Source of the DNA: Geodermatophilus telluris
Lineage (GTDB): Bacteria > Actinomycetota > Actinomycetes > Mycobacteriales > Geodermatophilaceae
Assembly (NCBI RefSeq): GCF_900102745.1
Contig: NZ_FMZF01000008.1
Span: 1-64,000 of the forward strand
DNA length: 64,000 nucleotides
Direction of reading: 5' to 3'
Part shown: piece after piece, positions 1 through 64,000 of the stretch
Layout of the letters: each line of letters begins with the position of its first letter
Position numbering within the stretch: position 1 is the first letter of the stretch
The notes under the pieces: generated by a model
What the model was told of the DNA's origin: nothing
The model's database searches: none
The model's input: only the letters and a program-made list of their open reading frames with translations
Program-made: the position numbers and the translations under genes

Positions 1-1412
1 GCGCGTTCGAGGTCGAGCAGTGCGGTGCCGGCCTCGTCGACGGCGCGATCGGCCGCCGCCCACCAGCCCCAGCCGGCGGAAGTCTCCTTGCCTGCGCAGC
101 CGGGGAGGCCGTCGGTCGGGCTGGCCTGGTGGAACTCGCGGTCGGGGTCGTAGTCCAGGAGGTCCTCGGGGGCGGTGTCGTCCTGGCCGCCCGGTGGTGC
201 GGCGTCCCAACCGGGATCGGCGGTCGCGGGATCCGGTGGCGGATCGTCGCCGAACGCCTCGCGCACCAGGTCGTCGAGCCAGCGGTCGAAGTCCTCGGCG
301 CTCAGGTCGGCGGCGGCCCGCTCGATCGGACCACCGACGGCATCCCACGACGGGTCGCCGGGTTCATCCGCGCGTGCTGGGGCCGAAGCGGCCGCACCAA
401 CGTCGGCCGAGGCGTCGGCGGGGTCGTCGGTGGCGACCGGGGCGTCCGTGGTGCCGCTCGAGTCATCGGTGGCGACCGGCGTCAGGCCGGCGAAGGCGCG
501 GGCGAGCCGGCGGGCCAGCTCCGCCGGCACCACCTGCCCGTCCACCTCTCCCGGCGCGTCCCCGCCGAGCAGCGTGGGCACCGAGGCGACGACGGTGAGC
601 AGCACCTGCACCGGCGGCAGGTCGCACTCCCCCGGCCGCAGCACCAGGTCCAGCAGGCAGTCCACCGTCTTCTCCCCGCGGCTGCGGGTGTCGGCGGGGT
701 CGGTGTCGAGGGCGTCGACGTAGGCGGCCAGCGCCCGCACCAGCACCTGCGCCTCCGGGGTGGCGCACACCACCGTCACCGCCGACATCCCCGCCGTCCG
801 CTCCGGCCGCACCGACACCCCGCGCCGGCGCAGCGCCCGCGCCAGGTCCCGCGCCGCGTCGCGCGCGTTGGCCCGCGTCACCACCCGGCGCACCCGCTCG
901 GCCAGCTGCGCCGGCGTGGTCACCCCCCGGCGGGCGGCCACCCAGGCCAACAGCTCCCGCTGCACGCCGGCGCGGAGGGCGTCGTCGCCGATCGGGGCGA
1001 CGTGCTCCAGCAGGCACCACAGGTGCCCGGGGTGCAGCACCCTGGCCTCGAGTGCGTCGAGCACCGCCGGCAACCGCTGCACCAGCGTCAGCGACCGCTC
1101 CAGCTCCGCCTCGGCGGCCTGCGTGGTGAGGTCCAGCGCGACCGCCACCTCCTGCGCGGCCCACTCACTCACCGGCCGCAGCACCTCAGCGCGCGCCGCC
1201 CACCGCTCGGCCGCCATCGCCCCGCGCTCCCCCTGCGCCCGATCCGCCGACGCCGACCGGGTCGCGGCGAACGCCGCGATCGCCCGCGCCCGCACCGCCG
1301 TCTGCCGGGCGATCTCCCGGTGCGCGGCCTGCGCCACACTCAGCGGACCCGACGCCCACCCCACCGCGGGCGCGACGACCGGCGCCTGCAGTTGCCGGGT
1401 CCCCGTCGTCAC
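1..1412 (-). CDS. DUF222 (13E12-repeat type) protein, 3' end cut by window edge
   Basis: The frame is open on the minus strand from a GTG at 1412 to the left edge, so the C-terminus is missing. About 470 residues are visible: a helical Ala/Arg/Glu-rich N-terminal half with an HPGHLWCLLEH-like stretch near residue 125, then an acidic, low-complexity Asp/Pro/Ala linker. This fits the DUF222 domain of the actinobacterial 13E12 family, which normally ends in an HNH nuclease domain; that domain would lie outside the window. A LexA-type box sits directly over the start, so DNA-damage induction is likely. No good Shine-Dalgarno precedes the GTG, so the exact start is uncertain. Confidence 0.8.
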   Translation of the reverse strand, partial: MTTGTRQLQAPVVAPAVGWASGPLSVAQAAHREIARQTAVRARAIAAFAATRSASADRAQGERGAMAAERWAARAEVLRPVSEWAAQEVAVALDLTTQAAEAELERSLTLVQRLPAVLDALEARVLHPGHLWCLLEHVAPIGDDALRAGVQRELLAWVAARRGVTTPAQLAERVRRVVTRANARDAARDLARALRRRGVSVRPERTAGMSAVTVVCATPEAQVLVRALAAYVDALDTDPADTRSRGEKTVDCLLDLVLRPGECDLPPVQVLLTVVASVPTLLGGDAPGEVDGQVVPAELARRLARAFAGLTPVATDDSSGTTDAPVATDDPADASADVGAAASAPARADEPGDPSWDAVGGPIERAAADLSAEDFDRWLDDLVREAFGDDPPPDPATADPGWDAAPPGGQDDTAPEDLLDYDPDREFHQASPTDGLPGCAGKETSAGWGWWAAADRAVDEAGTALLDLER

Positions 1413-1415
1413 CGT

Positions 1416-1431
1416 TCGATCATATGTTCGA
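1416..1431 (-). promoter_or_regulatory. Putative LexA (SOS) box
   Basis: The minus strand reads TCGAACATATGATCGA, one mismatch from the actinobacterial/Bacillus-type LexA consensus TCGAAC-N4-GTTCGA. It ends 4 nt before the GTG start of the DUF222 gene. A longer inverted repeat CCGTTCGA...TCGAACGG frames it at 1412-1435. LexA control of 13E12-family genes is known in mycobacteria, which supports the reading. Confidence 0.75.
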
Positions 1432-1513
1432 ACGGATAGCCGGGCAAGTCCTGTGGACGGAGAACGTCCAGGTCAGCGGCGCACCTAGCCGGCCGGGGAG
1501 CCGAGCGGGCGAC

Positions 1514-2155
1514 TCAGTAGCGGTGCTGCTCCGGGTCGACGTAGCCGCCCATCTCCTCCTCGCCGGGACCGCGGTCGGCGCCGACGGCGGCCGGCTCGAC
1601 CTCCGGGCGCGGCCGGCCGGCGGCCCGCTCGCGCTCGGCGAGGTAGCGCTCCTGCTGGCCGGCGGACGGCGGCATCGCCTCGCCGGTCCCGGGTCGGCCG
1701 TCCTGGTGCTGGCCGATGTCCCGCGCCCGGTCGCCGACCCGCTTGCGAAGCCGCCCGTCCTCACCGGCGACGAAGCCGTGGCGCTCGAACCAGGCGGTCA
1801 CCCCGGCGCGCTCGGGGTGGGTCTCGCGGACGACGTTGAGCACGTAGTTCAGCCCCCGCGCGGCGGCCTCCTCCTCCAGTCGCCGCAGCGCGAACACCCC
1901 GACGCCGGAGCCCCGCGCGCCCGCCTCCACGGCGAGCAGCACCTCGGCGTCGCCCCACACGTCGTCCAGCCAGCCGTAGCCGACGACGACGCCCTCGCGC
2001 TCCACCCGCCACCAGTCACTGGACAGCCGCTCGCCCGGCCGGCGCGCCTCGGTGCGGAACACGCCCTCCGGCACGCTCGCGAACACCCGCTCGCGGTCGT
2101 CGTCCCACCGCGGGTCGTCCTCGTGCACCCAGCGCAGGGTCTCGGCAGCGGGCAT
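1514..2155 (-). CDS. GNAT family N-acetyltransferase
   Basis: 213 residues from the ATG at 2155; an upstream in-frame start at 2191 is less likely. A strand with VGYGWLDDVW is followed by an acetyl-CoA loop region with RGSGVGVFALRRLEE (about residues 80-95) and a helix leading to WFERHGFVAGEDGRLRKRV, typical of the GNAT fold. A charged C-terminal tail of about 60 residues is extra. The substrate cannot be told. It is divergent from the boxC operon with a 136-bp shared intergenic region, but a functional link is not evident. Confidence 0.8.
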   Translation of the reverse strand: MPAAETLRWVHEDDPRWDDDRERVFASVPEGVFRTEARRPGERLSSDWWRVEREGVVVGYGWLDDVWGDAEVLLAVEAGARGSGVGVFALRRLEEEAAARGLNYVLNVVRETHPERAGVTAWFERHGFVAGEDGRLRKRVGDRARDIGQHQDGRPGTGEAMPPSAGQQERYLAERERAAGRPRPEVEPAAVGADRGPGEEEMGGYVDPEQHRY

Positions 2156-2174
2156 GGTGACCTCCGGGACGTCG

Positions 2175-2190
2175 TGTGGCCTGGGCCACA
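2175..2190. promoter_or_regulatory. Palindromic operator candidate between GNAT and boxC
   Basis: TGTGGCC-TG-GGCCACA is a perfect 7-bp inverted repeat about 100 bp upstream of boxC. A second small palindrome, TTGCGCAA, lies at 2213-2220. Either could bind a TetR/MarR/XRE-type repressor of the box operon, but no regulator gene is nearby, so this is only a candidate. Confidence 0.35.
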
Positions 2191-2291
2191 TGTCTACAGC
2201 CGACGACCCACTTGCGCAAGGTCGTGTAGCACGTCACCATGGGACCGGCCGGCCTCTCGGGGCCGTCGCGCCCGCACCCCCTGGAGGCACC

Positions 2292-4022
<1,731 letters not shown>

Positions 4023-4024
4023 CC

Positions 4025-5506
<1,482 letters not shown>

Positions 5507-5521
5507 GCCCGTCGCGCACCC

Positions 5522-5557
5522 GGCTGCGGCCGGGCCCCCCGGGGCCCGGCCGCAGCC
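5522..5557 (+). terminator. 17-bp perfect stem-loop between boxB and benzoate-CoA ligase
   Basis: Arms 5522-5538 and 5541-5557 (beginning GGCTGCGGCCGGGCC) are perfectly complementary around a 2-nt centre. There is no T-run, which is usual for GC-rich actinobacterial terminator-like hairpins. It may be a partial terminator or an mRNA-stability element that makes boxCB more abundant than the downstream genes. Confidence 0.55.
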
Positions 5558-5641
5558 CGCACGACGCCGGCCGGCGCGGCCGGCCACCCTCCCCCGAGCG
5601 GTCCGCCGGCTCGGTCCCCCGGCATCGAAAGGGCGTGCACC

Positions 5642-7327
5642 GTGGCCACCCTGGACACCGCCCCCTCCTCCCCCGCCCCGCTGCTGCCCGAGGCGCCGGC
5701 GCCGACCGGTGAGCCGTTCAACGCCGCCGAGTGGCTGGTCACCCGGCACGCGCGGGCCACCCCGGACCGCCGCGCGATCACCGCGATCGACCTCGACGGC
5801 ACCGTCCGGACGCTGAGCTACGCCGAGCTCGACGCGGCGGTGACCGCCTGCTCCGCGGCCCTCGTCGCCGCCGGGATCCGCCCGGAGGAGCGGCTGCTGC
5901 TGTGCATGGGCGACTGCCCCGAGCTGCTCACCGCGTTCCTCGCCGGCCTGCGCGTCGGCGCGGTGCCGGTACCGGTGAGCACGATGCTCACGCCCAAGGA
6001 CATCGCGGTGCTGGCCACCGACAGCCGCGCCCGCCTGGTCCTGCTCAGCGCCGAGTTCGCCGCGCTCGGCAGCGCCGTCGCCGGCAGCCGCGACCTCACC
6101 GACGTCGTCGTCCTCACCGACGGCGACCTGCCCGAGGTCCCCGGGGCCCGCGTGCGCACCTGGGCGGAGTTCACCGCCGCCGGCGCGGACTTCGCCGGGC
6201 AGGTCGCCGAGCCCTACCCGACGGTGGCCGACTCCCCCGCGTTCTGGCTCTACACCTCCGGCACGACCGGCACCCCCAAGGGCGCGATGCACCGGCACGG
6301 GTCGCTCCGGGACACCGCCGAGACCTACGCGCGCGACGTGCTCGCGATCGGCCCGGACGACGTCACCTTCTCCGTCGCCAAGTTCTTCTTCGCCTACGGC
6401 CTGGGCAACACGCTGACCTTCCCGTTCTCGGTGGGAGCGAGCACCGTGCTCGACCGGTCGCGACCCAGCCCGGCCGGCACGCTGCGGGTGCTGCGCGAGC
6501 AGCGGCCGACGCTGTTCTTCGCCGGCCCCACCTACTACGCCGCGCTGCTCGCCGCCGGCCTGCCCGCCGACGCCTTCGCCGGCGTGCGCGCCTGCGTCTC
6601 GGCCGGCGAGGCGTTCCCCGCCGCGCTGTTCGAGCGGTTCACCGGCACCTTCGGCGTGGAGATGCTCGACGGCATCGGCTCCACCGAGATGCTGCACATC
6701 TTCATCAGCGGCCGCCCCGGCCGCACGCGGCCCGGGTCCACCGGCGAGGTGGTCGCCGGCTACGAGGCGCGCATCCTCGACGACGACGGTCAGCCGGTCC
6801 CCGACGGCACCCCGGGCAACCTGTGGGTGAAGGGGTCGTCGGCGGCCACCGGCTACTGGTCGCGCACCGCCGTCACGCGTCGGGTGTTCCAGGGCGAGTG
6901 GGTGCGCACCGGCGACACCTACGTGCGCAGTGCCGACGGCTTCTACAGCTCGCTGGGCCGCACCGACGACATCATCAAGGCCGGCGGGATCTGGGTCTCG
7001 CCCACCGAGGTGGAGGAGCGGCTGCGCGCCCACGGCGACGTCGCGCAGGTCGTCGTCGTCTCGGTGCCCGACGAGACCGGGCTGGACAAGCCGGTCGCCT
7101 GCGTCGTGCTCACCCCCGGCGCCGCCGCCGGCCCCGAGGACCTCGTGGCCTGGTGCCGCGACGGGCTGGCCGCCTTCAAGCGGCCACGCCACATCGTCGT
7201 GTTCGACGAGCTGCCCACCACCGCCACCGGGAAGCTGCAGCGCTTCCGCATCCGCGAGCTGGCGGTCGAGCGCCTCGGCGGCGCCGCCAGGCCCGACCTC
7301 ACGCCCGTCACCGGGGGTCCCGCGTGA
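5642..7327 (+). CDS. bclA: Benzoate-CoA ligase family protein
   Basis: 561 residues from a GTG. It is an adenylate-forming acyl-CoA synthetase: phosphate loop LYTSGTTGTPKGAMHRHG at about 203-220, the TGD and GRTDDIIKAGG core motifs at about 423-445, and the C-terminal catalytic lysine in TGKLQRF near residue 530. Its place after boxCB and its closeness to benzoate ligases indicate activation of benzoate (or a close analogue) to benzoyl-CoA, the substrate of BoxB. It overlaps the next gene by 4 nt. Specificity for benzoate over hydroxy- or aminobenzoate is inferred from context. Confidence 0.9.
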   Translation: MATLDTAPSSPAPLLPEAPAPTGEPFNAAEWLVTRHARATPDRRAITAIDLDGTVRTLSYAELDAAVTACSAALVAAGIRPEERLLLCMGDCPELLTAFLAGLRVGAVPVPVSTMLTPKDIAVLATDSRARLVLLSAEFAALGSAVAGSRDLTDVVVLTDGDLPEVPGARVRTWAEFTAAGADFAGQVAEPYPTVADSPAFWLYTSGTTGTPKGAMHRHGSLRDTAETYARDVLAIGPDDVTFSVAKFFFAYGLGNTLTFPFSVGASTVLDRSRPSPAGTLRVLREQRPTLFFAGPTYYAALLAAGLPADAFAGVRACVSAGEAFPAALFERFTGTFGVEMLDGIGSTEMLHIFISGRPGRTRPGSTGEVVAGYEARILDDDGQPVPDGTPGNLWVKGSSAATGYWSRTAVTRRVFQGEWVRTGDTYVRSADGFYSSLGRTDDIIKAGGIWVSPTEVEERLRAHGDVAQVVVVSVPDETGLDKPVACVVLTPGAAAGPEDLVAWCRDGLAAFKRPRHIVVFDELPTTATGKLQRFRIRELAVERLGGAARPDLTPVTGGPA

Positions 7328-8391
7328 CCGCGACCGACGCGCTGGCCCCGGAGCACCCCGCGGCGGCCGGCCGGGAGGTGCACGTCGACCTGCTGGTCGT
7401 CGGCGCGGGCCCCGCCGGGCTCTACGCCGCCTACTACGCGGGCTTCCGCGGCCTGCGCACCGCCGTCGTCGACAGCCTCCCCGAGCCCGGCGGGCAGGTG
7501 ACGGCCCTCTACCCGGAGAAGCTGGTCTACGACGTCGCCGGCTTCCCGGGCGTGAAGGGCCGCGACCTGGTCGCCAACCTCGTGCAGCAGGCCGCGCGCT
7601 TCGACCCGGTGTACGTCCTCGGCGAGCGGGCGGAGACCCTCGCGAACGAGGCCGGCGAGCGCCCCCGCCACGGCGATCGGCTCGTCGTCACCACCGACCG
7701 CGGCACCCGGGTGCACTGCGGCGCCGTCGTCGTCACCGGCGGGATCGGCACCTTCACCCCGCGGCCGCTGCCCGGCGGCGACCGCTGGGAGGGCCGCGGG
7801 CTGACCTACGTGGTCCGGGACCCGGCCGCGCACGCCGGCCAGGACGTCGTGGTCGTCGGGGGCGGGGACTCCGCGGTCGACTGGGCGCTGGCACTGGAGG
7901 ACGTCGCGGCCTCGGTCACCCTCGTGCACCGGCGCCGGCAGTTCCGCGCGCACGCCGCCAGCGTCGCCGACGTCGAGCGCGGCCGGACCGTCGTCGTCAC
8001 CGACGCCCAGGTCCACGAGCTCGCCGGCGACGACCGGCTGCACACGGTGCACGTCCGCACGAAGGACGGCACGGTCACCCCCCACCCCGCGCAGGCGGTC
8101 GTCGCCGCGCTCGGCTTCACCGCCGACATCGGGCCGCTGGAGCGCTGGGGCGTCGAGATCGCCGACCGCCGGATCCTCGTGGACACCGCCATGCGCACGC
8201 GCGTGCCCGGCGTCTACTCCGCCGGCGACATCACCGAGTACGCCGGCAAGGTGCGGTTGATCGCCGTCGGTTTCGGGGAAGCCGCCACCGCGGTGAACAA
8301 CGCGGCCACCTACCTCGACCCCGACCAGCCACTGTTCCCCGGGCACAGCAGCGACGACCCCGCCGGCACCGGCGCGGCCGCCCACGCCTGA
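7324..8391 (+). CDS. FAD-dependent NAD(P)H:ferredoxin reductase (type-2 FNR/TrxR-like)
   Basis: 355 residues from a GTG overlapping the ligase stop (GTGA). Two dinucleotide folds are plain: VGAGPAGLYAAYYAG (FAD, about 26-40) and VVGGGDSAVDWALAL (NAD(P)H, about 178-192), with GVYSAGDITEY near 296-306 closing over the flavin. The CxxC pair of thioredoxin reductases is absent, as in type-2 ferredoxin-NADP reductases. The adjacent ferredoxin gene and the absence of boxA indicate that it supplies electrons to BoxB through the ferredoxin; this is inference from context. Confidence 0.85.
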   Translation: MTATDALAPEHPAAAGREVHVDLLVVGAGPAGLYAAYYAGFRGLRTAVVDSLPEPGGQVTALYPEKLVYDVAGFPGVKGRDLVANLVQQAARFDPVYVLGERAETLANEAGERPRHGDRLVVTTDRGTRVHCGAVVVTGGIGTFTPRPLPGGDRWEGRGLTYVVRDPAAHAGQDVVVVGGGDSAVDWALALEDVAASVTLVHRRRQFRAHAASVADVERGRTVVVTDAQVHELAGDDRLHTVHVRTKDGTVTPHPAQAVVAALGFTADIGPLERWGVEIADRRILVDTAMRTRVPGVYSAGDITEYAGKVRLIAVGFGEAATAVNNAATYLDPDQPLFPGHSSDDPAGTGAAAHA

Positions 8392-8420
8392 GCCACCCGA
8401 CCCCAGCCAGGAGGAACCCC

Positions 8421-8753
8421 GTGCCCTACGTCATCGGCGCCGAGTGCATCGACACCACGGACATGTCCTGCGTCGAGGAGTGCCCGGTGGACTGCATCTA
8501 CGAGGGCGACCGCAAGCTCTACATCAACCCCAAGGAGTGCATCGACTGCGGCGCGTGCGAGCCGGTCTGCCCGGTGGAGGCCATCGCCCAGGACCGCCGG
8601 GTGACCGACGAGAACGAGCCGCACATCGCCGACAACCGGCGCTTCTTCGTCGAGCTGCTCCCCGGCCGCGACGCGCCGCTGGGCAGCCCGGGCGGCGCGT
8701 CCAAGGTGGGCAGGATCGGCGTGGACACCGAGCTGGTGGCCGAGGGCTCGTGA
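8421..8753 (+). CDS. 7Fe [3Fe-4S][4Fe-4S] ferredoxin
   Basis: 110 residues from a GTG preceded by CAGGAGGA. Cysteines at 9, 17, 21, 25, 40, 43, 46 and 50 match the spacing of 7-iron ferredoxins of the Azotobacter FdI/mycobacterial FdxA-FdxC type (CVEECPVDC and CIDCGACEPVCP). The C-terminal tail of about 50 residues is typical of the family. It is the last gene of the box operon and the probable electron carrier between the preceding flavoprotein and the di-iron enzyme BoxB. Confidence 0.9.
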   Translation: MPYVIGAECIDTTDMSCVEECPVDCIYEGDRKLYINPKECIDCGACEPVCPVEAIAQDRRVTDENEPHIADNRRFFVELLPGRDAPLGSPGGASKVGRIGVDTELVAEGS

Positions 8754-8793
8754 CCCCGCCGCGGACCGGCCGGACGCGGAGGGAGGGGCAGCC

Positions 8794-9708
8794 GTGCGCG
8801 TGGTCCTGACGCTGGGCGCCGACCAGCAGACGGTGGCCGCCCAGGCGCGCGCCGCCGAGGAGGCGGGCTACGACGGGATCGCGACCGGCGAGCACCTGTT
8901 CTTCCACAGCCCGCACCCGAACGCCTTCGTCGCGCTCGCCGCGGCCGCCGGGGCGACCAGCCGGATCCGGCTGCTGAGCTCGCTCACCGTGCTGCCGCTG
9001 TACCCGGCCGCGCTCGCCGCCAAGCTGGCCACCACGCTCGACCAGGTCTCCGGCGGCCGCTTCGACATGGGCGTGGGCGTCGGTGGCGAGTACCCGCCGG
9101 AGTTCGTCGCGGCCGGTGTCGACGTCGCCGAGCGCGGGCCGCGCACCGACGAGGCGCTGGAGCTGCTGCGCCGGCTGTGGGGCGGCGGCGCCGTGGACCA
9201 CGCCGGCCGCTACGCCCGCGTCGAGGGCCTCGAGCTCTCCCCCGGTCCGGTGCAGCCCGGCGGCCCGCCGCTGTGGCTCGGGGGCCGCAGGGCGCCGGCG
9301 ATCCGGCGGGCGGGCCGCTTCGCCGACGTCTGGATGCCCTACATGTACACACCCGAGCAGCTGGCCCGCAGCCTCGGCGAGGTCCGCGACGCCGCCGAGC
9401 AGGCCGGCCGGGACCCGTCGGACGTCCGGGGCGCCGTCTTCTGCTGGGGCGGGGTGGACGACGACGCGGCGCGGGCGCGGCAGGAGGTCGTCGACTGGGT
9501 GAGCGCGGTGTACCAGCAGGACTTCGCCCCGCTCGCCGACCGCTACCTGCTGCACGGCGACCCCGACCGGGTGGCCGCCCGCGCCCGCGAGTTCGCCGAC
9601 GCGGGCGCCGACACCCTGGTGTTCTCCCCCGTCGGCGCCGGTGCCCGCCGGCAGGAGGGGGTCGACCTGTTCACCCGGGCCGTGCTCCCCCGCCTCGCCG
9701 GCGGCTGA
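8794..9708 (+). CDS. LLM-class (F420/FMN-dependent) oxidoreductase
   Basis: 304 residues from a GTG with GGAGGGG upstream. The luciferase-like TIM barrel is recognisable from VVLTLGADQQ, AEEAGYDGIATGEH, SGGRFDMGVGVGGEY (about 86-100) and WLGGRRAPAIRRAGRFAD. The GVG/GIG-type F420 signature suggests F420, but FMN cannot be excluded. It follows the box operon by 40 bp in the same direction, so it may be co-transcribed; its substrate is unknown. Confidence 0.85.
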   Translation: MRVVLTLGADQQTVAAQARAAEEAGYDGIATGEHLFFHSPHPNAFVALAAAAGATSRIRLLSSLTVLPLYPAALAAKLATTLDQVSGGRFDMGVGVGGEYPPEFVAAGVDVAERGPRTDEALELLRRLWGGGAVDHAGRYARVEGLELSPGPVQPGGPPLWLGGRRAPAIRRAGRFADVWMPYMYTPEQLARSLGEVRDAAEQAGRDPSDVRGAVFCWGGVDDDAARARQEVVDWVSAVYQQDFAPLADRYLLHGDPDRVAARAREFADAGADTLVFSPVGAGARRQEGVDLFTRAVLPRLAGG

Positions 9709-9715
9709 ACCCCGG

Positions 9716-11287
9716 TCAGCCGGGGCCGCCCCGGCGGCGGGCCACCAGGGTGAGCACGCCCGCGCCCAGCAGCACCGACCAGCCGAGCTGGACGGCCACC
9801 AGCAGCGGGGTCGGCCCGCCCGAGACGAGCGCCGCCGCCAGCGGCAGGCTGCCCACGAGGCCGGCGTCGAGCCCCTGCACGAGCGTGGCGCCCACCCCGG
9901 TGGGCAGCGCGCCCATCGGCGTCGACACGACCGGGCCGGACCAGTCGACCTCCGGGCGGAACGCGCCGCGCAGCGCGGCGGCGGCCCAGGCCGGGGCCGT
10001 CGCGGCGCACAGCGCGGTCCACAGCGCCGGCGCGCCGCTGCCCACGCCGAGGAGCAGGCCGGTCAGCGTGGTCACCGCCACCAGCAGGGCGAGCGGGACG
10101 ACCACGCGCGCGGCCGTGACCCCGGCGGCCGACAGCGGCAGCAGCCGGTCGAGCGCCGGCACGGCCTGGGCCTGCCGCGCCGGGTGCCCGGCCGCGACCG
10201 CCGCGAGCGCCCAGCCCGCCACGCAGGCGACCCAGACGGCCGGCGGCAGCGCGCCCAGCCCGTCGGTGCGCGCGACCAGCACGGGGACGGCGACCGCGAC
10301 CGCGGCCTGGCCCAGGTGCCACGGGGAGCGCGCCAGGGCGGTCCGGTCCGCGGCGACCACCGCCTGCCAGGCCCCCGCGACGCGCGGGAAGCGGCGGCCG
10401 CGCCGGGGCTCGCGGCGGTCGCGGGCGGCCAGCGCCCGCCCCAGCTCGCGGGCGTCGAGGGAGACGGCCGAGACCGCCGCGTACTGCGCCGTCGCGCCCA
10501 GCGCCCGCAGCTGCCCGGCGCCCAGCCGGTCGAGTCCCGCCACGGCGCCGGCCAGCAGGAGGACGGCGGCGGCGACCGGCACCGCCGCCCACCCCGCCGG
10601 CACGCCGGGCAGGGCCGGGAGGTCCCCGCCGCCGGTCGCCGCCAGGGCGGTGGCCCCCGCGACCGCCGCCCCCGCGACGGCCACGGCTCCCGCACCGGCC
10701 AGCGGCGCCGCCCGGCCGGGGCCGCCCCGGGTCTGGGCCCGGGCGACCGCTCCCACGAGGGCGGCCGCGGTCCCCGCCGTCGCGGCCAGCGCGGCGGCGA
10801 CCCCGCCGGCGGACGGCGCGTCGGTGAGCGTGAGGGCCAGCGGCAGCGCGGCCACGGCGGCGACGCCGACGACGGCCGCGGTGACCCGGGCCAGCTCGCC
10901 GCGCAGGAGGTCTCGGCGGCCGGCCGGCAGCGGCAGCCACCAGGCGGCGGCCGCGGGCGTGCTGCTGACCGGCCCGAGCCGGGCCAGCGCGACGGCGAGG
11001 CCGGCCAGCGCCAGCACCGCGGCGACGGCGGCGGTGACCGACGCGGGCAGCACCGTCGCGGTGACCGGCGCGCCGGCCAGCGTCACCCGCTCGCGCACCG
11101 AGGCCACCGCCCCGGCGACGACGGCGACCCCGATCGCCCCCGAGACCAGCGAGCTCCACACCTCGGCGAGCCGGGCCGCCGCGGTGGTGTCGGCGCGGGC
11201 GGCCGTCGCCCGGCGGGTCAGCCTCCGAACGGCGGCGCCGGAGAGCTCGGCGCCCCGGTCGGCGAGCACGGACGCCGGGGCGCTCAC
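9716..11287 (-). CDS. Multi-pass ABC exporter membrane subunit
   Basis: 523 residues from a GTG overlapping the ATPase stop (GTGA). It is extremely Ala/Val/Leu-rich with roughly ten to twelve hydrophobic segments, e.g. around SGAIGVAVVAGAVAS, TLTGLLLGVG and LLGAGVLTLVA at the C-terminus. A charged cytosolic loop with ARDRREPRRGRRFPR splits it into two halves. No specific family motif is visible; the tight coupling with the ATPase gene shows that it is the permease of that transporter. The substrate is unknown. It converges on the LLM gene with only 7 bp between stops. Confidence 0.85.
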   Translation of the reverse strand: MSAPASVLADRGAELSGAAVRRLTRRATAARADTTAAARLAEVWSSLVSGAIGVAVVAGAVASVRERVTLAGAPVTATVLPASVTAAVAAVLALAGLAVALARLGPVSSTPAAAAWWLPLPAGRRDLLRGELARVTAAVVGVAAVAALPLALTLTDAPSAGGVAAALAATAGTAAALVGAVARAQTRGGPGRAAPLAGAGAVAVAGAAVAGATALAATGGGDLPALPGVPAGWAAVPVAAAVLLLAGAVAGLDRLGAGQLRALGATAQYAAVSAVSLDARELGRALAARDRREPRRGRRFPRVAGAWQAVVAADRTALARSPWHLGQAAVAVAVPVLVARTDGLGALPPAVWVACVAGWALAAVAAGHPARQAQAVPALDRLLPLSAAGVTAARVVVPLALLVAVTTLTGLLLGVGSGAPALWTALCAATAPAWAAAALRGAFRPEVDWSGPVVSTPMGALPTGVGATLVQGLDAGLVGSLPLAAALVSGGPTPLLVAVQLGWSVLLGAGVLTLVARRRGGPG

Positions 11288-11964
11288 AGCGCCGGCAGCA
11301 GGTCGGCGGCCTCGGCCGGGTCCAGCCGCGGGCAGGCGTCCTCGGCCAGCAGCAGCACGTCGTCGGCCACGGTGCGCAGGAACCCCGCGTCGTGGCAGGC
11401 GAAGACGACCGCGGTCCCGCCGTCCCGGAGCCGGGCCAGCCGCGCCGCCAGCCGGGTGCGCATCCCCGCGTCGAGCCGGCGCTCGGGCTCGTCGAGCACC
11501 ACGAGCCGGGCCGGCCGGACGAGGGCCGCGGCCAGCGCCAGGCGGCGGCGCTGCCCGGAGGAGAGCCGGGAGGGCAGCGCGTCGATCCGCCCGCCCAGCC
11601 CGAAGGCGGCCACCTCGGCGTCCACCACCGTCTCCGGGTCGCGCACCCCGTGGCCGCGGGCGGTGAGCAGCAGGTGCTCGCGTCCGGTCAGGGAGGGGAA
11701 GAACGCCTCGTCGTCGAGCACGGCGGCGACGTCGCGGCGCACGTCGGCCCGCCGCTCGTCGACCTCGCGGCCGGCCAGGAGCACCGTGCCCCCCAGGGGG
11801 GCCAGGAGCCCGACGAGGGTCTGCAGGAGCGTGGACTTGCCGGCGCCGTTGGCCCCGACCAGTCCCAGCGCCCGCCCGGGGGCCACGGTGAGGTCGACCG
11901 GCGCGCACACCGGCTCGGCGCCGTGCCCGACCAGGAGGTCGCGCGCCGCGAGGAGTGCGGTCAC
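11284..11964 (-). CDS. ABC transporter ATP-binding protein
   Basis: 226 residues from an ATG. Walker A GANGAGKST (about 37-45), signature LSSGQRRRLALA (about 137-148), Walker B ARLVVLDEPERRLD (about 154-167) and a switch histidine in VVFACHDAGF are all present. The signature contains LSSGQ in place of LSGGQ, a common variant. It forms an operon with the downstream permease and starts 4 nt after serA ends, so it may also be read through from serA. Confidence 0.92.
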   Translation of the reverse strand: MTALLAARDLLVGHGAEPVCAPVDLTVAPGRALGLVGANGAGKSTLLQTLVGLLAPLGGTVLLAGREVDERRADVRRDVAAVLDDEAFFPSLTGREHLLLTARGHGVRDPETVVDAEVAAFGLGGRIDALPSRLSSGQRRRLALAAALVRPARLVVLDEPERRLDAGMRTRLAARLARLRDGGTAVVFACHDAGFLRTVADDVLLLAEDACPRLDPAEAADLLPAL

Positions 11965-11968
11965 CCGG

Positions 11969-13183
11969 TCAGTCGGCGCGGCGGCCGAAGGTGGTCAGCC
12001 GGACGGTCTCCGGCAGCGCCCGGAGCGCGGCCAGCAGGTCCGGGGACAGCGCCGCGCTGACGTCGGTGACCGCGTACCCCAGCTCGCCGCGGGTGGCCAG
12101 CACCTGGCCGTCGACGTTGAGCCCGTGCTCCCCGACCAGCGCGTCGACCCGGGCGAGGACGCCGGGCACGTTGCGGTGCAGCAGCGCGAACCGGTCGGCC
12201 GACGACCCGTGCAGCGCCACCGTGGGCAGGTTGACGCTCAGCGTCGTCGTCCCCGAGCCGGCGTAGTCGGCGAGCTTGCCGGCGACGAAGCGGCCGATGT
12301 CGTGCTGCGCCTCCTGCGTCGAGCCGCCGACGTGCGGCGTGAGGATGACGTTGGGCAACCCGCGCAGCACCGAGGTGAACGGGTCGCCCTGCTCGCGCGG
12401 CTCGTCGGGGAAGACGTCGACGGCGGCCCCCGCGATGTGGCCGCTCAGGATGTGCTCGCGCAGCGCCTCGTGGTCGACGACGAAGCCGCGGGAGAGGTTG
12501 AGGAACAGGCTGCGCCGGCGCATCCGGGAGAACTGCTCGGCGCCGAAGAGGCCGGCGTTCCCGGCCCGCCCGTCGACGTGCAGCGTGACGGTCTCGGCCT
12601 GCTCGAGCAGCTCCTCGAGGGTGTCGCAGCGCTGCGCGTTGCCCAGCGCGAGCTTGTCCTCGAGGTCGTGGAAGAGCACCCGCATGCCCAGCGCCTCGGC
12701 CAGCACCGACAGCTGGCTGCCGATGTTGCCGTAGCCGACGATGCCCAGCGTCCGCCCGCGCACCTCGTGGCTGCCGGCCGCCGACTTGTCCCAGGAGCCG
12801 GCGTGCAGCGCGCGGTCCCGGTCGACCAGCCGGCGGGCCAGGATGATGATCTCCGCGATCGCCATCTCCACCACGCTGCGGGTGTTGGAGTAGGGCGCGT
12901 TGAACACCGCCACGCCGGCGCCGGCCGCGGCGCGCAGGTCGATCTGGTTGGTGCCGATGCAGAAGGCGCCCACCGCCGCCAGGTCCGGGCGGCGGCGCAG
13001 CACCTCCGCGGTGACCTGCGTCTTCGACCGGATGCCGAGCACCTCGACGCCGTCGAGCGCGGCGATCAGGTCGTCCTCGTCGAGCGCGCCGCGCACCGAC
13101 TCGGTCTCGTAGCCGGCCGACCCGAGCAGCTCGGCCGCCACCGGGTCGATGTTCTCCAGCAGCAGGGCTCTGCGCCTGTCCAA
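11969..13183 (-). CDS. serA: D-3-phosphoglycerate dehydrogenase with C-terminal ACT domain
   Basis: 404 residues from a TTG at 13183, chosen because GAGGAGG lies 7 nt upstream and the protein then begins exactly at the family start (LLLENIDPVA). First step of serine synthesis. Catalytic arginine in GIRSKTQVT, Rossmann motif GIVGYGNIGSQL, catalytic histidine in LTPHVGGST, and a C-terminal ACT domain (NVPGVLARVDALVGEHGLNV) are visible. Length and arrangement match the E. coli SerA type (about 410 residues) rather than the longer mycobacterial type. Feedback inhibition by serine through the ACT domain is expected. Confidence 0.93.
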   Translation of the reverse strand: MDRRRALLLENIDPVAAELLGSAGYETESVRGALDEDDLIAALDGVEVLGIRSKTQVTAEVLRRRPDLAAVGAFCIGTNQIDLRAAAGAGVAVFNAPYSNTRSVVEMAIAEIIILARRLVDRDRALHAGSWDKSAAGSHEVRGRTLGIVGYGNIGSQLSVLAEALGMRVLFHDLEDKLALGNAQRCDTLEELLEQAETVTLHVDGRAGNAGLFGAEQFSRMRRRSLFLNLSRGFVVDHEALREHILSGHIAGAAVDVFPDEPREQGDPFTSVLRGLPNVILTPHVGGSTQEAQHDIGRFVAGKLADYAGSGTTTLSVNLPTVALHGSSADRFALLHRNVPGVLARVDALVGEHGLNVDGQVLATRGELGYAVTDVSAALSPDLLAALRALPETVRLTTFGRRAD

Positions 13184-13355
13184 CGACGTCCTCCTCGGGG
13201 GCGGGGCGGCCGGCGGCGGGCTCCGCGCGCCGGCCGTGCTGACCTCCGATGATCGACCATCGCCGTTCCCGGCCCGGTGCCCGGTCCGTCGTGTCGCCGG
13301 TGCCGGGCGCTCCGGGTCGTCGACCGGACGGCGGGACGGCACCCGTGCGCGCAGG

Positions 13356-14222
13356 TCAGGGCACCGGCAGCGCCCCCGCGTCGCGCGCCTCGGCAGCGGT
13401 GGCGCCCGGCCACCGGGCCGGGAACGGCGAGCCGCGGCGCAGCAGGCCGAGGAGGGCCGCGTGCGGCAGCACCCGGGCCGACGCCGCGGACGCCCGGTAC
13501 AGCGCCGACGGGACGACGACGCGCCGGTTGCGCGCCAACGCGTCCAGGCCGCGCTCGGCCACGCGGCGCGCGTCGTCGAGGGCCCAGGCGGGCATCCGCC
13601 CGACCTGCGGGCCGAGGCCGGCCAGGTCCATGAACTCGGTGGGCACCGTCCCCGGGCACAGCGCGGTGACGGCCACCCCGTGCGGCCGGAGCTCGGCGTG
13701 CAGCGCCTCGGTGAACGACAGCAGCGCGGCCTTCGACGCCGCGTAGGTGGCCATCCGCGGCATCGGCAGGAAGCTCAGCAGCGAGCAGACGGTGAGCACC
13801 GCCCCGCTGCCCCGCCGCACCATCGGCGGCACGAAGCGCCCGCACAGGTCGACGGTGGCCTCCACGTTGAGCCGGAGGACGGCGGTCCGGTGCTCCTCGG
13901 GCACGGTGACGAAGTCCCCGGCGGCGCCCACCCCGGCGCCGTTGCACAGGATCGAGACCTCCAGCCCGAGGTCGGCCACCGCTGCGGGCAGCTCCCGGCG
14001 GGCGGCCTCGTCGGTGAGGTCGCAGGGCAGCGCGTGCGCGCGGACGCCGAGGCCGGACAGGCGGCGGGCCAGCGCGTCGAGCCGGTCGCGGCGCCGGGCG
14101 ACCAGCACGACGTCGCAGCCCCGGGCGGCGAGCGCGGCGGCCAGTTCCGCGCCGATGCCCGACGACGCCCCGGTGACGAGTGCGGTCGAGGGGTGGGTGG
14201 CGGTCGGCAGTCGGCGGGTCAC
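13356..14222 (-). CDS. Short-chain dehydrogenase/reductase
   Basis: 288 residues from a GTG with GGGGAGG upstream. Classical SDR features: TGASSGIG (about 18-25) for NADP binding, an NGAG motif, catalytic Ser in the CSLLSFL strand and YAASK (about 160-164). The arginine-rich segment after the first strand (VARRRDRLDAL) suggests NADPH. The C-terminal 60 residues (VLPHAALLGLLRRG) resemble the membrane-leaning tail of lipid-acting SDRs. The substrate is unknown. Confidence 0.88.
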   Translation of the reverse strand: MTRRLPTATHPSTALVTGASSGIGAELAAALAARGCDVVLVARRRDRLDALARRLSGLGVRAHALPCDLTDEAARRELPAAVADLGLEVSILCNGAGVGAAGDFVTVPEEHRTAVLRLNVEATVDLCGRFVPPMVRRGSGAVLTVCSLLSFLPMPRMATYAASKAALLSFTEALHAELRPHGVAVTALCPGTVPTEFMDLAGLGPQVGRMPAWALDDARRVAERGLDALARNRRVVVPSALYRASAASARVLPHAALLGLLRRGSPFPARWPGATAAEARDAGALPVP

Positions 14223-14280
14223 GGTCGGCCTCCCCAGGGGTCGTCGCTGCCCCCACCCTGGCCGCGGCCGTGCCCCGCCG

Positions 14281-15021
14281 TCAGGGCCCTCCGACCCCGC
14301 CGCGGGCGGTGCCGAGGTGACGCGCCGCGGCCTCGCCGAGCGCGGTGGCGTCGACGGCGACGGTGACGATCGTGGCGCCCTCGGCGGCCCAGCCGGCCGC
14401 CTCCTCGCCGGAGGAGGCGTGCACGCCCACCGGGACGCCCGCGGCGACCGCGCGGGCGACGATCGAGGACAGCACGCCGCGCAGCTCCGCCCGCCGGTCC
14501 TCCCCCGTCAGCCCGAGCGACAGGGACAGGTCACCCGGGCCCACGTACACGCCGTCGAGCCCCTCGACGGCGAGCACCGCGTCGAGGTCGTCGAGCGCCG
14601 TGGCGGCCTCCACCATCACGACCACCAGCGGCCGGTCGGCGCCGCCGGAGAGCCGGCCGACGGAGCGCCCGCCGGCGGGCGCGTAGCGGCAGGCGGCCAC
14701 CACCTCCCGCGCGTGGCCGGCGTCGCGCACGTTGGGCACGACCACGCCGCGGGCGCCCAGGTCCAGCGGGCGGCCGACGTCGGGGAAGGCGGGGCTGCGG
14801 GTGCGGACCAGCGGCACCGCGCCGGCCGCCGTCACCGCCGCCGCGACGCCGGGCAGGTCGGCCTCGGCCGCGGCACCGTGCTGCAGGTCGACGACGACGT
14901 AGTCCGCCCCGGAGCGGGCCAGCAGCTCGCCGGTCACCGCGCCGGGCAGCAGGCTCCACAGGCCGTGGCACGGCTCGCCCCCGGCCCACCGCCGCCGCAG
15001 GTCCGCCTCGCTGGTCGCCAT
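14281..15021 (-). CDS. HpcH/HpaI aldolase/citrate lyase family protein
   Basis: 246 residues from an ATG with GGGAGGGAG upstream; an in-frame start at 15096 is less likely. The fold is seen from HGLWSLLPGAVTGELLARSGADYVVVDLQHG, a metal-binding glutamate in VVMVEAATALDDLDAVLAV, and GLDGVYVGPGDLSLSLG, all typical of class II pyruvate-dependent aldolases acting on 2-keto-hydroxy acids. Its natural substrate is not evident from the neighbours. Confidence 0.87.
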   Translation of the reverse strand: MATSEADLRRRWAGGEPCHGLWSLLPGAVTGELLARSGADYVVVDLQHGAAAEADLPGVAAAVTAAGAVPLVRTRSPAFPDVGRPLDLGARGVVVPNVRDAGHAREVVAACRYAPAGGRSVGRLSGGADRPLVVVMVEAATALDDLDAVLAVEGLDGVYVGPGDLSLSLGLTGEDRRAELRGVLSSIVARAVAAGVPVGVHASSGEEAAGWAAEGATIVTVAVDATALGEAAARHLGTARGGVGGP

Positions 15022-15116
15022 CCCGACTCCCTCCCGGCCGGCCCGAGCGGGCGCCGTGCACCGGCCCGCGTCGATCCTGCGCGGCGGCGCGGCCACGCGC
15101 GACGGGAGGCCCGGCG

Positions 15117-16547
15117 TCAGCCGGCGGCCCGGGCGCCCGCGGCGGCGGCCGCGGCGACGAGCCAGGCGACCTCGGGGTGGCGGATGTCGGAGTGGGCGCC
15201 GGCGAACGCCGACTGCCGCCGGTCGGCGATGACGCCCGACCCGTCGACGGCGTAGTAGGAGCCCGCCGTGAAGGGGTAGGGCCTCCCGGGGGCGAGCATG
15301 TCCACCGACTCGAGCGGCCGCACCGCCCGGAAGCCGCCGGAGCCCAGCGCCCCCCAGCGGCTCACGTCCGGGTCGGCCTGGTTGTCCTGCCGCGCGAGGG
15401 CCGACGCCTTCGGGTACCAGCGGCCCACCGCCCAGTCGAACGCGCTGAAGGTCGCCACCAGCGGGCCGTGCACCCGGTCAGCACACGGCTGCAGCGCCCC
15501 CTGGCGGCCGAACGGGTTGCCCCGCGCCGTGGCGAACGAGAAGTGGGAGAAGGCCCCCTGGACCAGCACCAGCGAGGCGACCGGACTGGCGTCGGCGGAC
15601 GGGATCCCCTGCAGCGCGAAGGACACCAGGCGGGCGCCGAAGCTGTGCCCGACCAGGTGCACGCGCACCGCGGCCAGCGCCTCCGTGGCGTGCAGCCGGA
15701 CCAGCACGGGGGCCAGCCCCCGGGCGCCGACGACCCCGGCGCGGGACTTCATCGTGTAGTAGCTGAACACCCGCAGCCCGTCGCGGGCGCCCCGCCACAC
15801 CGTCCGGAACACGTCCCCGGCTCCCTGGGCCGCGCCGCCCTCGGGGACGCTGCCGAAGGCCCGGGCCAGCTCGACGTAGGCCTCGGGGTCGTCGCCGCGG
15901 TCGAGGAAGTCCCGCTCCCCGGCGTCCTCCTCGGGGGTGGGGTCGGCCGGGAGCAGCCTGGTGAGCAGGGCGGAGAACTCGGCCAGCCGGGCCCGCTGCG
16001 CGGCGTCGGGCTCGACGCCCGAGGCGGCGGCCGCCTCGCCCTCCTCGATCAGGGCGCCCAGCCGGTCGAGGGCGGACCGCTGCTCCTCCCCCTCGAAGGC
16101 CGGCCGCAGCGCCGCGGCGAGCACGGGCCCCGGCACCTCCGCGGGGGACCCCGGCTCGTCCCCCGGCCCGTCGCCGGTGCTCAGGGCGTCGCCGGGGCTC
16201 AGGGCGTCACCGGAGCCGTGGGGCCGGGCGGCCGCCCCGGGACCGTCCGGCCACCAGATCGCGGGCCAGTGGACGCCGACGAGACCCACCCGGCCCAGGC
16301 CCTCGGCCCGCGCCGCCTGCCGGGCGACGAGCGGTCCCAGGGACCCGTAGAGGTCCTCGGCGTCGTCGGGCCCGGTGTTCCACCCGTGGCACAGCACGAC
16401 GAGGTCGGTGACACCCTCGTCGGCGACCCGGCGCAGGAGGTCCTCGGCGGCGCCGCGCGCGAGCCCGCCGTCCCCGGTGAAGTGCAGGCGCCAGAACGGC
16501 CGCCCGGCCACCCTGTCCACGTGGACCTCCTCGCCCCCGTCCCCCAC
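15117..16547 (-). CDS. Cytosolic alpha/beta hydrolase-like protein, paired with a subtilase
   Basis: 476 residues from a GTG. A beta strand/oxyanion motif LVVLCHGWN (about 48-56) and a nucleophile elbow VGHSFGARLVSFAL (Ser near 301) show an alpha/beta hydrolase. An insertion of about 200 residues, acidic and partly repetitive (GDALSPGDALSTGDGPGDE), separates them. A late His is in the FAGAHSDIRHPEVAW stretch. There is no signal peptide. It starts 10 nt after the upstream subtilase stop, so both form one operon read from the phased-repeat promoter at 18211-18254. The function is unknown. Confidence 0.8.
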   Translation of the reverse strand: MGDGGEEVHVDRVAGRPFWRLHFTGDGGLARGAAEDLLRRVADEGVTDLVVLCHGWNTGPDDAEDLYGSLGPLVARQAARAEGLGRVGLVGVHWPAIWWPDGPGAAARPHGSGDALSPGDALSTGDGPGDEPGSPAEVPGPVLAAALRPAFEGEEQRSALDRLGALIEEGEAAAASGVEPDAAQRARLAEFSALLTRLLPADPTPEEDAGERDFLDRGDDPEAYVELARAFGSVPEGGAAQGAGDVFRTVWRGARDGLRVFSYYTMKSRAGVVGARGLAPVLVRLHATEALAAVRVHLVGHSFGARLVSFALQGIPSADASPVASLVLVQGAFSHFSFATARGNPFGRQGALQPCADRVHGPLVATFSAFDWAVGRWYPKASALARQDNQADPDVSRWGALGSGGFRAVRPLESVDMLAPGRPYPFTAGSYYAVDGSGVIADRRQSAFAGAHSDIRHPEVAWLVAAAAAAGARAAG

Positions 16548-16557
16548 CGGGACGGCG

Positions 16558-18156
16558 TCAGACGTTCGACAGCATCCGCATGAGGTCGACCAGGCCCGCC
16601 CCCTGCGCGTAGCGCTCGCGGCCGAGGTCGGTGGCGCACCGCATGAGCAGCTCCTTGACCGCCCGGGGGCGCCCGGTGAACTCCGGGCGGGCCGACAGGA
16701 AGGCGGCGATCACGCCGGACACGTGGGGCGCGGCCATCGAGGTGCCCGACTGCTCGGCGTAGCAGAGGTCGGGATCGGCCTCGGGGTCGTCCGGGAGGCC
16801 GGCCCGGGCCCGCACCGTCCCGGTGGCCGCCGAGGTGATCCACTCGCCGGGTGCGACCACGTCGGGCTTCACCCGGCCGTCGAGGGTGGGGCCCTTGCTC
16901 GAGGTCCAGGTGATGCCGAAGGCGTGCGGGGCCTCCCGGTGGGTGGACCCCACCGCGATGCAGTTCTCGGCGTGCGCCGGCTCGGTGACCGAGCCGAGCG
17001 CCGCGACCGGCCGCGGCGCCAGCGGGTCGCCCGCGCCGGAGTTGCCGGCCGACACCACGACCACGACACCGGAGTCCACGAGCTGGTCGACCGCCTGGCA
17101 CAGCGGGGACCGGCCCGCGGCGTAGTCCCTCGGCTCCCACGGGCAGCCCAGGCTGATGTTCACCCCGTGCACCCGCAGCACGTTCGGGTCGACGTTGACG
17201 TCGTGGCGCAGGTGGTGCAGCGCCGCGATGAGCGCCGCGGACGAGGTGACGTGGTCGCCCTGCGCGGTGCGCCGCAGCACCCGCAGGCTGACCAGCTCGC
17301 ACTCCGGCGCCATGCCGGAGAGCACCTGCACGCGCCGGCGCTGGACGTAGCCACCGGCGGTCGGCTCCTCCGAGGAGGCGACGACGGCGGCCCGGTCCGC
17401 CGGGGTGCAGCCGGCGATGATGCCGGCCACGTGCGTCCCGTGGCCCAGGTCGTCCTCCAGCGGGGCCGGCTCCCCGATCGCGTCGGCGTGCTTCAGCACG
17501 ACCAGGTCCCGGAAGTCGCGGTGCAGGCCCGCGGTGAGCAGCGGCGGGCCGGGGTCGCCGTCGCCGGCCGGTGCCCGGCCCGCGTCGCGGCCCTCCCGGG
17601 CGAGCTCCAGGGCGGCGAAGTGGCCGTGCCGCTGGTCGATGCCGGAGTCCAGCACCGCCCACACGACGCCGCGCCCGCGCGCGCTGTAGGACCGCCAGGC
17701 GGCGTCGGCCTTGACCGTCGGCGCGGAGCGGTCGATCTGCGGCTGCAGCTGGTAGTCCGGCCACACCTTGAAGACGGTGGGCGGCAGGCCCTGGGACGCG
17801 GCCGTGCGCCGGTCGTGCGCCACGAGCGCCCGCAGCTGCGGTCGGGTGAGCACGCACTGGTAGAGCTTCGGCGTCACCCGCCGCAGGCCGGCCGGCACCC
17901 GCGGCTCGGTGACGCTCTGCGGGCTGCTCGCGTCCTCCGGCGGGAGCGGCTCGCCCGCCCACGACCGGTAGTCCCGCTCCCACACCACCAGGCAGAAGCG
18001 GCCGGCGACCTCGACCAGCCCGCCCGGGTACATGACGTTGAGCTCGACCAGGGCCGGGACGCGGTCGTGCAGCAGCGCCTCGTCGTCGGTGTCCGGCGGC
18101 AGGTGCAGGTCGCCGATGAGCGGCGAGGTGGTCCGGCGGTCGGGCTCGTAGGACAA
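16558..18156 (-). CDS. Subtilisin-like S8 serine protease without signal peptide
   Basis: 532 residues from a TTG at 18156. The catalytic triad is complete: Asp in AVLDSGID (near 168), His in GHGTHVAG (near 239) and Ser in GTSMAAPH (near 473), with the oxyanion Asn in SAGNSG. The first 150 residues have no signal sequence or membrane segment and may serve as a prodomain. The protease therefore looks cytosolic, or released by a non-Sec route. It is the first gene of a two-gene operon with the following hydrolase, and is divergent from an S41 peptidase gene across a palindromically arranged set of 11-bp phased repeats. Confidence 0.9.
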   Translation of the reverse strand: MSYEPDRRTTSPLIGDLHLPPDTDDEALLHDRVPALVELNVMYPGGLVEVAGRFCLVVWERDYRSWAGEPLPPEDASSPQSVTEPRVPAGLRRVTPKLYQCVLTRPQLRALVAHDRRTAASQGLPPTVFKVWPDYQLQPQIDRSAPTVKADAAWRSYSARGRGVVWAVLDSGIDQRHGHFAALELAREGRDAGRAPAGDGDPGPPLLTAGLHRDFRDLVVLKHADAIGEPAPLEDDLGHGTHVAGIIAGCTPADRAAVVASSEEPTAGGYVQRRRVQVLSGMAPECELVSLRVLRRTAQGDHVTSSAALIAALHHLRHDVNVDPNVLRVHGVNISLGCPWEPRDYAAGRSPLCQAVDQLVDSGVVVVVSAGNSGAGDPLAPRPVAALGSVTEPAHAENCIAVGSTHREAPHAFGITWTSSKGPTLDGRVKPDVVAPGEWITSAATGTVRARAGLPDDPEADPDLCYAEQSGTSMAAPHVSGVIAAFLSARPEFTGRPRAVKELLMRCATDLGRERYAQGAGLVDLMRMLSNV

Positions 18157-18210
18157 GGCACCCCCCGGCGCGGCGTCGGCGCGCAGCCGCCGGTCGGCGG
18201 CCCCGCCGGC

Positions 18211-18254
18211 ACGCTAGGCAGCCGGCGTCACCAGGGCGTCACCCCGCCGTCACC
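18211..18254 (-). promoter_or_regulatory. SARP-type phased-repeat promoter for the subtilase/hydrolase operon
   Basis: On the minus strand three exact GGTGACG heptamers (18248-18254, 18237-18243, 18226-18232) repeat every 11 bp. Nine nucleotides after the last comes TAGCGT (18211-18216), a match to the TANNNT -10 consensus. Transcription would start near 18204, giving a leader of about 48 nt. Confidence 0.75.
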
Positions 18255-18262
18255 GCGCGGCC

Positions 18263-18296
18263 GGTGACGCGGCGGTGACGGTCGCCGCGCTCCCCT
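18263..18296 (+). promoter_or_regulatory. SARP-type phased repeats toward the S41 peptidase gene
   Basis: Two exact GGTGACG heptamers (18263-18269, 18274-18280), 11 bp apart, face the plus-strand gene. A weak -10 candidate TCCCCT follows 10 nt later at 18291-18296. The set mirrors the three repeats on the other side of the divergent region. Confidence 0.6.
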
Positions 18297-18349
18297 GTGC
18301 CCCGGCGACGGCCCGACACGCGGGCCGCGGGACACGAGGAGTGAGGACC

Positions 18350-20362
18350 ATGACGACGAGCACCCGGGTCGAGGTGCTGGCGCCGCGGCGTCCGCTCGAC
18401 GACGCCGCCGCCGACGAGTCGCTGCCCGCCGACCTGACCGTGCAGGTGGGCAGTGCCGGGGCGCCGATCCCCGGCTCGGTCCCGCTGCAGGAGTTCGTGG
18501 CCGCGGCGGGGACGCTCACCCACGCCCAGCGCAGCACGCTCGTCCAGCAGGCCCTGGTGCTGCTCGAGGGCAACTACGTGCACCTGCCGCTCAAGGCGGC
18601 CATGCACGCGGTCAACCCGGTGCAGCGGCTGCGGCTGCTGCGGGCCCGCCTGCGGCAGCAGACCGACGCGACGATGGGCCCGGAGCGGGACTTCCACCGG
18701 GAGATGTCGAGCATCTTCCACTCGGTGCGCGACCTGCACACCAACTACGTGCTGCCGGCCCCGTTCGCCGGGATGATCGCCTACCTGCCGTTCCAGGTGG
18801 AGCGCTGCGTGGACGGCGGGCAGGAGCGCTACCTCGTCAGCCGGACGGCGGCGGGCGTGGGCGCCCCCACGTTCACCCGCGGCGTCGAGATCACCCACTG
18901 GAACGGCGTGCCGATCGGCCTGGCCGTGGCCGTCAGCGCCGACCGCTTCGCCGGCAGCAACCGCGCCGCCCGGCTGGCGCGCGGGGTCGACGCGCTGACG
19001 CTGCGCCCCCTGCGGCTGCACCTGCCGCCCGACGAGGAGTGGGTGACCGTCAGCTACCTCGACGCCGGCGGGGTGCGCCACGAGCTGCGCCAGCCGTGGC
19101 TGGTCGGCCCGAACGTGCCGCCCATGGCCGACGCCGACGTGCCGACCACCGCGGCGGCGTCGCAGGGGCTGGACCTCTACGCCGACGACGCGAGCCGCGC
19201 CCGCGCGCTGCTGTTCGCGCCGCAGGCCGTGGAGGCGCAGCTCTCCGACGTCCAGGCCGAGGTCGAGACCGAGCCCGCCGAGGCCGGCGCGGACCTCACG
19301 ACCACCATGCCGCTGGTCTTCCGGGCGCGCAGCGTCGTCACCTCCTCGGGCACGTTCGGGCACCTCCGGGTCTTCACGTTCAACGTCAACGACCCCGACG
19401 CCTTCGTCGACGAGTTCGTGCGGCTGGCCGGGCTGCTCCCGCAGGAGGGCCTCGTCCTCGACGTGCGCGGCAACGGCGGGGGCCACATCCACGCCAGCGA
19501 GTTCCTCCTGCAGACGCTCACTCCGCGGCCGATCACGCCGGAGCCGGTGCAGTTCATCTGCACCCCGCTGAACCTGTCCGTCGTCCGGCAGCACGCGGAG
19601 AACCCCAGCGGCATCGACCTCGGCCCCTGGCTGCGGTCGATGGAGCAGGCCGTCGAGACCGGGTCGGTCTTCTCCTCCGCCTTCTCCATCACCCCGGTCG
19701 AGGGCGTCAACCGGCGCGGGCAGCAGTACTGCGGCCCGGTGGTGCTGGTCACCGACGCCCGGTGCTACTCGGCGACCGACATCTTCACCGCCGGCTTCCA
19801 GGACCACCGGATCGGCCCGGTGCTCGGGGTGGACGACAACACCGGGGCGGGCGGCGCGAACGTGTGGACGCACAGCCTGCTCAAGCAGCTGCTGGAGCTG
19901 CCCGCGCCCGATCCCGAGAGCCCGTACCGGGCCCTGCCCAACGGAGCGGCCATGCGCGTCTCCATCCGCCGGACGCTGCGGGTGCACGAGCTGGCGGGGA
20001 CCCCGGTGGAGGACCTCGGCGTCGTCCCGGACCGGCGGCACGACCTGACCCGCCGCGACGTGCTGGAGGACAACGCCGACCTGCTCGACGCCGCGGGGGC
20101 GCTGCTGGCCGCGATGCCCGCGCGGAGCCTGCAGGTGACGCCGTCGCTGGACGCCGGCGGCACGCTCACCCTCCAGCTGGGGACGCGCGGGGTGGAGCGG
20201 GTCGACGTGTACGTCGACGGCCGGCCGCGGGCCAGCGTCGACGTCCCCCCGGGCGGGACGACGCCCACCGTCACCGTGGCCGGGGTGGCCGGTGCCGCCG
20301 TCGTGCGGGTCGAGGGCTGGGCCGGTGGGGAGCTGGTCGCCGCGCGCACGCGGCCGGTGTAG
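18350..20362 (+). CDS. S41 family (tail-specific protease-like) peptidase
   Basis: 670 residues from an ATG preceded by GAGGA. The S41 core is seen in GLVLDVRGNGGGHIHASEFL (about 367-386) and the nucleophile region TDARCYSATDIFTAGF (Ser near 473), followed by DDNTGAGG. An N-terminal helical region contains the pattern HSVRDLHTNYVLP seen in many S41 proteins. A C-terminal domain of about 80 residues looks like a beta-sandwich (VERVDVYVDGRPRASVDVPP). No signal peptide or membrane anchor is visible, unlike most CtpA proteins, so it may act inside the cell. It is divergent from the subtilase operon and probably co-regulated with it. Confidence 0.85.
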   Translation: MTTSTRVEVLAPRRPLDDAAADESLPADLTVQVGSAGAPIPGSVPLQEFVAAAGTLTHAQRSTLVQQALVLLEGNYVHLPLKAAMHAVNPVQRLRLLRARLRQQTDATMGPERDFHREMSSIFHSVRDLHTNYVLPAPFAGMIAYLPFQVERCVDGGQERYLVSRTAAGVGAPTFTRGVEITHWNGVPIGLAVAVSADRFAGSNRAARLARGVDALTLRPLRLHLPPDEEWVTVSYLDAGGVRHELRQPWLVGPNVPPMADADVPTTAAASQGLDLYADDASRARALLFAPQAVEAQLSDVQAEVETEPAEAGADLTTTMPLVFRARSVVTSSGTFGHLRVFTFNVNDPDAFVDEFVRLAGLLPQEGLVLDVRGNGGGHIHASEFLLQTLTPRPITPEPVQFICTPLNLSVVRQHAENPSGIDLGPWLRSMEQAVETGSVFSSAFSITPVEGVNRRGQQYCGPVVLVTDARCYSATDIFTAGFQDHRIGPVLGVDDNTGAGGANVWTHSLLKQLLELPAPDPESPYRALPNGAAMRVSIRRTLRVHELAGTPVEDLGVVPDRRHDLTRRDVLEDNADLLDAAGALLAAMPARSLQVTPSLDAGGTLTLQLGTRGVERVDVYVDGRPRASVDVPPGGTTPTVTVAGVAGAAVVRVEGWAGGELVAARTRPV

Positions 20363-20374
20363 CGCAGCGGCCGG

Positions 20375-21394
20375 TCAGCCGGCGGCCTCCCGCACCGCCG
20401 CGACGACGCGGGCCGTCGTCCCGGGGTCGGCGCCGCGGGGCGTGGCGAGGGAGATCCGGTCGACGAGGTCGCCGTAGCGGCGGACGACCTCGCGGCCGGC
20501 CTCCTCCGGCCTGCCGACGACGGCGAGGGCGTCGAGCACCTCGTCGTCGAGCAGCCGGCCCATCTCCTCCCAGCGCCCCCGCAGCGACAGCGCGTGCAGC
20601 CGCTCCCCGAGCTCGCCCCAGCCGTGCAGCTCCAGCACCGGGCGGTAGGCCGGCGTCGAGCCGTAGAAGGCCAGCTGCGCGCGGACGGCGGCCGTGGCCG
20701 CCGCCAGCTCCTCCTCCGTGCGGCCTGCCGCCACCATCGGCGAGCCCGCGACCACGAAGCCCTCGAGGGTCCGGCCGGTCCGCGCCCGGCCGCGCTCCAG
20801 GGCCGGCAGGCTGACCTCGCGCAGGTAGCGCTCGGTGGTGAAGCCGTGCGGGAGGAAGCCGTCGGCCACCTCGCCGGCCACCTCGGTCATCGTCTCCCCG
20901 ACCCCGGCCAGCAGCACCGGCGGCGGGCCGAACCCGTGCGGCGGCGGCGTGAACACCGGGGTCATCAGCGTGTGCGTGTAGAACTCGCCGCGGAACGCCA
21001 GCGGGGCGCCGGTGTGCCAGGTGTCCCAGATCGCCCGCAGCGCGAGCACGTACTCCCGCATCCGGGCCGCCGGGTGCGACCACGGCATGGAGAACCGCCG
21101 GGTGACGTGCGCCTTGACCTGGGTGCCCAGGCCGAGCACCAGCCGGCCGCCGGAGAGGGCCTGCAGGTCGTCGGCGGCCGCGGCGGTGGTCATCGGGGTG
21201 CGGGCGAAGGCCACCGCGATCGCGGTGCCCAGCCGCACCCGCTCCGTCGCCAGGGCCGCGACGGCGAGCCCGACGAACGGGTCGTGCGCGACCTCGCTCA
21301 CCCAGAAGCCGTCGTAGCCGCCGTCCTCCGCGGCCCGCGCGTCGGCCCGGACGTCGACGGGCCCGTCGAGCGCCGCGCCCCGGTCGACCTGCAC
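20375..21394 (-). CDS. LLM-class flavin/F420-dependent oxidoreductase
   Basis: 339 residues from a GTG with GGAGGGG upstream. Luciferase-like barrel signatures: AAEDGGYDGFWVSEV (about 21-35), LSGGRLVLGLGTQVKAHV (about 81-98), VLLAGVGETMTEVAGEVADGFL. It resembles the TIGR03617-type LLM proteins of actinobacteria. The substrate is unknown. It is divergent from an alpha/beta hydrolase gene. Confidence 0.85.
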   Translation of the reverse strand: MQVDRGAALDGPVDVRADARAAEDGGYDGFWVSEVAHDPFVGLAVAALATERVRLGTAIAVAFARTPMTTAAAADDLQALSGGRLVLGLGTQVKAHVTRRFSMPWSHPAARMREYVLALRAIWDTWHTGAPLAFRGEFYTHTLMTPVFTPPPHGFGPPPVLLAGVGETMTEVAGEVADGFLPHGFTTERYLREVSLPALERGRARTGRTLEGFVVAGSPMVAAGRTEEELAAATAAVRAQLAFYGSTPAYRPVLELHGWGELGERLHALSLRGRWEEMGRLLDDEVLDALAVVGRPEEAGREVVRRYGDLVDRISLATPRGADPGTTARVVAAVREAAG

Positions 21395-21499
21395 CCGGTC
21401 CCCTCCGTCCCCCTCCGTCCCGTTCCCGCCACCCTGGCACGGCACCGCTCCGGGGGCACGACACCGGGGGCACCGCGGACCCGGCGGAGGGGGATCCGG

Positions 21500-22423
21500 A
21501 TGATGGCGGACCGTTGGTCCACTCCCGAGGAGCCGCCCGTGTCCGCCCCCGATCCCGACCCCGCCGGCCCGCCCGCCTGGTTCGTGCAGGCGCTGGCGGC
21601 CGCGCCCGCCCACCGGGAGGTCGCGGTGGACGGGACGCCGGTGCACTACCGGGTGTGGGGCGAGCCCGGGCGGCCGGGGCTGGTGCTGGTCCACGGCGGC
21701 GCGGCGCACTCGGGCTGGTGGGACCACGTGGCCCCGCAGCTGCACTCGCACCGGGTCGTCGCCCTCGACCTCAGCGGGCACGGCGACAGCGGCCGGCGGG
21801 CCTCCTACGACATGGCGACCTGGGCCCGCGAGGTGGTGGCGGTGGCGGCGGCCGAGGACCTCGACCGCCCGGTCGTCCTCGGCCACAGCATGGGCGGCTG
21901 GGTGTCGCTGGTGGCCGGCGTCGAGCACCCCGGGGCGGTGTCGGCGGTCGCCGTCATCGACGCGCCGCTGGTCTCGCGGCCCCCGGAGGAGGACCGGCTG
22001 CGCGAGCGGCGGCGGCCGCACCGCCGGTACCCGACCGCCGAGGAGGCGCTGGCCCGCTTCCGCACCCTGCCGCCGCAGGACGTGCTGCTGCCCCACGTCC
22101 GCGAGCACGTCGCGCGCGGCTCGCTGCGCCGGGAGGAGGACGGCTGGACGTGGAAGTTCGACCCGCAGCTGTGGGGCCCGCCACCGCTGCTGGCCGAGCT
22201 GCTGCCGCAGCTGACCCGCCCCGCGGCGCTGTTCCGCTGCGAGAAGGGCCTGGTCGACCGGGCGATGGCCGCCGAGATGGCCGCGCTGACCGCCGGCGGC
22301 TTGCCGGTCGTCGACCTGCCCGACGCCGGGCACCACCCGATGCTCGACCGGCCGCTGGCGCTGGTCACCGGCATCCGGACGCTGCTGGCGTTCTGGCCGC
22401 ACGGCGGGCCGGCCCGGGGCTGA
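21500..22423 (+). CDS. Alpha/beta fold hydrolase
   Basis: 307 residues from the ATG at 21500, which has GGAGGGGG 7 nt upstream; a GTG at 21539 with GAGGAG is an equally possible start. HGGAAHSGWWDHVAPQL is the oxyanion region, DLSGHGDSG the loop after strand 4, GHSMGGW the nucleophile elbow (Ser near 130), and DAGHHPMLDRP carries the catalytic His. It resembles esterase/epoxide-hydrolase-like proteins; the substrate is unknown. Confidence 0.88.
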   Translation: MMADRWSTPEEPPVSAPDPDPAGPPAWFVQALAAAPAHREVAVDGTPVHYRVWGEPGRPGLVLVHGGAAHSGWWDHVAPQLHSHRVVALDLSGHGDSGRRASYDMATWAREVVAVAAAEDLDRPVVLGHSMGGWVSLVAGVEHPGAVSAVAVIDAPLVSRPPEEDRLRERRRPHRRYPTAEEALARFRTLPPQDVLLPHVREHVARGSLRREEDGWTWKFDPQLWGPPPLLAELLPQLTRPAALFRCEKGLVDRAMAAEMAALTAGGLPVVDLPDAGHHPMLDRPLALVTGIRTLLAFWPHGGPARG

Positions 22424-22430
22424 CCCGGGG

Positions 22431-22437
22431 GTATCAG
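22431..22437 (+). promoter_or_regulatory. GTATCAG motif upstream of JAMM gene
   Basis: GTATCAG followed by CGGGCGC, 63 nt before the JAMM peptidase start and read in the gene's direction. It is one of five copies in the island, each upstream of a gene and in the same relative orientation. It may be a -10 region or an operator. Confidence 0.45.
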
Positions 22438-22500
22438 CGGGCGCCCGGGCGCCTCTGCTGTGCGTCCGGATCCCCCGTCGCGCCCCGCTGGAGCCTCCCC

Positions 22501-23181
22501 GTGCCCACCTCGCCCGCCGCCGTCGTCCGTGAGTCCGCCGGCCGTCCGGAGCTGCACCTGTCCCGGCCGCTGGTCGACCGGCTCGTCACGACGGCCGCCA
22601 CCGTGCACGCCGCCGGGCTGAAGTCCTTCGGCCTGCTCGTCGCCGACCCGGACGCGCCGCGCTTCCCCTTCACCGCCACCGACGTGGTGTTCTTCGACCC
22701 CGCGCGCAACCGCCGCAACGCCGAGTGGGCCCGGCCGGCCTTCGAGGCGCAGGGGTCCTACTTCCGTGCCCACGAGGACGCGGGCTTCGTCGCCGACCCC
22801 GCCGAGCAGCTCGCGGTGCACCGCCGGCTGGAGTCCTGCGGGCTCGAGCCCGTCGCGCTGTTCCACGTCCACCGGCGGCAGCCGGCGAACTTCTCGCTCA
22901 TCGACTTCCGGCTGCACAACCCGGCCTACCCGTGGCACCTGATCATCTCGCTGCGCGACGCGGGCGCCCCGGTGGTGCAGCCGTTCGCCGTCTGCAAGGA
23001 CCTCGACGCCGACGTCGACATCAGCCCCCGGGACTGGCTCGAGGGCAGCGAGCTGTCCTACCGCGGTCCCGAGGTCACCCCGATGCGCCTCGTCGTCGAC
23101 ACCGTCGTCGACACCGTCGCCGACACGCCCCACGACACCCGCCACGCCGCCCCGGTGCCGGCCGGGCTCGCCCGCGGCTAG
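22501..23181 (+). CDS. JAB/MPN (JAMM, M67-like) metallopeptidase
   Basis: 226 residues from a GTG with CTGGAG upstream. The zinc-binding JAMM motif H-x-H-x7-S-x2-D is exact: HVHRRQPANFSLID, with H122, H124, S132 and D135. An upstream glutamate in the first strand could complete the site. Bacterial JAMM proteins cut isopeptide or C-terminal bonds of ubiquitin-like or sulfur-carrier proteins, but no ThiS/MoaD-like or E1-like gene lies close by. A C-terminal tail carries a Val-Asp-Thr repeat (VVDTVVDTVADT). It converges on the next gene with a 4-nt overlap. Confidence 0.87.
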   Translation: MPTSPAAVVRESAGRPELHLSRPLVDRLVTTAATVHAAGLKSFGLLVADPDAPRFPFTATDVVFFDPARNRRNAEWARPAFEAQGSYFRAHEDAGFVADPAEQLAVHRRLESCGLEPVALFHVHRRQPANFSLIDFRLHNPAYPWHLIISLRDAGAPVVQPFAVCKDLDADVDISPRDWLEGSELSYRGPEVTPMRLVVDTVVDTVADTPHDTRHAAPVPAGLARG

Positions 23182-23462
23182 GGCGACAGCTGCGCCGGGG
23201 TGCCCCGGCCCCCGTCCCCGCCGGCCGGCTCCGGGGTGCCCGGGGCCGGCCGGCCCGCGCTCACCCCGGCGACGACCGCCCACAGGCAGGTGAGGACGTG
23301 CAGGACGGCCAGGGCCCAGCGGTCCTCGGCCACCGAGAGCCCGGCGTTGGCGAGGAACACCGCCCCGGCGCTCCACCAGAACAGCGGCCGGTCGACGGCC
23401 CGGCCGACCCGGGACACCGGGCTGCGGTGTCCCGGGTGCGGCAGCGGGAGCGGGCCGCCCAT
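23178..23462 (-). CDS. Small membrane protein, two hydrophobic segments
   Basis: 94 residues from an ATG that overlaps the stop of the upstream gene (ATGA). Two hydrophobic segments are seen around FWWSAGAVFLANAGL and ALAVLHVLTCLWAVVAGV, with a Pro/Gly-rich cytosolic tail. I recognise no family. Tight overlap shows that it is translated with the 177-residue membrane protein before it. Confidence 0.65.
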   Translation of the reverse strand: MGGPLPLPHPGHRSPVSRVGRAVDRPLFWWSAGAVFLANAGLSVAEDRWALAVLHVLTCLWAVVAGVSAGRPAPGTPEPAGGDGGRGTPAQLSP

Positions 23463-23995
23463 CACAGCTCCCGGCAGACGCCGACGTACGTCCAGTCGTA
23501 GCGACCGCCGCACGTGGCGCCGTAGTCCTCGTACGCCGACCCCACGGGCGAGAGGTAGTAGAGGGCGTCGCAGCTGATCCCGTAGCCGTCGGCGCACTCG
23601 GTGGCGAGCGTGTCGAGCAGGGTGGCGCAGGCACCGAGGTCCCCGGCCGCGCAGGCGTCGAGCAGCGTGGTGGCCTCGTCGTCGAGGGAGGTCTCGCTGA
23701 AGTCGGCCGGCAGGTCACCGACGTCGGCCTCGCCGCCCGTGTCCTCGGGGACCGGTGCGGGCGCGTCCGTGCTGCTGGGGGTGCCCTGCCCGCCGGTGGC
23801 GTCGTCGCCCTGGCTGACGTAGATGCCGACGGCGCCGGTCACCGCCGTGACCAGGCCGGCCACCGCGGTCAGGATCCCGGGGAGGCTGGTGAAGAAGCCC
23901 CCGCCCGGGCGCGGTGCGCCCGGGGCCGACGGGTCCTGGACCGGCGGCGGGGGCTGCTGCTGCCACCCCTGCGACGGCGGTGCGCCGTACGTCAT
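23462..23995 (-). CDS. Pro-rich single-TM protein with Cys-rich extracytosolic domain
   Basis: 177 residues from an ATG with GAGGGGG upstream. A Pro/Gln-rich N-terminus (about 1-32) leads to one membrane helix (about 37-62), an acidic Ser/Thr/Pro linker, and a C-terminal domain with six cysteines (e.g. LLDACAAGDLGACATLL and ATCGGRYDWTYVGVC) that are probably disulfide-bonded outside the cell. This is a common layout of actinobacterial surface or sensor proteins; the function is unknown. A GTATCAG motif lies 105 nt upstream. Confidence 0.75.
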   Translation of the reverse strand: MTYGAPPSQGWQQQPPPPVQDPSAPGAPRPGGGFFTSLPGILTAVAGLVTAVTGAVGIYVSQGDDATGGQGTPSSTDAPAPVPEDTGGEADVGDLPADFSETSLDDEATTLLDACAAGDLGACATLLDTLATECADGYGISCDALYYLSPVGSAYEDYGATCGGRYDWTYVGVCREL

Positions 23996-24100
23996 GATGT
24001 CCCCCTCGTGTCCGCGGGATCGGGAGGACCCGGGCGGTGCCCGGGGAGGCCGCGCGATCCCCGGCGCGGCCTCGTCGGGACGGAGCGGGCAGCCGCGCGC

Positions 24101-24107
24101 CTGATAC
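24101..24107 (-). promoter_or_regulatory. GTATCAG motif upstream of the Cys-rich membrane protein
   Basis: The minus strand reads GCTGTATCAGGCGCGC, facing the gene that starts at 23995, 105 nt away. Same motif and orientation as at 22431, 26186, 40801 and 44227. Confidence 0.4.
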
Positions 24108-24124
24108 AGCCGCGACCGGGGTCC

Positions 24125-26125
24125 TCAGGCGGCCCGCGGCACGGACACGGCGACCGTCGCGGCACCCGCGCAGACCGGGACCGCGGAGGCGGCGAGGCGC
24201 CACAGCTCGCCCCGGCCGAGGACGGCGTCACCCCACGTGTCGAAGGCCCGGGCACCGGCGACGAGCAGCTCCTTGGTGGCCGCGATCCGCCGGTCGACCC
24301 CGTCCAGCCGCTGCCGCGGCGCGCCCGGCCCCGGCGGCGGACCTGGGACGGCCCGGATCCTCCGCGGCACCGCCTGCTGCTCCCGCAGCACGTGCTCGGC
24401 CAGCGGCGCGAGGACCTCGACGGCGAAGCGGGGCAGGTACCCGTCGCCGAAGCGGGCCGCGGTGTCGGCGGCCCGGTCGGCCTGCAGGGCGGTGGGCCGG
24501 TCGCCGCCGGCCCGGCACAGCTCGGTGCCCCGCCCGAACGAGCGGTCCAGCCGGAAGGCGTTCTGCAGCTGCACGAGACCGGCCAGCGCCGCTCCCCACT
24601 CCTCGTGCAGGAGGCGGGCCCGGGTCAGCGCCGGCCGGGTCAGCGCCCCGGTGTCGGTGGCCGCGAGCAGCCGGCGCACCGCCGGGCGGTCGGGGTGCGC
24701 GCGGCCGAAGGCCGCCGTGGCGTCGAGGCCGGCGTGCGCCCGCAGCGCCGCCGTCCCGCCGGGGTGGCGCCGCAGGAACCCGGTGACGTCGTGCACCCGG
24801 CCGTCGACGGCGACCCACCAGCCGTGCGCGTCGTCGTTGTGCTCCGCGACGTCGGCCACCGAGAGCCGCCGCCCGCGCGCCCGGTGCCCGCCGCCGGCGG
24901 CGGGCCGGCGGGCGTCCGGCGGGACCGGCCGCTCCGTGCGCGAGGCGGTGAGGGCCGCGTCGACGGTGTGCCAGGTGTGCTCGCCGGGGGTCCCGGCGAA
25001 CCCGCCGATCGTGACGCCCCGGCCGACCAGGAAGGCGACGGCGAGGTAGCCCGACACCTTCCGCCGGTGCCGGCCGAGGAACCCCTCGGGTCCCGCGTAG
25101 GCCTCCCGCGCCGCGTCGAGGGCGGCCACCAGGCCCGGCCGGGCGCGGGCGGCGACGTAGGCGGGCACCGGCACCTCGTCGACGGCGTCGAGGAACCGGC
25201 GCCAGTGCGGCGGGGCGCTGCGGCGGTGCAGCAGGATCTCGCGGCCGAGCTGGCTGGCGTGCCCGCGGCGGCCCAGGAGCGCGTCGAGCAGGCCGAACAC
25301 GGGGCTCGCGGTGCCGCTCGGGCCGAGGACGCCGGCCCGGAACGGCACGGCCAGCGGCGCGACCGTCTTGGCCCACACGACCGGGTCGACGGCGGTGCGG
25401 GCGCCCGGGCGCGGGTCGATCAGCGGCAGCGACCGGCGGGTGGCCGCCTCCAGGGCGGCGGTGACCGTGGCGAGCGCGGCGGCGAGGGCCTCGGCGTCGT
25501 CGTCGAGCACGGCCTGCTGCGCGGCGACGGCGGCGGTGACCACGGGTGCGCAGCGCGCCAGGATCTCGACCTGGGTCAGGTAGAAGACCCGCTCCTCCTC
25601 GTTGCCGGCCACCGGCACCAGCAGCCGCAGGTCGTCCGACAGCAGCGGGAGCGCGTCCCGCCCGCCTGCCGACCGCCAGTTGTGCACGATGAGGTCGGGG
25701 TAGGTGAGCACCGGTTCCGGGGACCGCCCGAGCCGGCGGCGCACCTGCGCCCACGGGACGGCGACGCCCGCGGGCAGGTCCGCGGGGCCGGTCGCGCGGC
25801 CGTGCACGCAGGCGTGGCCCAGCAGCCCGAGCACCGTCGCCGCGCGCTGCAGGGCCGCGTCGGGCAGCGCGTCCGGACCGGCCGGCAGCACCGGCAGCCC
25901 GTCGAGCGCCTCGCGCACGGCGACGTCGCGGAACAGCGCCGGCAGCGCGGCCGCCGCCTCGTCCCAGGCGGCGTGGCTGGCGGGCAGCCGCGGCAGCGGG
26001 GGGCGGGTCGGCAGGAACCCGCGGTGCGCCGACAGCGGCCCGAGGTGCTCGTGGCCCGGCCGGTCGGTGGTCGCCTGCGCGGCGGCGAGCGCCCGGGCCG
26101 CGGGCGCGGTGTGGGTCGGGCGCAC
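24125..26125 (-). CDS. Indoleamine 2,3-dioxygenase-like protein fused to a cytochrome b5 domain
   Basis: 666 residues from a GTG with GAGGAG upstream. Residues 1-400 follow the IDO fold from end to end: VPWAQVRRRLGRSPEPVLTY and HNW near 140, SPVFGLLDALLGRRGHASQL, PPHWRRFL, and the proximal heme histidine in FLGRHRRKVSGYLAVAF (His near 353). Residues about 415-500 are a cytochrome b5 domain: WWVAVDGRVHDVTGFLRRHP with HPGG (His near 454) and a second axial His in FGRAHP (near 478). A helical C-terminal part of about 165 residues is unassigned. Trp (or another indole) to N-formylkynurenine is the family reaction. The fused b5 probably keeps the dioxygenase heme ferrous, as b5 does for mammalian IDO1. 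Confidence 0.88.
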   Translation of the reverse strand: MRPTHTAPAARALAAAQATTDRPGHEHLGPLSAHRGFLPTRPPLPRLPASHAAWDEAAAALPALFRDVAVREALDGLPVLPAGPDALPDAALQRAATVLGLLGHACVHGRATGPADLPAGVAVPWAQVRRRLGRSPEPVLTYPDLIVHNWRSAGGRDALPLLSDDLRLLVPVAGNEEERVFYLTQVEILARCAPVVTAAVAAQQAVLDDDAEALAAALATVTAALEAATRRSLPLIDPRPGARTAVDPVVWAKTVAPLAVPFRAGVLGPSGTASPVFGLLDALLGRRGHASQLGREILLHRRSAPPHWRRFLDAVDEVPVPAYVAARARPGLVAALDAAREAYAGPEGFLGRHRRKVSGYLAVAFLVGRGVTIGGFAGTPGEHTWHTVDAALTASRTERPVPPDARRPAAGGGHRARGRRLSVADVAEHNDDAHGWWVAVDGRVHDVTGFLRRHPGGTAALRAHAGLDATAAFGRAHPDRPAVRRLLAATDTGALTRPALTRARLLHEEWGAALAGLVQLQNAFRLDRSFGRGTELCRAGGDRPTALQADRAADTAARFGDGYLPRFAVEVLAPLAEHVLREQQAVPRRIRAVPGPPPGPGAPRQRLDGVDRRIAATKELLVAGARAFDTWGDAVLGRGELWRLAASAVPVCAGAATVAVSVPRAA

Positions 26126-26135
26126 GGCGGCTCCT

Positions 26136-26174
26136 CGGGTCTCTGCACCGGTGCTCCACCGGTGCAGAGACCCG
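26136..26174 (-). promoter_or_regulatory. 16-bp perfect inverted repeat in the IDO-b5 leader
   Basis: Arms 26136-26151 and 26159-26174 (CGGGTCTCTGCACCGG) are perfectly complementary around 7 nt. The stem ends 10 nt before the start codon, directly against the GAGGAG ribosome site. It could be a translational switch, a repressor operator, or a terminator for the upstream subtilase gene; no T-run follows. Confidence 0.6.
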
Positions 26175-26185
26175 GGACGTGGCCG

Positions 26186-26192
26186 CTGATAC
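26186..26192 (-). promoter_or_regulatory. GTATCAG motif upstream of IDO-b5 gene
   Basis: The minus strand reads CGCGTATCAGCGGCC, 60 nt before the start at 26125 and just upstream of the large hairpin. If GTATCAG is part of a -10 region, the hairpin would lie in the mRNA leader. Confidence 0.45.
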
Positions 26193-26232
26193 GCGGCCGG
26201 GGGCGCGCGGCCGGCGCCGGGCGCGCCCCCGG

Positions 26233-26261
26233 GGCGGTCGGGGGGCGGTCAGGAGGCGGTC
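26233..26261. repeat. Three GGCGGTC heptamers at 11-bp period
   Basis: GGCGGTC occurs at 26233-26239, 26244-26250 and 26255-26261, each 11 bp apart, over the subtilase stop codon and upstream of the IDO-b5 gene. The period equals that of the GGTGACG boxes, but the heptamer differs and no -10 sits at the usual distance. Confidence 0.5.
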
Positions 26262-27444
26262 AGGGCGCCTGGACGAGGCCCAGGCCGCGGTCGGCGGGGT
26301 CGACGCCGTCGGCCAGGCCGGCGGTCGTCGCGGTGGCCAGGACCTTGGCGGTGGCCGCCCGGGCCGACAGCGGGACGTTCGAGGCGGCCAGCTCCTCCCA
26401 CCACAGCGCCGTCACCCCGGCCACGTGCGGCGTCGCCATGCTCGTCCCGCTCAGGGTGGCCAGCCCGCCGCCGACCTTGGCCGACAGCACCTTGACGCCC
26501 GGCCCGCTGACCTGGGGGAAGGTGTTCGAGAACGGCGCCACCTGCAGCCCGCCGGGGCTCTCGCCGAGGGCGCCCACCGACACCACGCCGTCGGCGGCCG
26601 CCGGGATGGACACGGCGATCTCGTAGTCGGGGTCGACGGTGCGCCGGCTCTCGTTGCCCGCGGCCGCGACCAGCACGCAGCCGCCGCCGAACGGCTCGCG
26701 GCCCCGGGCCACCGCCATGAGCGCGTCGAACATGCGCAGGTTGGCGCGGTAGGCCTCCAGCGCGACGGAGGTGGCGAGGTCCGCCGGCCAGCCCTGGCCG
26801 GTGAGGTCCTCGACCAGGCCGGGGAAGTCGAAGCCCAGCGACATGGACAGCACCTGGGCGTGGTTGTCCAGCGCCCACTGGATGCCGCGGAAGATCATGT
26901 CCGAGTCGCCGCTGCCGTCGTCGCCGAGCACCTTGCCGATCAGGGCCTGCTCGACGCCGGGGGCGACGCCGATGCGGGTGCCGCCGACGTCCCGGCCGAA
27001 GACCGTGCCCGCGCAGTGCGTGCCGTGCCCCTGCTTGTCGCCGTTGCCGGACCCGGAGAAGTCCACCTGCGTGAGCGTCACGCCGGTGAACGCCGGGTGC
27101 GAGGCGTCGATGCCCGTGTCGAGGACGGCCACGACCACCCCCGCGCCGCTGCGCGCCGAGCGGTCCGCGCCGACGGCGGTCACGCCCCAGGCGGTCCCGC
27201 CCGCCTCGCCGTCGTGGTCCTCGGCCTGGTCGACCGGGTGGACGAGCGTGGTGGGCATGACCGGTGCGATGGCCCGCACCGACGGGTCGCGGCTGATCGA
27301 CCGGACGTCGGCCTTGTCCAGCCGCTCGGTGTCGACCCGCAGCCCCACCGCGCCGAGGTCCGGGGCGTCCAGCGACGCCGCTCCCCCGAAGGGCTCGCCC
27401 GTGCTCGCGTCGGTCAGGTCCCGCAGGACGGTGTAGGTGCGCAT
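26260..27444 (-). CDS. Subtilisin-like S8 serine protease without signal peptide
   Basis: 394 residues from the ATG at 27444, which has GGGGGAG 6 nt upstream; an in-frame start at 27546 is rejected because it would lie inside the phased-repeat promoter. The triad is complete: Asp in AVLDTGIDASH (near 109), His in GHGTHCAG (near 139), Ser in GTSMATPH (near 334), and the oxyanion Asn in AAAGNES. A short N-terminal region of about 90 residues (VGLRVDTERLDKADVRSI) resembles an I9-like prodomain. No export signal is seen. It is divergent from the TIR/TerY-P operon and shares its regulatory region. Confidence 0.9.
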   Translation of the reverse strand: MRTYTVLRDLTDASTGEPFGGAASLDAPDLGAVGLRVDTERLDKADVRSISRDPSVRAIAPVMPTTLVHPVDQAEDHDGEAGGTAWGVTAVGADRSARSGAGVVVAVLDTGIDASHPAFTGVTLTQVDFSGSGNGDKQGHGTHCAGTVFGRDVGGTRIGVAPGVEQALIGKVLGDDGSGDSDMIFRGIQWALDNHAQVLSMSLGFDFPGLVEDLTGQGWPADLATSVALEAYRANLRMFDALMAVARGREPFGGGCVLVAAAGNESRRTVDPDYEIAVSIPAAADGVVSVGALGESPGGLQVAPFSNTFPQVSGPGVKVLSAKVGGGLATLSGTSMATPHVAGVTALWWEELAASNVPLSARAATAKVLATATTAGLADGVDPADRGLGLVQAP

Positions 27445-27525
27445 GCTGCTCCCCCTCGAGGAGTTCGGCCGCCGGGTGGCTGGTCCGCCGCCGGCGGGTG
27501 CAGGGCCGGGCGGCGGTGTGCGCCC

Positions 27526-27569
27526 AGGGTCGGCGGCGCGCATCACCGCGCCGTCACCTGCGCGTCACG
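27526..27569 (-). promoter_or_regulatory. SARP-type phased-repeat promoter for the second subtilase
   Basis: On the minus strand CGTGACG (27563-27569), GGTGACG (27552-27558) and GGTGATG (27541-27547) repeat every 11 bp. Nine nucleotides further is GACCCT (27526-27531) as a weak -10. The predicted leader is about 75 nt. Confidence 0.65.
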
Positions 27570-27592
27570 GCGTCCCGGTGCCGCCGGACGGC

Positions 27593-27647
27593 GGTGACGA
27601 CGCGGTGACGCCGTCGTGACGCCGTGGTGATGGACGGCGAGTGCCAT
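27593..27647 (+). promoter_or_regulatory. SARP-type phased-repeat promoter for the TIR/TerY-P operon
   Basis: Four heptamers at exact 11-bp period: GGTGACG (27593), GGTGACG (27604), CGTGACG (27615), GGTGATG (27626). Nine nucleotides after the last is TGCCAT (27642-27647) as the -10. The predicted leader to the TIR gene is about 80 nt. This is the longest repeat array in the window. Confidence 0.72.
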
Positions 27648-27733
27648 GGCGACCGACCGACCGACCGGCCGCGCCGCCGGGAGGGGTGAGCAGACACCCG
27701 CCGGCCCGACCCGGGGAGGGAGACCGCGCCCCG

Positions 27734-29314
27734 ATGACGATCTTCCTGAGCTACGCGCGGGACGACGAGGACCTCGTGAAGACGATGGCCCGGGTGTTCG
27801 AGGCCGCCCGGCGGGAGGTGTGGTTCGACCACGACCTCCGGGGCGGTGACGTCTGGTGGCCGACGATCCTGGACCACATCCGCTCGTGCAGCGTCTTCGT
27901 GTTCGCGCTGTCGGACCGATCGCTGGAGTCGCGGGCGTGCCTGTCGGAGCTGGACTACGCGGAGCGGCTGGAGCGCCCGGTCCTCCCGGTGCGCGTCGGC
28001 CCGGTCGTCAAGCAGCAGGGCAACCCGCTCGCCCAGCGGCACTTCGTGCCGTTCCGCGCGGACGACGCCGTGGCCGCCATCGAGGTGCTCGCCGCCGCCG
28101 AGAGCTCCGCCGCGCGCTGCCCGCCGCTGCCCGAGCCGCTCCCCCCGGAGCCGCCCATCCCCGGCGCCTACGTCCGGCAGATCAGCCAGCAGGTGGAGAG
28201 CACCGAGCTGACCCCCAAGGCCCAGCTGGACGTGATCGCGGAGCTGCGCCGGACGATCGCGGAGGAGACCGACCGGGCGGTGCGCCAGGAGGTCGTGGCG
28301 ATCCTGCACACGATCATGGGCAAGCCCTGGCGGACCAACGCGGCGGGCCTGGAGATCCGGGCCACGCTCGAGGCCCTCCGCCTGCTGGAGGAGGAGATCG
28401 CGCGGGACACGGGCACCGACCAGGCGGCGCCCGGTGCCGGTCCGCCGGGAGCGTCCGCCGAGGCGCCCCCGCCCGACCACGGGGCTGCGGAGGCTGCGGG
28501 GACACGGCCGGACCCCGGGCCTCCGCCCGGTCCGGGTCCCGGGGCGGGGCCGCCCCCCGCGTCCGGGTGGACCGGGCCGGCCGCCGGGGAGCCCGACGCC
28601 GAGGGGCTCTTCCTGGCCCGCGTGGCCGAGCTCCACGCCCACCGGCGGGGACCCGGGACCGGCGACACCGCCGCGCCCGACCCGGCCGGGACCGCGGAGG
28701 ACGTCTTCACCCGCCGGACCGAGGAGGTGTTCGACCAGCTGCGCTCGGGGACCGCCGCCCGGGCGGCGCGGGGACCGGCACCGGACGGCGACGCGGACGG
28801 CCCGCCCCCCACCTTCCCCGGGGTGTCGCACACCCCGCAGCCGCCCCCGCCGGCGGCGGACCCCTGGCCGCCCCCGGGCGCGCCCGGAGGACGGACCGGG
28901 CCCGGGGAGCACGACGCACCCGCCGAGCCCGGAGGTCCCGCGTGGTCCCCCACCGGCACCGCGGCGGGACCGGCGCGCGCGTCGACGACCGCGGCCCCCG
29001 GCCCCGCCGCCCCGCGACCCCCGACCCGCCGGGCCCTGGGGGTCACCGGGCTGCTGCTGTCCGTCGGCTTCGGCGTGCTCGCCGCCCTGCTCGGCGCGAC
29101 CTACCTCGTCGTGCCGTTCGCCGTCTCCGCCGTGACCGCGGGACTCGCCCTCCGCTCCTCGGCGCGGGTCGTCCGCCGCTCCGCCGCCGGCGACCTCGAC
29201 GGCGCCCGCAGCGCCTCGCACACCGCGGTCGTCCTCGCCGCGGTCGCCCTGACCCTCGTCGCGGCCGTGGTGGGGGTCCTCGTGCTCGCCGCCGTCGACT
29301 ACGCGAGCGGGTGA
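27734..29314 (+). CDS. TIR domain protein with C-terminal membrane helices
   Basis: 526 residues from an ATG. The N-terminal TIR domain (about 1-110) starts IFLSYARDDEDLVK and keeps the candidate catalytic glutamate in ACLSELDYAERL (E72), so NAD hydrolase activity is possible. A helical region (about 150-225) and a long Pro/Gly/Ala-rich linker lead to two membrane helices at the C-terminus (about 437-520), with a short soluble segment between. It heads a six-gene operon with vWA, PP2C and kinase proteins. TIR proteins in such settings act as effectors or adaptors; which applies here is not shown. Confidence 0.85.
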   Translation: MTIFLSYARDDEDLVKTMARVFEAARREVWFDHDLRGGDVWWPTILDHIRSCSVFVFALSDRSLESRACLSELDYAERLERPVLPVRVGPVVKQQGNPLAQRHFVPFRADDAVAAIEVLAAAESSAARCPPLPEPLPPEPPIPGAYVRQISQQVESTELTPKAQLDVIAELRRTIAEETDRAVRQEVVAILHTIMGKPWRTNAAGLEIRATLEALRLLEEEIARDTGTDQAAPGAGPPGASAEAPPPDHGAAEAAGTRPDPGPPPGPGPGAGPPPASGWTGPAAGEPDAEGLFLARVAELHAHRRGPGTGDTAAPDPAGTAEDVFTRRTEEVFDQLRSGTAARAARGPAPDGDADGPPPTFPGVSHTPQPPPPAADPWPPPGAPGGRTGPGEHDAPAEPGGPAWSPTGTAAGPARASTTAAPGPAAPRPPTRRALGVTGLLLSVGFGVLAALLGATYLVVPFAVSAVTAGLALRSSARVVRRSAAGDLDGARSASHTAVVLAAVALTLVAAVVGVLVLAAVDYASG

Positions 29315-29320
29315 CGCGCG

Positions 29321-29815
29321 GTGCCCGCCCGGAAGCGGCTCGCCGCCGCGTCGATCGCCGCCTTCGGGCTGGCCTTCGCCGTGGTGCTCGCGCTCGGCCA
29401 GGCCCTCCCGTCGGGGTCCACGGCCGACCCGGCCCCGTCCACGGGCGCCGCCCCGACGCCCACGACGACGCCCACCGAGCCGCCCACCAGCGAGCCGGCA
29501 CCCGGGACGACGTCCTCCGAGACGCCCAGCGAGACGAGGCCCTCCGAGACGACGTCCCCGAGCGGGGGGGAGTCGTCGCGCTCGTACGACCTGTCGTCGC
29601 TGCTCGTGCCGGGTCCTGCCGGGGAGGACGACGAGGACCTCCGCGACCTGCACCCGGTGGTGTGGCGGGACGGGGATGAGCAGGTGTACCTGTGCATCCA
29701 GGTGCCCGAGGGCTTCGAGATCGGCAGCGACGGCTGGGAGGACGCGGTCGGGCCGATCCACTGCCGGACCGCCACCCGCGGGCAGTCCCTCGAGCTCGAG
29801 CTGGTGCGGTCGTGA
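29321..29815 (+). CDS. Signal-anchored Thr/Pro-rich protein with small C-terminal domain
   Basis: 164 residues from a GTG. A signal/anchor helix (about 6-29) is followed by a Thr/Pro/Ser-rich linker (about 30-90) and a domain of about 65 residues with two cysteines (YLCIQVPEGF and IHCRTATRG) that is probably outside the membrane. I recognise no family. It overlaps the next gene by 4 nt. An extracytosolic sensor for the operon is plausible but unproven. Confidence 0.75.
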   Translation: MPARKRLAAASIAAFGLAFAVVLALGQALPSGSTADPAPSTGAAPTPTTTPTEPPTSEPAPGTTSSETPSETRPSETTSPSGGESSRSYDLSSLLVPGPAGEDDEDLRDLHPVVWRDGDEQVYLCIQVPEGFEIGSDGWEDAVGPIHCRTATRGQSLELELVRS

Positions 29816-30480
29816 GCGCCTCGGGCGGCCGGACGGTCGCGGACCTGCTCCTGCTGCTGCGGGTCGCGGCCGCGAGCCTGGCCGGCGGGCTGTCCGCCGT
29901 CGTCGTGCTGTGGGTGGCCGAGGACGGCCTCCCGCAGCCAGGGGTCCTCCTCGCCCTCGTCCTGCTGGTGACGGTCCTCAGCGTGCTGGCCTCCGCGGCG
30001 CTGGTGTCCGACCGCCGGTCCCCCGGGCCCCCCGCCGGCAGCCCGGTCCCGCCCGTGCCGCACCCGGCCGCGCCCCGCCCGGCGCCGCCCGCGCTCCCCC
30101 CGGCACCCGCGCTCCCGTCCGGCCGCCGGTACGACCCGGCGGGGGGCGGACCCGGACGGGCCGCTCCCGCCCCGGCCCTGCCGGTGTTCACGCCGCCGAA
30201 ACCGGTGCCGGTGCGGGCCGCCTCGCCGCCGACCTGGGAGACCCACCCCGTCCCCGGCGCCGCGCGCGACGCCGGCGCGGTCCGCCGGCTCGTCCAGTGC
30301 CCCCGCTGCGGCGACTTCGGCGTCGAGGCGCGCCGGCGGGCCGCGGTGTTCGCCTTCACCTGTCGCCGGTGCGCGCACACCTGGCAGTGGGGCCGCGGGT
30401 CGCCGTGGCCGGCGACCGTCGTCCGTCCGCCGGGGGCCGAGCGCGGCCCCGGTCCGGTCCCGCCCAGGAGGTCCCCGTGA
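29812..30480 (+). CDS. Two-TM protein with C-terminal zinc ribbon (TerY-C-like)
   Basis: 222 residues from a GTG overlapping the previous stop. Two hydrophobic helices (about 8-35 and 42-65), a Pro-rich linker, then a CxxC...CxxC zinc ribbon: VQCPRCGDFGVEARRR and FTCRRCAHTW (about 160-190). Zinc ribbons accompany TerY-type vWA proteins in TerY-P systems, where they are usually fused to the vWA domain; here the ribbon is on a separate membrane protein directly before the vWA gene. It overlaps that gene by 4 nt. Confidence 0.75.
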   Translation: MSASGGRTVADLLLLLRVAAASLAGGLSAVVVLWVAEDGLPQPGVLLALVLLVTVLSVLASAALVSDRRSPGPPAGSPVPPVPHPAAPRPAPPALPPAPALPSGRRYDPAGGGPGRAAPAPALPVFTPPKPVPVRAASPPTWETHPVPGAARDAGAVRRLVQCPRCGDFGVEARRRAAVFAFTCRRCAHTWQWGRGSPWPATVVRPPGAERGPGPVPPRRSP

Positions 30481-31349
30481 ACCCCTCGTACAGCCAGGCA
30501 CCGGTGTTCTCCCGCCAGACACCCGGCTGCATCGTCCTGCTGGTCGACCGCTCGGACTCCATGGGCATGCCGTGGGCGGGGTCGGAGGGCCTCACCCTGG
30601 CCCAGGGCGCGGCCCGGGCGATCAACAAGCTCCTCTTCCAGCTGTGCGTCAAGTCCACGAAGGAGGCGGGCAAGCCCCTGCGCCCGTACTTCTACGTCGG
30701 CGTCTACGGCTACGGGCTCTGCCCGCGGACGGGCCTGGAGGGCGTGGAGTCCGCGCTGCCGGGCGCGCTCGCCCAGCGGGCCATCGTGCCGCTGCCCGAG
30801 CTGGCCGACAGCCCGATCGACGTCCGGTCGGACCCCTCCGCGGACGCGCTGCCGCGCCGCTCCCGCATGCCGGTCTGGTACGAGCCGGCGCACGGCTTCC
30901 GCACCCCGATGTGCGCCGCGATGGCCCTCGCCGGCGCGCACGTCGCCGAGTGGGCGCGGGCGTTCCCGCGGTCCCTGCCGCCGATCGTCGCCAACATCAC
31001 CGACGGGCTGGTCACCGACAGCCCCTACCAGGGCGTCGACCTCGCGGGCTGGGCGGCGCGGCTGCGGTCGGTCCGGACCGACCTGGGCCACACGGTGCTG
31101 CTCAACGCCTTCCTCTCGGCCGACCCCGCGCCGATCACGGCCTTCCCGGCGCACGTGCGGGACCTGCCGGAGCCGGCACCGGAGCTGTTCGCGATCAGCA
31201 GCGAGCTGCCCGAGCAGATGGTCCGCAACGCCCGCGCGGAGCACATCGACCTCGAGCCGGGCGCCCGCGGCTTCGTGTTCAACGCCGACCTCGCGATGCT
31301 GGTCAGGTTCCTCGAGATCGGCACCCGGTACGAGGTGCGCGATGGCTGA
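30477..31349 (+). CDS. vWA domain protein (TerY-like)
   Basis: 290 residues from a GTG with AGGAGG upstream. The MIDAS is complete: DRSDSM (DxSxS, D24), a threonine in FRTPMCAA and the aspartate in NITDG. Such vWA proteins bind a divalent metal and assemble partner proteins; TerY is the scaffold of the TerY-P triad with a PP2C phosphatase and a protein kinase, which are the next two genes. It overlaps the PP2C gene by 8 nt. Confidence 0.88.
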   Translation: MNPSYSQAPVFSRQTPGCIVLLVDRSDSMGMPWAGSEGLTLAQGAARAINKLLFQLCVKSTKEAGKPLRPYFYVGVYGYGLCPRTGLEGVESALPGALAQRAIVPLPELADSPIDVRSDPSADALPRRSRMPVWYEPAHGFRTPMCAAMALAGAHVAEWARAFPRSLPPIVANITDGLVTDSPYQGVDLAGWAARLRSVRTDLGHTVLLNAFLSADPAPITAFPAHVRDLPEPAPELFAISSELPEQMVRNARAEHIDLEPGARGFVFNADLAMLVRFLEIGTRYEVRDG

Positions 31350-32151
31350 CCGCGTGACGACGGCGGTCGAGCTCGTCGCCTTCGCCGTCGCCAAGGCGGG
31401 CTCGGCGGACGCGGAGTGGGAGGACGGCACCGGCTACGACCCCGGCGACCCGCGCACCGGCCGGCCCGCCCGGCTGGTGGTGGCCGACGGCGCCACCGAG
31501 GCCTACGACGCGGCCCACTGGGTCGGGCAGCTCGTCGACGCCTTCCTCGCGCCCGACGGCCGCGCGCCCGCGCTGGACCCGGCCGGGCTCGACGCGTGGT
31601 TCGGCCGGCAGCAGCAGGTGTGGGCCGGTGCGCCCCGCGCGTTCGCCACGGTCTTCGAGGAGCACAAGTTCCTCGAGTCCGGCTCGTTCGCCACCTTCCT
31701 CGGGTGCGAGGTGCACGGCCTCGGCGGTCCCGAGCCGCGCTGGGTGGCCGCCGCGCTCGGTGACACGGTGCTCTTCCACGTGCGCGACGGCCGGGTCCTC
31801 GCCCAGGTCCCCGACCTCGCCGCCGAGGACTTCGGCGTGACGCCGGACGGGGTGTCCACCCAGCCCGGGCAGCGCGCCCGGATGCGCGGCGCGCTGCGCA
31901 CGCGGGACGGCGCCCTGCGGGTCGGTGACTGCCTGCTGCTCGCCACCGACGCCCTCGCCGAGTGGGTGGTGCGGGCCGTGCGGGACGGGGACGCGCGGTG
32001 GCGGGAGCTCACCTCGGTCGACCACCCGCAGGTCTTCCGGGACCTGGTCGACCGGCTGCGCGCGGCCGGCGACGTGCGCAACGACGACGTGACGCTGCTG
32101 CGGGCGCACGTCACCCCCACCGAGGCCGGAGTGCTGGTGATCTGCCGATGA
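31342..32151 (+). CDS. PP2C-type protein phosphatase (TerY-P triad)
   Basis: 269 residues from an ATG. PP2C metal-binding aspartates are in LVVADGATEAYD (near 49), CLLLATDALAEW (near 197) and RNDDVTLLRAH (near 250). The SFATFLGCEV segment corresponds to the GSTA-type strand. Expected role: reversing phosphorylation by the kinase encoded next. It overlaps both neighbours, which indicates translational coupling. Confidence 0.88.
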   Translation: MADRVTTAVELVAFAVAKAGSADAEWEDGTGYDPGDPRTGRPARLVVADGATEAYDAAHWVGQLVDAFLAPDGRAPALDPAGLDAWFGRQQQVWAGAPRAFATVFEEHKFLESGSFATFLGCEVHGLGGPEPRWVAAALGDTVLFHVRDGRVLAQVPDLAAEDFGVTPDGVSTQPGQRARMRGALRTRDGALRVGDCLLLATDALAEWVVRAVRDGDARWRELTSVDHPQVFRDLVDRLRAAGDVRNDDVTLLRAHVTPTEAGVLVICR

Positions 32152-33491
32152 GCACCCACCCCACGATCGAGGACTACGTCGCCGCGGTGCAGGACCCGGA
32201 GAACGCCTTCCGGACGCCCTCGCTGCGCCGGGCGGTGTTCGCCCTGCACCCGGTGTGGGGCATCCCCTCACCGGCCTCCGGCAACGCGGCCGTGGTCTTC
32301 AAGGCGACGGTCGACGGCCGGGACCAGGCGCTGCGCTTCTTCATCCGGGAGGACGCCTCGGACGGCCGCCGCTACGGGGCGCTGGCCCGCCACTTCGCCG
32401 AGCACGGGCTGCTCGACTGCGTGGCCGGCGTGCACTGGGTCGACGACGCGGTGGAGATCGGGGGGCGGACCTGGCCCATGGTGCAGATGGAGTGGATCGA
32501 GGGCCGCACGCTGGAGGTGCACGTCGGCGAGCTCGCCCGCAGCGGCGACGTCGGGGCGCTGCACGCCCTGGCCGGCCGGTGGCGCGAGCAGCTCCGCCGC
32601 CTGCAGCAGGCCGACTTCGCGCACGGCGACCTGCAGCACGGCAACGTCCTCGTCCAGTCCTCGTCGGCGCTGCGCCTGGTGGACTTCGACGGGTCCTGGA
32701 TCACGCCGTTCGCCGGCTGGCCCGCCCCGGCCGAGACCGGTCAGCCGAACTACCAGCGCACCGGCCGCACCTGGGGCCGCTGGATGGACACCTTCCCCGG
32801 CCTGGTCGTCTACACGAGCCTCCTCGCGCTGTCGCGCCGTCCCGACGCGTGGCGCGACCTGCACACCGGCGAGAACCTCCTGCTGTCCTCCGACGACTTC
32901 GCGCGCGTCGACGCGACGCGGGCCTGGGCCCTGCTGCGCGACATCGAGGACCCGGAGGTGGCCCACGTCGTGGGGCGGCTGCGGGCGTGCTGCGCCCCGG
33001 GCTGGGACGCCGACGGTCCGCTGGAGGCGCTGCTCGACCGGGAGCGGGTCCACGGGCGGCACGCGCAGCCCCCGCCCCCGCCCCCGCCGGTCTGGCACCT
33101 GCCGCAGCAGGGGGCGCCGGCGGAGTGGTGGACCTCGCCCGCCCCCGCCCCTCCGGGCGGCGGGCACGGGGCGGCGGGGTGGTCCGGGGCGGCGCACGAG
33201 GAGGACCGGCCGCTGTTCGGCGGCGTCTCGGCGCCGCCGGGACCACCCCGGGGACAGCCGCGGCCCCCGTTCGTCCCGCCGCCGGTCCCGCCGCCCCCAC
33301 CGCCCGGCCGCGTCCCCCCGGGAGCGCGCAGCGGGACCCCGGTCGCGGCGGGGGTCGCCGCGCTCACCGCCCTCGTGCTCTTCGTCCTGGTCGCGCCCAC
33401 CGACCCCGGCTCGGCCGTCGGCGTGGCACTGGTCGCCGGGTTCGTCGCGTTCCTGGTGACCCTGGCGGTCTCCCGGCACCGGGGACGGTGA
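32148..33491 (+). CDS. Protein kinase-like protein with C-terminal TM helices (TerY-P triad)
   Basis: 447 residues from an ATG overlapping the PP2C stop (ATGA). Kinase fold: catalytic loop AHGDLQHGNVLV (D and N present, about 159-170) and metal-binding LVDFDGSW. The usual strand-3 lysine appears as Arg in QALRFFIRED, which seems typical of TerY-P kinases but leaves activity open. A Pro-rich linker of about 90 residues and two membrane helices close the protein. With vWA and PP2C it makes a complete TerY-P-like triad. Confidence 0.85.
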   Translation: MSTHPTIEDYVAAVQDPENAFRTPSLRRAVFALHPVWGIPSPASGNAAVVFKATVDGRDQALRFFIREDASDGRRYGALARHFAEHGLLDCVAGVHWVDDAVEIGGRTWPMVQMEWIEGRTLEVHVGELARSGDVGALHALAGRWREQLRRLQQADFAHGDLQHGNVLVQSSSALRLVDFDGSWITPFAGWPAPAETGQPNYQRTGRTWGRWMDTFPGLVVYTSLLALSRRPDAWRDLHTGENLLLSSDDFARVDATRAWALLRDIEDPEVAHVVGRLRACCAPGWDADGPLEALLDRERVHGRHAQPPPPPPPVWHLPQQGAPAEWWTSPAPAPPGGGHGAAGWSGAAHEEDRPLFGGVSAPPGPPRGQPRPPFVPPPVPPPPPPGRVPPGARSGTPVAAGVAALTALVLFVLVAPTDPGSAVGVALVAGFVAFLVTLAVSRHRGR

Positions 33492-33501
33492 CGGGAGCGC
33501 C

Positions 33502-34422
33502 TCAGGCCGGCCCGTCGCCGAACAGGTCCGCCCAGCCCTCGTTCTGCGCCGCGAGCACCCGCTCCACCTCGGTGACGAGGTGCGCCTCCTGCTCCGGCGT
33601 CGCGGCGGCCAGGTCGAAACCGGCGACGAGGGCCTCGAGCCGGTCGGCGGTGCCCGCGGAGGCCGCGGCGACGCCCTGGTACCGGGTGGCGGCCAGGTGC
33701 GCGCCGACGGCGGTGGCGACCGTCGTCGCGGCCGCGGTCCAGGCCGACAGCCCCCAGGAGGGGACGGTGCCGGCGAGCGCGGCGAGGACGGCGCCGGTCC
33801 CCGTGGCGGCGAGCTGCGCGGTGCGCAGGCGGCACGCCCGGCGGGCGTGCGCGGCGCTCCGCTCCCGGTGCCAGGCGGCCTGCCCCCGGGCGCGCAGGTC
33901 GACGTACTCCCGCACGGTGCGCAGCGCCGGCAGCGGGCGCCCGTCGGCCGGCGCCTGCTGGCGGTCGACCAGGGAGCCGGCCGCCCGGGCCCGCACCTCG
34001 TCCAGGCGGGCCTGCAGCACCCGGGAGCGGTCGGGTCCCGCGTAGGGCGCCACGCGCAGGAGGTAGCGGTGCACCTCCGCCTTCAGCGCCTCCGAGGCGG
34101 CCCGGGCCCGGGTCCACCGGGCGGTCTGCCCCGTGGTGAGCGCGTGGGCCTGGAGGAGCCCCGCGAGCGCCAGGGCGACCGCGGCGACGGCGGCCGCCCC
34201 GGTGGCGGTGGCGGAGTCCGGCCCGGTCTGCGCCGCGAGGGCCCCGGCGAGGGCCCCGAGCACGAGGAGCACCAGGTTGCCGAGCCGGGCCCGCTCCACC
34301 CGCCTCCTGCCCGCGTCGGCCGCCGCGGACCACTGCCGCTGGTGGGACCAGACCACGTCGAGGACGCCGTCCGGGGACGGGGCCGGCCCGGTCGGGGACT
34401 GCTCCGGGGTCCCGGTGTGCAC
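33502..34422 (-). CDS. SLATT/DUF4231-like membrane protein
   Basis: 306 residues from a GTG with GAGGAGG, which overlaps the stop of the upstream gene. Two pairs of membrane helices (about 47-95 and 202-250), each followed by long amphipathic helices (ARWTRARAASEALKAEVHRYL and YQGVAAASAGTADRLEALV), match the SLATT/DUF4231 layout. SLATT proteins are predicted pore-forming effectors in nucleotide-signalling conflict systems. Its operon partner has a SLOG-like domain, in agreement with that. It faces the kinase gene tail to tail, 10 bp apart. Confidence 0.78.
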   Translation of the reverse strand: MHTGTPEQSPTGPAPSPDGVLDVVWSHQRQWSAAADAGRRRVERARLGNLVLLVLGALAGALAAQTGPDSATATGAAAVAAVALALAGLLQAHALTTGQTARWTRARAASEALKAEVHRYLLRVAPYAGPDRSRVLQARLDEVRARAAGSLVDRQQAPADGRPLPALRTVREYVDLRARGQAAWHRERSAAHARRACRLRTAQLAATGTGAVLAALAGTVPSWGLSAWTAAATTVATAVGAHLAATRYQGVAAASAGTADRLEALVAGFDLAAATPEQEAHLVTEVERVLAAQNEGWADLFGDGPA

Positions 34423-34432
34423 CGCCGCCTCC

Positions 34433-36628
34433 TCAGCGGTCCGGGGCGCCGCTGTGGACGGCGGCGCCCGCCGGCGGCCGCGGCGCCGTGGCCGCCGTGG
34501 GGAGGGTGCCGACGGCGCCCCCGAGCGGGCCGACCCGGTCGGCCTCGGCGGGGACGGCGCCGGGGCCCTCCGGCGCCCGCGTGGGGTCGCCGACCTCGCC
34601 CGACGTCACCGCCGCGGCTCCCGGCTCCTCCGCCGCCGCCTCCGGCAAGCCGAACAGCCCGACGGTGTCCACGGTGACGACCTCCGCGCCGCGCTGCAGG
34701 CCGGTGGCCACCATGTCCGAGACGCCACCGCGGCCCTCGCCCACCAGGCCGTTCCACAGCGCGAGCACGGTGACCCGCCCGGTCGTCGTCGCCGCCCACG
34801 CGTAGTGCAGGACCCAGCGGTTGCTGCGCTGCCAGGTGTCGTAGTCGGGGCGGGTGGCGAGCCACCCGGGCATGGTGTGGCTCCGGGCCAGCGTGCGGAC
34901 CTCCGCGGCCCGGCGGAGCGCCGTGTGGTACCGCTCGGCCCAGCGGGACGCCTGCCGGGACAGCGCCGTGGCCCGGTAGACGAGCTCGGGCACCGGGAGC
35001 AGCACGTGCGTGGTCACGCCGAGCTCGTGGCAGGCCTCGTGGAAGAGCAGGTCGCCCCCGTCGGAGGCGCCGGCGATCCCCAGGAGCGCCACCCCGGGCT
35101 CCGCCTCCACTGCGGCCTTGATCCCGCTGACCCGCTCCCGGATCGCCCGCGCCGCGACCTCCTCGGCGTCCGGCGGGAACCGCGGCTGCGCCCGGCCGGG
35201 CGCGTCGATCATGTGGCCGGAGAAGACGAGGGGGTGGACCCGCGCCGCCTCCTGCACGCCGGCCTCGGGCAGCACGGCCAGGGTGGCCTCGGCGTTGTCG
35301 ACGAGGATGCCGAGGTCGCGGTAGATCTCCGCCTGCTCCTTGATCGACCGGATGGTGGCCCGGCTCAGGTCCGGGCTCAGCGCCGCCTCGTAGGCGGCAC
35401 CGACCCGCTCGGGGTCGTCGTTGGTGAGGAACCGGAGGTCCGCGCGGCTGATGTCCAGCCAGGGGTCCGTGGTCCCCTCGCGGTGGCACCGGGCCCGGGC
35501 GGTGTCCAGCGACGCGCGGACGGTGGACGTCAGGGACGCGACGTGCGACCGGAGCCGGCGCAGGTCGGTCTCGGCGTCCTCGTCGGTGTCGAACCGGGTC
35601 TGCCAGGTGGCGCCGTCGCGCAGGGCGAGCTCGAGCGCGATCCGCCCCATCGCGAGGGCGTTGACCCCGGAGTACCAGTGGTTGAGGTCCTCCTCGAAGC
35701 CGCGGCCGTAGGACCGCACGGCGGTCTCCAGCTCCCGCGACCGCAGGGCCAGCCGCACGCGCGCGTCCTCGTCCTCGGCGCTGCGCCACTGCTTGGCCCA
35801 GCGCCGCTTGCTGTTGCTGGCACGCAGCGCGTAGAGCTCGGCCCGGTCCCGGCTCCCGAGCGCCGCCCCGCCCAGGGCGCGCTCGATCGCCTGGTCGGAG
35901 GCGACGAGGTCGCCGAGCCTGCGGTAGGTGTCCGACAGCGCCCGGTTGACCTCGAAGTCGTCGGGGTGGGCGGCCCGGATCCGCTCCCACGCGTCCTTGG
36001 CCCCGGAGTCGTCGCCGACGTCGGCGCTGGCCTGGGCGACGGCGCGCAGGGCCGCCTCCTCGAAGCGCAGCCCGGTGACCTCCTCGGCGATCAGCCGGAG
36101 GGCGCCGGCCCACTTCTGGTCGCGGGCCTGCTCGATGTCCTCCGCCAGGTCCCGGGGGACCTCGAGCAGGGCGCTGCGGTCGCCGGTGGCCAGGCCGGGC
36201 ACGTAGGTGAACACCGGGCTGTCGACGCGTTCGTTGGCCAGCGTCTCCCGGAGCGCCTGCACCAGCCGCGGCGCCGCCTCCGCCGGGGCGGTCGGGTCGT
36301 AGGAGAGGTAGCGCTCCCCCCGGAGGTCGAAGGGCACCTCGTCGACCCGGGCGCGGACGAGCACCGTGGCGCGGTCGCGCACCGCGTGCCGGACACCGAG
36401 CTCGTAGAAGACGTTGGCGTTGTGGATCGAGACGTCCGCGACGACGAGGTCGGCCACCAGGAGCTCGTGGATGACGTCGTCGCGGACGTTGCCGGCCTCC
36501 ACGATCAGGCCGGTGGTGCCGCCCTCGAGCCCCACGGCGTCCAGCGCCGGCCCGATGAGGTCCTCGTGGACCCGGTCGAAGTCCACCCCGGCCTTGACGC
36601 CGAAGCCCCGGATGACGAAGGCGCGCAC
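34433..36628 (-). CDS. TRAFs-binding/TPR (DUF4071-type) protein with C-terminal SLOG-like domain
   Basis: 731 residues from a GTG with GGAGGGGGAG upstream. N-terminal Rossmann-like part (about 1-115; GLIVEAGNVRDDVIHELLVA and NVFYELGVRHAV) resembles nucleotide-deoxyribosyltransferase-like sensors. A long TPR-like helical region (about 190-460) corresponds to the MAP3K TRAFs-binding family. The C-terminal domain (about 470-650; VFSGHMIDAPGR and LLGIAGASDGGDLLFHEAC) is homologous to the separate SLOG-like protein encoded at 36790-37401. It forms an operon with the SLATT gene, driven by a two-box promoter at 36693-36725. Confidence 0.8.
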   Translation of the reverse strand: MRAFVIRGFGVKAGVDFDRVHEDLIGPALDAVGLEGGTTGLIVEAGNVRDDVIHELLVADLVVADVSIHNANVFYELGVRHAVRDRATVLVRARVDEVPFDLRGERYLSYDPTAPAEAAPRLVQALRETLANERVDSPVFTYVPGLATGDRSALLEVPRDLAEDIEQARDQKWAGALRLIAEEVTGLRFEEAALRAVAQASADVGDDSGAKDAWERIRAAHPDDFEVNRALSDTYRRLGDLVASDQAIERALGGAALGSRDRAELYALRASNSKRRWAKQWRSAEDEDARVRLALRSRELETAVRSYGRGFEEDLNHWYSGVNALAMGRIALELALRDGATWQTRFDTDEDAETDLRRLRSHVASLTSTVRASLDTARARCHREGTTDPWLDISRADLRFLTNDDPERVGAAYEAALSPDLSRATIRSIKEQAEIYRDLGILVDNAEATLAVLPEAGVQEAARVHPLVFSGHMIDAPGRAQPRFPPDAEEVAARAIRERVSGIKAAVEAEPGVALLGIAGASDGGDLLFHEACHELGVTTHVLLPVPELVYRATALSRQASRWAERYHTALRRAAEVRTLARSHTMPGWLATRPDYDTWQRSNRWVLHYAWAATTTGRVTVLALWNGLVGEGRGGVSDMVATGLQRGAEVVTVDTVGLFGLPEAAAEEPGAAAVTSGEVGDPTRAPEGPGAVPAEADRVGPLGGAVGTLPTAATAPRPPAGAAVHSGAPDR

Positions 36629-36692
36629 GGCTCCCCCTCCCGCTCGGCAGGGGTCCCGGCGCTGCCCGGGGCCCTCGCACCGCTGGTCGCCG

Positions 36693-36725
36693 ATGCCAGC
36701 ACGCGGCCGTCACCGCGGCGTCACC
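36693..36725 (-). promoter_or_regulatory. SARP-type phased-repeat promoter for the TRAFs/SLATT operon
   Basis: Two exact GGTGACG heptamers on the minus strand (36719-36725 and 36708-36714), 11 bp apart. Nine nucleotides after the second comes TGGCAT (36693-36698) as the -10. The predicted leader is about 58 nt. Confidence 0.7.
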
Positions 36726-36789
36726 GCGGGCCGGGGGCACGCCGGCCGGTGCCCTTCCGCTCCGGCGGCCGGTGTCCCACGCTCGTGCC

Positions 36790-37401
36790 ATGAGCGCCCC
36801 CCGTGCCGTGCTGGTGACCGGGCACATGGTGGACCTGCCCGACCGCGCCTCGCCGCGGTTCCCGCAGGACCAGGTGCCCCGGGTCACGGCGGAGGTGCGC
36901 GACGTCCTGCGGGCCTGGCAGGTCGGCCCGGGGAGCACGGTGGTGTGCGGCGGCGCCCGGGGCGCCGACCTGATCGTGGCCGAGGAGGCCCGGGCGCGCG
37001 GGGCGCACGTCGTGCTGTGCCTGGCGCTGCCGCGCGAGGACTTCGTCCGCCGGTCGGTCGACATCCCGGGCACCGACTGGGCCGAGCGGTTCGACCGCGT
37101 CGCGGCGGCCGCCGAGGTCCGCGTGCTGGACGGGGTCGACGGCGGCGCGCCCGACGACGTGTTCGCCCGCGCCAACGCCTGGATGGTCGAGGTGGCCCGC
37201 CGCCTCGACCCGCACCCGCACGCGGTCGTCGTCTGGGACGGCCGGCGCGGCGACGGCCCCGGCGGGACCGCCGACATGGTGGCGCTCCTCGGCCTGGGCG
37301 CTCCCGACCCGAGGGTGCGGGTGATCGACCCGACCCCCGGCCACCGGGAGGCACCCGTCACTCGAGGAGCAGGTCGACCTCCGACCCCCGGACGGCGCTG
37401 A
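36790..37401 (+). CDS. SLOG-like (DprA/LOG-type Rossmann) protein
   Basis: 203 residues from an ATG at 36790. VTGHMVDLPDR and CGGARGADLIVAEEARARGA (about 55-75) form a SLOG-like nucleotide-binding site, and LPREDFVRRSVD and GTADMVALL are also conserved with the C-terminal domain of the neighbouring 731-residue protein. SLOG domains sense or produce nucleotide-derived signals in conflict systems. The ribosome site is weak. The 3' end overlaps the convergent TIR gene by 44 bp, and the last 25 residues (PTPGHREAP...) are probably unstructured. Confidence 0.72.
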   Translation: MSAPRAVLVTGHMVDLPDRASPRFPQDQVPRVTAEVRDVLRAWQVGPGSTVVCGGARGADLIVAEEARARGAHVVLCLALPREDFVRRSVDIPGTDWAERFDRVAAAAEVRVLDGVDGGAPDDVFARANAWMVEVARRLDPHPHAVVVWDGRRGDGPGGTADMVALLGLGAPDPRVRVIDPTPGHREAPVTRGAGRPPTPGRR

Positions 37402-38365
37402 CCGTCACGGTGACGCCGGGGAACGTCAGGCCGGCGGTCTGGCACCACGTCGACGCGCCGACCTCCGCCGACAGGCTCCCGCACTGCACCGCGGTGGGGA
37501 CGAACCCCTGCGCCACCAGCTCGTCGTACACGCGCTGCGCGACGACGTCCCCCGACAGGGTCGACGTCCCGCCCATCTCGACCGCGCCCCAGATCCCGAG
37601 CCCGACGAGCACCACGGTGACCCCGCCGATCCAGGCCAGCACCCGGGTGACGCGGGAGCGCGTGGCCGGTCCGGGCAGCGGCGGCCCGCCCTGCCACCCC
37701 TGCCACGCCGGCCGGTCCCGGGGGGCGCCGGCCAGCGCCTGCCGGGCGCGCTCGGCCGGGCCCTGGAGGCTCTGCGGGTGCTCGGCGAACCGCCGCAGGA
37801 GGTCGGCCGCCGTGGTCCGCTCCTCGGGGTCGGCCGACCGCAGCCCCGTCGTCAGGTCCGTGACGATGCGGTCCTGCAGGTAGGCGTCGGGGACGAGCGC
37901 GGAGACCAGGTCGGAGATCTGGTTCAGGTAGGACAGCGGCGGCGGCGGGGGCGGTGGCAGCGGGCGCGGCAGCGGCCGCGGTGGCGGCAGCTGGGCGAGC
38001 GCGCGGTAGAGCCGTCCGGTCGACGCGGAGTCGCGGGTCCGGTAGTCGAAGAACTGGATCTGGGCGAACTCCGACGGCAGTCCCTGCATGTTCACCGGCG
38101 CCACCTGGACCGGCAGCAGGAGCCGGCCGAGCTCCAGCGCGTACCGCCGCTCCAGCGTGCACGCCCTCGACACCAGCGACGCCGGTGAGGTCACCGCGAG
38201 CAGCAGGTCGCACTGCTGGATGCGCAGCACGATCTCGTCCCACCACCGGGACCCGGAGTGCGCCCCGGCGTCGGTCCACGGGTCGTGGCCGAGCAGCCGC
38301 AGCGTCTCGACGAGCTCCTCCACGACCGCGCGGTCCTCGCGGGCGTAGGAGATGACGATCCTCAC
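37358..38365 (-). CDS. TIR domain-TM protein with DUF4333-like extracytosolic domain
   Basis: 335 residues from a GTG with AGGGGGAA upstream. TIR domain at about 1-110 (IVISYAREDRAVV; candidate catalytic glutamate in ACTLERRYALEL, E72). A Pro-rich segment, a helical region (about 145-200), a single membrane helix (about 238-262) and a C-terminal domain with two cysteines (VQCGSLSAEVGASTWC) that resembles DUF4333. The TIR domain lies inside and the Cys domain outside, so the protein could link an external signal to the TIR domain. It is driven by the box at 38422-38454. Confidence 0.83.
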   Translation of the reverse strand: MRIVISYAREDRAVVEELVETLRLLGHDPWTDAGAHSGSRWWDEIVLRIQQCDLLLAVTSPASLVSRACTLERRYALELGRLLLPVQVAPVNMQGLPSEFAQIQFFDYRTRDSASTGRLYRALAQLPPPRPLPRPLPPPPPPPLSYLNQISDLVSALVPDAYLQDRIVTDLTTGLRSADPEERTTAADLLRRFAEHPQSLQGPAERARQALAGAPRDRPAWQGWQGGPPLPGPATRSRVTRVLAWIGGVTVVLVGLGIWGAVEMGGTSTLSGDVVAQRVYDELVAQGFVPTAVQCGSLSAEVGASTWCQTAGLTFPGVTVTVSAVRGSEVDLLLE

Positions 38366-38421
38366 CGCGTTCCCCCTGGGGCCGTGGTCTGCCGACGGGA
38401 GGGCGGACGTCCCCCCTGGGC

Positions 38422-38454
38422 ATGCTGGGGGGACGCCGTCACCGTCGCGTCACC
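38422..38454 (-). promoter_or_regulatory. SARP-type phased-repeat promoter for the TIR-TM gene
   Basis: Two exact GGTGACG heptamers on the minus strand (38448-38454 and 38437-38443), 11 bp apart, then 9 nt, then CAGCAT (38422-38427) as the -10. The predicted leader is about 50 nt. Confidence 0.7.
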
Positions 38455-38469
38455 GCGGGCGCGGGCCGG

Positions 38470-38482
38470 CCGGGGGTAGCGT
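38470..38482 (+). promoter_or_regulatory. CCGGGGGTAGCGT promoter-like element upstream of the I9-like gene
   Basis: TAGCGT (38477-38482) fits the TANNNT -10 consensus, and the start codon follows about 30 nt later with GGGAGG in between. The same 13-mer occurs at 47965-47977, over the start of the alditol oxidase gene. Confidence 0.4.
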
Positions 38483-38512
38483 CGGACGCCGGCAGGGACC
38501 CGGGAGGACGCG

Positions 38513-38875
38513 GTGGACGACGACGGCGCCGGCGGTCCGGCGGGCAAGCTGACCGCGCGGGTGGCCGAGCGCCTGGCGCAGGCGGGTGCGGGCAGCCCCG
38601 TCGAGGTCGTCGTCGAGCTGCGTCCGGTGGAGGTGCCCGTCACCGGCTCGCGCGCGGAGCGCACCCGCGCCGTCCGGGCCGCGTTCGAGCGGGAGCTGGC
38701 CGGGGTCGCCGAGCGGATCGCCGCCGCCGGGGGCGTGGTGCTGGAGACCGCGTGGGTGGACCAGACGGTGCGCGGCAGCGTCCCGGCCGCCGGGCTGCTC
38801 GCGGTGGCCGAGGACGACGCGGTCACCGCGATCGACCTGCCCCGGCCGCTGCAGCCCGACGCCGGCGCCTCCTGA
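38513..38875 (+). CDS. Stand-alone I9-like protease prodomain/inhibitor
   Basis: 120 residues from a GTG with GGAGG upstream. The sequence VEVVVELRPVEVPV, a helix AFERELAGVAERIAAAGG and the strand pair VLETAWVDQTVRGSVPAAGL ending in DDAVTAIDLPRPL match the alpha/beta prodomain (inhibitor I9 fold) that precedes subtilases. The same closing pattern (AVTALDVPRRL) occurs in the N-terminal region of the convergent subtilase, whose stop is 1 bp away. It may act as a chaperone or inhibitor in trans. No export signal is visible. Confidence 0.7.
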   Translation: MDDDGAGGPAGKLTARVAERLAQAGAGSPVEVVVELRPVEVPVTGSRAERTRAVRAAFERELAGVAERIAAAGGVVLETAWVDQTVRGSVPAAGLLAVAEDDAVTAIDLPRPLQPDAGAS

Positions 38876-38876
38876 G

Positions 38877-40325
38877 TCAGGCCAGGCACACCAGCCCGGC
38901 GCCCTGGGCGGCCTCCGGCACCCCGGGCAGCGGCCGGGCACCGGCCCGCAGCCGCTCCCGCACCTGGTCGGGCACCAGGTCGGGCTCGGCCTGCAGGAGC
39001 AGCGCCGCGATGCCGGAGACGTGCGGCGCGGCGTAGCTCGTCCCGGCCCCGGCGTCGCCGAACCCGCCGCCGACGAGGCAGCAGCGGATCCGGGCGGCCC
39101 GCCCGCCGCCGGGGGCGACCAGGTCGGGCCCGGGCTTCGGCCCGGCCGGGCCGCGGCTGCTGTAGTCCTCCACCCGGCCGCCGTCGAGGGCGGTCGCGCC
39201 GACGACGAGGATCCCGGGCGCGTCGGCCGGCGTCGTCATCGTGCCCTCGCCGGGACCGCGGTTGCCGGCGCTCTTGACCACGACCAGGCCCAGCCGCCAC
39301 GCGGTGTCGGCGGCGCGCGCCTCCCGGCCCGTGCCGTCGCCGGCGGGGCCGGCGCCCCAGGAGCAGTTGGCGACGTCCGCGCCGTCCTCCAGCGCCTGCT
39401 GGAGGGCGACCGCGCCGCCGAAGTCGTCGGCGTGGCCGGCCGGGGCGGTGGCCAGCACCTTGTAGCCGGTGACCCGCGCCTCCGGGGCGACCCCCGCGTC
39501 GAGCGGGTCGGCGGCGGCGATGATCCCGGCGACCGCGGTCCCGTGCGGCGAGGGGTTGCCCCACGCCTCGGGCGTGTGGTTGCGCCGCTGCACGACCCGC
39601 CCGGCCAGCGCCGGGTGGGTCAGCGCCACCTCGCCGTCGAGGACCGCCACCGTCACGCCCCGGCCGGTCAGCCCGGTGCGCTCCTGGAAGGCGGGCAGGC
39701 CGAGGCAGCGGTGGTTGGGGACGTCGGCGTCCGCGGACAGCCGCCGCGGGACGTCGAGCGCGGTGACGGCCTCCGCGGCGGCCACCTCGGCCAGCGCTTC
39801 CGGCGGGGCGAACGTGCGCAGCGTGCGGTTGAGCCAGCACACCGCGGTGACCGCCGTCGGGATCTGCGGGTCGCCGAGCACCGCGGGCGGCGGGCGCAGC
39901 AGGCTCCCGGCGAGCCGCTCGACCTCCTGGTACACCTCCCCCAGCGCGCGGAGGGCGGCGGCGCGGGCGTCCTCCACGAGCTTCTGGCGCACCGCGGTCC
40001 GCAGCCGCACCGGGGCCCCGGACGTCCCGCCCGGCAGCAGCTCCTCGACCGCGGCGCGCTGCTGCGCCCAGCCGGGGCGCTCGGTCAGCCGCGGCAGCGC
40101 CGGGACCGGGGCTCCCCCGCCGAACTCGACGACGGTCGCGGCGACGGGTGCCGACGTGGCCGCGGTGGCGGGCCCCAGCGCCCCGGCGCCGAGGGTCCGC
40201 GTGCGGCGGGCGAACGCCAGGCAGTACGCGTCGCTGGCCTTCTCGGCCGCGCGGCCGCCCAGCGCCGCGCGCAGACCGGCGCGGGCCGCCCGCACCTCGT
40301 CGGGGTCGTTCCGGGGTGCCGACAC
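38877..40325 (-). CDS. Subtilisin-like S8 protease with I9-like N-terminal region, no signal peptide
   Basis: 482 residues from a GTG with GAGGAGGA upstream. The triad is complete: Asp in AVLDGEVALTHPA (near 227), His in PHGTAVAG (near 259), Ser in GTSYAAPH (near 428), and the oxyanion Asn in SAGNRG. Residues about 105-210 form an I9-like prodomain ending in AVTALDVPRRL. The Asp motif is LDGEV rather than LDTGI. It lies in a minus-strand run with a small protein gene, a nuclease gene and the AMIN/peptidoglycan-binding gene, and converges on the stand-alone I9 gene. Confidence 0.88.
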   Translation of the reverse strand: MSAPRNDPDEVRAARAGLRAALGGRAAEKASDAYCLAFARRTRTLGAGALGPATAATSAPVAATVVEFGGGAPVPALPRLTERPGWAQQRAAVEELLPGGTSGAPVRLRTAVRQKLVEDARAAALRALGEVYQEVERLAGSLLRPPPAVLGDPQIPTAVTAVCWLNRTLRTFAPPEALAEVAAAEAVTALDVPRRLSADADVPNHRCLGLPAFQERTGLTGRGVTVAVLDGEVALTHPALAGRVVQRRNHTPEAWGNPSPHGTAVAGIIAAADPLDAGVAPEARVTGYKVLATAPAGHADDFGGAVALQQALEDGADVANCSWGAGPAGDGTGREARAADTAWRLGLVVVKSAGNRGPGEGTMTTPADAPGILVVGATALDGGRVEDYSSRGPAGPKPGPDLVAPGGGRAARIRCCLVGGGFGDAGAGTSYAAPHVSGIAALLLQAEPDLVPDQVRERLRAGARPLPGVPEAAQGAGLVCLA

Positions 40326-40343
40326 GGCGTCCTCCTCGCGGGG

Positions 40344-40718
40344 TCAGGGCCGGTGCTGCCGGCGGTCGGCCGGCCGGGAGTCGTCGGGAGGCCGCCGGGG
40401 CACGGGCACCGCCGCGCGGGCCGGCGCGCACGGCCGGCCGGCCCGTCGGGCGCGGGCGCAGGCCAGGGCCTCGCGGAAGCCCTGCGCGTACCACAGCGGC
40501 GCGTTGAGCACGACGCCCGCGGGCGCCGGCCCGCCGTCCGGGCCCCAGACCAGGCGGGCCAGGCCCTCGGGGTCGAGACCGTGGCACCACGGGCCCACCG
40601 GCGCGGGCTCCCCGTCGGGCTCGAGGTCGACGGCCAGGCGGCCGTCGGCGCGGCCCAGCGCGAGGGCCGCCTCCAGGGCGCGCCGGTGGGGCGACGTCCC
40701 GCTCTCGTGGGTGCTCAC
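40344..40718 (-). CDS. Hypothetical protein upstream of subtilase
   Basis: 124 residues from a GTG with GGAGG 5 nt upstream. No family is recognised. Visible are a helix ALEAALALGRADGRLAV, a conserved-looking core WCHGLDPEGLARLVWG and VVLNAPLWYAQGFREAL, and a basic Arg/Pro-rich tail. It precedes the subtilase by 18 nt, so the two are co-transcribed, and it carries a GTATCAG motif 82 nt upstream. It could be a substrate or partner of that protease. Confidence 0.65.
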   Translation of the reverse strand: MSTHESGTSPHRRALEAALALGRADGRLAVDLEPDGEPAPVGPWCHGLDPEGLARLVWGPDGGPAPAGVVLNAPLWYAQGFREALACARARRAGRPCAPARAAVPVPRRPPDDSRPADRRQHRP

Positions 40719-40800
40719 GGCCGCCTCCAGACCTCTCGCGGGGTCCGCGGCCGCCCGGGCCGCGGTGCTGCACACCCTCCGGAGGCGGGGGCCGGCCGCG

Positions 40801-40807
40801 CTGATAC
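40801..40807 (-). promoter_or_regulatory. GTATCAG motif upstream of the hypothetical/subtilase pair
   Basis: The minus strand reads GCGCCGTATCAGCGCGGCC, 82 nt before the start at 40718. A GGTGACC heptamer lies 8 nt upstream of TATCAG (inside the end of the nuclease gene), a hint that GTATCAG might be a -10 region, though other copies lack it. Confidence 0.45.
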
Positions 40808-40816
40808 GGCGCCCGG

Positions 40817-41701
40817 TCACCAGCGGATGTCGGCGAGGCGGTCCAGCGGCGCGCGGTCGGCCGTGGCCTCGGGCAGGGCGAGGGTGTCGGCGGCCCGCAG
40901 CACGTCGGGGAAGACCAGCCCGGTGCGCGCCTCGAGCTCGCCGACCGCCACCTGGAAGACGCGGAACTCGTCGAGCTCCAGCACCTCGAACCGGTCGAGC
41001 GCCTGGGTGAGCAGGAACGCCCGGGCCCGCAACGTCCCGCCCTCGCGGAAGGCGATCACCTTCCAGTACTCGCGGGGCAGCAGGACACCGCGGTAGGACC
41101 GGTCGTCGGCGGCGAACACCGGGCCGCCGAAGACGCTCACCCGCAGGTCGTCGACGTCGACGTCGGCGAACACCGCGTCCTCCAGCCGGCCCCACACGCC
41201 GTGCTTGGCGCTCTGGTTGAAGTCGTCGAGCTGCGGCGTGATGTTGGTGAAGAGGAAGGAGTCGCGGTTGGCCCGCTCGGCGGCCGCCCGGCTGCCCCAG
41301 AGCAGGTCGGCGCGGCGCGCGAGGTGGCCGCGGTCGAGCCGGTTGCCCGCGTACAGCTCGTCGCCGACCTGCCCGTCGCCGGCCACCTGCGGATCGGGGA
41401 CGAAGGCCAGCCCCCGGCGGCTGAGCGCCTGCAGGCTGCCCCCGTCGACGTTCCAGCCGACCCACAGCGCGAACCTGCGCGAGGCGCTCATCTGCAGCGA
41501 GAAGTGCACGTGGTCGACGACGGTGCCGCCGGCCACGGTGCGCGCCACGTCGGCGCGGACCGCCGGGCCGGGCGCGGGGGCCGGCACGTCGACGCCGAGG
41601 AAGGCGGGGTCGTAGCCGGCGCGGACCTCGGTGCCGGCCCCGGCCCCGCGCGGCGGGGGCGGGCGCAGTGCGCTCGTGGCGCTCGTGGCGTCCGTGGACA
41701 C
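40817..41701 (-). CDS. DNA/RNA non-specific endonuclease (NUC1-type, beta-beta-alpha metal)
   Basis: 294 residues from a GTG with GGGGGAGG upstream. The DRGH motif is intact in NRLDRGHLARRADLLWG (catalytic His near 145), with the metal-binding Asn region FLFTNITPQLDDFNQ following. This is the NucA/Serratia nuclease signature. The family is usually secreted, but here no signal peptide is seen, like the neighbouring proteases. Preceded by the AMIN/peptidoglycan-binding gene in the same operon, 17 bp apart. Confidence 0.88.
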   Translation of the reverse strand: MSTDATSATSALRPPPPRGAGAGTEVRAGYDPAFLGVDVPAPAPGPAVRADVARTVAGGTVVDHVHFSLQMSASRRFALWVGWNVDGGSLQALSRRGLAFVPDPQVAGDGQVGDELYAGNRLDRGHLARRADLLWGSRAAAERANRDSFLFTNITPQLDDFNQSAKHGVWGRLEDAVFADVDVDDLRVSVFGGPVFAADDRSYRGVLLPREYWKVIAFREGGTLRARAFLLTQALDRFEVLELDEFRVFQVAVGELEARTGLVFPDVLRAADTLALPEATADRAPLDRLADIRW

Positions 41702-41718
41702 GGCAGCCTCCCCCGGGG

Positions 41719-42435
41719 TCAGAGCCCGAGGACGGCCGCCATGGCCGCCCGGCTGCGCGGCCCGACGACGCCGTCGGCGGTGAGGTGCTGCGCGTGCTGG
41801 AAGTCGCGCGTCGCCCGCTCGGTGGCCGGCCCGAAGTGCTCGTCGACGGCGAGCGGCCGGCGGAGGGCCTGGACCAGCCGCCACTGCCAGGTGGCCACGC
41901 CCGCGCCGACGTCACCGCGCCGCAGCAGCTGGTCGCCGGTGCCCGGCTCGGCGTGCCACACGTCGACGGCGACCCGGGTCGGGCCGGTCAGGGTGGTCGC
42001 CCGGATGCCGGTGCGGGCGGCCACGCCGATCCCCCAGGTCAGCTGGGCCTCGAAGTCGCCGGCGTCGGCCACCTGGCGGAACGCGGCGAACCCGGTGAGG
42101 TCGGGCAGGGGGCCGGTCAGCGTGGGCCGCCCGTCGTCGGTGTGCGCGGCCGCCGGGCTGAGGTCGACCTGCACGACGGCGCGGCCGCGCAGCGGGACGA
42201 CCTCGCCGGAGCCCTCGTGGCGCAGCTCGGGCACGTACTGCACGCGGACGCCGGGGACCGGGCCGTCGAGGTCGAACACCAGGCGGTCGAAGGCCGTGTT
42301 GCGGCCGGCCCGGACCCGGCGCAGCAGGGCGGGGGGCAGCACCTCCGCGGCGGCGCCCCCGGGCTCGTCGCCGAGCCCCGGCACCAGTCGCTCGGACGTC
42401 TCCTCGGGGGCGGTCTGCGTCAGCACGTCGGTCAT
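41719..42435 (-). CDS. AMIN-like domain plus peptidoglycan-binding domain protein
   Basis: 238 residues from an ATG. An AMIN-like beta domain (about 48-160; AFDRLVFDLDGPVPGVRVQY) is followed by a PG_binding_1 domain (about 170-235; LVQALRRPLAVDEHFGPATE and FQHAQHLTADGVVG). Such domains are normally outside the membrane, yet no signal peptide is visible. The predicted transcript from the box at 42442-42485 starts almost at the ATG, so it is probably leaderless. It heads the nuclease operon. Confidence 0.8.
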   Translation of the reverse strand: MTDVLTQTAPEETSERLVPGLGDEPGGAAAEVLPPALLRRVRAGRNTAFDRLVFDLDGPVPGVRVQYVPELRHEGSGEVVPLRGRAVVQVDLSPAAAHTDDGRPTLTGPLPDLTGFAAFRQVADAGDFEAQLTWGIGVAARTGIRATTLTGPTRVAVDVWHAEPGTGDQLLRRGDVGAGVATWQWRLVQALRRPLAVDEHFGPATERATRDFQHAQHLTADGVVGPRSRAAMAAVLGL

Positions 42436-42441
42436 GGCCCC

Positions 42442-42485
42442 AGCTCACACCGCGGTCGTCACCGGGCCGTCACCGGCGCGTCACC
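42442..42485 (-). promoter_or_regulatory. SARP-type phased-repeat promoter for the AMIN/nuclease operon
   Basis: Three exact GGTGACG heptamers on the minus strand (42479-42485, 42468-42474, 42457-42463) every 11 bp, then 9 nt, then TGAGCT (42442-42447). Only 6 nt separate this -10 from the ATG at 42435, which predicts a leaderless mRNA. Confidence 0.75.
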
Positions 42486-42498
42486 GGCCCCGGGGCGG

Positions 42499-43293
42499 TC
42501 AGCTCCCCGGCAGCCCGGCCGGCGCGTCGGCGGGGGCCGGCCGGGGCCGCGGGACACCTGCCGGCACCCGGCGGCCGGTCGCGGCGCGCACCCGCCACCG
42601 GGCCACCAGCTCCTGCATCTGGCGGCTCGGCGGGACACCGAGCTCGCGGGCGAGCACGTCCCGGAAGGACTCGTAGGCCCGCACCGCCTCGGTCACGTTC
42701 CCCTCCGCGAGGTGCACCCGCACGATGGCCCGGTGGGCGCTCTCGCGCAGCGGCTCGTCCCGGGCGGCGGCGTAGGCGGCCTGCACCGCCTCGCCGTGCC
42801 GCCCGGCGACCACCAGCCGGCCGGCCAGCACCTCGAGGGCGTGCAGGCGCAGCTGGCGCAGCCGCTCGCGCTCCAGCAGCACCCAGTCGTCGTACCACCC
42901 GGGGAGCAGCTCGCCGGCGAGCGCGGCGGCGGGGGTGCCGAGGCGCTCGACGGGCGTGGCCGGGTCGAGCACGGCGTGCACCCGGTCGAGGAGCTCGCGG
43001 ACGTCGACGCGCACGCCGGGGGCCAGCGCCACCGCGCTCCCCGTCGCGTCGACCAGCCCGGGCACCGCCCGCTGCGCGCGCCACAGGGCCGAGCGGAGGC
43101 TGGCCTGCGCCTGGGCCTGCGGGACGTCGGGCCACAGCCGCCCGGCGACCACCCCGCGGACCGGCCGGCCGCACAGGCCCAGGTGGGCGACGAGGCGCTG
43201 GACCCCGCGGGGCAGCCCGCCCGGGCCCGCGTCGGCGCCGTCCACGGTGACGCGGAAGCCGTCGAGCAGGCAGACACGCGTGGTCGTGCTCAT
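42499..43293 (-). CDS. Short SARP-type regulator (winged helix + BTAD), paralogue 1
   Basis: 264 residues from an ATG with GGGAGGG upstream. The N-terminal winged-helix domain (about 1-95; LLDGFRVTV, LWPDVPQAQAQASLRSALWR) is of the OmpR/trans_reg_C type, and the bacterial transcriptional activator domain follows (about 100-235; WVLLERERLRQLRLHALEVL, ESAHRAIVRVHLAEGN). This is the layout of small SARP activators, which bind heptamer direct repeats spaced by one helical turn. Its stop lies 14 bp from the three-box promoter of the next operon. A Pro-rich tail closes it. Confidence 0.87.
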   Translation of the reverse strand: MSTTTRVCLLDGFRVTVDGADAGPGGLPRGVQRLVAHLGLCGRPVRGVVAGRLWPDVPQAQAQASLRSALWRAQRAVPGLVDATGSAVALAPGVRVDVRELLDRVHAVLDPATPVERLGTPAAALAGELLPGWYDDWVLLERERLRQLRLHALEVLAGRLVVAGRHGEAVQAAYAAARDEPLRESAHRAIVRVHLAEGNVTEAVRAYESFRDVLARELGVPPSRQMQELVARWRVRAATGRRVPAGVPRPRPAPADAPAGLPGS

Positions 43294-43417
43294 GGGGTCC
43301 CTCCCCCGGCCGCCCGTGGGCGCTCGCGAGCGGGAACGCGAGGGCATCGTCCCGGCGCGCGGCGCGCGGGACAACGGTCGTTGGACCCTGCCCCGCCCGT
43401 CCGGTGCCGCGGCCGGC

Positions 43418-44170
43418 TCAGGAGACCCGCCGCAGGCGCGGCAGACCGCGGACCAGCCCGGCCATGCGCTCGGTCGGGGCCACCCCCAGCTCCTCGCGCA
43501 GCAGGCCGGCGAACACGTCGTGCGCGCGCAGCGCCTCGGCCAGGTTGCCCTCCGCGAGGTGCACCCGCACGACGGTGCGGTGGGCGCTCTCCCGCAGCGG
43601 CTCGGTCCGGATCGCCAGGTAGGCGGCCTGCAGCGCCTCGGCGTACCGGCCGGCCTCGCCCAGGCGCGCCGCCACGGTCTCCAGCGCGTGCAGCCGCAGC
43701 TGCTGGAGCCGGTCGCGCTCGAGCAGGACCCAGTCGTCGTACCAGCCGGGCAGCAGGTCACCCAGGAGCGCCGGCGCGGGCAGCGCCGCCCGCAGCGGCC
43801 CGGCGCCCGGGTCGCACACCCGCTCGGCCCACGCCTGCAGGTCGCGCACGTCGGTGCGGACGCCCGGGGCCAGCCGGAGCCGGCTGCCGGAGTCGTCGAG
43901 CAGGCCGGGGACCGTCCGGCGCAGCCGCCACAGCGCCGACCGCAGGCTGGCCCGGGCGCGCTCCTCGGGGACGTCGGGCCACAGCCGGCCGGACACGGCC
44001 GTGCGCGCCGGCCCGCCGGCCAGGCACAGGTGGGCCACCAGCCGCTGCACCGACGGGGGCAGCTCCTCGTCCCCCGCGACGCCGGCGGACCCGGCGGCCC
44101 GCACGGCGAACCCGTCGAGCAGCGTGACCCGCGGTCCGCCGTCCGGGACGGCGTGCGCGACCCGGTCCAT
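43418..44170 (-). CDS. Short SARP-type regulator, paralogue 2
   Basis: 250 residues from an ATG with AGGAGGGG upstream. Same build as the neighbouring paralogue: winged helix (VTLLDGFAVRA, LWPDVPEERARASLRSALWR) and BTAD (WVLLERDRLQQLRLHALETV, ESAHRTVVRVHLAEGN). Identity to paralogues 1 and 3 is high across both domains, so they arose by duplication within the island. A GTATCAG motif lies 56 nt upstream and the divergent repeat promoter of the DyP operon is 70-120 bp away. Confidence 0.87.
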   Translation of the reverse strand: MDRVAHAVPDGGPRVTLLDGFAVRAAGSAGVAGDEELPPSVQRLVAHLCLAGGPARTAVSGRLWPDVPEERARASLRSALWRLRRTVPGLLDDSGSRLRLAPGVRTDVRDLQAWAERVCDPGAGPLRAALPAPALLGDLLPGWYDDWVLLERDRLQQLRLHALETVAARLGEAGRYAEALQAAYLAIRTEPLRESAHRTVVRVHLAEGNLAEALRAHDVFAGLLREELGVAPTERMAGLVRGLPRLRRVS

Positions 44171-44226
44171 GGGCGGTTCCCCTCCTGTGCGGCGACCTCT
44201 GTGCGGCAGAGGCGGGCGGGGCGCCG

Positions 44227-44233
44227 CTGATAC
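44227..44233 (-). promoter_or_regulatory. GTATCAG motif upstream of SARP paralogue 2
   Basis: The minus strand reads GCGTGTATCAGCGGCGC, 56 nt before the start at 44170. It lies next to the phased repeats of the divergent DyP operon. Confidence 0.45.
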
Positions 44234-44241
44234 ACGCCGGC

Positions 44242-44286
44242 GCGGACGGCGGCGTGACGGCGCGGTGACGCCGCCTGCCGCAGGGT
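44242..44286 (+). promoter_or_regulatory. SARP-type phased-repeat promoter for the DyP operon
   Basis: GCGGACG (44242, degenerate), CGTGACG (44253) and GGTGACG (44264) at exact 11-bp period. The downstream stretch CCGCCTGCC then GCAGGGT is close to the corresponding CCGGCTGCC-TAGCGT at the first subtilase promoter. Predicted leader about 30 nt with GAGGGA before the ATG. Confidence 0.65.
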
Positions 44287-44323
44287 CGGCGCGGACAGAA
44301 GGACGATCCGAGGGAGCACGGGC

Positions 44324-44791
44324 ATGACCGCCACGAGCACCACCACGAGCACGAGCACCACCGACCAGCCGGTGCAGCACCCGCTGACGCTGGTGCTGAC
44401 CGCGCGCTCCGCCGACGACCGCCGGGCGCTGCAGGTCAAGATCGAGGCGCTGCAGGCGCTGCCGCGCGAGCACAACCCGGTCGTCCGGGCGCTCGACGCG
44501 ATCGGCACGGTGCACTTCGCGCGGTTCGTCCTCCTCGACGAGCAGCGGCTCGCCGTCATCACGACCTACGACGGCGACTTCGAGGCCTACCTCCACGACT
44601 TCGTCGACCACGTCGGGGACGTCTTCACCGACCTGCTGCAGCACGTCGCCGGCGGCCCGCCGCTGCCGGTGGCCGAACACCGCCAGGAGTTCCTCGACTT
44701 CGTCCGCCGGCACGACCTGGCGTGCGTGCCGCCGTTCTACAGCGCCTACCCGGAGAGGACGGTGCTCGACATCGTCCAGGCCGGCGGCTGA
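44324..44791 (+). CDS. Ferredoxin-fold-like protein preceding DyP peroxidase
   Basis: 155 residues from an ATG. After a Thr/Ser-rich start, LTLVLTARSADDRRALQVKI, VHFARFVLLDEQRLAVITTY and FEAYLHDFVDHVGDVFTDLL suggest a dimeric alpha/beta ferredoxin-like domain of the kind I associate with heme peroxidase neighbours; this recollection is moderate. It lies 16 bp before the DyP peroxidase gene, so the products probably work together. Confidence 0.7.
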   Translation: MTATSTTTSTSTTDQPVQHPLTLVLTARSADDRRALQVKIEALQALPREHNPVVRALDAIGTVHFARFVLLDEQRLAVITTYDGDFEAYLHDFVDHVGDVFTDLLQHVAGGPPLPVAEHRQEFLDFVRRHDLACVPPFYSAYPERTVLDIVQAGG

Positions 44792-44807
44792 GCGCCGGCA
44801 GCCCCCG

Positions 44808-46235
44808 GTGCCGGACCTCGCCGACGTCCAGGGCCTCGTGCTGCGTGGCTACGGCATGCCGCACGCGCGGCACCTGGTGCTGCGGGTGGACGCCGCCCCC
44901 GCCGGCCGCGAGCTGCTCGGCTCGCTCGTCGACGGCACGCCGGGGCGCCCGCAGGTCACCCCGGGCACGCCCTGGACCGGGAAGCCGGAGTGCTGCCTGA
45001 ACGTGGCGGTCACCGCCGGCGGGCTGCGCGCCCTCGGCGTGCCCGACGAGTCGCTGGCCACCTTCCCGGAGGAGTTCACCGCCGGCGCCGTCGCCCGGGC
45101 GGGGTGGGTGGGCGACGTCGGCCCTGCAGCCCCGGAGCACTGGCTGCCGGTCTTCCGGGACCCCGGCTTCCACCTCCTCGTGTCGCTGTCCGGCCAGAGC
45201 GCGGCGGCCGTGGAGCGGGCCACCGACGCGCTCCTGGCGGGCACCGCGCCCGGCGTGCGGGAGCTCGGCCGGTTCGACGCCGCTCTGCTGGGCGGCCGCG
45301 TCGACCACTTCGGCTACGTCGACGGCATCTCCCAGCCCACGGTCGAGGGCGCCCCCCCGCCGGGTCCGCCCGACCGGCTGCCCGTGGCGCCGGCGGGGGC
45401 GTTCCTGCTCGGTCACCCGAGCCAGTTCCCGGGCCACACCTACCCGGTGCCGCAGCCGGAGGTACTGGGTCGCGACGGCAGCTTCGCGGCGTTCCGGGTG
45501 CTGGCCCAGGACGTCGACGCCTTCGTCGACCTGCTCGCCGAGCAGTCCCGGCGCACGGGCGCGGACCCCGAGCTCGTCGCCGCCTGGCTGTGCGGGCGCT
45601 GGCGCACCGGGGTGCCGCTGGTCCTGTCCCCACACACCGGGTCCCCCGACCCGCCGCTGCCGCCCGAGGCGCTCAACGATTTCGGCTACGCCGACGACCC
45701 CCGCGGCGAGCGGTGCCCGATCGGCTCGCACGTCCGGCGGGTGCACCCGCGGGACTCGCGCGTCGCCGGGGGCGGCGGGCACCGGCACCGTGTCGTCCGG
45801 CGCGGGCTGCCCTACGGCCCGCCGTACGACCCCGCCCACCCGCGGGACGGCCACGAGCGCGGCCTGCTCGGGCTGTTCCTCGGCGTCAGCCTGCGCGACC
45901 AGTTCGAGTTCGTGATGCGGGAGTGGGTCATCGACGGGCGCTTCGCGCCGGGCCTGGGCCGGACGCAGGACCCGTTCCTCGGTGCCGGCGGGACGCTGCC
46001 GCTGGCCATCCCGGGCGGCGGGCGGACCGCGCTCACCGGCCTGCCCCGGCTGGTCACCACCCGCGGCGGCGCCTACTGCTTCGTGCCCAGCCTCCCCGCG
46101 ATCGCCCACCTCGCCGGCCGCGCGACGGGGACGTCGACCACCGCGGGCCCCGCGGGCCGCCGGACCAGCGCGGTCATGGACGGCGTGGGCGCCACCCCCA
46201 GCGCGCCGGCGAGCAGGTCCCGGAAGGACGCGTAG
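44808..46235 (+). CDS. DyP-type heme peroxidase
   Basis: 475 residues from a GTG. The distal GxxDG motif is GYVDGISQP (near residue 170), and the proximal heme His lies in SHVRRVHPRDS (near 309). FLLGHPSQFPG and RDQFEFVMREW are also family-typical. It has no Tat or other signal and no C-terminal encapsulin tag that I can recognise. The last 35 residues are non-homologous and are encoded by the antisense of the conserved 3' end of the convergent SARP gene (163-bp overlap). Confidence 0.88.
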   Translation: MPDLADVQGLVLRGYGMPHARHLVLRVDAAPAGRELLGSLVDGTPGRPQVTPGTPWTGKPECCLNVAVTAGGLRALGVPDESLATFPEEFTAGAVARAGWVGDVGPAAPEHWLPVFRDPGFHLLVSLSGQSAAAVERATDALLAGTAPGVRELGRFDAALLGGRVDHFGYVDGISQPTVEGAPPPGPPDRLPVAPAGAFLLGHPSQFPGHTYPVPQPEVLGRDGSFAAFRVLAQDVDAFVDLLAEQSRRTGADPELVAAWLCGRWRTGVPLVLSPHTGSPDPPLPPEALNDFGYADDPRGERCPIGSHVRRVHPRDSRVAGGGGHRHRVVRRGLPYGPPYDPAHPRDGHERGLLGLFLGVSLRDQFEFVMREWVIDGRFAPGLGRTQDPFLGAGGTLPLAIPGGGRTALTGLPRLVTTRGGAYCFVPSLPAIAHLAGRATGTSTTAGPAGRRTSAVMDGVGATPSAPASRSRKDA

Positions 46236-46855
46236 GCCCGCCGCGCCTCGGCCAGGTTGCCCTCCGCCAGGTGCACCCGGACGACGGCGCGGTGCGCGCT
46301 CTCCCGCAGCGGCTCCTCGCCCACCGCGGCGTAGGCCGCCTCGACCGCCTCGGCGAACCGCCCGGCCACGGCCAGCCGGTCGGCCAGCGCCTCCAGGGCG
46401 TGCATCCGCAGCTGGCGCAGCCGCTCCCGCTCCAGCAGCACCCACTCCTCCGACCAGCCGGGCAGCAGTGGCCCGCGCAGCGCCTCCCCCGGCACCGCGA
46501 GGCCGGCGTCCCCGCCCTGCGGGTCGAGCACCCGCGCCGCCCACGTCTCCAGCTCGCGGACGTCGACGCGCACGGCCGGGGCCAGGCACAGCGTCCCGCC
46601 GGACACCTCCACCGTGCCGGGGGCCACCCGCCGCAGACGCCACAGCGCCGAGCGCAGGCTGCCGTGGGCGTGGTCCTCCGGCACGTCGGGCCACAGCTGG
46701 CCGGCGATCGCGGTGCGGTCCGGGCAGCGGGACAGGCCCAGCCGCGCGAGGAGGCGCTGCACGGCCCGGGGCAGGTCGGGCGGCGGGACGCCGCCGCCGG
46801 GCTCGAGGGAGAAGCCGTGCAGCAGGGTCAGCCGGGGCGGCGGAGCGGGGTTCAC
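46073..46855 (-). CDS. Short SARP-type regulator, paralogue 3
   Basis: 260 residues from a GTG with GAGGGGG upstream. Winged helix (LTLLHGFSLEPGG, LWPDVPEDHAHGSLRSALWR) and BTAD (WVLLERERLRQLRMHALEAL, ESAHRAVVRVHLAEGN), closely matching the other two paralogues. The conserved part ends near VAPTPSMTALVRR; the remaining 35 residues are antisense to the end of the DyP gene. It follows the 106-residue gene, whose promoter carries phased repeats, so SARP autoregulation is likely. Confidence 0.87.
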   Translation of the reverse strand: MNPAPPPRLTLLHGFSLEPGGGVPPPDLPRAVQRLLARLGLSRCPDRTAIAGQLWPDVPEDHAHGSLRSALWRLRRVAPGTVEVSGGTLCLAPAVRVDVRELETWAARVLDPQGGDAGLAVPGEALRGPLLPGWSEEWVLLERERLRQLRMHALEALADRLAVAGRFAEAVEAAYAAVGEEPLRESAHRAVVRVHLAEGNLAEARRAYASFRDLLAGALGVAPTPSMTALVRRPAGPAVVDVPVARPARWAIAGRLGTKQ

Positions 46856-46934
46856 CGGGGCGCACCCCCTCGGGCACCCGTCGGACGGTGAGCCGGACGA
46901 GGTCAGGCTCGTGGCACCGTGATCGTCCGACCGG

Positions 46935-47255
46935 TCACTCGCCGCCGTCAATCGGGTCCGGCACGCCGCCCGCCACCCCGTCGGGCACGTCGTCGAGGAA
47001 CGCCTCCAGCCAGCGGCGCACCGCCTCGACGGTCTCCCGGGGCGAGGAGACGAGGGCCACCGTGGTCTCCCCCGTCCCCCGGGCACCGGGCGAGGTGTCG
47101 ACGCCGGTCAGCCGGCCGCGGAAGGTGCCGGCGCCGTCCTCCAGCCACACCCGGACGACCAGGGCCGCGCTGCGGTCGCCGTCCACGGTCACCGTCCATC
47201 GGGGTCGTCCCTGCCACCCGTCCCGGCGGACGGTCCGTGGCCCGCGGCTGGTCAT
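46935..47255 (-). CDS. Hypothetical protein upstream of SARP paralogue 3
   Basis: 106 residues from an ATG; a stop lies seven codons upstream, which fixes the maximal frame. The product looks like a small beta-rich domain (WTVTVDGDRSAALVVRVWLE, ETTVALVSSPRETVEAV) with an acidic end. No family is recognised. The gap to the SARP gene is 79 nt and the nearest upstream promoter is the repeat box at 47409-47441, so the two may form an operon. The ribosome site is weak. Confidence 0.55.
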   Translation of the reverse strand: MTSRGPRTVRRDGWQGRPRWTVTVDGDRSAALVVRVWLEDGAGTFRGRLTGVDTSPGARGTGETTVALVSSPRETVEAVRRWLEAFLDDVPDGVAGGVPDPIDGGE

Positions 47256-47307
47256 GACAGCGGGACCCGATCCTCACCCGTGACGCTGCGTGGCGCACTC
47301 CCCCGAC

Positions 47308-47360
47308 GGGACGACAGCCGACGGGACGACAGCCGCCGGGACGACAGCCGCCGGGACGAC
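47308..47360. repeat. 15-bp tandem repeat, about 3.5 copies
   Basis: The unit GGGACGACAGCCGMC occurs at 47308-47322, 47323-47337 and 47338-47352, with a partial fourth to 47360. It lies in the 237-bp non-coding region between the 106-residue gene and the HbpS-like gene, within the predicted leader of the former. No protein with the encoded RRDDS repeat is supported. Confidence 0.8.
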
Positions 47361-47408
47361 CTCCCGGTCCCGGGCACCCCCACGCTGCACCTCCGTCGTG
47401 ACCCGGCC

Positions 47409-47441
47409 AGTCTCCGGGCCCCCCGTCACGGGACCGTCACC
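47409..47441 (-). promoter_or_regulatory. SARP-type phased repeats upstream of the SARP3 operon
   Basis: On the minus strand GGTGACG (47435-47441) and CGTGACG (47424-47430) are 11 bp apart; 9 nt later is GAGACT (47409-47414) as a weak -10. The leader would be about 147 nt and contain the 15-bp tandem repeats. Confidence 0.55.
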
Positions 47442-47492
47442 ACGGCGGCGCGCGGCCGACCCCGACCGGCGGTCCTGGGCCAGGATGCCCCC

Positions 47493-47963
47493 GTGGACAC
47501 CCACTTCCCGTCCGTGGCCGAGCTCGCCGCGGAGGAGGACGCCCTCCAGTTCACCTCCTTCACCAACGACGACGCGTGGGACGTCGGCGCGGCCCTCGTG
47601 GCCACCGCGCGCCGCGCCGGGGCGCCGGTCGCGGTGGAGGTCAGCCGCGCCGGCCACCGCCTGTTCTCCGCGGCGCTGACCGGCGCCACCCCGGACAACG
47701 CCGCCTGGATCGAGCGCAAGACCCGGGTGGTGGAGCGCTTCGGGCACAGCTCGCTGCACGTCCGGCAGACGTGGGTGGAGCGCGGCAGCACCTTCGAGGA
47801 GGGCACCGGCCTCGACCCCGCGCGGTACGCCGCACACGGCGGGGCGTTCCCGGTGGTGGTGCGCTCGGTCGGCCCGGTGGGCGTCGTGGTCGTGTCCGGG
47901 CTGCCGCAGCTGGAGGACCACCGCACGGTGGTCGCCGCCCTGCGGGCGCACCTGGGCCGCTGA
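47493..47963 (+). CDS. UPF0303/HbpS-GlcG-like (heme-binding/degrading domain) protein
   Basis: 156 residues from the GTG at 47493; longer upstream starts in this frame run through tandem repeats and are rejected. FTNDDAWDVGAALVATARR, PVAVEVSRAGHRLFSAAL, IERKTRVVERFGHSSLHV and GAFPVVVRSVGPVGVVVVSG match the UPF0303 branch of the GlcG/HbpS fold, some members of which bind or degrade heme. It is cytosolic. The neighbouring heme enzymes fit, but function is not proven. Confidence 0.85.
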   Translation: MDTHFPSVAELAAEEDALQFTSFTNDDAWDVGAALVATARRAGAPVAVEVSRAGHRLFSAALTGATPDNAAWIERKTRVVERFGHSSLHVRQTWVERGSTFEEGTGLDPARYAAHGGAFPVVVRSVGPVGVVVVSGLPQLEDHRTVVAALRAHLGR

Positions 47964-47975
47964 GCCGGGGGTAGC

Positions 47976-49286
47976 GTGTCGGCGCCCGGCCCGCCGCACC
48001 CCGAGGAGCCCGCCACGGTCACCCAGGAGGACGCGGTCGGCGCGCCGCTGCGCACGTGGGCGGGCAACCTCACCTACCGCTCCACGCGGGTGCACCGGCC
48101 GCGCACCGTCGCCGAGGTGCAGGACGTCGTCGCCGGCAGCGAGCGGGTCAAGGCCCTGGGCTCGCGGCACTGCTTCAACGACATCGCCGACACGACCGCC
48201 GACCACGTGCTGCTCGACGAGCTCGCGCTGCCCGTCGAGGTCGACGACGCCGCCGGCCTGGTGCGGGTGCCGGCCGGGATGCGCTACGGCGAGCTCGTGC
48301 GGGTGCTGGCCGGGCGCGGGCGGGCGCTGCACAACCTGGCCTCGCTGCCGCACATCACCGTCGCCGGAGCCACCGCCACCGGCACCCACGGCTCGGGCAA
48401 CCGCAACGGCTCGCTGAGCACCTCGGTCGCCGGCCTGGAGCTGGTCCGCTCCGACGGCGAGCTGGTGGTCCTCGGCCCGGACGACGCCGACCTGCCCGGC
48501 GCGGTGGTCCACCTGGGGGCTCTCGGCGTCGTCACCCGCGTCCTGCTGCGCACCCAGCCGACCTTCGACGTGCGCACCAGCGCCTACCTCGGGCTGACCT
48601 GGGCGCGGCTGTTCGCCGACCTCGACGCCGTCACCGCCGCCGCCTACAGCGTCAGCGTGTTCACCGACTGGCACCGGGTGACCTCGGTGTACGTCAAGTC
48701 CCGCACCGACGAGCTCGCCGTCGCGCCCGGGGAGTTCTTCGGCGCCCGCGCGGCCACCGAGCCCACGCACATGCTCCCCGACGCGCCGGTGGAGAACCTC
48801 ACCGACCAGCTCGACCTCCCCGGGGAGTGGCACGAGCGGCTGCCGCACTTCCGGGCCGAGTTCACCCCGAGCCGGGGCGAGGAGCTGCAGAGCGAGTACT
48901 TCGTCCCCCGCGAGCACGCGCGGCCGGCCTGCGAGGCGCTGCGCGCGCTGGCCGGGCGGATCTCGCCGCTGCTGCAGGTGGGCGAGATCCGCACCGTGGC
49001 CGCCGACGAGCTGTGGCTGAGCCCCGCCCAGGGCGGCGACGTGCTGGCGCTGCACTTCACCTGGCTGCCCGACCAGCCCGCGGTGACCGCCCTCCTCCCG
49101 GAGCTCGAGGCCGCGCTGCGCCCGTTCGGGGCCCGGCCGCACTGGGGCAAGCTGTTCACCACCGGCGCCGCCGAGCTCGACCGGCTCTACCCGCGGATGG
49201 CCGACTTCCGCGACCTGGTCCGCCGCTACGACCCGCGCGGGGCCTTCCGCAACGACTGGCTCGACCGGACGCTCGGCCCCGCCTGA
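47976..49286 (+). CDS. aldO: Alditol oxidase (FAD, VAO family)
   Basis: 436 residues from a GTG; the TAGCGT -10-like element overlaps this start, so the true start may differ, but no later start keeps the conserved WAGNLTY. The FAD-linking histidine is in ALGSRHCFNDIA, and LPHITVAGATATGTHGSG and HERLPHFRAEFTPS closely match Streptomyces AldO. The family oxidises xylitol, sorbitol or similar polyols with O2, giving H2O2. No polyol pathway genes are nearby. Confidence 0.88.
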   Translation: MSAPGPPHPEEPATVTQEDAVGAPLRTWAGNLTYRSTRVHRPRTVAEVQDVVAGSERVKALGSRHCFNDIADTTADHVLLDELALPVEVDDAAGLVRVPAGMRYGELVRVLAGRGRALHNLASLPHITVAGATATGTHGSGNRNGSLSTSVAGLELVRSDGELVVLGPDDADLPGAVVHLGALGVVTRVLLRTQPTFDVRTSAYLGLTWARLFADLDAVTAAAYSVSVFTDWHRVTSVYVKSRTDELAVAPGEFFGARAATEPTHMLPDAPVENLTDQLDLPGEWHERLPHFRAEFTPSRGEELQSEYFVPREHARPACEALRALAGRISPLLQVGEIRTVAADELWLSPAQGGDVLALHFTWLPDQPAVTALLPELEAALRPFGARPHWGKLFTTGAAELDRLYPRMADFRDLVRRYDPRGAFRNDWLDRTLGPA

Positions 49287-49448
49287 CCGGCCGTGTCACA
49301 CCCCCGGGCCCGGCGGTGCTCAGAGGACGTGGGGATCATCGGGCACGGTGGGAGCGCACCGGCGGCGACCGCGCCGGCCGTCCTGTCCCGCACGGGACGG
49401 GCGGGCGGCCGGGCGGCCGGGCGGGCGCGACGGGAGGACGGCGGGACC

Positions 49449-49958
49449 GTGGCGGGAGGCGACGCCGTCCGGGCCGACCTCGAGCAGGTCTTCCGCACGG
49501 CCTGGCCCCGGGTGGTCGCCGTCGCCACCCGCGTCGTCGGCGACCGGCACCGCGCCGAGGACGTCGCCCAGGAGGTGTTCCTCTCCTTCGCCCGCTCGTC
49601 GGTGCCGGCCGGCGAGGCAGCGGGGTGGCTGGCCGTCGCCGCGGCGCACACCGCCCTGAACCACCTGCGCGCCGACCGCCGGCGGGCCACCCGCGAGGAG
49701 GCCGCCGACCGGCCCGACCCCACCACCCCCGACGTCGCCGACGACGTCGTCACCCGCGACGAGCGGCGCCGCGTGCGCGCGGCGCTGGGCCGGCTGCCCC
49801 GCCGACAGGCCGTCGCGCTCGTCCTGCGGCACAGCGGCCTGAGCTACGCCGAGGTCGCCGCCGCCCTCGACCTCTCCCCCGGCAGCGTCGGCACCACCGT
49901 CCGCCGCGCCGAGTCCGCCCTGCGTGAGGAGCTGACCCGCCATGCGCCGAACCACTGA
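49449..49958 (+). CDS. ECF-type RNA polymerase sigma factor
   Basis: 169 residues from a GTG with GGGAGGAC upstream; in-frame starts at 49329 and 49293 would add a basic, non-homologous stretch. Region 2 is seen in AWPRVVAVATRVVGDRHRAE and DVAQEVFLSFARSS; region 4 in LGRLPRRQAVALVLRHSGLS and YAEVAAALDLSPGSVGTTVR. It overlaps the membrane anti-sigma gene, which surely controls it. Confidence 0.88.
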   Translation: MAGGDAVRADLEQVFRTAWPRVVAVATRVVGDRHRAEDVAQEVFLSFARSSVPAGEAAGWLAVAAAHTALNHLRADRRRATREEAADRPDPTTPDVADDVVTRDERRRVRAALGRLPRRQAVALVLRHSGLSYAEVAAALDLSPGSVGTTVRRAESALREELTRHAPNH

Positions 49959-51065
49959 GCGCCGACCCACTGGGCGCCGAACCACCGAGCGCCACCCGTC
50001 CGAGGGCACGCTGCGCCGGCTGGTCGACGAGCCGGCCGGTGTCGCCGACGCCGACCGCGCGCACGTCGCCGGCTGCCCGGCCTGCCTGGCCGGCCTGGCC
50101 GCCGCCCAGCGCGACGCCGCCGCCGCGGCCGCCGCGCTGACCGCCGGCGCCCCCGGCGGGGCCGACGCCGGCACCGACGCCGCCTGGCACCGGCTGTCGG
50201 CCGCCGTCGCCGCCGGGCGGCCGCGCCCGGCGGCCGCGCCCCGCCGGCGGTGGACGCTGCGGCGGCCGCTGGTCGCCGGCCTGGGGGTGGCCGTCGTCCT
50301 GGCCGGCGGCGGGGTCGCGGCCGCCGGTGACTGGCTGCAGGTGTTCCGCACCGAGCAGGTCGCGCCGGTGACGGTCACCCAGGCCGACCTGGTCGCGCTG
50401 CCCGACCTCACCGCCTACGGCGACGTGGAGGTGCTCGAGGAGCCCGACGTCCACGGGGTGCCCGACGCCGCCGCCGCGGAGGCGGCCACCGGCCTGGCCG
50501 TGCCGCAGGTGGCCGAGCTGCCGCGCGGCGTCACCGGCGAGCCGTCCTACCAGGCCGGCGGCCGGGTGAGCGCGGTGTTCACCTTCTCCGCCGAGCGGGC
50601 GGCACAGGCCGCCGCCGCGGTCGGCGAGCAGCTGCCGCCCCCGCCGCCGGGGCTCGACGGCGGGCGGTTCCGGCTGACCGCCGGCCCGGGCGTGGCCGCG
50701 GTGTGGCCGAGCGCCAACGGCGTGCCGGCCCTCGTGGTGGCCCGCGCGGTCGCCCCCACCGGCGAGTCGTCCGGCGTCCCGTTCGCCACCGCCCGCGACT
50801 ACCTGCTGTCGCTGCCCGGCATCCCCGAGGACCTCGCCGCCCAGCTGCGCGGCTTCGGCGGCACCGGGACGACGCTGCCGCTGCCGGTGCCGGCGGGCCT
50901 GGCCACCAGTGAGCCCGCCGACGTCGACGGGGTGCCCGCCACCGTGCTCACCTCCCGCGACGGCCTGGTGGCCGGCGTGGTGTGGGTCGAGGACGGCGTG
51001 GTGACCGCGGTGGCCGGCTCGCTGGGCGCCGACGAGGTGCTCGCCGTCGCGCGGGGCCTGGACGG

Positions 51066-51069
<4 letters not shown>
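49942..51069 (+). CDS. Anti-sigma factor-like membrane protein
   Basis: 375 residues from an ATG overlapping the sigma gene by 17 nt. The N-terminal domain has a zinc-anti-sigma-like CPACL motif (HVAGCPACLAGLAAAQ, near 42-57), a membrane helix follows (LVAGLGVAVVLAGGGVAAAG, about 109-128), and a large extracytosolic domain of about 240 residues closes it, which may sense the signal. Only part of the HxxxCxxC zinc motif is visible. The downstream ABC transporter overlaps by 4 nt and probably belongs to the same operon. Confidence 0.82.
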
Positions 51070-52024
<955 letters not shown>

Positions 52025-52028
<4 letters not shown>

Positions 52029-52882
52029 CCGCCCGCACCGTGCTCACCGTCGCCGGGCTCACCCTGCGCGAGGCCGCCCGCCGCAAGGTGCTGCGGGCGC
52101 TCGCGGTGCTCACCCTGGCGCTGCTGGGCCTGTCCGCCTGGGGCTTCGCCAAGCTGGCCGGGCTGGAGTCGCAGGCCGGGGCGCTCACCAGCGGCGAGGT
52201 CCGGCTGGTGGCCTCGCAGCTGCTCAACCTGGTCATGTTCGGGCTCAGCCTCATCGCCGCGCTGGGCACCGCCTTCCTCGCCGGGCCCACGCTGTCCGGG
52301 GAGGTGGAGTCCGGGCAGGCGCTGGTGCTGCTGGCCCGCCCGGTGCGGCGCAGCGCCGTCCTGCTGGGCAAGTGGCTGGGCCTGGCCACCTTCGGCAGCG
52401 CCTACGTCGTGCTGGCCGGGCTGGCGCAGTTCCTCGTCGTCCGGGTGACCGTCGACTACTGGCCAGCGCAGCCGGTGGTCGGGCTGGCGCTGCTGGCCGG
52501 GCAGACGGCGGTGCTGCTCACCCTGGGCCTGCTGCTGGCGACCGCGGTCTCGCCGATGGCCTCGGGCGTGGTGGCGGTCGGCCTGTTCGGCGCCACGTGG
52601 ATCGCCGGCGTGGTCGGCGGGGTCGGCGCGGCGCTGGGCAACGAGGGCGTGGCCCGGGTGGGCACCGTGTCCCGGATGCTGCTGCCCACCGACGGGCTGT
52701 GGCGCGGCGCCATGCACGCCTTCCAGGACCCCTCGGCGGTGCTGGCGGCCGGCGCGGAGTTCGCGGGTTTCCCGTTCCTCAGCGAGGCCGGGCTCACGCC
52801 GGCCTACCTCGCCTGGTCGCTGCTGTGGGTGGCCCTGGTGCTGGGGCTCGCCGGGACGGTCTTCGCCCGCCGCGACGTGTGA
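52025..52882 (+). CDS. ABC-2 type transporter permease
   Basis: 285 residues from a GTG overlapping the ATPase stop. Six membrane helices are visible (e.g. FGLSLIAALGTAFLAGPTLS, YVVLAGLAQFLVVRVTVDYW, WSLLWVALVLGLAGTVF). The EVESGQALVLLARPVRR loop is typical of ABC-2 membrane subunits. Last gene of the sigma/anti-sigma/ABC operon; the substrate is unknown. Confidence 0.9.
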
Positions 52883-52889
52883 GCCGCCG

Positions 52890-52895
52890 TAACCT
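52890..52895 (+). promoter_or_regulatory. -10 element TAACCT for a leaderless HD gene
   Basis: TAACCT fits the TANNNT consensus and lies 7 nt before the GTG at 52903, which predicts transcription starting at the start codon. Confidence 0.45.
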
Positions 52896-52902
52896 CGCTC
52901 CC

Positions 52903-53412
52903 GTGGGGTTCAGCGTTCCCGATGCGCACCTGCTCGCGCTGCGGGCGCACGAGGGGCAGGTCGACGCGCAGGGGCGCGACTACTACCTGGCGCACCTGCG
53001 GCCGATCGCCGAGGCGCTGCGCCCGCACGGGCCGTACGCGGAGATGGCCGGCGTGCTGCACGACGTCGTCGAGGACACCCGTGACCACCCCGACCCCGAC
53101 CGCCGCTACGACCTCACCCGGCTGCGCGCCCTCGGCGTGCCGGAGGTGGTGGTCGAGGCCGTCGACGCGGTCACCCGCCGCCCCGGCGAGCCCTACATCT
53201 CCGGGCTGATCCGGCGCTCGGCGGCCCACCCGCTGGGCCGGCTGGTCAAGCTCGCCGACAACAAGCACAACCTGGCGGCCAACGCCGAGCTCGCCCGGGT
53301 CGACCCGGACAAGGCGCGCAGCCTCCGCGAGGGCCGCTACCGCCCGGCCCGGCGGATCCTGCTGGCCGCCGAGGCCGCCGACCCGGTGCACGGCGGCCGC
53401 GTGCTCGTCTGA
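52903..53412 (+). CDS. Small HD-domain phosphohydrolase (alarmone hydrolase-like)
   Basis: 169 residues from the GTG at 52903; a GTG at 52879 is possible but would lie upstream of the -10 element. Metal-binding HD motif AGVLHDVVEDTRD (near 46-58), an earlier His in YYLAHLRPIAEAL, and the late LVKLADNKHNLAANAE match the Mesh1/SpoT-type HD4 domain, so (p)ppGpp hydrolysis is possible. No synthetase domain is present. Confidence 0.8.
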   Translation: MGFSVPDAHLLALRAHEGQVDAQGRDYYLAHLRPIAEALRPHGPYAEMAGVLHDVVEDTRDHPDPDRRYDLTRLRALGVPEVVVEAVDAVTRRPGEPYISGLIRRSAAHPLGRLVKLADNKHNLAANAELARVDPDKARSLREGRYRPARRILLAAEAADPVHGGRVLV

Positions 53413-53419
53413 GCCGCCC

Positions 53420-54613
53420 TCACCCGGCCGGGGCGGCCTCGAGCACCTGCACGGTGCCGTCGCCGAAGTTGGTCACCAGCAGCCGACCGCCGTCCGGGGT
53501 GACCGTCACGCTGGTCGGGTCCGCGCCGACGGGCACGCGTGCGGTGACGGCGCCCGCGGCGACGTCCACCACGCCGACGGTGCCCTCGTCGACGTTGGCC
53601 GTGTACAGGTGCCGGCCGTCGGGGGCCCAGGTGACGTCCTGCGGGCCGGCCCCGACGCCGGCCACGGTCGCGGCGACGGTGTCGGTCGCCGGGTCGACGA
53701 GCACGACGTCGTCGCCGATGTAGTCGACGACCGCCAGGCGGGTCCCGTCGGGTGAGAACTCCAGGCTGTGCGGCCCGTCCCCCACGGGGATGGTGGTGAC
53801 CACGTCGTGCGCGGCCAGGTCCAGCACCGTGACGACGTCGGAGAAGTGGTTGGTGACGTAGGCCGTGGACCCGTCGGGCGCGAAGGCGATCCAGTGCGGG
53901 GACGGCGGGACGTCCACCCGCTCGACCAGGGCGCCGGTGGCCGCGTCGAGGACGTCGAGGTGGTCCTCGTCGAAGTAGGGCACGTAGAGCAGCCGCCCGT
54001 CGGGGCCGGTGGACAGCGCGTAGGGGCCGCGGCCCACCGGCACGGAGGAGAGCACCCGGTCGGCGACGGTGTCGATCGTGACGACGGCGTTGACCGTGTA
54101 CTCCTCGTCGAAGGCCGACACGTAGGCCCGCGTGCCGTCCGGGGAGAAGGTGACCATCTGCGGCGGCGCCTGCGGCACGGGGATCGTCGCCACCGGCTCG
54201 GCCTTCGCCGCGTCGATGCGCACCACCGCGCCGCCCGCGGGGTCGGCGACGTAGCCGAACCCGCCCCCGGGGGCGAGGGCCAGGTGGTGCGGCGCCTGCC
54301 CGACGGCGACCGCGGGCCCGGACACCGGGGTGGCCGCGCTGGCCGACGGTCCGGCCGGCGACGGGGCGATCGGCGGCGGCGTCGCGGCGCCGGACGTGGC
54401 GGGCCCGCCGCCCCCGTGCTCCCCGTGGCCGCCGTCCGCGGCGGCCGGGGTCGCGGTCCCCTCCGCGGCCGCCTCCGACCCGGACCCCCCGCCGCGCCAG
54501 AGGAGGACGGCGACCGCGGCGCCGGCGAGCAGCAGCGCGGTGAGCACGGCGACGGCGGCCCGGCGGTGCGCCCGCCGGCGGCGGTGCCTGCCGTGGGAGG
54601 TGTGGGTGTCCAT
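53420..54613 (-). CDS. Membrane-anchored YVTN/NHL-type beta-propeller protein
   Basis: 397 residues from an ATG. A basic N-terminus and one membrane helix (about 20-40) act as an anchor. A Gly/His/Pro-rich linker leads to a seven-bladed-like propeller (about 100-390) made of repeats such as PDGTRAYVSAF, PDGRLLYVPYF, PDGSTAYVTNH and PDGGRLLVTNF. It is likely outside the cell. Ligand and role are unknown. Confidence 0.85.
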   Translation of the reverse strand: MDTHTSHGRHRRRRAHRRAAVAVLTALLLAGAAVAVLLWRGGGSGSEAAAEGTATPAAADGGHGEHGGGGPATSGAATPPPIAPSPAGPSASAATPVSGPAVAVGQAPHHLALAPGGGFGYVADPAGGAVVRIDAAKAEPVATIPVPQAPPQMVTFSPDGTRAYVSAFDEEYTVNAVVTIDTVADRVLSSVPVGRGPYALSTGPDGRLLYVPYFDEDHLDVLDAATGALVERVDVPPSPHWIAFAPDGSTAYVTNHFSDVVTVLDLAAHDVVTTIPVGDGPHSLEFSPDGTRLAVVDYIGDDVVLVDPATDTVAATVAGVGAGPQDVTWAPDGRHLYTANVDEGTVGVVDVAAGAVTARVPVGADPTSVTVTPDGGRLLVTNFGDGTVQVLEAAPAG

Positions 54614-54807
54614 GGCCGCCCCCGTCGCTCACACCCGTTCCGCATAGTCTCTCCGGACGTGCATCGTCGGGGCGTCCGGGCCCCGCGACAAGTAGGGACG
54701 GCGCCGGGACCTGCGCTCCGGCCGTGTGCGGTGGGGGTGCGCGGGTAGTGGCCCCGCACCGAGGGCGGCGCGCAGGGGGTCGGCCCTTCCGAGGACTGGA
54801 TCCAGGG

Positions 54808-55848
54808 ATGAGCGGCCTGTACACGAACGGCAACACCACGCACCGGTTCGGCAACACCGCCGTCCTGGCGGTGCAGACGGCCGACGCCAGCCGGGTGGTC
54901 ACCTCCGACGCCTTCGACGACGCGCTGGCCGACACCTACCGGCGGGTGGGGCTGCGCCCGGGACTGCTCGAGCGCCTCGCCGGCATCCGGGAGCGCCGCT
55001 GGTGGGCCGAGGGCGTCACCTTCGTCGACGGCGCGGCCGAGGCCGGCGCCAAGGCGGTCAGCGAGAGCGGCGTCGACCCGGCCGCGATCGGCCTGATGGT
55101 CAACACCTCGGTCAGCCGGCGGTACCTGGAGCCCTCGACGGCGGTCGCCGTGCACCACGCGCTGGGCCTGCCGCGCTCCTGCCAGAACTTCGACGTGACC
55201 AACGCCTGCCTCGGCTTCGTCAACGGCATGGAGCTCGCGGCGGCGATGATCGAGTCCGGGATGGTCGAGTACGCCCTCGTCGTCAACGGCGAGGACGCCC
55301 GCCCCGTCCAGGAGCGCACGGTCGAGCGGCTCAACGGGCCGGGCACCGTCTCCAAGGACGTGATCGCGCAGTTCGCCACGCTGACGCTGGGCTCCGGCGC
55401 GGTCGCGATGGTGCTCGGCCGGGCCGACCGGCACCCCGAGGGGCACCGCCTGGTCGCCTCGGTCAGCCGCGCCGGCACCGAGCACCACGAGCTGTGCACC
55501 GGCGACAACGACCTCATGCGCACCGACCTCAAGGGCCTGCTCGACGCCGGGCTGCAGCTGTCGGAGGACATGTGGGCCGAGGCCGCCGGGCAGGTCGACT
55601 GGGCGGCGGGCATGGACCGCTACGTCGTCCACCAGGTGTCGAAGGTGCACACCCAGGCGATGTGCGACCGGTTCGGCATCGACCCGGCGCTGGTGCCCAC
55701 CACGTTCCCCACCCGGGGCAACCTGGGCCCGGCGTCGGTGCCCTACACGCTGGCCGGTCAGCAGGACTCCCTCACCGACGGCGACCGCGTGCTGCTCATG
55801 GGCATCGGCTCGGGCCTCAACGTCTCCTGCCTCGAGCTCGCCTGGTGA
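54808..55848 (+). CDS. oleA: OleA: 3-oxoacyl-ACP synthase III-like acyl-CoA condensing enzyme
   Basis: 346 residues from an ATG. OleA joins two fatty acyl-CoAs head to head to a beta-keto acid, the first step of long-chain olefin synthesis. The thiolase triad is in place: Cys134 in NACLGF, His275 in VVHQVS and Asn305 in TRGNLGPAS. Its gene is followed without gap by fused oleBC and oleD (overlaps of 4 nt), which fixes its function better than sequence alone. Confidence 0.92.
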   Translation: MSGLYTNGNTTHRFGNTAVLAVQTADASRVVTSDAFDDALADTYRRVGLRPGLLERLAGIRERRWWAEGVTFVDGAAEAGAKAVSESGVDPAAIGLMVNTSVSRRYLEPSTAVAVHHALGLPRSCQNFDVTNACLGFVNGMELAAAMIESGMVEYALVVNGEDARPVQERTVERLNGPGTVSKDVIAQFATLTLGSGAVAMVLGRADRHPEGHRLVASVSRAGTEHHELCTGDNDLMRTDLKGLLDAGLQLSEDMWAEAAGQVDWAAGMDRYVVHQVSKVHTQAMCDRFGIDPALVPTTFPTRGNLGPASVPYTLAGQQDSLTDGDRVLLMGIGSGLNVSCLELAW

Positions 55849-58382
55849 CGGCCCCCGACAGTCCTGACGGCACCGGCCTCCCGCCGGACCTGCCGGGCCT
55901 GGACCCCGCCTGGTCGCGGACCATCACCGTGGCCGACGCCACCGGGGCCAAGCACACCTGGCACGTCCTCGACAACGGCGTCCCCGACCCCGCCGGCACG
56001 CTGCTGTGCGTCCACGGCAACCCCACCTGGTCCTACCTGTGGCGGCGGCTGCTCGCCGCCGCGCCCCCCGGCTGGCGGGTGGTCGCCCCCGACCAGCTCG
56101 GCATGGGCTTCTCCGAGCGGCTGGACGGGCCCCGGCCGCTGGCCCAGCGCATCGCCGACCTCGGCGACCTCACCGCGGCGCTCGGCGTCACCGGGCCGGT
56201 GGTCACCGTCGGCCACGACTGGGGCGGCGTGATCTCGCTGGGCTGGGCGCTGGAGCACCGCGCGGACCTGCGCGGCGTCGTCCTCGCCAACACCGCCGTC
56301 GCCATGCCCCCGGGCGACTGGGGCCCGCTGCTCATCCGCGCCGCGGACGCGCCCGGCGTGCGCGCGGCGGTCACCGTCGGCACGCCGGTGTTCGTCCGGG
56401 CGACGACGGCGCTGTCCCGCCCGCCGCTGCCGGCCGCCGTCCGGCGCGCGTTCGCCGCGCCCTACCGGACCGCGGCCCGCCGGCGGTCGGTGGGCGACTT
56501 CGTGGCCGACATCCCCTTCTCCCCCGGCCACCCCAGCCGCCCGGCGCAGGAGGCCGTCGCCGAGGGGATCCGCGGCCTCGACGTCCCGGCGCTGCTGCTG
56601 TGGGGCCCGCGCGACCCGGTGTTCGGCGAGCGCTACCTCGCCGACCTGCGGGAGCGGCTGCCGCAGGCCCAGCTGCACCGCTACGCGGGCGCCTCGCACC
56701 TGCTGCCCGAGGACGCGCCGCAGTGCGCCCGGGCGGTCGCGCAGTGGGTGACCGACCTCGGCCGGCCCGCCGCCCCGGCCCGCCCCGCGGGCGACGGCGG
56801 GCGGCGACTGTGGTCGGCCCTGGAGGAGCGGTCGGGCGAGGACACCGCGGCGGTCGCCGAGGTCGGCGGCGCGACGGTGTCCTGGTCGGCGCTGGCCCGG
56901 CGGGTGCGCGACCTCGCCGCCGGGCTGGCCGCCGCCGGGGTCCGGCCCGGCGACCGGGTCGCGCTGCTCGTGGAGCCCTCGGCCGACCTCACCGCCACCG
57001 TGTACGCGGTGTGGCGCGCCGGTGCCGTCGTCGTCGTGGCCGACAAGGGCCTGGGCCTGCGCGGCATGCGCCGGGCGCTGCGCGGCGCGGCCGTGCGGCA
57101 CGTCGTCGGCAGCCGCGCGGGGCTGGCCGCGGCCCGGGTCATGGGCCTGCCCGGGACCCGGATCGCCGCCGGCCGGGCCGGCGCCGGGCGCGGCGCGGCG
57201 CACACCCTCGAGGGCCTCGAGGCGCTCGGCCGGACGGCGCCGGTGCCCGGCGAACCGGCGGTCGACGACGACTGCGCGGTGCTGTTCACCTCCGGCGCCA
57301 CCGGGCCGGCCAAGGGCGTCGTCTACACCCACCGGCAGGCCGCCGCCCAGCAGGAGCTCGTGCGGGCCACCTACGGCCTGACCGGCGGGGACCGCTTCGT
57401 CGCCGCGTTCGCGCCGTTCGCCATCCTCGGCCCCGCGCTGGGCATCGGCTCGGCCGTCCCCGACGTCGACGTCACCGCACCCGGGTCGCTGACCGCGCCC
57501 GCCCTGGCCGACGCCGCGGCCGCCGTCGACGCGACCGTCGTCTTCGCCTCCCCGGCGGCGCTGCGGCGGGTCGCGGCCACCGCCGGCGACCTGTCGCCCG
57601 CGCAGCGGGCGGCGCTCGCGCGGGTGCGGCTGCTGGTGTCGGCCGGCGCGCCGGTGCCGGCGGCGCTGCTGCGGTCGCTGCGGGAGGTGCTGCCCGCCGC
57701 CGAGCCGCACACCCCCTACGGGATGACCGAGGCGCTGCCGGTCACCGACGTCTCGCTGGCCGGCATCGAGGCCGCCGGCGACGGCGAGGGCGTCTGCGTC
57801 GGCGCCCCGCTGCCCGGCGTCACCGTGCGGGTCGCCCCGCTGTCACCCGACGGCACCGCCGACGGCCCGCTCACCGACGCCCCCGGCGTGACCGGCGAGG
57901 TCTGCGTGTCGGCGGCGCACGTCAAGGACCGCTACGACGCGCTGTGGGCGCTGGAGCGGGCGGCCTCGCGCGACCCCGGCTTCCACCGCACCGGCGACGT
58001 CGGCCACCTCGACGCCGCGGGCCGGCTGTGGGTCGAGGGACGGCTGCAGCACGTGGTGACGACCGCCGCCGGGGTGGTCACCCCGGTCGGCGTGGAGCAG
58101 CGGGTGGAGCGGCTCGACGGCGTCGCGGCGGCCGCGGCCGTGGGCATCGGGCCGGCCGGTGCGCAGGTGGTCGCGGTCGTCGTCGTGCCCTCGGGCCGGC
58201 GCCGGCGGCTCGGCCTGGCCGGTCCCGCGCTCGCCGACGCCGTGCGGGCCGCCGCCGGCGTCGAGGTGGCCGCGGTGCTCACCGCCCCGCGCCTGCCGGT
58301 CGACGTGCGCCACCAGTCGAAGGTCGACCGCGCGGAGGTGGCCCGCCGCGCCGCCCGGTTCCTCGCCGGCGCCCGGCCGTGA
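55845..58382 (+). CDS. oleBC: OleBC fusion: beta-lactone decarboxylase plus beta-lactone synthetase
   Basis: 845 residues from a GTG overlapping the oleA stop. Residues 1-305 are an alpha/beta hydrolase of the haloalkane dehalogenase type with nucleophile Asp125 in VGHDWGG (OleB, releases CO2 from the beta-lactone to give the olefin). Residues about 320-845 are an AMP-forming enzyme with LFTSGATGPAKGV (about 480-492) and TGDVGHLDAAGRLWVEGR (OleC, closes the beta-lactone). Fused OleBC is the known actinobacterial arrangement. Confidence 0.93.
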   Translation: MTAPDSPDGTGLPPDLPGLDPAWSRTITVADATGAKHTWHVLDNGVPDPAGTLLCVHGNPTWSYLWRRLLAAAPPGWRVVAPDQLGMGFSERLDGPRPLAQRIADLGDLTAALGVTGPVVTVGHDWGGVISLGWALEHRADLRGVVLANTAVAMPPGDWGPLLIRAADAPGVRAAVTVGTPVFVRATTALSRPPLPAAVRRAFAAPYRTAARRRSVGDFVADIPFSPGHPSRPAQEAVAEGIRGLDVPALLLWGPRDPVFGERYLADLRERLPQAQLHRYAGASHLLPEDAPQCARAVAQWVTDLGRPAAPARPAGDGGRRLWSALEERSGEDTAAVAEVGGATVSWSALARRVRDLAAGLAAAGVRPGDRVALLVEPSADLTATVYAVWRAGAVVVVADKGLGLRGMRRALRGAAVRHVVGSRAGLAAARVMGLPGTRIAAGRAGAGRGAAHTLEGLEALGRTAPVPGEPAVDDDCAVLFTSGATGPAKGVVYTHRQAAAQQELVRATYGLTGGDRFVAAFAPFAILGPALGIGSAVPDVDVTAPGSLTAPALADAAAAVDATVVFASPAALRRVAATAGDLSPAQRAALARVRLLVSAGAPVPAALLRSLREVLPAAEPHTPYGMTEALPVTDVSLAGIEAAGDGEGVCVGAPLPGVTVRVAPLSPDGTADGPLTDAPGVTGEVCVSAAHVKDRYDALWALERAASRDPGFHRTGDVGHLDAAGRLWVEGRLQHVVTTAAGVVTPVGVEQRVERLDGVAAAAAVGIGPAGAQVVAVVVVPSGRRRRLGLAGPALADAVRAAAGVEVAAVLTAPRLPVDVRHQSKVDRAEVARRAARFLAGARP

Positions 58383-59362
58383 GGGTGCTGGTCACCGGCG
58401 CCAGCGGGATGCTCGGCCGGGCCACGGCCACCGCGCTGCTCGGGCGCGGCGACGAGGTGACGGTGCTGCAGCGCCGGCCGTCCGGGCTGCCGTGCGCGGA
58501 GGTGCTCGGCGACGTCGCCGACCCGGCGGTCGTGCGCCGGGCGGCCGCGCGGCAGGACGCCGTGCTGCACCTGGCCGCGAAGGTCGACGTGACCGGGCCG
58601 TGGGCGGAGTACCGGCACGCCAACGTCGAGGGCACCCGGGCCGTCCTCGACGCGTGCCGGGCGGCCGGCGTCGGCCGGCTGGTGCACGTGTCCTCGCCGT
58701 CGGTGGCGCACGCCGGGACGGCGCTGGCCGGCGTCGGCGCGGACCCGGCCGACCCCGGGCGCGCCCGCGGCCGGTACTCCCGCAGCAAGGCGGTCGCCGA
58801 GCTCGACGCGCTGGCCGCCGACTCGGCCGGCCTGGCCGTGCTCGCCGTCCGCCCGCACCTGGTGTGGGGCCCGGGCGACACCCAGCTCGTCGGGCGGATC
58901 GTGGCGCGGGCCCGGGCCGGCCGGCTGCCGGTGGTCGGCTCGGGCGCGGCGCTGGTCGACACCACCTACGTGGACAACGCCGCGGCCGCCCTGGTCGCCG
59001 CCGTCGACGCGTGCGGGCCGGTGCACGGCGAGGCACTGGTCGTCTCCAACGGCGAGCCGCGCCCGGTCGCCGAGGTGCTGGGCCGGCTGTGCCGGGCGGC
59101 CGGCGTCCCCGGCCCGCGCCGGCGGGTGCCCTTCGCCGCGGCCTGGGCCGCCGGCGCCGCGGTCGAGGCGGTCTGGGAGGCGACCCGGCGGCGGTCGGTG
59201 CCGCCGCTGAACCGCTTCCTCGCCGAGCAGCTGGCCACCGCGCACTGGTTCGACCAGCGCCGCACGCGGGCCGCGCTCGGCTGGCGGCCCGCGGTGTCCC
59301 TCGAGGAGGGCTTCACCCGGCTGGCCACCTGGTACGCGCGCACCGCCGCCGTCCCCGCCTGA
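58379..59362 (+). CDS. oleD: OleD: NADPH-dependent 2-alkyl-3-ketoalkanoic acid reductase
   Basis: 327 residues from a GTG overlapping the oleBC stop. Extended SDR with nucleotide motif TGASGMLG (about 6-13), HLAAKVDVTGPW, and active-site YSRSK (near 133). OleD reduces the OleA product before lactone formation. It completes the pathway fatty acyl-CoA to long-chain internal olefin. Confidence 0.92.
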   Translation: MRVLVTGASGMLGRATATALLGRGDEVTVLQRRPSGLPCAEVLGDVADPAVVRRAAARQDAVLHLAAKVDVTGPWAEYRHANVEGTRAVLDACRAAGVGRLVHVSSPSVAHAGTALAGVGADPADPGRARGRYSRSKAVAELDALAADSAGLAVLAVRPHLVWGPGDTQLVGRIVARARAGRLPVVGSGAALVDTTYVDNAAAALVAAVDACGPVHGEALVVSNGEPRPVAEVLGRLCRAAGVPGPRRRVPFAAAWAAGAAVEAVWEATRRRSVPPLNRFLAEQLATAHWFDQRRTRAALGWRPAVSLEEGFTRLATWYARTAAVPA

Positions 59363-59514
59363 CCGCCGCCCGACCGCCGCCGGCCGGCCCGGTGTCGCCG
59401 GTCTCACTGCGCGCAGGTCTTCCGCGGGACCCCGCTCTCCCGGTGTGCTGGCACCAGGACGCGCACCCCGGCTACGGTCGACGGCGTGTGATGCAGCTCA
59501 CAGAGGGGGTCCCC

Positions 59515-61263
59515 GTGACGACCACGACGACGACACCGCCCCGCCCGCGCCGGGCCGCCGACCGGCCGGCCGCGGACGCCGGCCGCGCCCCGCGCGACAC
59601 GCCGCAGGGCATCCCGGTCGAGGGCGGCGAGCCGGTCGCGATGCCCTCCCCGCGGGGGATGGTGCGCGGGGTGGCCGCCACCCTGGCCCAGCCGCGGCCG
59701 CTGGCGCGCGAGGCCGTCCGGCTCGGGCGCGACGCCCTGCGGATCCTCCGGGGCACCGACGAGATCGCGCCGTCGCCCAAGGACGCGCGCTTCGCCGACC
59801 CGGCCTGGTCGCTGCACCCGGGCTACCGGCGGCTCGCCCAGTCCTACCTGGCCACCACCGGCGCGCTCGACCGCCTGGTCGAGGACTTCGCGGCCGGCGG
59901 CGCCGACTGGCGCGAGGTCGAGCAGGTCCGCTTCGTGCTCACCGCGCTGTCCAGCGCGCTGGCCCCCACCAACACCCTGCCGGGCAACCCGGCCGCGCTG
60001 AAGCGGGCCTTCGACACCGCCGGGCTCAGCCTGGCCCGCGGCGCCCGGAACATGCTCAGCGACCTGGTGCACAACGGCGGCATGCCGTCGCAGGTCGACC
60101 GCAGCGCCTTCACCGTGGGCGAGGACCTCGGGGTCACCCCCGGCGCCGTCGTGTACCGCGACGAGATCGTCGAGCTCATCCAGTACACGCCCTCGACGCC
60201 GCGGGTGCGGGCCCGCCCGCTGGTCGTCGTGCCGCCGCCGATCGGCCGCTTCTACTTCCTCGACCTCCGCCCCGGCCGCAGCCTGGTCGAGTACGCGGTG
60301 AGCCGCGGCCTGCAGGTCTTCATGATCAGCTGGCGCAACCCCACGAAGGCGCAGTCGGAGTGGGACCTCGACACCTACGCCGGCGGCGTGCTCAGCGCGG
60401 TCGACGCCGCCCGCGAGATCACCGGCTCCCCCGACGTCACGACGCTGGGCCTGTGCGCCGGCGGCCAGGTGATGACGACGGCCCTCAACCACCTCGCCGC
60501 CCAGGGCGACGAGCGGGTGGCCGCCGCCGGCTACGCGGTGACGCTGCTCGACTTCGCCAGCCGGGCCCCGCTCGGCGCCTTCTCCGGTCCCCGGCTGCTC
60601 GACGTCGCCCGGCGCAACTCCCGCCGCCGCGGGGTCATCACCGCCCGCCAGATGGGCTCGGTGTTCACCTGGATGCGCCCCGACGACCTGGTCTTCAACT
60701 ACCTGGTGCGGCAGTGGCTCATGGGCGAGGCCCCGCCCGCGTTCGACATCCTGGCGTGGAACGCCGACGGCACGAACCTGCCCGCGCGGCTGCACGAGCA
60801 GTTCCTGGACATCTTCCAGCACAACGCCCTGGTCAAGCCGGGAGCGCTCACCGTGCTCGGCACGCCGGTGCACCTGAGCCGGATCACCGTGCCCACCTTC
60901 GTCACCGGCGCGCTCACCGACCACCTCACCCCGTGGCACGGCTGCTACCGGACCACCCAGCTGCTGTCGGGGCCGAGCACCTTCGTGCTCAGCTCCAGCG
61001 GCCACATCCAGAGCCTGGTCAACCCGCCGGGCAACCCCAAGGCCCGCTACTGGACCGGCGGCGAGCCCGGCCCCGACGCGCACGCCTGGCGCGCGGCGGC
61101 CGAGGAGCACACCGGCAGCTGGTGGGAGCCGTGGTCGGAGTGGGCGATCGAGCGCTCCGGGGACGAGGTGCCCGCGCCGGAGTCCCTCGGCAGCACCGCG
61201 CACCCGGTGCTGGAGGCGGCGCCCGGCTCCTACGTCCGCGACCGGGTGCCGGCCCGCGGCTGA
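59515..61263 (+). CDS. phaC: PhaC-type poly(hydroxyalkanoate) synthase
   Basis: 582 residues from a GTG with GAGGGGG 5 nt upstream; an ATG at 59491 is a possible alternative. The lipase-like box GLCAGGQ carries the catalytic Cys314, with Asp469 in ALTDHLTPW and His497 in SSSGHIQSL. The YxxxxYWxW-type region is seen as WRNPTKAQSEWDLDTYAGGV. Size fits class I/II synthases. No phaA, phaB, phaE or phasin gene is nearby; whether it makes PHA or another acyl polymer is open. It lies downstream of the ole cluster. Confidence 0.88.
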   Translation: MTTTTTTPPRPRRAADRPAADAGRAPRDTPQGIPVEGGEPVAMPSPRGMVRGVAATLAQPRPLAREAVRLGRDALRILRGTDEIAPSPKDARFADPAWSLHPGYRRLAQSYLATTGALDRLVEDFAAGGADWREVEQVRFVLTALSSALAPTNTLPGNPAALKRAFDTAGLSLARGARNMLSDLVHNGGMPSQVDRSAFTVGEDLGVTPGAVVYRDEIVELIQYTPSTPRVRARPLVVVPPPIGRFYFLDLRPGRSLVEYAVSRGLQVFMISWRNPTKAQSEWDLDTYAGGVLSAVDAAREITGSPDVTTLGLCAGGQVMTTALNHLAAQGDERVAAAGYAVTLLDFASRAPLGAFSGPRLLDVARRNSRRRGVITARQMGSVFTWMRPDDLVFNYLVRQWLMGEAPPAFDILAWNADGTNLPARLHEQFLDIFQHNALVKPGALTVLGTPVHLSRITVPTFVTGALTDHLTPWHGCYRTTQLLSGPSTFVLSSSGHIQSLVNPPGNPKARYWTGGEPGPDAHAWRAAAEEHTGSWWEPWSEWAIERSGDEVPAPESLGSTAHPVLEAAPGSYVRDRVPARG

Positions 61264-61267
61264 CCGG

Positions 61268-62167
61268 TCAGGCCGGCCGGGGCTCCCGCGCCACCAGTGC
61301 CCGCAGCTCGGCGCGCATGAGCTGCGGGTACTGCAGCGGAACGAAGTGGGTGGCCGGCACCGTGCGCAGCCGGGCGCCGGGGACGGCGCGCGCCGCGGCC
61401 GCCACGTCGGCGACGTCGACCAGCGCGTCGTGGCTGCCGGCGACGAAGGTGGCCGGGCAGCGCACCGCCGCGACGTCCAGCGGCGCGTGCTCGGCGACGG
61501 CGAGCACCAGGTGCCGGAACCAGCGCCAGTCGTGCCGGGAGAACTCGCGCAGCACCGAGTAGAGGGCCGCCGGGTGCCCCGCCTCCCGCGCCGGGCCGCG
61601 GACGCCGTCGGCGGTGAGCAGCTCCGGCCACGGCGGCAGGCTGCCCACCAGCACCGGCAGCAGCGGCCCGACCAGCGGCAGCAGCCGGCTGCTCAGCCGG
61701 CCCGCCGGGGTCCGCAGCCGGCGCGGCACGCCCAGCGGGGCGAACAGCGCGGAGAACGAGCCGCCGGGCACCCCGGCGACGGCCAGCAGCGACCGCACCC
61801 GCGCCGGGTGCTCGAGCGCCAGCTCGAAGGCCACGTTGACCCCGAGCGACCAGCCGACGACCGTGGCCGAGGGCAGCCCGAAGGCGTCGAGCACGGCGCG
61901 GGCGTCCGCGGCGTGGTCCTCGACCCGCACCCGGTCGCGGTCGGCCGGGCGCTGCGAGCCGGCCAGCCCGCGGTAGGACCAGGTCACCACCCGGAAGCCG
62001 CTGCCCGGCGCGACCAGCCGCGGCCAGGCCGCGGGCGGCGCGCCGAGGCCGTTGCACAGCAGGACCGGGACGCCGTCCCCGCCGTTGCTCCAGGCCCTCA
62101 GCCGCGTCCCGTCCGCAGCCCGGACCGTGCTGTGCCCTCCCTGCAGGGTCCCGCCGCGAGCGCTCAT
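61268..62167 (-). CDS. Alpha/beta fold hydrolase
   Basis: 299 residues from an ATG. CNGLGAPPAAWPRLV is the oxyanion region, GWSLGVNVAFELAL the nucleophile elbow (Ser near 107), GSHDALVDVADV holds the Asp and PATHFVPLQYP the His. It could act on acyl esters or polyester oligomers from the neighbouring PhaC, but this is guesswork. Converges on phaC 4 bp from its stop. The first 15 residues overlap a repeat copy (CCTCCCTGCAGGG). Confidence 0.87.
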   Translation of the reverse strand: MSARGGTLQGGHSTVRAADGTRLRAWSNGGDGVPVLLCNGLGAPPAAWPRLVAPGSGFRVVTWSYRGLAGSQRPADRDRVRVEDHAADARAVLDAFGLPSATVVGWSLGVNVAFELALEHPARVRSLLAVAGVPGGSFSALFAPLGVPRRLRTPAGRLSSRLLPLVGPLLPVLVGSLPPWPELLTADGVRGPAREAGHPAALYSVLREFSRHDWRWFRHLVLAVAEHAPLDVAAVRCPATFVAGSHDALVDVADVAAAARAVPGARLRTVPATHFVPLQYPQLMRAELRALVAREPRPA

Positions 62168-62249
62168 GGCCTCCCTGCAGGGGCCCGTCGCGAGCCTGCG
62201 AGCGGCGGGGGGCAGGGAGGTCCTTCAAGGGGGGCAGGGAGGTCCTCCA
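62136..62249. repeat. GGCAGGGAGGTCCT repeats and matching inverted copies
   Basis: Two direct copies of GGGGCAGGGAGGTCCTYCA lie at 62209-62227 and 62231-62249. The complement CCTCCCTGC occurs at 62170-62178 and again near 62136-62144, so 9-bp stems can form. The block sits between the hydrolase start and the ketoacyl synthase stop, and may be a dispersed intergenic repeat or terminator-like element. Confidence 0.65.
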
Positions 62250-64000
62250 TCAGCCGAACGCCTCGCGCATGCCCTCCGAGGCCGACCCGGTGTCCCCCGC
62301 CGGTGCGGGCAGCTGGCCCTCCTCGTGCTGCGACCGCCCGGCCATGCCCTCGACGGCGACCACCGCCGGGTCGACCCGCAGGACGGCGTACCCGGCGACC
62401 GCGCCGGCGCCGAAGCCGGGCGCGAAGACCCGCAGCGGCTCGGTGATCACGCCGTCGCGGACCGCGTCGGAGATGGCCAGCGGGATGCTCGCCGAGGACG
62501 TGTTGCCCACCTGCTCGATGTTGAAGTAGAGCTGGTCGGCGGTGAGCCCGGCCTTCTCCGCCAGGCCGATCACCATCGTCTTGTTCGCCTGGTGCGGCAC
62601 GATCAGGTCGATCGCGTCCATCAGCGACCCGTCCCGGCCGTCGGGGGCCGGCAGCCGCCCGAGCTCGTCGATCATCTGCGACAGGTAGCGGCCGGCCAGC
62701 GCCTTCACCTGCGGCCCGAACACGGTGATGTTGTTGTCGAACTCCGGGTTGGGCCACAGGATCGAGTTGACCTCGCTCGCCGGGCCGCTGGCGTAGGTCT
62801 TGAGGTAGTCGACGTCGCCGTCGGTGCCCTCGGGCGCGGGACCGATCACCAGGCCGGCCGCGCCGTCCCCGAAGATCATCCGCGAGGTGCGGACGTTGCC
62901 GATCTTGTCGGAGAACTTCTCCACGCAGACGACGAGCACCGGGCGCTCGACCTCCTGGAGCAGCCGGACGGCGTCCGCGACGCCGTAGGGCATGCCGGCG
63001 CAGGCGGCGATGAGGTCGTAGGCGGCGTAGACCTGGTGCATGCCGAGCTGGCCGCACAGGTAGGTGGCCAGCGACGGGATCAGCCGCGAGCTGGTGCAGG
63101 TGCACACCAGCACCCCGCCGATCTCCTCCGGCTGCCGGCCGGCCTTGTCCAGCGCCGCCTCGGCCGCCTGCAGGGCGAGCTCCTCCAGCGGCAGCGAGCT
63201 GTACTCGCGCTGCTCGATGCCGGTCTTGGAGCGGATCTCCTCCGCGCTCATCGGCGACCAGTTGTAGGCGGTGTTGCGGATCAGGTCGTCGTTGCCGCAC
63301 ACCTGGTCGCCGTGCACCGCGGCCAGCGCCTCCAGCCGCGGCTGCACCGCGAAGCGTCGGCGCACGTCGAGCTCCGGGTAGGGCCGCACCGGCGGCCGGG
63401 ACTCCCGCGGCCCGGCGACCTGGCGGGGGACCTCCCCGGCGCGCAGCCGGCGCAGGAAGCCGCGCACCTCCTTGTCCCGCGGGTGGAAGGCGACCACCCA
63501 GTCGTCGTCGCGCAGCTGGTCGGCCGAGGCGAGCTCGACCTGCGAGCGCTCCCACGGGTACTGGTTGTGCAGCACCATCGCCCAGCGGTGCAGCGCCTCG
63601 AGCTCGGGCACGTCCTCGGAGACGTCGAGGATGTCCGCGTAGTCGTACACCGGGTAGTCGGGGTCGTAGTGCGGCAGCCGGAAGGTCAGCGCGCCGGGCT
63701 GCTCGAGGAACTCCGCCACCGTGGGCTTGACGGCCGGCAGCGTCGAGGCGTGGTGCCGCCGGTTGGCGAACACGTCGAAGAGCACCTCGAAGATGCGGTC
63801 CTCGCAGGCCCCGTCCCACCGCGACGGCAGCTGCGGGTAGGCCTCCTGCACGCCGGAGACCTTCGCCTCGCCGTCCTCCCAGGGCTCCAGGACGGGCAGG
63901 AACACGTCGGGGCGCGTGCGCGGCAGGTCGCCCCAGCGGGTCGGCCGCTTGTCGTACATGGTGATCGAGAAGCGGTTGGCCCAGAACAGGTTGAGCGCCA
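62250..64000 (-). CDS. Ketoacyl-ACP synthase III-like protein with long N-terminal extension, 5' end cut by window edge
   Basis: The frame is open to the right edge; codons upstream of the ATG at 63959 (ALNLFWANRFSIT) continue the protein, so the true start is outside. The C-terminal 340 residues are a KAS III/thiolase fold with catalytic Cys in IAACAGMPYG, His in IVPHQANKTM and Asn in QVGNTSSAS. The N-terminal part of at least 210 residues (e.g. RIFEVLFDVFANRRHHAS, LPHYDPDYPVYDYADIL) matches no domain I know. The tail ends in an Asp/Gly/Ser-rich stretch. Location near ole and phaC suggests acyl-CoA condensation. Confidence 0.85.
   Translation of the reverse strand, partial: ALNLFWANRFSITMYDKRPTRWGDLPRTRPDVFLPVLEPWEDGEAKVSGVQEAYPQLPSRWDGACEDRIFEVLFDVFANRRHHASTLPAVKPTVAEFLEQPGALTFRLPHYDPDYPVYDYADILDVSEDVPELEALHRWAMVLHNQYPWERSQVELASADQLRDDDWVVAFHPRDKEVRGFLRRLRAGEVPRQVAGPRESRPPVRPYPELDVRRRFAVQPRLEALAAVHGDQVCGNDDLIRNTAYNWSPMSAEEIRSKTGIEQREYSSLPLEELALQAAEAALDKAGRQPEEIGGVLVCTCTSSRLIPSLATYLCGQLGMHQVYAAYDLIAACAGMPYGVADAVRLLQEVERPVLVVCVEKFSDKIGNVRTSRMIFGDGAAGLVIGPAPEGTDGDVDYLKTYASGPASEVNSILWPNPEFDNNITVFGPQVKALAGRYLSQMIDELGRLPAPDGRDGSLMDAIDLIVPHQANKTMVIGLAEKAGLTADQLYFNIEQVGNTSSASIPLAISDAVRDGVITEPLRVFAPGFGAGAVAGYAVLRVDPAVVAVEGMAGRSQHEEGQLPAPAGDTGSASEGMREAFG

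Follow-up and report, generated by a model that had tools for sequence, protein, structure and literature searches.

A predicted IDO-type heme oxygenase domain fused to cytochrome b5 in Geodermatophilus telluris, and its reductase-bearing relatives

A single gene on the minus strand of the 64,000-nucleotide stretch of Geodermatophilus telluris DNA analysed here (the window) encodes a chain in which an indoleamine 2,3-dioxygenase (IDO) domain is followed by cytochrome b5 and then by a helical domain at the C-terminus. The explanation that best accounts for the results as a whole, and that we regard as reasonably probable, is that the protein belongs to the IDO superfamily of heme oxygenases and carries its own one-electron donor, a reductase having probably been lost from the chain. 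It would be reduced via its own cytochrome b5 and would act on an aromatic substrate other than tryptophan.

Gene, domains and predicted structure

The features of the gene, in window coordinates, are as follows.

24125–26125, minus: whole gene, 666 aa, IDO, cytochrome b5 and helical C-terminal domain (CTD); GTG start at 26125, stop at 24125–24127
24926–26101, minus: predicted IDO-fold heme oxygenase domain, residues ~9–400; Pfam PF01231 E 6e-32, Z 38–41 against IDO1/IDO2
25367–25375, minus: family motif W251-A252-K253, aligned to IDO1 F226-F227-S228
25358–25360, minus: Ala256, at the position of IDO1 Arg231 in two sequence alignments
25067–25069, minus: His353, predicted proximal heme ligand, aligned to IDO1 His346; His in 29 of 29 aligned rows
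24872–24925, minus: short linker, residues 401–418, where relatives have an FAD/NADPH reductase of ~410–450 aa
24635–24871, minus: cytochrome b5 domain, residues ~419–497; Pfam PF00173 E 4e-16
24764–24766, minus: His454 in HPGG, predicted first cytochrome b5 heme ligand; His in all aligned rows covering the position
24695–24697, minus: His477, predicted second cytochrome b5 heme ligand; His in all aligned rows covering the position
24128–24634, minus: helical CTD, residues ~498–666, related to the CTD of longer relatives by profile matches via its orthologues; modelled as four long helices

The fusion of IDO to cytochrome b5 in one frame, proposed in an initial annotation, was confirmed by Pfam, with matches to IDO (PF01231) at residues 32–229 (111 bits against a cut-off of 26) and to Cyt-b5 (PF00173) at residues 423–480, and by the IDO fold of the AlphaFold model. 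His353 in HRRKVSGY, His454 in HPGG and the second cytochrome b5 histidine, at 477, are located where that annotation had put them. In a sequence search of the PDB, the protein matched IDO1, IDO2 and cytochrome b5. Pfam and comparison with the reductase-bearing relatives (long forms, described below) show that an FAD/NADPH reductase module is absent from the window protein, and Pfam gave no match to PrnB (PF08933).

The gene is a single open frame with a coding-like GC content by codon position (0.85/0.61/0.97). Orthologues of the same length, 76–88% identical, are present in three other Geodermatophilus genomes; the loci of the named species G. tzadiensis, G. amargosae and G. saharensis correspond to loci from genomes of the genus. 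The dN/dS values of 0.35–0.37 for the whole gene and 0.26–0.32 for the IDO domain (three species pairs) indicate purifying selection. Based on the conserved length and the whole-gene dN/dS, this is therefore neither a chance frame nor an assembly artefact. Among the 26 genomes of the genus that were searched, four have an intact gene and two have remnants; being confined to a minority of genomes and decayed in two species, the gene is dispensable for the genus, though under selection where present. The decayed remnants lie at 9405–10259 of L017 (G002) and near 9599–10306 of L018 (G023). No plasmid relatives of the gene were found.

A structure prediction for the full protein, as the initial annotation had suggested, was made with AlphaFold2 (pLDDT 89.7, pTM 0.90; 45-row alignment). 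Residues 3–405 have the IDO fold, matching IDO1 and IDO2 with Z 38–41 at 2.0–2.7 Å over ~350 residues. The C-terminal part, previously described as helical and unassigned, does have four long helices in the model, but it is not isolated, as this domain is common to the long forms of the wider family. A profile of the long-form CTD matches five other short (reductase-less) forms (E 6e-9 to 5e-6) and the closest orthologue (0.02), and does not match the window row itself, so the homology of the window CTD goes through its orthologues. In the structure searches, the matches listed were IDO and reductase folds.

At 26260–40343 the window holds a run of conflict- or defence-type genes, encoding S8 subtilases (26260–27546 and 38880–40343), a TIR protein with a CD225-like tail (27641–29314), a SLATT-domain protein (33502–34605) and a TPR-S protein (34433–36709). 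A defence role for the IDO gene was considered and rejected, based on the absence of a PADLOC model matching the protein and of any sign in the synteny search that orthologues share these neighbours. Likewise, a functional operon in the window is not supported, since the region syntenic with G. tzadiensis takes in the gene and what lies downstream of it, but not the upstream subtilase. At the IDO–cytochrome b5 loci of G. saharensis (L062, 10980–16257) and G. amargosae (L051, 11037–16311), a subtilase, a CHAT-TPR protein and a sigma factor adjoin the G. saharensis gene (Pfam), and G. amargosae has genes similar to these by sequence and position; this subtilase–CHAT cassette differs from the neighbours in the window.

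Long forms and the reductase module

The arrangement of IDO followed directly by cytochrome b5 is present in the window protein and, in a search for the same domain order, in short forms of other actinobacteria. It is the minority form, however, in a wider four-domain family, most relatives adding a reductase between IDO and cytochrome b5. For example, in G027 (same family), G048 (same order), G198 and G220 (further actinobacteria) the two parts are split by ~410–450 residues within one frame of ~1180–1420 aa, and this insert matches FAD_binding_1 and NAD_binding_1 (Pfam). It is related in sequence to the sulfite reductase flavoprotein (SiR-FP60) and NADPH-P450 reductase (E 3e-26), and in a long-form model (pLDDT 86.4, pTM 0.84) the predicted fold of the insert matches SiR-FP60, P450 reductase and the FAD domain of P450 BM3. 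Within the reductase module, Pfam found just the FAD/NADPH part and no FMN domain.

When GTDB species genomes were scanned, 36 loci were recovered, from Chloroflexota, Myxococcota, Bacteroidota, Pseudomonadota, Armatimonadota, Bdellovibrionota, and Actinomycetota, most of which have the order IDO–reductase–cytochrome b5–CTD in a single chain; long forms span five or more phyla. Conserved positions in the family include PGDR, R-x-YS, G-x-G-x-x-PF, CG, the three heme histidines, and W-K. The equivalents of His353, His454, and His477 are histidine in every aligned family member, and the FAD and NADPH motifs of the long-form reductase module are conserved. Because the scan pattern contained the W-x-K motif, its conservation among the 36 scanned loci is circular; it is also present in the loci found without the motif (G027, G048, G198, and G220).

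In a tree with canonical IDOs as outgroup, the reductase-less forms of four genera, Geodermatophilus, Modestobacter, Streptomyces, and Herbidospora, make up one clade (support 98/99) nested among the long forms, which suggests one reductase loss in Actinomycetota. A topology uniting the long forms in a single clade was not rejected (p-AU 0.166), and the loss was therefore dropped as an established fact. On this phylogeny the window clade has probably lost the reductase, although a single gain may yet account for the pattern. In Herbidospora, a short form and an FHA-headed long form lie ~55 kb apart, and short and long forms are therefore not interchangeable versions of one gene.

The family also varies around this core. 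At one locus, in Saprospiraceae, IDO and cytochrome b5 are encoded by two different frames, and no reductase lies between these. An N-terminal FHA domain is present in several relatives and absent from many long forms, and those of Myxococcota and Oligoflexales carry a gamma-glutamylcyclotransferase-like domain. In L033, L039, L043, and L063, from these two groups, this domain (AIG2) is N-terminal and is followed by a stretch that by eye resembles a cytochrome b5-like domain, with an extra domain at the C-terminal end. Upstream of long forms there is a RidA-like gene at 12 loci and a CBS-domain protein, in some cases with a REC-like part, at 16, both mainly in Chloroflexota and Actinomycetota; a PIG-L/cNMP-binding protein adjoins three loci. 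RidA acts on reactive imines and enamines, and such a neighbour would fit, weakly, an amine substrate. Elsewhere in the G. telluris genome (L069; C7, near 200146–200574), one protein has a receiver domain ahead of a flavoprotein part like thioredoxin reductase, and a cNMP-binding histidine-kinase-like protein is encoded alongside; the receiver is similar to the one in the CBS protein that accompanies long forms.

A broader proposal, offered tentatively, is that these proteins are a widespread bacterial family of self-sufficient IDO-type heme oxygenases, each uniting the oxygenase with cytochrome b5 and an NADPH reductase in a single chain and acting on a non-tryptophan aromatic substrate, of which the Geodermatophilus protein would be a derivative with the reductase lost.

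Substrate, electron supply and alternative explanations

The protein was aligned by MAFFT and hhalign with human IDO1. Trp251 is at the position of Phe226, Lys253 at Ser228 and, in both alignments, Ala256 at Arg231, and the GTGG loop is replaced. In IDO1, Arg231 holds the carboxylate of the substrate, tryptophan (PMC12921851). With Ala256 aligned there, the protein would lack the residue expected of a functional tryptophan dioxygenase (EC 1.13.11.52). The W-x-K motif of the pocket is specific to the family, and a separate TDO and kynureninase are encoded elsewhere in the genome; bacteria are reported to carry IDO or TDO exclusively of each other (PMC4191572). No kynurenine-pathway gene was seen among the neighbours examined, and within the window the surrounding genes point to no particular substrate.

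The short forms of other genera have more informative surroundings. In S. coelicoflavus and S. harbinensis, genes for an HpaB hydroxylase, an FAD monooxygenase, and an AraC regulator accompany it, while a ketosynthase gene and a PrnB homologue are found within ~10 kb. The PrnB homologues (PF08933) are at 16950–18170 of L080 in S. coelicoflavus and 475–1659 of L082 in S. harbinensis. DAHP synthase and chorismate-binding/amidotransferase genes lie within ~20 kb in S. harbinensis, for which some gene assignments are by similarity to S. coelicoflavus genes, and an arylamine N-acetyltransferase is near the S. coelicoflavus short form. Herbidospora has a P450 and a PKS gene, together with an NRPS and an aromatic amino acid lyase. 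In addition, G220 has a canonical IDO alongside its long form. These neighbours, the TDO and kynureninase, the canonical IDO of G220, and the alanine aligned to Arg231 together favour a non-tryptophan aromatic substrate. Tryptophan itself is probably not used, and the likeliest candidates are an aromatic amine or a derivative of an amino acid.

Human IDO1 must be in the ferrous state for its O2 chemistry (PMC4191572), and cytochrome b5 with NADPH-P450 reductase can reduce it (PMC4191572, PMC13142367). The in vivo role of cytochrome b5 for IDO1 is still described as unclear (PMC13142367), and its effect may be allosteric instead of being that of an electron donor (Pearson 2010, as cited in PMC13142367). 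The claim of the initial annotation that a dioxygenase is here joined to its natural type of reductant stands in part: the idea of the cytochrome as donor is strengthened by the relatives with a P450-reductase-type FAD/NADPH module in the same chain, whereas the identity as a tryptophan or indoleamine dioxygenase is not supported, given Ala256, the W-x-K motif, and the TDO and kynureninase of the genome. Electrons would pass from the cytochrome b5 heme (His454/His477) to the heme of the IDO domain (His353), which, made or restored ferrous, would bind O2, after which the bound aromatic substrate would be oxidized. In the long forms the built-in module would feed the cytochrome, giving a route from NADPH through FAD and cytochrome b5 to the IDO heme in one polypeptide. 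As its chain has no reductase module, the window protein requires a separate donor, and the Geodermatophilus short form would have to take its electrons from a separate reductase of another type. No match to an FAD_binding_1 reductase was found in its own genome; a candidate there for a separate reductase of the fused type was rejected, being a weak partial match (3.6e-4) with a stop inside. The window domain is the only Cyt-b5 match in the genome, with no other cytochrome b5 found.

Other explanations were weighed against this one. The IDO fold (Z 38–41), the conserved proximal histidine, and the kynureninase of the genome would suit a true tryptophan (indoleamine) 2,3-dioxygenase with a fused reductant, making N-formylkynurenine; this is unlikely, given the apparent replacement of the Arg231 clamp by Ala and of the GTGG loop, the TDO already present where the two enzymes are reported to be mutually exclusive, and the lack of a kynurenine-pathway gene among the neighbours examined. 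A heme-based sensor is distinctly unlikely. In it, the IDO domain would bind O2, NO, or a small molecule, the redox modules would set its state, and output would be via the FHA domain or the REC/CBS partner, both of which occur in the family as described above; the IDO-derived abalone myoglobin illustrates that the fold can lose catalysis (PMC4191572). The window clade, however, has neither FHA domain nor CBS partner, FHA is missing from many long forms, and several relatives sit among metabolic genes.

Flavohemoglobins combine reductase and heme domains in one chain, as do the long forms, and an NAD(P)H-driven nitric-oxide dioxygenase or O2 reductase with the IDO fold replacing the globin can be envisaged. 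It is improbable, since the short clade keeps the IDO domain without the reductase and the biosynthetic character of its Streptomyces neighbourhoods gives no hint of NO detoxification. It is very improbable that the short form merely survives, functionless and decaying, from the four-domain enzyme. Although the reductase is missing and the gene is absent from most of the genus, with only remnants in two species, the dN/dS of the IDO domain in three species pairs, the retention of all heme ligands, and a supported clade spanning four genera argue against such a relic.

Significance and comparison with known systems

In the open-licence literature searched, no description of the fusion or of the four-domain family was found. 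The protein thus appears to combine known domains, in an order for which no record was found, with an altered active site, and an earlier description may exist. For IDO, the partner that maintains the reduced state in the cell is still described as unclear (PMC13142367). Such fusions would be natural evidence that the cytochrome b5 route to reduced IDO, mostly with a P450-reductase-type module, works, and a single purifiable protein would allow electron transfer to be measured. The family may also point to a new substrate for this branch of the heme-dependent aromatic oxygenases (HDAOs), for which the Streptomyces neighbourhoods provide leads.

Compared with human and bacterial IDO (PF01231), the window protein is alike in fold, in the proximal histidine and in overall sequence match, but in the alignment it does not retain Arg231, Phe226/227, or the GTGG loop, and it has a fused cytochrome b5 and helical domain, to which most relatives add a reductase. 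PrnB, MarE, SfmD, and other HDAOs are likewise His-ligated heme oxygenases of this superfamily and are frequently encoded in natural-product clusters (PMC11791213), and two Streptomyces relatives of the window protein are near a PrnB homologue; no mention of fused redox domains was found for these enzymes in the sources consulted. When mammalian IDO1 is supported in vitro by cytochrome b5 and NADPH-P450 reductase as separate proteins (PMC13142367), the three functional parts are those of the long forms, in which, however, they are fused in one chain, with no FMN domain found by Pfam; the window protein is without the reductase. Like P450 BM3 and the sulfite reductase flavoprotein, the long forms present a parallel of heme oxygenase and P450-reductase-type module in one chain, differing in that the heme domain is IDO-type and that cytochrome b5 would stand in for the FMN domain in carrying single electrons.
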